A DNA stretch of 27,281 bases, taken from positions 1-27,281 of the IMG/VR virus record IMGVR_UViG_3300021370_000045. One strand, given 5' to 3'. Shown piece by piece: positions 1 through 27,281 of this stretch (positions within the stretch are counted from its first letter, which is position 1; the number at the start of each line of letters is the position of its first letter). Position numbers and translations under genes: made by a program. Below the pieces are notes generated by a model. That model did not search any database. It was given only the letters and a program-made list of their open reading frames with translations, and was not told the origin of the DNA. This stretch comes from a virus.

Positions 1-249
1 CAGGAAGTGATAGATAAGAGCCGTTTCACATATAACTGGGCTATTAAAAACGGAATTGCCAAAGAACAAGCTCGCGCCGTTTTGCCAGAAGGAAATACTA
101 TGTCTCGGCTTTACGTGAACGGTACTCTTCGTTCGTGGATTCATTATATCGAGCTAAGGGCGGGTAATGGGACTCAAAAAGAGCATATCGAACTCGCAGA
201 AGCCTGCGCTCAAGTAATCCAGAAGGTATTTCCTCTACATGATGAATAA
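1..249 (+). CDS. thyX: ThyX, flavin-dependent thymidylate synthase (C-terminal part, 5' end outside window)
   Basis: ThyX makes dTMP from dUMP using methylene-tetrahydrofolate, FAD and NADPH. Only about the last 82 codons are present. The frame is open to base 1, so the GTG at 7 is not a credible start. The segment carries the family's C-terminal pattern: an ARxVLP motif (residues QARAVLPEGN), then a Ser/Thr-rich turn, then NGTLRSWIHYIELR, which matches the N-L-R-x-W-x-H-F-x-x-L-R block, followed by a GTQKEHIELA helix equivalent to the AQxEIRxxA helix. The N-terminal half, with the RHRxxSxNxxSxR signature, lies upstream. The stop overlaps the next gene's ATG by 11 bases, so the two are likely translationally coupled. 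Together with NrdAB at the other end of the operon it suggests that the phage makes its own dTTP. Confidence 0.88.
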   Translation, partial: QEVIDKSRFTYNWAIKNGIAKEQARAVLPEGNTMSRLYVNGTLRSWIHYIELRAGNGTQKEHIELAEACAQVIQKVFPLHDE

Positions 250-1528
250 AGCCGTAATAAGTAACAGGATATACCTGTCTGCTTCTATCGAAATGCAGCT
301 AGAACTCGACAAAGAGTTGACATATACTATTGCTTCGTATAACCCTAATGATCCTCCTCAGATTATCAAGAATATGTCACGTATTCGACCTGACTTGGTT
401 TCTATACCTGTGGGAAGAACGGATTTGATCCCAAAAAACTACGAAATAGTAGACAAACGGTTGCAGCCAGAAGCAGACTTTCCTGACTTTAAGTTTGATT
501 TACGGCCAAGCCAGCAGGCGGTTTTCGATGAACTTGAAGACAACTGTATAGTAAACGCATGGGTCAGTTGGGGTAAGACTTTTACAGGATTAGCTCTCGC
601 GGGAAAATTAGGTTTAAAAACGCTCGTAATTGTGCATACAGTACCGCTACGAAACCAATGGGCAAAAGAGGTAGAAAAAGTTTATGGTATTACGCCTGGG
701 ATTATAGGTAGCGGCAGATTTGAACTTGATGCTCCTATAGTAATAGGCAATACTCAAAGTTTATACCGAAATATTCCCAAAGTAGCAAAGGAGTTCGGAA
801 CCATCATACTAGACGAGATGCATCATGTTAGTAGTCCGACTTTTTCCAAACTTTTAGATACGAATTACTGTAGATATAAGATAGGACTTTCAGGGACTAT
901 AGAAAGAAAAGACGGCAAACACGTAGTATTTAGAGACTACTTTGGAAGTAAAATCTTCAAACCCCCAAAGGAAAACTATATTACGCCTAGAGTAGAATTA
1001 GTACATTCTGAGGTTAGATTTATGGATGGAGCCAAAACCCCTTGGGCTAATCGAGTAACTGCGCTATCAACTAATGAGGAATACATACACAGTATCTCCA
1101 TGCTAGCGGCAGCCTACGCTGCAAGAGGGCATAAAGTTCTGGTAGTTAGTGATAGAGTAAACTTTTTAAAGACTTGTTCGCGACTAGTAGGAGACAAATC
1201 TATCTGTGTTACAGGGGACGTGCCTCACGAAGAAAGAGAAGCTCTTATAGAGCAAATATTAACGGGGGATAAAAACGTATTATTTGGCACTCAAGCAATT
1301 TTCAGTGAGGGAATTAGCGTAGATAGTTTATCTTGTTTAATTCTAGGAACCCCTATAAATAACGAACCTCTTTTAACTCAGTTAATTGGTCGAGTTATAA
1401 GAAAGCGAGAAGGAAAACAGCAGCCCGTAATTGTAGATATACAGCTACGTGGAAACACTGCTAAAAGACAGGCCTCCAACAGAGTGGGGCACTACATGAA
1501 AGAAGGCTATGACATTCAGTACATTTAA
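239..1528 (+). CDS. SF2 DNA helicase, UvsW / T5 D10-like
   Basis: A 429-residue ATP-dependent helicase of superfamily 2. Motifs appear in order: an LRPSQQAV entry motif near residue 88, a Walker A-like WVSWGKT (108-114), DEMHH as the DExH motif II (192-196), SGT as motif III (218-220), GTQAIFSEGISV as motif V (350-361) and QLIGRVIR as motif VI (381-388). This arrangement fits UvsW and D10 helicases, which remodel branched recombination intermediates and stalled forks. The Walker A is unusual: the second glycine of GxGKT is Trp111. Two ATG codons stand in tandem (239 and 242), and I kept the first. The gene overlaps thyX and is followed by a short gap containing a consensus promoter. The family is secure; the exact role among the UvsW, D10 and RecG-like options is inferred. 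Confidence 0.9.
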   Translation: MMNKAVISNRIYLSASIEMQLELDKELTYTIASYNPNDPPQIIKNMSRIRPDLVSIPVGRTDLIPKNYEIVDKRLQPEADFPDFKFDLRPSQQAVFDELEDNCIVNAWVSWGKTFTGLALAGKLGLKTLVIVHTVPLRNQWAKEVEKVYGITPGIIGSGRFELDAPIVIGNTQSLYRNIPKVAKEFGTIILDEMHHVSSPTFSKLLDTNYCRYKIGLSGTIERKDGKHVVFRDYFGSKIFKPPKENYITPRVELVHSEVRFMDGAKTPWANRVTALSTNEEYIHSISMLAAAYAARGHKVLVVSDRVNFLKTCSRLVGDKSICVTGDVPHEEREALIEQILTGDKNVLFGTQAIFSEGISVDSLSCLILGTPINNEPLLTQLIGRVIRKREGKQQPVIVDIQLRGNTAKRQASNRVGHYMKEGYDIQYI

Positions 1529-1539
1529 AAAAATAGTTC

Positions 1540-1568
1540 TTGACAAATGCTTAATTATTTGGTATAAT
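1540..1568 (+). promoter_or_regulatory. Perfect consensus sigma-70 promoter
   Basis: The -35 box TTGACA (1540-1545) and the -10 box TATAAT (1563-1568) are both exact consensus and are separated by exactly 17 bases. It lies in the 41-base gap after the helicase gene. The expected transcription start is near 1574-1576, inside the following reading frame. It should be read by the unmodified host RNA polymerase and would give strong expression of the SSB gene at 1972 and the nuclease genes beyond it. Confidence 0.85.
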
Positions 1569-1569
1569 A

Positions 1570-1968
1570 ATGCTCTTATTTAATTGGAAGAAAGTTTACG
1601 AGAAGTCACAGGGATCTACAAATGCTATTGTAGACATTCTTGGTATGATTCACTACAAACGAATACCTTACAATAAGTATGACCCCTTATACAAGTACGC
1701 AGACATAAATTTTTCGGGGGATAGTTTTTTATTAAACCCGAAAGGACTTTTGGAGAATTCACACAAGTATTCTTCAAAAGAGATAGCAGTATATACTGCT
1801 ATAGCCGCAAGAAGAAAGCTATCAGACTATCTAGCTTTCGGAACAAAAACTCTGAGTATCTCGTATACTCCAGACAACACGTTATCTTTATTAACTAAAA
1901 ATAGACTACTTCATATAGAAGATACTAAAATATTTTTTATATTTGAGGAAGCCCACCGGAGAAAGTAA
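1570..1968 (+). CDS. Conserved-looking phage protein of unknown function, 132 aa
   Basis: I do not recognise a family with certainty. The product is soluble, with no membrane segment or signal peptide. The N-terminus (FNWKKVYEKSQG) is basic and helical-looking. A tyrosine-rich stretch follows (residues about 28-48, with YNKYDPLYKYAD), then a K-Y-S-S-K-E-I helix near residue 68 and a basic C-terminal tail (EEAHRRK). There is no Shine-Dalgarno sequence before the ATG at 1570, and that ATG begins only one base after the -10 box of a consensus promoter, so the gene may be translated only from longer readthrough transcripts. The next in-frame ATG is at 1645, also without a good ribosome site. Its place between the helicase and the SSB suggests a replication or recombination accessory role, but this is position only. 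Confidence 0.7.
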   Translation: MLLFNWKKVYEKSQGSTNAIVDILGMIHYKRIPYNKYDPLYKYADINFSGDSFLLNPKGLLENSHKYSSKEIAVYTAIAARRKLSDYLAFGTKTLSISYTPDNTLSLLTKNRLLHIEDTKIFFIFEEAHRRK

Positions 1969-1971
1969 AAC

Positions 1972-2607
1972 ATGGCAATTTCATTCAACAAACAAAAAGG
2001 TTCAGCCAAGAAAGGCAGTAACGACAGCTACAAATATGTAGATGGCGATAACAAAGTACGTATTGTAGGCGATATACTAGCTCGATATGTATATTGGATT
2101 AAAGGCGAAAACGAGAAAAACATTCCTTTGGAGTGTCTCTCTTTTGATCGAGACGCAGAAGCGTTTACAAACAAAGAAAAAGATTGGGTTAAAGAATTTT
2201 ACCCTGACCTTCGTTGTGGTTGGTCTTACGCTACTCAGTGTATCGACCCTACAGACGGTAAAGTAAAAGTATTGAATCTAAAGAAAAAACTTTGGGAACA
2301 AATTATGACTGCCGCTGAAGACTTAGGCGACCCTACTGACCCCGAAACGGGCTGGGATCTTTGCTTCAAGCGAGTAAAGACCGGACCGTTGCCTTATAAC
2401 GTAGAGTACCAGTTGCAGGCTCTTAAATGCAAGTCTCGCGCTCTAACTACTGCCGAGCTAGAGGCCACCAAAGATTTAGCCTCTATGGATTTGGTAATGG
2501 CTCGTCCTACGCCTGATGCACAAAAAGAGCTATTAGATCGTATTCATTCGTCTAAAGAAGATGATAGCGTAGATGAGTCTTTGGAAGACGAGTTTAAGGT
2601 ATCATGA
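1972..2607 (+). CDS. Single-stranded DNA-binding protein (phage OB-fold, gp32-like)
   Basis: A 211-residue protein read as the phage's ssDNA-binding protein, which coats single strands during replication and recombination. The N-terminus is basic (several Lys in residues 7-15) and leads into YKYVDGDNKVRIVGDI, a common start of phage SSB folds. The core holds FKRVKTGPLPYNVEYQL, which fits OB-fold SSBs of T4-like and marine phages. The C-terminus is a strongly acidic tail (EDDSVDESLEDEF), the hallmark by which SSBs recruit partner proteins. A GGAGAAAG ribosome site lies just before the ATG. The stop overlaps the next gene as ATGA. It sits just downstream of a consensus promoter, as expected for a protein needed in many copies. 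I assign it by motif and tail, not by alignment. Confidence 0.78.
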   Translation: MAISFNKQKGSAKKGSNDSYKYVDGDNKVRIVGDILARYVYWIKGENEKNIPLECLSFDRDAEAFTNKEKDWVKEFYPDLRCGWSYATQCIDPTDGKVKVLNLKKKLWEQIMTAAEDLGDPTDPETGWDLCFKRVKTGPLPYNVEYQLQALKCKSRALTTAELEATKDLASMDLVMARPTPDAQKELLDRIHSSKEDDSVDESLEDEFKVS

Positions 2608-3560
2608 TTCTGTTTACCGCCGACTGGCACATAAAGCTGGGACAAAAGAATGTCCCAGTTTCATGGGCAAAACAAAGGTATTTTGACTTCTTCCGCCAAG
2701 TACAAAAGTATGACAGCGTATGCGATTTGCATATTATTGGGGGCGACCTGTTTGACAGGTTGCCTTCAATGGAAGAGTTAGAGCTATATTTTCACTTTAT
2801 AACAGGAGTAAAAATAAAAACCATTATCTATGACGGCAATCATGAAGCTACAAAAAAGCATAAAACTTTCTTTTCAAACCTATCTGAGATTACCAATCGA
2901 ATAAATCCGTTAGTTACTGTTGTTACTGAAACTTTTACGGATACAGATATAGGCTTCACTATATTACCTTATGCTGACTTACACAGAAAAGGTTCTATAG
3001 AAGCCCTAGATAACACTATACCTCTATTTACTCATGTAAGGGGCGAAATACCTCCCCATGTAAAACCAGAAGTAGACCTAGAAAGATTTAAGGACTTTCC
3101 TGTAGTATTCGCGGGCGATTTACATTCCCACAGTAACACACAAAAAAATATTGTGTACCCCGGCAGTCCCTTGACAACTTCATTCCATAGAAATGAAGTA
3201 AAGACAGGTTGTTTGTTAATAGAGGCCGACTGGTCTTGGGAATGGCAAGAGTTCTATCTACCACAACTTATTAGAAAAACTGTAACAGACCCCGCAGATA
3301 TGCTGCCTACAGCATGGCACCATACCATCTACGAAATAGAAGGGGATATACAGGACTTAGCTAATATAGAGGATTCTTCCTTGCTAGATAAAAAAGTAGT
3401 TAAGCGAAATACAGAGACAAGCTTGGTCATGGATAAAGATATGACAATAGTAGAAGAACTAGCCGAGTACTTAAACTATATTTTAGAAATCGAGGAACGT
3501 AAAATACCTCAAATAATAGGAACTTATAATGATTACGCTTCAAAAGCTCAGCTGGAATAA
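2604..3560 (+). CDS. SbcD / T4 gp47-like nuclease subunit (calcineurin-type phosphoesterase)
   Basis: A 318-residue metallophosphoesterase that pairs with the following ATPase to form an Mre11-Rad50 type complex, which trims double-strand ends and hairpins. The metal-binding motifs are complete and in order: D7-x-H9 (ADWH), GGD48 (GGDLFDR), GNHE (residues 78-81), a THxR-like element with H144, and GDLHSH (171-176) with D172, H174 and H176. The YPGSP motif typical of SbcD follows at about 185. It is close in length to T4 gp47 (about 340). The ATG overlaps the SSB stop, so translation is probably coupled. Two strong RNA hairpins lie within its first 170 bases and may lower expression relative to the SSB gene. 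Confidence 0.93.
   Translation: MILFTADWHIKLGQKNVPVSWAKQRYFDFFRQVQKYDSVCDLHIIGGDLFDRLPSMEELELYFHFITGVKIKTIIYDGNHEATKKHKTFFSNLSEITNRINPLVTVVTETFTDTDIGFTILPYADLHRKGSIEALDNTIPLFTHVRGEIPPHVKPEVDLERFKDFPVVFAGDLHSHSNTQKNIVYPGSPLTTSFHRNEVKTGCLLIEADWSWEWQEFYLPQLIRKTVTDPADMLPTAWHHTIYEIEGDIQDLANIEDSSLLDKKVVKRNTETSLVMDKDMTIVEELAEYLNYILEIEERKIPQIIGTYNDYASKAQLE
2634..2661 (+). other. mRNA hairpin 1 inside the sbcD-like gene
   Basis: Bases 2634-2643 pair with 2652-2661 as a 10-base-pair stem with one G-U pair and an 8-base loop (core CTGGGAC / GTCCCAG). It begins 30 bases after the gene's ATG. It is not a classical terminator because only three T residues follow the stem. The pairing is seen in the sequence; any role is inference. 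Confidence 0.5.
2736..2770 (+). other. mRNA hairpin 2 inside the sbcD-like gene
   Basis: Bases 2736-2751 pair with 2755-2770 around a 3-base loop (TTG). All 16 positions pair in RNA, 13 as Watson-Crick and three as G-U (45-61, 41-65 and 40-66 in the last two digits of the coordinates). The inner core is ACCTGT / ACAGGT. The G-U pairs form only in the plus-strand RNA, where the complement would have A-C mismatches. It overlies the codons for the metal-binding GGDLFDR motif. Confidence 0.5.
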
Positions 3561-5328
3561 TTGTTTTAGCTACGGAGAGGGTAATGAGCTAGTTCTTGAC
3601 GATAATACGGTAACACAGATTATCGGCACTAACGGGGTGGGGAAATCCTCCATCCCGTTAATTATAGAAGAAGCTTTATACAACAAAAACTCCAAAGGAA
3701 TAAAGAAAGCAGACATCCCTAATAGGTATATAGATAAAGGGTATAACATTAAGTTAGAATTTTCGAAAGGAAACGACAATTTTTCTGTAGAAGTAACTAG
3801 AAAGGCCGCTGTAAAAGTAGTTTTAAAAAAGAACGGAGAGGATATATCTAGCCATACAGCGACTAACACGTACAAATCTATACAGGGTATTATTGGTGTC
3901 GACTTTAAAACGTTTTCACAGTTAGTCTACCAGAATACTAATGCTAGTCTTCAGTTTCTTACTGCGACTGACTCTAATAGAAAGAAATTTTTAATAGACT
4001 TATTGCGTCTTGAAAAGTACGTTGAGTTATTCGAAATATTTAAAGACGCATCAAAAGAGGCCAGTACGATGGTTTCTTCTGCCAAAACAGAAATTGCGAC
4101 TATCAACTCTTGGCTGACAGATAATAAATTGAAGGATACCAATGTACAACCTCTCATAAAAACAGAAATTAACACGGAAGTAGATGAGAAAGAGCTAAGT
4201 AAACTAACGGTAGAGCTTGAAAATATTTCTGAAAAAAATACTCAAATCGCAAAAAATAACGATTTGATAAAAACTTTGCAAACTTTAGATTTAAGCAGGG
4301 CACAAGAGACCTGTAGTCTGCCTATTAAATGTACCAAAGAACAGTGGAAAACTTTGTATGGCTATTTAGGACAAATAGAAGCAGCCGAACAAGCTCTAGA
4401 AAAACTCTCTAAGTTAGGAAATATTTGCCCTACGTGTACGCAAGATATTGATACAGCCCGGCATACAAGCCTTTGTGATGATCGCTTACAGCTTATAACC
4501 AGCTTAAGTGCCAAAGTCACAGAACTTAAAGAAGAGGTCAACGAAATAGACAGGTACAATAACGAAATAGTTGTAGCTAAACAAGCTGAGCAAAAGTGGA
4601 CAGATACCTTTCGCTCTATTAACAGATCGCTGCCTTCGTCCATAGTAGACCCTGAAGAGCTGCGCGAGAATATAAGTGAGTTGTGTGTTGTTTTAAAAGA
4701 AAAGCGCGGTAGAATTAAGGACATTAACTCGGAAAACCAAGAAATAGCAAAAAGAAATACCCGTATTCAAGTTATACAAGAGCAAACCCAAGAGTTTATT
4801 ACTAAGCTAGGAGAAGCAACTAAAAAGTTAAGTAAGTATGCGGACAAAGATGCAGATTTAGAAGTATTGAAGAAAGCTTTTAGCACAAACGGGCTAGTAG
4901 CTTATAAGATAGAAAATTTAGTTGTAGAGTTAGAAGAAGTAGCAAATAAGTACCTAGCAGAGTTATCTGACGGAAGATTTACTTTAGGTTTTAATGTACA
5001 AAAAGATAAATTAAATGTTGCCATTACTGACAACGGAAACCCTATAGACATTCTTGCTTTATCGTCGGGCGAGTTAGCGAGAGTTAATACGGCTACTCTT
5101 ATTGCAATAAGAAAGCTGATGAGTAGTATATCGAAATCAAAAATCAATATACTATTTTTAGATGAAGTAATCAATGTACTTGATGATGTTGGTAGAGAAA
5201 AGATGGTCGAACTGCTAATTAAAGAAGAAGAACTGAACACTTATATTGTATCACACGGGTGGACACATCCCCTGCTAGATAAAATAGAGGTTGTCAAAGA
5301 AACAAATGTGAGTAGGCTAGAATGGTAG
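3529..5328 (+). CDS. SbcC / T4 gp46-like ATPase subunit (Rad50 type)
   Basis: A 599-residue SMC-like ATPase that partners the SbcD-like nuclease. The Walker A GTNGVGKSS lies at residues 33-41, a zinc-hook CPTC at 300-303 at the tip of a coiled coil, the ABC signature LSSGELARVN near 510-520, and the Walker B ILFLDEV near 541-547, with a His switch region further on (YIVSHGW). It is short for a bacterial SbcC (about 1,050) but close to T4 gp46 (560), with short coiled-coil arms on each side of the hook. The start overlaps the sbcD-like gene by 32 bases and has AGGAA seven bases before the ATG. A split nuclease-ATPase pair in this order is standard in phages and bacteria. Confidence 0.93.
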   Translation: MITLQKLSWNNCFSYGEGNELVLDDNTVTQIIGTNGVGKSSIPLIIEEALYNKNSKGIKKADIPNRYIDKGYNIKLEFSKGNDNFSVEVTRKAAVKVVLKKNGEDISSHTATNTYKSIQGIIGVDFKTFSQLVYQNTNASLQFLTATDSNRKKFLIDLLRLEKYVELFEIFKDASKEASTMVSSAKTEIATINSWLTDNKLKDTNVQPLIKTEINTEVDEKELSKLTVELENISEKNTQIAKNNDLIKTLQTLDLSRAQETCSLPIKCTKEQWKTLYGYLGQIEAAEQALEKLSKLGNICPTCTQDIDTARHTSLCDDRLQLITSLSAKVTELKEEVNEIDRYNNEIVVAKQAEQKWTDTFRSINRSLPSSIVDPEELRENISELCVVLKEKRGRIKDINSENQEIAKRNTRIQVIQEQTQEFITKLGEATKKLSKYADKDADLEVLKKAFSTNGLVAYKIENLVVELEEVANKYLAELSDGRFTLGFNVQKDKLNVAITDNGNPIDILALSSGELARVNTATLIAIRKLMSSISKSKINILFLDEVINVLDDVGREKMVELLIKEEELNTYIVSHGWTHPLLDKIEVVKETNVSRLEW

Positions 5329-5780
5329 ATTCAAGAGCAAAAGGTGCAAGAGGCGAGTACTTAGTACGAGATATGCTAAGAGAACACACAGGGCATAAGT
5401 TTGAACGAGTACCCGCTTCTGGAGCATTAGAATATTTAAAGGGAGACCTTTATGTCCCTAGAGAAGCAAATAAGTATTGTATCGAAGTAAAAAATTACGC
5501 AGAATCTCCTCTTACGGATAAGATTTTTACGCAAGAAAAGACTAATAATCTTATTAGGTGGTGGAAAAAGGTGCAGCAACAAGCAAAAGGCGGAGACCAA
5601 GAGCCCATGCTGTTTTTTAAGTATAATCGATCCAAAATCTTTGTTGTAGTAGATACAAAGCCCCAAGACACAAGATATATACATATAGATTGGCTAGGTT
5701 GCTACGTTATGTTAGCAGAAGAATGGATAGTTCAGGAACCTATAGAGTTTTTACATGAGACGAACATTATTAAGAAGTAA
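5322..5780 (+). CDS. Hjc-like Holliday junction resolvase / PD-(D/E)XK nuclease
   Basis: A 152-residue protein with the restriction-endonuclease fold signature in the archaeal Hjc arrangement: SRAKGARGE with E12, a basic PASGAL stretch (31-36), GD42 and E55-V-K57. These supply the metal-binding E...D...ExK set. Hjc-type enzymes cut four-way junctions; here that would resolve recombination intermediates and branched concatemers before packaging. The gene overlaps the SbcC-like stop by seven bases and lies directly before a flap nuclease. The motif match is good, but other PD-(D/E)XK phage nucleases share this layout, so junction specificity is inferred. Confidence 0.82.
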   Translation: MVDSRAKGARGEYLVRDMLREHTGHKFERVPASGALEYLKGDLYVPREANKYCIEVKNYAESPLTDKIFTQEKTNNLIRWWKKVQQQAKGGDQEPMLFFKYNRSKIFVVVDTKPQDTRYIHIDWLGCYVMLAEEWIVQEPIEFLHETNIIKK

Positions 5781-5811
5781 CCAAGTTAGACAACTAAATA
5801 AGAGACGAAAT

Positions 5812-6651
5812 ATGGCTTTTAGTTTTATAAATAAATTAACCAAAGATCAGGGCAGTACTTTAATAGTAGATGCCTTAAACCTTGCTTTTAGATGGAAGCA
5901 TAGAGGCTCTACAACTTTTGTGGAAGAATACCTTGCAACAGTAGAGTCTTTTGCCCAATCTTATGGCTGTGAGAAGATCATAATTACAGCAGATAAAGGG
6001 TCTTCCTTTTATCGAAAAAACATAGCACCAGACTACAAGCAGAACCGAAAAGATAAATACGCAGAGCAAACCGAGGAAGAGGCAGAACAGTTCAGGTTAT
6101 TCTTCTTAGAGTACGAAAAAACTCTGGCAGCCCTAGAAAATAAGTACGCAGTGCTTAGGTATGAGGGAGTAGAGGCAGATGATATAGCGGCACACTTAGT
6201 AAAGTTTAAAACTAGCTATGGCTTAGATAAAATCTGGCTAATCTCAAGTGACCGAGATTGGGACTTGCTTATAGATACAAACGTATCCCGGTTTTCTTAT
6301 GTTACTAGAAAAGAGGTAACTGTTGCCAACTGGTCTGACCACTACAACGTATCTAGAGAAAACTACATTTCTCTAAAGTGTCTACAAGGCGATAAAGGTG
6401 ATAACGTTCCTGGCATTACTGGAATAGGCCCAAAACGAGCCAAAGACCTTATAGACCAGTTTGGTTCTGCAATGGATATTTATGATGCAACTCCCATTAG
6501 TGGTTCTTACAAGTATATTGAGGCACTTAACCAAAATGCAGATCAAATACTAAAAAACTACGAGCTAATGGATTTAATAACATATTGTGATGAAGCAATA
6601 GGGGTCGACAATATAGTTGACATAGAGGAGAAGTTACTTAGTGAACATTAA
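5812..6651 (+). CDS. 5' nuclease / flap endonuclease (T5 D15, T4 RNase H-like)
   Basis: A FEN-family 5'-3' exonuclease and flap endonuclease that removes RNA primers and 5' flaps. Acidic metal ligands appear in order: D20 (IVDALN), D61 (TADKG), the EADD block (121-124), SDRDWD (146-151) and GDKGDN (193-198). The helix-hairpin-helix GITGIGPKRA follows at 201-210. A longer frame opens at 5755, but its extra 19 residues are basic and unlike the family, and they overlap the resolvase gene. The ATG at 5812 has AGAG upstream and gives 279 residues, close to T5 D15 (291), so I prefer it. The stop overlaps the NrdA start by 11 bases. Confidence 0.9.
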   Translation: MAFSFINKLTKDQGSTLIVDALNLAFRWKHRGSTTFVEEYLATVESFAQSYGCEKIIITADKGSSFYRKNIAPDYKQNRKDKYAEQTEEEAEQFRLFFLEYEKTLAALENKYAVLRYEGVEADDIAAHLVKFKTSYGLDKIWLISSDRDWDLLIDTNVSRFSYVTRKEVTVANWSDHYNVSRENYISLKCLQGDKGDNVPGITGIGPKRAKDLIDQFGSAMDIYDATPISGSYKYIEALNQNADQILKNYELMDLITYCDEAIGVDNIVDIEEKLLSEH

Positions 6652-8416
6652 AATTGACTATAATAGAGATAAGTATTTATCTGAGTTTAGTATAAAAACT
6701 TTAGAAGATAGGTATTTACTAGAGGGGGAAACGTCTCCTCAAGATGCGTTTGCTCGGGCAGCAAAGGCTTTCGCAGATGACGAAGCCCACGCACAAAGAC
6801 TGTATGACTATGCTAGTCAGCTATGGTTTATGTTTAGTACCCCTATCCTTACGAATGGAGGGAGTAAACGAGGCCTTCCTATTAGTTGCTTTCTGAACTA
6901 TGTTGAAGATAGTCGGGAAGGTCTAACGGATCACTATACGGAGAATGCTTATTTAAGCTCAGTGGGCGGGGGCATAGGAGGAGGCTGGAGTGCTGTTCGA
7001 AGTGTAGGTAGTAAAACCTCAGCGGGGTCAGAGAGTACTGGAGTGATCCCTTTTATTAAAGTAGTTGACGCAGAGATGCTTGCCTTTTCGCAAGGCGTAA
7101 CCAGGAGAGGAAGTTATGCAGGGTACTTGGACATTAGTCACCCAGAGATCGAGGAGTTTCTTGATATTCGTAAGCCAACTGGAGGTGATGTTAATAGAAA
7201 ATCTACTAATGTTCATCACGCTGTTGGGATTGGCGACGATTTCATGAAATTGATCGAGCAGGCCACACTTGTGGAAGGCTTCGATGATAGCTGGGATTTA
7301 ATAGACCCTCATTCTCAACAAGCAACAAAAGCAGTTTCCGCTAAAACTCTTTGGGTGAAGATACTGCAGAATAGGGTAGAAACAGGTGAGCCGTACATTT
7401 TTTGGAAAGATACTGTTCAGAACGCTTTACCCGACTTTCAGAAAGACTTAGGTTTAAAGGTACACCACTCTAATCTATGCTCTGAAATTACTCTTGCAAC
7501 GAACGAAAAGCGTACTGCAGTTTGTTGTCTTTCGAGCGTCAATCTGGAAGAGTATGACTCTTGGAGCGACAATGACCAGTTTATTCCTGATTTAGTACGA
7601 ATGTTAGATAACGTGTTGGACTACTTTATAGAAAATGCGCCTAAACAGCTTTCCAAAGCTATTTACAGTGCTATGAGAGAACGAAGTATTGGACTTGGTG
7701 CTATGGGGTTTCATGCGTACTTACAGAGACAAGACCTATCTTTTGAAAGTATGTGGGCTTCTAGTATGAACCATAAAATGTTTGGTAGAATAAAATCGGA
7801 GGCAGTACGTGCAACAAAACAACTCGCAAAAGAACGAGGCGAATGCCCGGATGGAAAAGGTTATGGAGTACGGAACGCCCATCTTCTTGCCGTTGCTCCT
7901 AATGCCAGTAGTAGTATTATTTGCGGCAATACTTCCCCTAGTATTGAGCCTTATAGGGCTAATGCCTTTACTCAAAAAACTAAGTCAGGGTCTAGTCTGC
8001 TTAAAAACGAGTATTTGGAACACGCTTTGCAAGAGCTGGGTATGGATACAGATGAAGTTTGGAAAAGCATAACCACAAAGGGAGGCTCAGTACAGCATCT
8101 AGACTTTTTAGATGAGCATACTAAAGACGTATTTAAGACAGGCGTGGAGATTGAGCCAAAATGGTTAATTCAACACGCAGCAGATAGACAACAGTATATT
8201 TGCCAAAGCCAGTCTTTAAATCTATTTTTCCCTGCAAACGTTTCTAAGCAAGAGCTACACGCTATTCATATGATGGCTTGGAAAAAAGGAGTAAAAACAT
8301 TGTACTACTTGAGAAGTGAAGCAATGAAACGAGCCGAGAACGTATCCGATGAAGTTCTACGAGCATATATAGTCGATAGTTTAGACGAAAGCAGCTGTTT
8401 AGCGTGTGAGGGTTAG
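6641..8416 (+). CDS. nrdA: Ribonucleotide reductase class I, large subunit NrdA
   Basis: Reduces ribonucleoside diphosphates to deoxy forms, with radical transfer from NrdB. Key residues are visible: C83 (LPISCFLN) and C295 (AVCCLSS) as the redox pair, N278-x-C280-x-E282 (NLCSE) as the active-site set, Y555-Y556 (TLYYLRS) for radical transfer, and a C-terminal CLAC (586-589) that re-reduces the active site. The start is GTG at 6641 with AGAGGAG ten bases upstream. At 591 residues it is much shorter than E. coli NrdA (761). The N-terminal ATP-cone that mediates dATP shut-off is missing, so the enzyme probably escapes overall feedback inhibition. Its gene sits between the flap nuclease and nrdB, touching both. 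Confidence 0.95.
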   Translation: MNIKIDYNRDKYLSEFSIKTLEDRYLLEGETSPQDAFARAAKAFADDEAHAQRLYDYASQLWFMFSTPILTNGGSKRGLPISCFLNYVEDSREGLTDHYTENAYLSSVGGGIGGGWSAVRSVGSKTSAGSESTGVIPFIKVVDAEMLAFSQGVTRRGSYAGYLDISHPEIEEFLDIRKPTGGDVNRKSTNVHHAVGIGDDFMKLIEQATLVEGFDDSWDLIDPHSQQATKAVSAKTLWVKILQNRVETGEPYIFWKDTVQNALPDFQKDLGLKVHHSNLCSEITLATNEKRTAVCCLSSVNLEEYDSWSDNDQFIPDLVRMLDNVLDYFIENAPKQLSKAIYSAMRERSIGLGAMGFHAYLQRQDLSFESMWASSMNHKMFGRIKSEAVRATKQLAKERGECPDGKGYGVRNAHLLAVAPNASSSIICGNTSPSIEPYRANAFTQKTKSGSSLLKNEYLEHALQELGMDTDEVWKSITTKGGSVQHLDFLDEHTKDVFKTGVEIEPKWLIQHAADRQQYICQSQSLNLFFPANVSKQELHAIHMMAWKKGVKTLYYLRSEAMKRAENVSDEVLRAYIVDSLDESSCLACEG

Positions 8417-8417
8417 T

Positions 8418-9380
8418 ATGAGTAATTTATTAGAAGAAAGAGAGTATTATAAGCCGTTTAATTATCCGTGGGCTTTTGAGCACTATAAAGCCCAGCAGCA
8501 TATGCACTGGCTTCCAGACGAAGTAAATTTGGCTGACGACTTAAAAGACTTTCGAGAAAAATTAAGTCCTGGGAACAAGCAGTTGCTTACTCAGATATTT
8601 AGGTTCTTTACGCAAGCAGATGTAGATGTCTGCTGTGGGTATGCAAAGCATTACTTGCCTACGTTCAAACAGCCTGAAGTACGAATGATGCTAAGTGCTT
8701 TTGCAGCAATGGAAGCAGTGCATCAAGAGGCGTATTCTCTACTACTGGAAACTCTAGGGTTTCCAGAAGAAGAATACCAAGAGTTCATGAAGCACAAAGC
8801 AATGATGGATAAGCATGAGTACCTTAGCGATTTTGGAATGGGTACTCCTATGGATATTGCCAAAACTATGGCAATATACTCAGGCTTTACAGAAGGAGTG
8901 CAGTTATTTAGTAGTTTTGCGATACTATTGAACTTTCCTCGGCATAATCTAATGAAGGGAATGGGGCAGATTGTTACTTGGTCTATCCGAGACGAGAGCC
9001 TCCATGTTGAAGGAATGTCACAACTTTTCCGTACCTTTATTCAAGAAAATCCAGAGTTGTGGAATGATGCACTGAAGTACGAAATATATTGTGCAGCCGA
9101 AAGAACAGTAGAATTGGAAGATGCTTTTATTGACTTGTGTTTTTCTGGGTCAGATGTACCCGACCTTACTGCTTTAGAAGTTAAGGAATATATTCGTTAT
9201 ATTGCAGATCGAAGGTTGTTAGGTCTAGGGCTGAAAAAGATTTTTGGAAGTGTTGAAAATCCTCTACCTTGGCTTGATTATATGTTAAATGCGGTAGAGC
9301 ACGCGAATTTCTTTGAAAATCGTGCTACTGAATATTCACGCGCTAGTACTACAGGTAACTGGCAAGATATTTTTAAATAG
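8418..9380 (+). CDS. nrdB: Ribonucleotide reductase class I, small subunit NrdB
   Basis: The di-iron radical subunit that partners NrdA. Ligands and the radical site are present: D68 or D70 (TQADVDV), E99 and H102 with radical Tyr106 (EAVHQEAY, the same spacing as E. coli E115-H118-Y122), a second-helix Glu (FTEGVQLF) and E-x-x-H in RDESLHVEG. The tyrosine indicates a tyrosyl-radical enzyme, not the Phe-substituted class Ic. The frame opens at a GTG at 8406, but the ATG at 8418, with GAGGG five bases before it and one base after the nrdA stop, is the better start, giving 320 residues. No glutaredoxin or thioredoxin gene is seen nearby, so reducing power probably comes from the host or from genes outside the window. 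Confidence 0.95.
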   Translation: MSNLLEEREYYKPFNYPWAFEHYKAQQHMHWLPDEVNLADDLKDFREKLSPGNKQLLTQIFRFFTQADVDVCCGYAKHYLPTFKQPEVRMMLSAFAAMEAVHQEAYSLLLETLGFPEEEYQEFMKHKAMMDKHEYLSDFGMGTPMDIAKTMAIYSGFTEGVQLFSSFAILLNFPRHNLMKGMGQIVTWSIRDESLHVEGMSQLFRTFIQENPELWNDALKYEIYCAAERTVELEDAFIDLCFSGSDVPDLTALEVKEYIRYIADRRLLGLGLKKIFGSVENPLPWLDYMLNAVEHANFFENRATEYSRASTTGNWQDIFK

Positions 9381-9388
9381 AGGAAATT

Positions 9389-9634
9389 ATGGCAGAAGCT
9401 AAAGAAAATACCTTTACATTAGATGGAATAACTCATTCCATAGATACATTGGATGACCAAGGTAAGTTTTTAATAGGACAGTTAAATAGTCTTAATCAAG
9501 ATAAAACCGCTATATTGGGCAAGTTAGATATTATAAATACTGCCGAGATGGGGTATATAGATAAACTTCGGGACATCTTGCTTCAAGAGGAGAAAGAAGA
9601 GCCTCTTGTAGGGGAAGTTCTTACAGAGTCTTAA
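9389..9634 (+). CDS. Small phage protein of unknown function, 81 aa
   Basis: A short acidic protein starting FTLDGITHSIDTLDDQGK and continuing as one long predicted helix (residues about 24-66) before an acidic tail. The pattern recalls short phage proteins with a TxDGxxYxxxDLS start and a helical rest (in memory the DUF6447 type, unchecked). It has a strong AGAGGAAATT ribosome site eight bases after nrdB and is the last gene of the plus-strand unit, just before the terminator. The function is unknown. A helical dimer or a structural accessory role is possible, but nothing in the sequence decides it. Confidence 0.75.
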   Translation: MAEAKENTFTLDGITHSIDTLDDQGKFLIGQLNSLNQDKTAILGKLDIINTAEMGYIDKLRDILLQEEKEEPLVGEVLTES

Positions 9635-9640
9635 AAAGAT

Positions 9641-9668
9641 AAAAAGCCCCCTTCATTGGGGGCTTTTT
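9641..9668. terminator. Bidirectional intrinsic terminator between convergent units
   Basis: The arms AAAAAGCCCCC (9641-9651) and GGGGGCTTTTT (9658-9668) form an 11-base-pair perfect stem with a 6-base loop. An A-run on one side and a T-run on the other make it work on both strands. It lies 6 bases after the last plus-strand gene and 12 bases after the end of the giant minus-strand gene, where both transcription units finish. Confidence 0.93.
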
Positions 9669-9679
9669 ATTGGGTTACA

Positions 9680-12600
9680 CTACTGGCCTTGATCTGAAGG
9701 TAAAGGCAAAGCTTTATAGTCTTGAGGAAGTAAAGTAGTTTCTCCGTTTGATAAAAGAGTATAGAAAGAATCAGAGTGTTCCTTCAAAAGCAAGCCCACA
9801 TTTCCATCCTTTTTAAGACTCATGCTATTTATTCTAAACTCTTTCTTATCCCAACGAAACCTCGGGTAAGATATTGTTACTATTTGCCCTGGAACAAGTA
9901 ATATTCCTTCAGGCCCTAAGGTAAGCTGAGCATCTAAGCTATATCGAGAGCTGTCTAAGGCTTGTCTAACATTTATTCTTGCATTAAAGTAATTAGTTAT
10001 TGAAGCGGAATTCCAAGTCCCTTCTTTTACTACAAAGTTATCTTGTTTTAAATACACTGAGTTTATAAAAGTAATATCTCGCGCGTCAAACAGTGTTATA
10101 GGGTCAGCAACTTTTGCAGATATTGAGTTAAACGAGTTTTTTGCTCCTTTATCTGTAATATCTATTGTTCCTATAATATTATCTTCTGTAATATGGGAGG
10201 GAGTGTACAGCGTGCCCTTTAACGAACGAACAACCTCCTCGGGATAAGCGGTAGTTTCTACTGTTAGCGCATATTTCCCCCCAGAGTAGGTAAGAATTCC
10301 ATTAAACTGTTCCAACATGTAATTAACATTATCAAATATAGAGTTACCTGTATCGAGTCTTGTGTTATTTTGATGCCTAGTAACACTAGTCTGCTCTTGA
10401 GAGTCCCAGCCTACCATAGGCCATGCTTTTATACTATCACAGTCGTACAAAGAGTACCCACTCGCGGTGAAAGCTCCTTCATTAGAGTTCCAACTTTTAA
10501 CTAGAGGGTTTCCGTCGTTGGATACTTTTCCTGAGTTTACTCCCGAGGAATTAATAAAAAATCTTATGCCTTGACTATAGCTCTCGTTGTTAGGATTGTA
10601 TCCATAGTAATGTAGTTGCTGGCCGCCGCTGATAGTCTGGTCATATGAAAGTCGCGCTATTTCTCTTATCCCCTCGACACCTGCGGTTGGGTTGACATAT
10701 ACAAAAGATCCGTCTGCTGCCGGGTGTACGGTTTCTTTAAAGTCAGCATAGGTAGGAGCAAATTCGGTAGCCGTATCCCCTTCTTCAAACTGAACAGCAG
10801 CATAGTATATTACCGGGGCGCCTGTGTACGAGGTAGTCCACACACTAAAATTCCACTCAGTGCTGTCAGGGTAAGCGCTAGAAGGTATATCAAAGGTGAA
10901 CACAAGACGTACCCACTGGGCATTTGGTATCGTACCTGTGGGGCTAATAAGGCTTCCGTTTACGTAGGCACTATTAGCAATACTAGCAGCGCTGCGTAGT
11001 TTGCCGGTAAACACAGGTACACTCGACCCCGCAGTAACCCAAACGTATACGGAGGCGGTATACTTTTTATTTTTTTCAACCTGCAAATTGTAGGACGAAA
11101 AACTAGGGCTGAAAAAGACATAAGAAAGTTGCTCGGAATTCTCGTTTACGGTTCTGAGCGATGTCGGAGTCAAAAAAGAGAAATCACTTTGACTGCTAGT
11201 CATCGAGGCGCGAACCGCGAAGTCTGTATAAGCAAGGTCGGTGTGCTGAGCGTACGCCCCCATTAAATTCCGGCTTTCTATAGGCTGTTGTATCGACATA
11301 TATAGATTACTTACGCCAGTACCTCCAGCGCTAACAAAACTAGTAGAGTTACGTCCTACATCTACTACGGCAGTTTCGTTTACTATATAAGTACCTTCCG
11401 GAGTTGTAGAAAGACATTTTAAAATAACATCCCCTGTTCCAACAGGAAGACCTCCGTCAGCCTCTGTTGCAGAATAACTTCCTATATCGCCTTCTTCAAT
11501 TAAGTTATCAGAACCACCAAATGCCGAATATACTGCTACTCCTTTATGGTACACATAGTTATCTGTGTGTTGCGAAAAATCTCTCCACTTTCTACCCAGC
11601 TTTCCGGCAATCTTCGAAAACTCTATCTCATAGTACTCAGACCCTTCGTAAATTCTAGAGGTTACTTTTGCAACCGTTCCGCTGAATACGGTCTTATTCG
11701 GAGCAGTCCCGAAAGGAGGGTTATAAATTATATTAAACTTTTCTCCTGCTGTTGGCCTTTTTTGTATTAAAGAACCTATATACCTTTTGACCACAAGAGA
11801 TACGGTGCTTTGCGCGTCACATAATTTAGCGGCGGATTTAAAAGAGTCCAAGTCTATTTGTGTATCTAAATCTAAACTTTTTCCGTATATAGGGTTTGTT
11901 AAGTAGTCTAACAACTGCATTGCAGGGTTAGTACTTACTCTAAGATCGGCAGTTTCCCCTCTATATAGTTTGTATCTAGTAGCATAGTTGAAATCAAAAG
12001 AATAATTATCTAAAATAGCATACGGCCCTACAATATTCCGTTCTAAAACCTTAGCACTAAATAGCTTATTGTTTGCTTGACGAAAAGAAATTATTTCGTC
12101 CCCTCCGACGTTAGGCAGTTGACTTGGGTCAAGTCCGATAACATTCTTGTGAAAAAGTTGCATATCAGTAGTGCTATTTAAAATTTCCTTTTGAGATACA
12201 GGAGAAGACGAAGGGCTCACTAGAGCTAAACAAGAGTTGGCCTCGAAAGAAAGCGTCGCAGTTCCGCTCGTGGGGGCCGTTTCTATGACCTCAGTAGTAC
12301 CCGCAGTAGCATCCTGTAAGTATATATACTGTCCATCAGGTGTAGGGCCAGCCCCAGTTCCCGTGGTTTCCCCGGAGGCTATCGCATAAAATGTCCCATT
12401 GAAAGCACTATTAGAGGTGCAAGTTACAAACACCCGATTCTTGCCTCCGCTTCTACTGAAATACCTATATGCCTCTTCGCCCACGTATATTAGACTGCCT
12501 TGGTAAGGGTGGTTTAGTGTGAGAGCTAAGTCTAATTGAATATTTGGAGGAGTTATTTTGTACGCATAGGTAAAATCTCGCTCCCAGCCCTCTTGAGTTA

Positions 12601-15600
12601 GCTGAGTTATGTCGTCTAGGCACACTACTGGCTCTGCGGAGTCGTCGGACTCTCCTAGTTTTTTGATATACATAACTTTATCTTGCTCATCTAGGTTCAT
12701 AGAAGCCTTAGTGTGGAAGACGGAACTAAACTCCTGCAAGTTCGGAGTAGCGCTCCCATCTCCAGTATAGCTAGGCGTCTCCCCAGTAGCCTGTCCGCTG
12801 CTATTAAAGGCCACGGTATAAAGCCTAGTAGGGAGTATAGCAGTGGTCGCATTCTGGTGAGCAGAGTTTGTAAACGTAGACAGAAGTAATTCTGACGGTA
12901 ATCCGTAGTTTTGTCCTTCCGCCTTCAAATCTATGCTACCATATGAAAATTTTGATACTACCGCTGTCGGCCCAGAATTTGCAACATATGTGGTAGAGTC
13001 AAGGGCTGGATACAAAGAATCCGTGCCTAGAGTCACCGTGTAAGTGTTATAAATATTATTAACTACAATGCTATCAGAGCCTTCAGAGGGAATAGGATTT
13101 TCAAAAGCTATTCTCTCCAATATAGTTCCGTCCATAGCTCTCTGTGTATATATCTTAGAGATGGTTGCTTCAGTCGTACCGCCTTCTGGAGAGAAGTCTA
13201 TATGTCTAACCCCTGAGTACCCTCTATAGCCATGTATGTTACTTCCTCCTACATATAGGCCAGGGTCTCCGTAGTAGTCTAACAACTGCGCGGCCCCTTT
13301 ATATCTAACATTAGGCATGCCGCAATCGTAAGTATTACGATAGCCTATAGTATCGTCTTGAGTAGAGCCTATAGCATTACGAATTCGTAAAAAAGGATTA
13401 ATATCTGGCCAAACCTCCGCTTTAGAGCCTTGGGGTATATCCTGTGCAAGGGCGGGGGCAAACTCCGCTGCTTGGAGTAACCCAACAACACAATTACGTG
13501 CAGCCCCTGCAATATTTAACGGCGCATCGGTATATATAAGAAGATTACCGGTAAGGCCTATCTCAGACAAAACTATTCGGGGGTATACAGGTTTTAGAGC
13601 CCCTAAAGGTGTCTCTGTATAGTTACCATAGTCCGGGGCTTGCCCATTTCCGGTTGGATTAGTTAGTTTAATATAGAGGTCGGCGCTGTTGAAGCCCAAC
13701 GCCGTTTCGCTTCCAGGCACTACGGTGCCGGCAGGAAACCAGTATAAGGTATTTGGAATTTCAAAAGTACCTGAAGGAACGCTATAAAGCTGAGTGCTAG
13801 ATTCAATAGTAAAAACATTTCCATTAGTAATGTTGGTAACCGTTACAAGGGCTGAAATAGTTCGGTCTTCACTATAAGCTACGCCAAAAAAAGGTGTGGT
13901 AGTCGGAAAAGCGCTAGCGTCTGACACTGTAAAACCGTTGTTGCTGCCTGAGCTATATTCGCTGAAAGCCCCCGCGCCTAGGGCGTTATTTAGTACTCCT
14001 ACTGTAGTCGTATAAGTAGAACGAGGACTCATATCTTGTATTACATGCTTGGTCCCTCCATTTAAAAAATACATTCCGATAGAAATATCGTCCACCCCTG
14101 AGCCAAACCAGCTAGTACTGGTAATGGTTTGGGTACCGGTGTTAAAAGTATCGTTCCCTTGAAACCGTCCCTGAGTGAACATTCTTCGCGGGAAACACAA
14201 AGGCGTGATGTGCCCTCGCGTAGTCGTCTGGTTAGTTAAACTAGTCCAGTTTGACTTTGCCAATACCATAGGCGCTCCAGTAGTATAACTACTGGGGAAA
14301 TTGAACTTTTTCAGCCCATATCTGTACTGCCAAGATAATGTATCAATACTTGAAGTTATCGAGCCTCCAGAAGTTTTAGCAACAAGCGCAGAATTTGCGT
14401 AGTTTTCTTTCGGAGTAGAAAATACGTCTGGCTGACCATATGGTCCTGCATTAGGAACGTTTGTTTGATATAAGAACCCTCCAGAAATAGCAAAAGATCC
14501 ACCCCAAAAATGGTTTTGAGCTTCTGAGTCAAGAGTCTCCACTCTTCCCTCCCTGTTAAAAGACAAAACTCCCGTATAATCAGAGTCTGCCGGATATGTG
14601 GGTGCTTGGTCGTTTGTTACAAATTCTGCAATATTTAAGTAAGAAGTGCTATTATTATCACTAAAACCTGCTTGAGAGGCGGGAGCAAGACCCAACCTAA
14701 GTGCTTTAGACGTATCAGAAGCATACCTAGAAAAAGTTACGAGTACTGGGTGGTTTGCAGTGTTTGCAGTTTCTTTTCCAGGAACAAAGTCTAATCCTTG
14801 GTAAAACTGGTCAAAATGATTATTCCCTAGGGGGTCATACTTTGCGAATTCTCGATCAAATCTATCTTCAAAAGGGGTGTTTATATCCAGTCTATCTCTG
14901 CTAGCAAGCGTATACCTTACGACGTCTGCAGTGTGCTTAGCTTCTCCTTTTGTAGTGTACTTCCTCTGCCAGTCTACTAGTAACTTATCATATGTATCCC
15001 ATGTTAGAGTTCCCGTTGTAATAGCCTCATCAGTAAAATGTTGCAAAGCATATAGAAAGCTATCTTTTACAGCTATACCAACTGTTTTGCTAAAGGAAGA
15101 AATACATTCCTCTCCTCCTTTGTAGTCTGTTGCGGAATTTTTTAGCTTATAGTACAAAGGTATTTCTTTTGTCTTATCAAATCTTTTGTAGGTAGTATCA
15201 TATGCTATAGCCGTGTCCCATACTTCTGAATCTGCAGCAGTAACAAGTCGAGGAGATCCTACATAACCAGGTTCGGGGTATATAGTGCCGGGAAAAGGAG
15301 AGTAAGGCTCCCCCGAGTACCTTCGAGGAGGCTGAAAACTTACGTTAACCTCAGTAGTTCTTTGTCTTAGCATCCATAAAGTGTTATTATCATACGATAA
15401 GTCTGTTATATTATAGGCGTACCCATACCCCACATCATCTGAGCCAATCGGAAGATCCGAGTCCTCTGCGTGTAAGTTAAGGCTTAAGTCTTGGAAAAAG
15501 AGAGTAAGCGTCGAATCTTTAGTACCTATACCAGAACTCAGAGTGACGGTTCTGGTCGCAGAATCATAAGATTCGACTGTTATTTTCACAGAGCCATAGA

Positions 15601-18600
15601 AATTATTAGTAGCAGGAGTATAGTAGAAGAGTTTGGAGGCTGCGGCTGTGTCATATACTCTAGCAGTAGTATTATCTACATATACTAAATCTCCGGGGGC
15701 CGGAGTATAGCTAGAGCCAGAAGGTAAAATGTACTGTAACCCATCAGTTGTAGGAATTGATGTAGGGGTGCACACAAGAGATATTGCACTTTTATCTATA
15801 TTGTACCCCAGTAAGTTTATATCTTTTTCTATTACTCTATTGCCGTCCATATCGAACGCATATATCATACCATTTCCTGCTACTGTAGGATAGGGCTCCC
15901 CTTCGTAGCAGTTTGTTAGATGTCTTCTGTGGTCAGCAGTATCAGAGTTAAAATACACCGGGTTAGCGACCCATATTGTAGTACCATCAGTTGCAACGGA
16001 CGCATTTTTTCGGATGGTAGAGAATACATCAAAGTCTTCCTGAGAAAAGTTAAAAGTTTCAACAGTTACTGAGGTGCTTGCACTTGGTTTAGCCTCAAAA
16101 GTATCGGAGTAACAAGGAATATTTGAATCTAGAGACCTAGAAATTAACTTACGGGGCACTACGGTCTCATCTGTTCCAGCAGAAACTGTATTTAAGTCTT
16201 GTAAGTCAAAAATAGCCACATAAGCTTCAAAAACGCCAAGGCCGGAGCAAGGGTAGTATACGTATAATTCACTTGCAGACCCCGAAATTCCCTTAGGCTC
16301 TACTGGAATTTGGTCCTTTCCGTACATAGTAAAGTAGGCGTTTGTATAAGGATCATTGCCGTTGGCAATAGTAAATCTTCTTATAGTTCCAGAGCCGGAA
16401 AGCTCCCTTCCTACCGTATATAAATATTGACCATCCATAGAAACCCATATATCTTCTACAGTATAAGGAATATGGAAAGTTTCTGCCTCTCTTTGGTTAG
16501 TTTCAGTATTTAAAGTATAAATATCTACTCCGCCAGAAGAAGTCTTATTAGCTAAGCATAGAACTTTATTGCTCTTTTTGAAGTAACAAGATACTGCTAC
16601 AATATTATCAAGTAATACAGTGTTTCCTGCCGTCTCTAAAGTCACGATATCTCCTGCCGCAAAACCTACAAAATCACCCGCATTACCAATAACTGTAAAA
16701 GAGTTGTCATAGTTATGACAGTCTATAAATTTGCCCTTTACTACTAGTTCCGGATCCTCTAAATTCTCAAGACTTCCTGTTTGCGCAGGTGCTTGAAAAA
16801 CGTTTAGAATGTATGCGGTGTCTCTAAGGGTATGTTGAGGCCCCCAATACTCCTCAGGGTCCCCCTTAAAGTACATATCCTGTATAGTAAACCCAGCACT
16901 CGCAGTACCAGCTACCTCGGTGCAGGATTGAAGATCTACCGGAAAACTATAGTCATAGTTCGAGTACCAAAACTCTTGGTACTCTAGCACAGAAATCTCC
17001 TGCGCGTCGATAGCGGCAATAGCTGAGAGAGGAATAGGGGTTACTCCAAGATACCTAGTAATTAGATTATGCCAATGAGCGCTAACGGTTACAGCCTCTA
17101 CCCGTATCTTATTGGAGTCTCCCCCAGGGTTTCGTAATATAACTTTAAAGACCATTCCTTTGCTAAAAGTCGAAGTAACTAGATACTCTCGCCCTGTTTT
17201 AAAATTAGTTATAGTATTAGTATTACTAACCGTAATATCAAATGTTTCGCTAGGAATATATGCTGCAGCTATTGCAGCAGGAGCATAGTTTGCCACTTGT
17301 TTTTCTAGCCCGGTATGAAGAACTAGGGCTTTTTCAACCTCAGTATTAAAAAGCTTAATACTTCTTAGGTGTCCAAAGTAGGCCCCGGCCTGCGGGGTTG
17401 AAGGGGTTGTAACAGCATTTATTTTGTCGAGGCCAAGAAAATTAGTGCCGCTTACGGTGTAACTATCCGCAGCGTCTATAGCCCAGGGAGTAATAGAGCT
17501 ATAGTTTCTAACAAAAAAAGTTTGACCGCTAACATATGAGATAGGATTAGTAAGGCTAAGGTTATTACTCGTGTTTTGGTAAACTTCAGTACCTTCTTCC
17601 ACTCCAACACCATATAGAGTAGCCCCCACGTCAATGCCCGTGCTGCTAACAACTGATAGCGTTCTAGTATTATTGCCCGTAGTATCCGCCACCACCGCAA
17701 CGCCGGGGTACACCGTAGTATCATAGAAAGCAGTAGGAGAAATAAGTATGTCTCCTTGATCTAGTCTACCTGTTCCAGTGCCCGCGGCCGCTCTATCGGC
17801 AAAGTCCGCATAATCTAAGCACAGCTGAGAAGTGTCTCCATCTATAATATTTAAAATTCCGGAGATAGGCCCTTCAGATATTGTTGCAGCTTTTACTAAG
17901 ACGGGTCGGTAATCAGGATCGCTCACGGTTCCTTCTAGCAAATCGCAAAAAATTGTATTAACAGCAGTTCTTTGAACTCCGTAAATTACTGGCAAGTACT
18001 CTGAGGTTAAATTAAACTCTATTTTTTGAGTCTTTTCTACATCGACATAATAAGTTTTTATTGATACTTTTTTGCCCGACCATTTCTTCTTTTTCTTTAT
18101 ACGAGTTCTTTGCTCTGTTGTCATATAAGGAGCATTTATATTATATGCAGCTTCTGCGTGCATAAACCCTAAATCTGTGGAGTACTCTACGCTTTTTATC
18201 GGAGTAGAATTTTTTAACTGCTCCACTTCTAAAACTCGCCTAGACGAATCTAACCCTCTACGCCCTCGTACTTGTACAAAATCACCCCAGTGTGACGTTA
18301 ATGTCCAGGTCATAGAAGAGGCCTGATAGGGGTCTTCCTTTAGTTTACCTCCAGCTATTATACCTTTAAAAATTAAAAAAGGGCTTCCTATTAGGTCGCC
18401 TGTAGAGGGGTCAAATAGCGCCCGGTAGATATCTACATTTTTATTTATGTAGCTAGTAAAAGAGGCGGCGTCGGTGCTGTCTAAAAATATAGAGACTTCT
18501 TTGTTTGATAAAGTAAGAGTGTACTCTACAAAAGTTTCAACGTCTGTTAATAGAGTGCCTTGCGTAAAGGATACTATAGCTTTAGTTTCCGAAAGAAGAT

Positions 18601-19075
18601 CGTCTAATATGAAAGTTTGATTACTATTTTGCGCAGGAGTAGAAGAAGTAATTAAAATTCTATCCCCCTTTTTAAACCCCATATCTATAAAAGATTTAGT
18701 ACTAGTAACGGTTCCTTCATAAAAAGATAAGGAAGCGGTTTCTTGAGTTCCCAAAGTTCCTGAGTTAAGTTTCAAAGTGCAAGACCCTGCCCTAGCTTCA
18801 GAACTTTCACTTATATCAGAAATACTCTTTATAGTATTTGCAACATACGTTTGAGGACCAAAACTATTACCATATTTATTTACTTGGTTATCATCAAATA
18901 CAATATCGAAGGCTCCATCGGTAAGATGCGTAAAAGACGGTTGACGTTCCCCCGCGCCTTGATTAGGTAATTCGAATTTTACTAAGTGGCAAAAGCTGTG
19001 CTCTGTTTTATCTAATAAAACGGAATAAATTTCTTCGTTGTTTGCAGTGTTTGCAGTTAAGTCTCTGTAAGCCAT
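9680..19075 (-). CDS. Giant central tail hub / tip attachment protein (lambda gpJ-like, 3131 aa)
   Basis: This protein forms the tail tip hub and probably carries receptor-binding parts. The first 420 or so residues resemble the start of gpJ-type hubs (YLPVIYGVQRTAVN near 358). NPAMQLLDYLTNPIYG near 2382, followed by a Cys-Asp helix near 2420, matches the gpJ block around its RYGMG motif. The last 200 residues match the gpJ block that ends in a PGxxVxIxYPxFxWxKKxFRI turn. Between them lie about 1,700 residues (about 430-2130) with repeated short strands such as YLYTVG, TIWVAN, GMIYAFDMDG and LWMLRQR, suggesting beta-propeller blades, and a further insert of about 490 residues holding a jelly-roll/CBM-like domain (about 2600-2780, ending in QFEEGDTATEFAPT). 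The start has GAGGAGG ten bases upstream and overlaps the previous stop by one base. No C-terminal fibre follows the hub. Confidence 0.85.
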   Translation of the reverse strand: MAYRDLTANTANNEEIYSVLLDKTEHSFCHLVKFELPNQGAGERQPSFTHLTDGAFDIVFDDNQVNKYGNSFGPQTYVANTIKSISDISESSEARAGSCTLKLNSGTLGTQETASLSFYEGTVTSTKSFIDMGFKKGDRILITSSTPAQNSNQTFILDDLLSETKAIVSFTQGTLLTDVETFVEYTLTLSNKEVSIFLDSTDAASFTSYINKNVDIYRALFDPSTGDLIGSPFLIFKGIIAGGKLKEDPYQASSMTWTLTSHWGDFVQVRGRRGLDSSRRVLEVEQLKNSTPIKSVEYSTDLGFMHAEAAYNINAPYMTTEQRTRIKKKKKWSGKKVSIKTYYVDVEKTQKIEFNLTSEYLPVIYGVQRTAVNTIFCDLLEGTVSDPDYRPVLVKAATISEGPISGILNIIDGDTSQLCLDYADFADRAAAGTGTGRLDQGDILISPTAFYDTTVYPGVAVVADTTGNNTRTLSVVSSTGIDVGATLYGVGVEEGTEVYQNTSNNLSLTNPISYVSGQTFFVRNYSSITPWAIDAADSYTVSGTNFLGLDKINAVTTPSTPQAGAYFGHLRSIKLFNTEVEKALVLHTGLEKQVANYAPAAIAAAYIPSETFDITVSNTNTITNFKTGREYLVTSTFSKGMVFKVILRNPGGDSNKIRVEAVTVSAHWHNLITRYLGVTPIPLSAIAAIDAQEISVLEYQEFWYSNYDYSFPVDLQSCTEVAGTASAGFTIQDMYFKGDPEEYWGPQHTLRDTAYILNVFQAPAQTGSLENLEDPELVVKGKFIDCHNYDNSFTVIGNAGDFVGFAAGDIVTLETAGNTVLLDNIVAVSCYFKKSNKVLCLANKTSSGGVDIYTLNTETNQREAETFHIPYTVEDIWVSMDGQYLYTVGRELSGSGTIRRFTIANGNDPYTNAYFTMYGKDQIPVEPKGISGSASELYVYYPCSGLGVFEAYVAIFDLQDLNTVSAGTDETVVPRKLISRSLDSNIPCYSDTFEAKPSASTSVTVETFNFSQEDFDVFSTIRKNASVATDGTTIWVANPVYFNSDTADHRRHLTNCYEGEPYPTVAGNGMIYAFDMDGNRVIEKDINLLGYNIDKSAISLVCTPTSIPTTDGLQYILPSGSSYTPAPGDLVYVDNTTARVYDTAAASKLFYYTPATNNFYGSVKITVESYDSATRTVTLSSGIGTKDSTLTLFFQDLSLNLHAEDSDLPIGSDDVGYGYAYNITDLSYDNNTLWMLRQRTTEVNVSFQPPRRYSGEPYSPFPGTIYPEPGYVGSPRLVTAADSEVWDTAIAYDTTYKRFDKTKEIPLYYKLKNSATDYKGGEECISSFSKTVGIAVKDSFLYALQHFTDEAITTGTLTWDTYDKLLVDWQRKYTTKGEAKHTADVVRYTLASRDRLDINTPFEDRFDREFAKYDPLGNNHFDQFYQGLDFVPGKETANTANHPVLVTFSRYASDTSKALRLGLAPASQAGFSDNNSTSYLNIAEFVTNDQAPTYPADSDYTGVLSFNREGRVETLDSEAQNHFWGGSFAISGGFLYQTNVPNAGPYGQPDVFSTPKENYANSALVAKTSGGSITSSIDTLSWQYRYGLKKFNFPSSYTTGAPMVLAKSNWTSLTNQTTTRGHITPLCFPRRMFTQGRFQGNDTFNTGTQTITSTSWFGSGVDDISIGMYFLNGGTKHVIQDMSPRSTYTTTVGVLNNALGAGAFSEYSSGSNNGFTVSDASAFPTTTPFFGVAYSEDRTISALVTVTNITNGNVFTIESSTQLYSVPSGTFEIPNTLYWFPAGTVVPGSETALGFNSADLYIKLTNPTGNGQAPDYGNYTETPLGALKPVYPRIVLSEIGLTGNLLIYTDAPLNIAGAARNCVVGLLQAAEFAPALAQDIPQGSKAEVWPDINPFLRIRNAIGSTQDDTIGYRNTYDCGMPNVRYKGAAQLLDYYGDPGLYVGGSNIHGYRGYSGVRHIDFSPEGGTTEATISKIYTQRAMDGTILERIAFENPIPSEGSDSIVVNNIYNTYTVTLGTDSLYPALDSTTYVANSGPTAVVSKFSYGSIDLKAEGQNYGLPSELLLSTFTNSAHQNATTAILPTRLYTVAFNSSGQATGETPSYTGDGSATPNLQEFSSVFHTKASMNLDEQDKVMYIKKLGESDDSAEPVVCLDDITQLTQEGWERDFTYAYKITPPNIQLDLALTLNHPYQGSLIYVGEEAYRYFSRSGGKNRVFVTCTSNSAFNGTFYAIASGETTGTGAGPTPDGQYIYLQDATAGTTEVIETAPTSGTATLSFEANSCLALVSPSSSPVSQKEILNSTTDMQLFHKNVIGLDPSQLPNVGGDEIISFRQANNKLFSAKVLERNIVGPYAILDNYSFDFNYATRYKLYRGETADLRVSTNPAMQLLDYLTNPIYGKSLDLDTQIDLDSFKSAAKLCDAQSTVSLVVKRYIGSLIQKRPTAGEKFNIIYNPPFGTAPNKTVFSGTVAKVTSRIYEGSEYYEIEFSKIAGKLGRKWRDFSQHTDNYVYHKGVAVYSAFGGSDNLIEEGDIGSYSATEADGGLPVGTGDVILKCLSTTPEGTYIVNETAVVDVGRNSTSFVSAGGTGVSNLYMSIQQPIESRNLMGAYAQHTDLAYTDFAVRASMTSSQSDFSFLTPTSLRTVNENSEQLSYVFFSPSFSSYNLQVEKNKKYTASVYVWVTAGSSVPVFTGKLRSAASIANSAYVNGSLISPTGTIPNAQWVRLVFTFDIPSSAYPDSTEWNFSVWTTSYTGAPVIYYAAVQFEEGDTATEFAPTYADFKETVHPAADGSFVYVNPTAGVEGIREIARLSYDQTISGGQQLHYYGYNPNNESYSQGIRFFINSSGVNSGKVSNDGNPLVKSWNSNEGAFTASGYSLYDCDSIKAWPMVGWDSQEQTSVTRHQNNTRLDTGNSIFDNVNYMLEQFNGILTYSGGKYALTVETTAYPEEVVRSLKGTLYTPSHITEDNIIGTIDITDKGAKNSFNSISAKVADPITLFDARDITFINSVYLKQDNFVVKEGTWNSASITNYFNARINVRQALDSSRYSLDAQLTLGPEGILLVPGQIVTISYPRFRWDKKEFRINSMSLKKDGNVGLLLKEHSDSFYTLLSNGETTLLPQDYKALPLPSDQGQ
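14753..14771. repeat. Copy 2 of an exact 19-base repeat
   Basis: GTTTGCAGTGTTTGCAGTT is identical to 19040-19058. Both copies lie in the hub gene and encode Thr-Ala-Asn-Thr-Ala-Asn in the same frame. Each copy is itself almost two units of a 9-base repeat. Confidence 0.7.
19040..19058. repeat. Copy 1 of an exact 19-base repeat
   Basis: It encodes residues about 7-12 of the tail hub. The same 19 bases recur at 14753-14771, about 1,430 codons further on in the same gene and the same frame. Confidence 0.7.
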
Positions 19076-19773
19076 TAGGGTAGTGCCTCCTCAAGGGTAA
19101 GTGAAAGGTTATATAAGTTATTTGAGTCCAACGAGTAGCTTAAAGACTTTGACTTTAGGATTACTCGTATTAAAGGCGACTCAAAATTGAAGGAAGAAGT
19201 AGAGGTTTCTACTGTTTGAAATAAAGGAGGCGTAAAAGTTATTCGTATTTGCCCTGCACTCATTCCTGCATTTTCTAAATGATTAGTGCTTGTTTCTACT
19301 CGGGTGACTGTGTATGCTTTTGTTTCTAGAGGATTTCCTATACCCGTAAACAAGTCTCCTGGAGCAGGGTCCGCCTGTCCCGCTGCAGGGGCTTCAAGAA
19401 GCATATTGGTAGCTCCCTGGGTTGTAATAGTTTGCGCCGCCGTCCTGGTTCCCTTACCTTGTACATATTGAGGAAGAGAAACTAAAAAAGGCTTTAAAGA
19501 GCTCTCTTTTTCCAGCAAAAAGGAGTAAAGCACGTTGAACTCTGTGCGAGTGAGAGGGTTGTATGTTATTTTTATCTCCCATTTATGAGCAACCTGTGTA
19601 CGGCTATATACTCTTCCAGAGTTAGAAGTATCTCGTATAGTAGGAGTAATAGACGTTACGCTCACTGATCTATACCCAGGGCCGGCTACAGCAGTATTAC
19701 TACTAGAGCCGTCTGGAGCTATTAAGTTATTGGGATCAGGGAGGATTCCCTGATAACCGTTGAAAGTAGCCAT
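19075..19773 (-). CDS. Putative distal tail protein (minor tail protein, position of lambda gpM/gpL)
   Basis: A 232-residue beta-rich protein between the tape measure and the tail hub, the place of lambda M and L or of the Dit proteins that join tube to tip. It contains HKWEIKITYNPLTRTEF and YSFLLEKESSLKPFLVSLP, a pattern like the tube-fold distal proteins where a strand leads into a helix and a position-holding strand. There is no cysteine, so it does not bind the iron-sulfur cluster described for lambda gpL despite the same length. A GAGGAG site lies before the ATG, the gene starts three bases after the tape measure stop, and it shares one base with the hub gene. The role rests mainly on gene order. 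Confidence 0.65.
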   Translation of the reverse strand: MATFNGYQGILPDPNNLIAPDGSSSNTAVAGPGYRSVSVTSITPTIRDTSNSGRVYSRTQVAHKWEIKITYNPLTRTEFNVLYSFLLEKESSLKPFLVSLPQYVQGKGTRTAAQTITTQGATNMLLEAPAAGQADPAPGDLFTGIGNPLETKAYTVTRVETSTNHLENAGMSAGQIRITFTPPLFQTVETSTSSFNFESPLIRVILKSKSLSYSLDSNNLYNLSLTLEEALP

Positions 19774-19775
19774 TA

Positions 19776-22700
19776 CTAATATCTCTCCTCTACGCCTTCT
19801 AAGAAGCCTTCTCCTGCATCATTTGCAGTTTCTCGTATCATTCTAATTATGTTTCCTCGTTGGCCGCTCAGTACTTCTTCTACTCCAGCTGCGTCAAACG
19901 CTGTTATAGAGAAGTTAAGATTGGTAGTACCCCCCTGTATGGTTTCAGTTTCTCCTGCAGGAACTATATTCCCTGGGACTTCTGGCATAAACAACTCTGG
20001 GCCTTGCTCTCCTACCATATATCCTACGCTTCCTCCGGCTGCTCTATATCGAGCACCTGTAAACGCAGGTTTAAAGTTATTAGCGTTTCCTGTGCCAGAG
20101 CCTCCTCGCATGTAGCCTAGCTCTCCTACTGCTCCTTTTGAAGAAGCAAGGTCTACAGAGTTTTTACGCTCGCCTACAGATACTGGGCCTTTAGTACCTC
20201 CTCCGGCGGAAGATATAGAGCCTCCTCCTTCATAAGAGGTTCCTGCTATCGCTGCTAGTTGAGCCATACCCATCGCTCCTGCCGCTGCTCCGAATACTGC
20301 TGACCAAGGCAACCCTGGAGGCCCCTGAATAGCCGTCATTATGGCTAATGATGTAGCCATAACTGTTTGTGCCATTTGAATCTTTTTATTTTGTTCGAAA
20401 GCTTTCCTCTTCATGTTGTCTTTCTTTTTCTCTAGGGCCGCTATCTTCGCTAAACTTTCTTTTGATTTGCCATCTTTCTTTTTCTCCGCGGCGATCTCTT
20501 TATCTACCCCCGCTACAGCGCTCTTCGATTTTGCTGCCATTATACTTCCTAACGCCTGTACTGCAGTAGCCCCCATTTGCATCATATTTTTGGCAGACAT
20601 ACCCCCTTCCTCAAAAGCGGTCATAAAGGACTCCGAAAGAGCCATAGTACCCTCTATCGCAGCGGCATAGAACTCTCCCTCTGGGCTAATTGATTTAAGG
20701 TTTTCAAGCATAGGATTTGTCATTTCGCTAATGGCTGCCATCTTATCTGAACTCTTTTTAGTATCGTCTGTAAAGACCTCGCTGTCTGTAAGAGCATTGC
20801 TTGCGGTCATGGCATTTCCGAAGAGTTCCCCGCCAAGCTTGCCGGCTCTTTCATTCTCTTGTCTAGATTCTTCTAGCTCTTTTCGTTTTTCTGCATTATT
20901 AAGTAGTAAGCCTGCAACTATTAACTCTTGTTCTAAGAGGTCTAGTTTTTCTTTTGTTAAGGTTTTCGAGCCTTCAGCATAAGCAAGCGCTTTCGTGGCT
21001 ACCTCATTCTTTGCTATACTTACATCAACGGTAAGTTTTTCCATCTCGTAAGCGTTGCCGGTCGACTCAGCAAGCCCCACTTTTACCTGCTGAAGTTCTC
21101 TTTCTGTTTTAAGAAGTCCGTCTACTTTGTCTTTGAGTTCGGCGTAGGGTGCATTAGCCGCGAGGGCTCCCGAAGCGGCGGCAGTTTCGCCAAGAGTCTT
21201 ATATCCTTCAGCAGCCCTCTCTGCTTCTGCCCCTAAAGCCCGAAGCTTACCAGACATTTCTGATAGGTCAAACTTCTCTATAGATTCGTCAATTCCTGCG
21301 AGTTGATCCTTGAAAGCGGCACTGCCCCCAATAGCATTAGCTGCTGCTTCATCATACACCTTTAACGCCGCCGCAGTCTCTTTAATACTTAAACTAGAAT
21401 CATTTAGAATGGCTGCCATACCTGCGGAAATGTCTTCTAACCCTTTCATCGAATTTTTTACGGCGTCAAAGGCTTTGCTTGCATCTTCTTCATTTAATAG
21501 GTCGCTGCTTACTGCTCCAGCTATTTTATTTACTTGGCCCCCTACCCCCAAACTTTGTATAGCGGAAGCCTTAAAACTAGCGGGATTCTTGGCTCCTGAT
21601 AGTCCCGCTCTTTGAGTTCCTAAGTCTTCTCCCATCTTTTTTGACAGTTCAATACTTTCTTTCATTACGGCGTTTGAGCGTTCATCAGCTATACGTGCTT
21701 TTTCTTTTGCCTGCACGTATCCTATTAAGCTATCAGCAGCGGTATCTGTAAAAGTAGCAATTTGAAAAACTTTGCCGGCCCATTCATCGGCCTTATTTGT
21801 AGCATCTTTAAACGAATTTTCTACTTGAAAAACGTTATCCGCAAACTCTTTCGCTTTATTACTAGGCTCTGAGAATAGTGCGGGGTCTATGGTGTCCTTT
21901 CCTAGTAGAGCTAGCCCTTTGTTGATTACTGGAAGGACTCCGCTTATTAAGGACTTTGTCCCATCAATAACCAGGTCAATTACGCCCCCTACTGACGAGG
22001 CGATTCCACGCAGTAATTTATTAAATACACTTATAACTTCGCTGACTGCCGCGCGACCCTTATCTACTAGCATCCCGTAAAAGTAGGCGTATGCGGCAAT
22101 TACGGCATTTACTGCAGTAATAACTACGTTAAAGCCTTTGAGTAGTTTTTCTAAAGGTCCTTTTATAAAGGTTAGCACCGTTTCCGAGACTCGGTAAAAA
22201 GAAGAGGCTATAGACTTCATAGCCTCGAAAAGCATAATGGCAATCCCTATATACCCCGCCCATTTCATGGCTTTGCCTATGGTGTTACCTGCTATAGAGG
22301 CGGCTTTGCCCATAACACCAAAAGCTCTAGTAGCTACTTTTCTAGTTTGTATTATGCTTTTTTGTATGTTTAGGTACCCTTTTCTAAAGATACTTACTTT
22401 TCTCGCTACGTTGCTCTTTGTGATTCGAACTTGATGCTCTAAAGCAGCTAAAATTATTTTTGACTGCTGGACTGTTTGCTTCTTTAGTACCCCCGTATAG
22501 GCATCGCCCGCAGCAATTCTTGTTTTTAAAGTTTTTTGTAAAGCGCCTATCTCTTTCGGATCTGTTAGCTGGCCTTTCTGGGCCTTCTTTAGTAGCTTGC
22601 TATCTGTAGGGCCTGCTTTAGTTGCAACACTTTGCGTGGCTCTCTTAGCCCCTTCGACATCGTTCAAGCTAGTTTGCACTTTTTGAAGCTTGGAATCTAG

Positions 22701-23696
22701 AACTTCTAGTTCTGCTGCGGTATTGCCCACCATATTATCGAAGCGCTCTTTAACCCCGTCTAGAGGTACCATCATTTTAAATAGCGAAGCCCCTAAAAGT
22801 CCGAATACAGATACGGCTGCCAAAGCATTAGAGGAAACTATATTTGCAAATCCAGTAAAGAAAGGCAGCACTATTTCTGTCCCCGTCTTTACTAAGTCCT
22901 CAAAGGTTTTTGACAAAAGCGTAAAAGGGTTGTCTCTAGCAATTACACTGCCAAAGTTCGCTTCTAGTTCCCTCATGGTGGCATTAAATACGGCTTGGCT
23001 TCTTTGAGATGCAGTAAGCTCTTTTGCGGTACTATTTATGGCGCGTGCGTAATCTTCGGTTGCTGTTTTTAGTCTTAGAGTGATCCCTAATTCATCAAGT
23101 AATTCAGGCTCTGCTTTAGAAATACCTCTAACCAGTCTATCGAAGGAGTCTGAGAAATCTCGGCCTAACGCAGTAGAGGCTTTACGCGCCCCTTCTGCAA
23201 TTCGTTCCATTTGACTAGGAGAAAACCCTTTGGCAAGACCAATAGCAGAAGCTTGTGCCGCTTCTTGAAACCCTAACATTCCTCCACTAGCCCCTCGAAG
23301 TTTACTGGTTAAGCTGCTCAAGGCTACGCCAGTATTCTGTGCATAAGATACTTGGCTTTTTTCTAGATTAGATACATCTGCTGCTCTTTTTAGAAAGTTA
23401 AAGGCGGCACTAAGAGCGAAGACATTCGCGGCCAAAGTAGCGTATGCTCCTACTAGAGAAGAGCTTCCTCCTCCCTGTATAGCACTGTTTTGCTTAGAAA
23501 AAGCTTTTGTACTGTTATTAGTTAGCCCCGCAACGCCTTTGGCACCTTTATGGTAGCGGTTATTTGACTTACTCGCCCTGTCTGTAGACTTTGCAAGCTT
23601 ATCAGTGGCAGCTGCAGCACCTTTGGCTTCCTTAGCTATTACTTTTAGATCGCCGTTATCATCAATCTTTATTCGTATTTTTACTTCATTTGCCAC
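19776..23696 (-). CDS. Tail tape measure protein, 1306 aa
   Basis: Sets the tail length and is expelled during DNA injection. It is a long, Ala/Lys/Glu-rich, mainly helical protein, with hydrophobic segments near residues 287-309, 480-500, 520-541 and 1116-1150. A lysine-rich coiled coil lies around 1063-1105, ahead of a Gly/Ala hydrophobic block (GAAAGAMGMAQLAAIAG) and a glycine-rich C-terminus, all usual for tape measures. The start is GTG one base after the chaperone stop, with a weak AGAG site. At about 0.15 nm per residue it predicts a tail of roughly 195 nm if not processed. It follows the chaperone genes directly, as in lambda. Confidence 0.93.
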   Translation of the reverse strand: MANEVKIRIKIDDNGDLKVIAKEAKGAAAATDKLAKSTDRASKSNNRYHKGAKGVAGLTNNSTKAFSKQNSAIQGGGSSSLVGAYATLAANVFALSAAFNFLKRAADVSNLEKSQVSYAQNTGVALSSLTSKLRGASGGMLGFQEAAQASAIGLAKGFSPSQMERIAEGARKASTALGRDFSDSFDRLVRGISKAEPELLDELGITLRLKTATEDYARAINSTAKELTASQRSQAVFNATMRELEANFGSVIARDNPFTLLSKTFEDLVKTGTEIVLPFFTGFANIVSSNALAAVSVFGLLGASLFKMMVPLDGVKERFDNMVGNTAAELEVLDSKLQKVQTSLNDVEGAKRATQSVATKAGPTDSKLLKKAQKGQLTDPKEIGALQKTLKTRIAAGDAYTGVLKKQTVQQSKIILAALEHQVRITKSNVARKVSIFRKGYLNIQKSIIQTRKVATRAFGVMGKAASIAGNTIGKAMKWAGYIGIAIMLFEAMKSIASSFYRVSETVLTFIKGPLEKLLKGFNVVITAVNAVIAAYAYFYGMLVDKGRAAVSEVISVFNKLLRGIASSVGGVIDLVIDGTKSLISGVLPVINKGLALLGKDTIDPALFSEPSNKAKEFADNVFQVENSFKDATNKADEWAGKVFQIATFTDTAADSLIGYVQAKEKARIADERSNAVMKESIELSKKMGEDLGTQRAGLSGAKNPASFKASAIQSLGVGGQVNKIAGAVSSDLLNEEDASKAFDAVKNSMKGLEDISAGMAAILNDSSLSIKETAAALKVYDEAAANAIGGSAAFKDQLAGIDESIEKFDLSEMSGKLRALGAEAERAAEGYKTLGETAAASGALAANAPYAELKDKVDGLLKTERELQQVKVGLAESTGNAYEMEKLTVDVSIAKNEVATKALAYAEGSKTLTKEKLDLLEQELIVAGLLLNNAEKRKELEESRQENERAGKLGGELFGNAMTASNALTDSEVFTDDTKKSSDKMAAISEMTNPMLENLKSISPEGEFYAAAIEGTMALSESFMTAFEEGGMSAKNMMQMGATAVQALGSIMAAKSKSAVAGVDKEIAAEKKKDGKSKESLAKIAALEKKKDNMKRKAFEQNKKIQMAQTVMATSLAIMTAIQGPPGLPWSAVFGAAAGAMGMAQLAAIAGTSYEGGGSISSAGGGTKGPVSVGERKNSVDLASSKGAVGELGYMRGGSGTGNANNFKPAFTGARYRAAGGSVGYMVGEQGPELFMPEVPGNIVPAGETETIQGGTTNLNFSITAFDAAGVEEVLSGQRGNIIRMIRETANDAGEGFLEGVEERY

Positions 23697-23697
23697 G

Positions 23698-24090
23698 TTA
23701 CTTTCTCTTTAGCTTATCTCGTTCCCGCTTCATCATTTCCGCGGACTCTTTAATAGCTCTTGAGTCTAGCCAAGATATAATCTCTAGCAGAAGCTCAATA
23801 TCGTCTACCCCCGATTGGTCTATATACAGAGGTAGAGCTGTATAGTCTTTTCCTAAGTACCCTATATCAATAACTACTCTGTCCCCTAGGACATTGAAGA
23901 TATTGATAGCTGTTCTTACAATTTCGGGCAAGTCTTCCCAAGAAACAGGAACTTTCTTTGGGTCAGGCTCTTGCCCTAATTGTTCGCAAATTTCAAAGTA
24001 TCTATCTGCGGTTATTTTTGATTGAGTAGACTTAAAAAAGCTTTCAAGCCTACGCCACAGTTCCTGTCTCTGTTCCTGTACGAAAATTAT
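23698..24090 (-). CDS. Tail assembly chaperone, T-type downstream frame (likely made only by frameshift)
   Basis: The frame is open from 24090 to the TAA at 23698-23700 (130 codons). No ATG occurs before a Met pair near the C-terminus. Only a TTG at 23931 could serve as an internal start, and the sequence upstream of it (with ICEQLGQEPDPKKVPVSWED) reads as normal protein. The frame overlaps the preceding G-type gene by 41 bases, in the +1 (equivalent to -2) frame. Lambda-type tails make gpG and a longer gpG-T by frameshifting, and the T part binds the tape measure protein, whose gene starts one base later here. A slip at TTT-C (24085-24082) would give a fusion of about 258 residues, near the size of lambda gpG-T. 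The frame relation is seen; the frameshift is inferred. Confidence 0.72.
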   Translation of the reverse strand: MIFVQEQRQELWRRLESFFKSTQSKITADRYFEICEQLGQEPDPKKVPVSWEDLPEIVRTAINIFNVLGDRVVIDIGYLGKDYTALPLYIDQSGVDDIELLLEIISWLDSRAIKESAEMMKRERDKLKRK

Positions 24091-24475
24091 CTAAATCAAA
24101 GACTACCTCGTTGAGCCATGTATCAAATTCAGAGGATTGACTTACTAGAATTTGAGCATTTTCATCGGAGTACTCTACTTCTTGTGACATATCTTTATTG
24201 TTAGTGTCTATAAGTAGTAAAGTTTCTAAATGCTCTAGCGTTAAGCCTTTCCAGTTTTTAATGGTACTCGCAGTGAAACATTCAACGAATTTCTCTTCGT
24301 CGAGCACTTCTTCCATCATTCGGGTTTTTCGATCTAACTTTTGAGTTACGCACTTCTTACGAAGTCCCTGTAGCTCTTTTCGAGAAAGGTTGACTACCTC
24401 TACCGAAAATCCTGGCAGACCTGCAAAGTCTACCCATGCTGATTTACTATCTATAATTAAGTTCTTTAATTGCAT
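24050..24475 (-). CDS. Tail assembly chaperone, G-type, 141 aa
   Basis: An acidic helical protein between the tail tube and the tape measure, matching lambda gpG in place and length (140). It holds VDFAGLPGFSVEVVNLSRKE near the N-terminus, a basic KKCVTQKLDRKTR patch, then EEKFVECFTASTIKNWKGLT and a helix ending EHLETLLLI. This W-K-G-L-T pattern is common in phage tail chaperones, where the domain modifies 'residual' activity around the tube subunits. A perfect AAGGAGG site lies six bases before the ATG and overlaps the tube gene's stop. The C-terminus is a short, Gly/Thr-rich end (FRTGTETGTVA) lying in the overlap with the second frame, where a frameshift would occur. Confidence 0.75.
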   Translation of the reverse strand: MQLKNLIIDSKSAWVDFAGLPGFSVEVVNLSRKELQGLRKKCVTQKLDRKTRMMEEVLDEEKFVECFTASTIKNWKGLTLEHLETLLLIDTNNKDMSQEVEYSDENAQILVSQSSEFDTWLNEVVFDLDNFRTGTETGTVA

Positions 24476-24486
24476 TATATGCCTCC

Positions 24487-25587
24487 TTAGGCGGTTGTGT
24501 ACGTCAAATATGACGCGATTGATAAACTGTTGGAGTCAAGCCTCCAGTCTAGGCTCATTGTCATTATAGGGCCTACCGACACTCTTGACGTTCCTTTTAC
24601 AGGCCCTCTAAAACTTATTCCTAGGCCGCTAACGGACGATCTAAAGTTCGCGGCAAATAAATTACTTACATAGCCACTAACATTACCTGCCGCGGCCTCT
24701 GAATTTATAATTTTTTGATCCCAAGCATTAGGACCGACCGCGTTAATATTGGTGTTTGCGTCTTCGTGCCCTGTGAACACGCTGGCCTCTTCATTGCTAA
24801 TAAATATGGTGGCGCTTCCGGATACATTTCTTTTTGTTACGTAAAATGTTTCTGGATACTGTAAGTTATACGCTTGCATGCCTTCCAAGGCTGCAGCCGT
24901 ACCCTGGATTGTAGTATAAGGAAGCCAGGAAACCGTATTCTGTAGCTCTAAAGAAGAGCTCTGTAATAGGCCTTCATGTTTTTCATAGCCGGTAATCCCT
25001 ACTGAGGCGGATTCTAACGGTAAAAATGTACGAGTACCGGAGCGAGCTACAATATCTGTAGTACCGAACGTAGGAATTCCTGACGTATCTGTGCTAAATA
25101 AAGTACTAATGTTACCGTTAGGGTCTAGTATGCTTTGCGTTTGCAACGAATTTTGCCACGTATAGAGCCGAGACCCTTGCCCCTCCAAGGCAATGGATAT
25201 GGGTACATTTTTATTTGCGGAAGTACTAAGAGAGGTGAATACGCACTTCTTTATTACATATGCTTTTGTATCTACTATAAAGAATAAATTAAAAGTATCT
25301 AGAGTATTGTTACTATTTAAACTTACAGCAAGGTTCCAAATAGGAACAAAATCGGGTTCTTTTAGTAAAGGAAGAGTAAACGAAAAATTAGCTACACTTG
25401 CTTTTGTTATCTGCCCCTTGTCTACGTATTTTTCAGGCTCATGAATAGATCTTTCTGAGTAAGTTTTCTCTGTAAAAGATTGAGAGAAGCTTACCCCTTC
25501 AGGGGTTATATCTAATTTATACGTGGCAGTACCCCCAGTAGGCTGGAGGTATACTTTGGCATTCTCTAAAAACTGGAAAAGATCCAT
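24487..25587 (-). CDS. Major tail tube protein, two tandem domains, 366 aa
   Basis: Forms the tube of the tail. It is beta-rich, with no cysteine-rich or membrane segments. Residues about 8-150 form a first tube-like domain (QITKASVANFSFTLPLLKEP and ALEGQGSRLYTW). Residues about 185-366 form a second (VSGSATIFISNEEA, then ISFRGPVKGTSRVSVGPIM and MSLDWRLDS). A two-domain subunit would assemble as trimeric rings, as known for T5 pb6, while the one-domain lambda gpV forms hexamers. The placement just ahead of the G/T chaperones and the tape measure supports it. A GAGG site lies five bases before the ATG, and the gene has its own promoter. The fold is inferred from pattern and position. Confidence 0.7.
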   Translation of the reverse strand: MDLFQFLENAKVYLQPTGGTATYKLDITPEGVSFSQSFTEKTYSERSIHEPEKYVDKGQITKASVANFSFTLPLLKEPDFVPIWNLAVSLNSNNTLDTFNLFFIVDTKAYVIKKCVFTSLSTSANKNVPISIALEGQGSRLYTWQNSLQTQSILDPNGNISTLFSTDTSGIPTFGTTDIVARSGTRTFLPLESASVGITGYEKHEGLLQSSSLELQNTVSWLPYTTIQGTAAALEGMQAYNLQYPETFYVTKRNVSGSATIFISNEEASVFTGHEDANTNINAVGPNAWDQKIINSEAAAGNVSGYVSNLFAANFRSSVSGLGISFRGPVKGTSRVSVGPIMTMSLDWRLDSNSLSIASYLTYTTA

Positions 25588-25602
25588 AGTAGCCTCTAGC
25601 TC

Positions 25603-25615
25603 AGGGTAGTACCCT
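25603..25615. promoter_or_regulatory. Odd palindrome in the tail tube leader
   Basis: AGGGTA-G-TACCCT is a perfect 6+1+6 palindrome. It is transcribed in the leader of the tail tube gene, about 13-25 bases after the predicted start site. Its centre (TAGTA) is the same as that of the palindrome at 25629-25641, 26 bases away. Confidence 0.4.
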
Positions 25616-25628
25616 TTAAATTATATAA

Positions 25629-25641
25629 CCTATAGTATAGG
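25629..25641. promoter_or_regulatory. Odd palindrome overlapping the tail promoter -10 box
   Basis: CCTATA-G-TATAGG is a perfect 6+1+6 palindrome that contains the whole -10 box (25634-25639, read on the minus strand). This position would let a bound dimer block the promoter. The symmetry may also arise by chance from an A+T-rich -10 region. Confidence 0.4.
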
Positions 25642-25662
25642 ATAAACAAGCTATGAAGTCAA
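25634..25662 (-). promoter_or_regulatory. Sigma-70-type promoter for the tail genes
   Basis: Read on the minus strand, the -35 box is TTGACT (25662-25657) and the -10 box is TATACT (25639-25634), separated by 17 bases. Each has a single mismatch to consensus. It lies in the 92-base gap between the FG-GAP protein and the tail tube gene and would start transcription near 25627, giving a leader of about 40 bases. Confidence 0.75.
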
Positions 25663-25679
25663 GAACTTTTTTTGGCCTT

Positions 25680-27281
25680 CTATACTATGGAGCTGGACTT
25701 ATACCCGACTTTTAGTACATCCGATATTTCGGAATCCTCAGAAGAGGTAGACTCTCCAGAGAACGATATACTAAAAGAAGTGATATCAGAGACCTGTACA
25801 TCAGGGTTAGATATAGTTGTCTTAGGCATATTAAATTCCAGTCTATTAGAGTACGCTTTTGTGCCCCCAATAGAGATTCGTACAGAAGTGCCTAATACCT
25901 CAGAACTTAAAAGCTTACGCACCATTTCTTTAGAGGAGAGCTCTGAATCTTTACCTATTAAATACCCTGAGGCCTCCCCGCTTATAGAAAGAGTACTATT
26001 TGTAAACCCTAGGGGCTTATCGATTTCTCCAAGAAGCGGGTACGATATAGGGCTAGCACCATTGGATATGTTGATAGATAAATTTGTTATAGGAAAGTCC
26101 GGTAAAGACTTATAAGCATAAAAAACTCCTGAGTCTTGGTCATTTCCTAAGTCCGAATAGCTTGCTCCGAGGAGCAGGTGGGAGTTAGATAAACCTACCG
26201 AGTGCCCAAAGTACGTTCTGTACCTAGGTAGAATGTACGTGAACGTACTCGGATCCGTAGTATAAAACTGAGATAAAACTACTTCCTTTGGAGGAAGAAT
26301 AATAGACACTTCACTCCAAGAGTATCCTCCGTCTGTAGACTTTGTAGTAAACGCGCCCCCCGCAGACTGAATACCTAAAATAAAAGTTAAGCTCAGGTCA
26401 TTACTACTACTAATGCCAGTATTTGCAGGGACTCGTACCTCGGGGAGCCTAGGGCTGGTTGGTATTAGATGGAACCACATTCTAAAGGAGTCCCCATCTT
26501 TATACCCCTCTCCTGGATTAACAATTACTACGTCCGATATATTATTCCCTGTAAAAGTAATATCAAACGTAGCTCCGCTTCCGTTTGTCCCATCATAAAT
26601 TTCATTGGCTATAAAGCCTAGCTCTGCTTCGTTGTAGTGACTCACCCGATAGGTCCCATCGTTTATAGTTCCTAGGGGAGAAGTGCTGTCCGAAAGAGTG
26701 TTTTCTAATAAAGTAGTATTTGTTATTCCTCCTACACTATTTACAAAAGTCATTCCAAAGTATGAAGGGAGAACATTGAGATTATTAGCAGAGGCTACCA
26801 AAGTTACTGTATTTCCATCTTCGGAAATATCCGTTTTAATAGTATTTAATCCAAAGTAGAGAACTTGTCCTGGGTCCGCATTAACAGGACTTATTTTAGA
26901 AATATACGAGTACAATCCTTGAGCATCCTTTTTCAGTACAAGTATGCCCCCTGCATTCAAATTCCAGTATACCCTGTCCCCTATATCCCCTTCGGCAGCA
27001 TATGCTCCTATAAACAGCAGCTCTTCGTTGGGACTCTCAACAGCCGCCCCAAACCCGTCTATCCACCATAGAGGCGACCCTGGTATGTCTGCAACTGGGG
27101 TAGCGGTTGAGTTAAGGTCGGTGCCCAGAAGTTCTTGAGAAAACGTTCCCTTGCCTTCTGAGTCTAAGGTAAACAAAGTAACGGAATCGATTCGGTCTGA
27201 CCCCGCTATAACATGGGTGTCAGTACAGACTAAAGAACCTCTAGAGCAGTGCTCTGCTTTTGCAACTGGATAATCCCAATA
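25680..27281 (-). CDS. Large virion protein with FG-GAP/beta-propeller repeats (C-terminal part, 5' end outside window)
   Basis: The frame is open to the window edge, so at least 533 residues of a longer protein are present. An internal TTG at 27176 is not the real start. FG-GAP-type blades are visible: GFGAAVESPNEELLFIGAY followed by GGILVLKKD (about 27060-26930), and YFGHSVGLSNSHLLLGASY followed by GVFYAYK (about 26215-26110), with a further blade at the window edge (GSLVCTDTHVIAGSD). Propellers of this type bind sugars or proteins, so an adhesin, side-fibre or tail-surface role is likely. The last 130 or so residues form a separate beta-rich domain (LGFTNSTLSISGEASGYL, then LEFNMPKTTI and SFSISFSGES) that looks like an Ig or tail-tube-type fold and may anchor it to the virion. 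The gene ends 18 bases before the -35 box of the tail promoter. Confidence 0.7.
   Translation of the reverse strand, partial: YWDYPVAKAEHCSRGSLVCTDTHVIAGSDRIDSVTLFTLDSEGKGTFSQELLGTDLNSTATPVADIPGSPLWWIDGFGAAVESPNEELLFIGAYAAEGDIGDRVYWNLNAGGILVLKKDAQGLYSYISKISPVNADPGQVLYFGLNTIKTDISEDGNTVTLVASANNLNVLPSYFGMTFVNSVGGITNTTLLENTLSDSTSPLGTINDGTYRVSHYNEAELGFIANEIYDGTNGSGATFDITFTGNNISDVVIVNPGEGYKDGDSFRMWFHLIPTSPRLPEVRVPANTGISSSNDLSLTFILGIQSAGGAFTTKSTDGGYSWSEVSIILPPKEVVLSQFYTTDPSTFTYILPRYRTYFGHSVGLSNSHLLLGASYSDLGNDQDSGVFYAYKSLPDFPITNLSINISNGASPISYPLLGEIDKPLGFTNSTLSISGEASGYLIGKDSELSSKEMVRKLLSSEVLGTSVRISIGGTKAYSNRLEFNMPKTTISNPDVQVSDITSFSISFSGESTSSEDSEISDVLKVGYKSSSIV

Follow-up and report, generated by a model that had tools for sequence, protein, structure and literature searches.

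The tail assembly chaperone of T5-like phages is very probably completed by a conserved +1 programmed frameshift at UUU_CGN, by which gene G would be joined to a second, overlapping frame (T) to yield a G-T fusion. The locus was analyzed in a window—that is, the whole stretch of DNA under study, a 27.3-kb IMG/VR fragment—and in its relatives, and the claim rests on comparative data, without peptide, reporter, or ribosome-profiling data.

Frames, Overlap, and Start Codons

In the window, G terminates at a TAG codon (24052–24050), and the T frame, preceded by a TAG (24093–24091), is open for 130 codons from 24090 to a TAA at 23700–23698, with a G/T overlap of 41 nt and with T in the +1 (equivalently −2) frame relative to G (Table 1). 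A sequence-only reading of this DNA had described a tail chaperone pair in a +1/−2 relation with no start for the second frame; its coordinates (G end at 24050, T open from 24090, a 41-base overlap, and TTT-C at 24085–24082) are correct to the base. The pair itself is borne out by matches to PHROG 313 and 3914 and by the +1 relation in all 172 relatives described below, and the second frame is indeed startless: no ATG, GTG, or TTG occurs in the first 50 codons past the junction, the earliest of any of these lying 50 codons, and the earliest ATG 115 codons, past it (of ~130). The T frame is under protein-level constraint in the overlap, where amino acid identity is 0.49 in the T frame versus 0.35 in the G frame.

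Table 1. Positions of the features at and around the chaperone locus of the window.
Feature	Position	Strand	Remarks
Tape measure protein, 1306 aa	19776..23696	−	directly downstream of T; PHROG 3779, E 3.4e-78
Predicted G-T fusion via +1 slippage, 258 aa	23698..24475	−	junction ...DLDNF|VQEQR...
T frame, +1-frame extension, ~130 codons	24090..23698	−	PHROG 3914 'tail assembly chaperone', E 1.7e-21
Hairpin GUAGGCUUGAAAGCUUUUUUAAGUCUAC	24026..24053	−	~30 nt downstream of shift site; z −1.98
Gene G, zero-frame tail assembly chaperone, 141 aa	24475..24050	−	PHROG 313 'Tail assembly chaperone', E 8.7e-17
Putative shift site UUU_CGU	24080..24085	−	UUU 24085–24083 (P site), CGU 24082–24080 (A site)
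GAGGTA, Shine-Dalgarno-like element	24104..24109	−	19 nt between GAGGT and UUU
366-aa protein upstream of G	24487..25587	−	position of T5.144-type tail protein; gene order only

Gene Order and Relationship to T5

The counterparts of G and T in T5 are T5.143 and T5.142, respectively. With the 258-aa conceptual fusion as a tblastn query, collinear G plus T were found in 893 phage records (coverage of at least 80% in 888), and among the matches listed at that coverage the counterpart of the fusion is split into two pieces. Nearly all matched phage records whose taxonomy was examined belong to the Demerecviridae, at <60% amino acid identity; the window belongs to a separate marine clade, with <60% amino acid identity to any isolate. 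Furthermore, the gene order around G/T and the tape measure gene is the same in T5 and its relatives. For Demerecviridae (T5-like), of which formal membership is judged on whole genomes, the window satisfies one criterion, namely a homologous chaperone, gene order, and tail genes, and it also satisfies the criteria for a G/GT chaperone—that is, G homology (PHROG), a neighboring tape measure gene, and a startless overlapping second frame. On these homologies, the window can be placed among the marine relatives of T5.

Other searches were negative: a PHROG search with the 366-aa protein upstream of G gave no match, the tail region of this 27-kb fragment had zero matches to phage records at the DNA level, a plasmid search gave no match, and Pfam and NCBIfam gave none above the cut-off (with Pfam TAC_5 below it only). 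A Foldseek comparison of an AlphaFold model of G (mean pLDDT 77) with the PDB likewise returned no significant match.

Outside the chaperone locus, an ORF of 3131 aa (9680–19075, minus strand) lies downstream of the distal tail protein; it has weak PHROG matches in the middle and near the C-terminus only, and probably encodes a giant tail tip or fiber protein. At 239–9634 (plus strand), a replication block of opposite direction converges on the tail operon and contains, as recognized by eye, a helicase, a gp46/gp47-like nuclease pair, a 5′-3′ exonuclease, and class I ribonucleotide reductase subunits. A chaperone locus of the window's clade (T5-like) was also binned in a Halieaceae metagenome-assembled genome (MAG), MED611 (contig NZIJ01000053.1), which either points weakly to the host group or reflects a binning artifact.

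Conservation of UUU_CGN

Scans of viral contigs together with isolate records provided 287 usable loci, 172 with T in +1 and 115 with T in −1. Because some contigs were counted twice under different locus ids, tests were run on a non-redundant set of 154 rows at <90% identity, comprising 92 (+1) and 62 (−1) loci.

An in-frame TTTCG is present inside the overlap in all 172 of the +1 loci (CGT in 144, CGA in 16, and CGC in 12), and occurs nowhere in the part of these G genes that precedes the junction (19,648 codons). The comparison of relatives that had been proposed as a check on the overlap frame and TTT-C thus found both conserved throughout (172/172); missed in that earlier reading were the CG after UUU, which is equally invariant, and the use of a −1 heptamer by close relatives. 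TTT CGT with T in +1 was also found in five further isolates (Erwinia KEY, Enterobacter KKP_3711, Pectobacterium DU_PP_V, Klebsiella Sugarland, and Salmonella PHZ191) and in the Halieaceae MAG contig; the site of T5 reads ACT TTT CGT AGC TCA AAA GCG TAA. Because the same frame and an in-frame TTTCG recur in every +1 relative, the frame relation is not due to chance, and a sequencing error, which would have refuted the proposal, is excluded because independent isolates and assemblies show the same arrangement.

Codon usage at the site was compared with that of control columns. In the non-redundant +1 loci, the Phe codon of the site is TTT in 92 of 92 cases, never TTC, with 0 changes on the tree; at ten other conserved Phe columns of the same genes, 183 of 801 codons (23%) are TTC, with 8–21 changes each. 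The Arg codon is CGN in 92/92 loci and never AGR, compared with 3–22 CGN/AGR switches at control Arg columns, AGA being the commonest Arg codon in these genes. The codon preceding UUU is mostly AAY. By comparison with these columns, UUU_CGN is under selection at synonymous sites.

Place and Direction of the Inferred Shift

Between the T-frame stop and the G stop of My1 and D302 there are only 11 nt, around UUU CGU; the shift must fall there, and no re-pairing move other than UUU to UUC is possible within them. Furthermore, UUU_C is the only +1 re-pairing site present in all 92 loci, which supports the slip of tRNA-Phe from TTT-C onto UUC suggested beforehand.

The frame relation by itself permits +1 or −2, and the sequence-only reading had accordingly left room for slippage by −2 in the style of phage Mu, perhaps aided by repeated ACAG units. 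Some codon able to re-pair at −2 does exist in 61 of the 92 loci; the other 31 have no candidate, no −2 site is common to all, and the 11-nt stretches of My1 and D302 contain none. At the conserved UUU, moreover, a −2 move would place tRNA-Phe on ACU or AUU, and the overlap beyond CGT, where the ACAG units lie, is variable among relatives. Entry by −2 is scarcely credible on these grounds, and as a general mechanism it is excluded by the site comparison.

Two other candidates were rejected. Tandem −1 slippage of the lambda type does not apply to the window, since T is in +1 there and in all 92 non-redundant +1 relatives. Transcriptional slippage was discarded for a site with only 3–4 Ts, a run too short for that process.

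A Sister Clade With T in −1

All 115 loci with T in −1 carry an in-frame X_XXY_YYZ heptamer and none carries TTTCG, so that motif and frame covary. The heptamers are mostly G_GGA_AAC, and otherwise A_AAU_UUU or U_UUA_AAG, and the homologous point sits one codon earlier (...DLGN|L versus ...DLDNF|V). An AGGT is found ~9 nt upstream of the heptamer, a spacing resembling that of dnaX-like stimulators. In a tree of 33 proteins, the +1 and −1 states are parted by one change (branch support 99/98), with the ancestral state, +1 or −1, left undecided. That the sister clade makes the same fusion by −1 slippage at the homologous place is the best explanation of these data, the slippage itself being inferred. 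The direction of frameshifting thus appears, as far as aligned genes can tell, to have undergone a natural switch inside one chaperone family, and the same fusion via −1 in the sister clade makes this a clean case of such switching.

The sister clade also bears on the possibility that UUU_CGN is kept merely by the amino acid constraint of two frames (Phe-Arg in G and Phe-Val in T), with some other signal joining them. F is invariant and is followed by R in G, with V next in T at most loci, and a similar caution has been voiced for influenza PA-X (PMC3498833). Such dual coding cannot explain the missing TTC, because UUC_CGN would keep the Phe and Arg of G and remove only the UUU_C slip. Nor does it account for the homologous Phe of the −1 clade, which is followed by UCN, CAR, or other codons but never by CGN, or for the variation of the +1 codon (GTN, GAR, and GCN) while CG stays fixed. 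Amino acid constraint alone is therefore extremely improbable, and a frameshift signal remains the preferred reading of UUU_CGN.

Possible Stimulators and a Separate Start for T

Throughout the marine clade, GAGGTR is unchanged at −24 to −19 relative to the shift codon. Its Glu codon is GAG in 78/78 marine relatives, never GAA, with 0 changes, compared with 4–22 changes at other Glu columns, and the duplex of the element with the anti-Shine-Dalgarno sequence was calculated at −6.1 versus −1.2 kcal/mol for the control. The marine GAGGTR is thus predicted to pair with the anti-Shine-Dalgarno; however, its spacing is atypical and outside the known stimulatory ranges, and what it does in the +1 clade is unexplained. 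Downstream of the site, relatives fold heterogeneously, and no 3′ structure common to them was detected; the strong window hairpin is probably not a stimulator because it is not conserved in them.

GAGGTR also lies five bases before a T-frame TTG, as would suit a separate T protein started from its own codon, either within the overlap or shortly beyond it, and perhaps translationally coupled to G. This is how GenBank presents the gene: T is listed as its own CDS in all annotated relatives examined, with a start 23–34 codons past the junction in T5, My1, Achelous, Slocum, D302, Kp127, and PSTCR5, and 36 of the 92 relatives have some start codon with a Shine-Dalgarno-like 4-mer within 25 codons of the junction. 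In the window, however, that TTG is followed by ATT TAG, which blocks an internal TTG start of the marine type, and the next ATG, GTG, or TTG comes only at the 50-codon distance given above. The annotated starts would also drop 23–38 residues of a T frame that every +1 relative keeps open from the junction onward, and a separate start leaves unexplained both the invariance of TTT and CGN and the −1 position of T behind GGGAAAC in the sister clade. A separate T protein is very unlikely by this reckoning, and the G-T fusion is retained.

The consequence is one of annotation. In the records examined, T is annotated separately, in most cases starting 23–38 codons downstream of the junction (L226, that is, T5.142, together with L009, L010, L012, L014, L016, L225, and L292–L295). 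T5.142 is better regarded as the C-terminal portion of a T5.143-T5.142 fusion, and the annotation of several hundred deposited genomes would be corrected. T5 is a model phage, and a conserved signal accounts for the way in which it can produce its G-T fusion.

Proposed Mechanism

G and T would encode two forms of one tail assembly chaperone. The majority of ribosomes would read G through to its stop codon, and a minority would stall while peptidyl-tRNA-Phe occupies UUU in the P site and the A site presents CGU. The tRNA-Phe could then re-pair one base downstream on UUC, the better match to its GAA anticodon, after which GUA would be read as the next codon in the +1 frame to give the G-T fusion. 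By analogy with lambda gpG/gpGT, the fusion may coat the tape measure protein and recruit tail tube subunits, and the UUU_CGN site would be used in this way across the whole T5-like lineage. The occurrence of slippage, its efficiency, and the chaperone function are inferred.

A rare-codon model for CGU fits the window, where its frequency is 4.2 per 1000 and that of the +1 codon GUA is 31.4 per 1000, but fails for T5: in the T5 stretch examined, Arg is encoded most often by CGU (17.8 per 1000), which E. coli also uses frequently (20.2 per 1000; Table 1 of PMC3498833). Because CGU is common in T5 and E. coli, a slow A-site codon cannot account for a pause there. A broader proposal, held tentatively and with a little less than even confidence, is that UUU_CGN is a motif on which ribosomes in general slip +1 intrinsically, and that T5-like phages and eukaryotic RNA viruses arrived at it independently; CGN would then act via the A-site decoding complex (e.g., an inosine-34 tRNA-Arg or a C-G pair beside the P site), not through codon rarity, and the T5-like lineage and its sister would have swapped −1 and +1 with the same fusion kept. 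Why CGN follows UUU has been a puzzle since PA-X, and it can now be put to the test in E. coli, with its frequent CGU; the T5-like chaperones supply a forward-frameshift motif in a genetically tractable host.

Comparison With Known Systems

The lambda G/GT frameshift was reportedly described by Xu and colleagues in 2004. Frameshifting in chaperones of this type is mostly a −1 slip, in lambda and most others (reviewed in PMC5009743). The window resembles lambda in its two-ORF chaperone between the tail tube and tape measure genes, startless second frame, short overlap, and recoding near the end of G, but would slip +1 at UUU_CGN, unlike lambda, with the sister clade keeping −1. In the 2018 Sugarland genome paper, the chaperone was described as "similar to T5" and without a predicted frameshift signal (PMC6256483, citing Zivanovic et al., 2014); contrary to that, T5 and Sugarland both carry UUU_CGU with T in +1.

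Other phage systems share the frame or the direction of the shift. Phage Mu gpG/gpGT uses a −2 frameshift and ends in the same final frame as the window, but −2 re-pairing is impossible at the conserved site of the window type and in the shortest overlaps. The SPP1 tail tube protein gp17.1* (+1 at CCC_UAA) and Listeria phages provide cases of +1 frameshifting in a tail gene; gp17.1* differs from the window in concerning a tail tube gene and a proline codon before a stop. For the SPP1 chaperone 17.5*, a putative −1 shift at UUUUUUC has been given (PMC6316719). The G-T pair of the haloarchaeal virus HSTV-2, with a probable +1 shift (PMC5009743), is a +1 tail chaperone pair like that of the window and differs in its archaeal host.

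In bacteria, UUU_Ynn is reported to be prone to +1 shifting (PMC5009743), the UUU_Y cases being YopN-TyeA of Yersinia and an ICE of rhizobia (as cited in PMC5009743). These are similar in that tRNA-Phe slips +1 from UUU in bacteria, and differ in the genes concerned and, within the portion of that source available, in the absence of any report of CGN in the A site.

Reports of frameshifting at UUUCGU/UUUCGN were found for eukaryotic viruses and one vertebrate gene family, and for no phage, in a search that left out most subscription journals, so an earlier T5 report is possible; as far as could be checked, a UUU_CGN +1 frameshift in phages is apparently unreported before. In 2024, the PRFect authors stated that no general forward-frameshifting motif had been identified (PMC10885494). 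UUU_CGN is the +1 site of influenza PA-X, for which a junction peptide detected by mass spectrometry fixed site and direction and single-tRNA slippage from UUU to UUC is the favored model (PMC3498833), and it also directs the +1 frameshift of plant amalgaviruses (PMC5052127). The T5-like site is like these in its zero-frame UUU_CGN (UUU in the P site and CGN in the A site), +1 direction, predicted slip within an overlap, and lack of an obvious 3′ structure; it is unlike them in involving bacterial ribosomes and a DNA phage, in CGU being common in T5 and E. coli, and in a preceding codon that is mostly AAY, not UCC.
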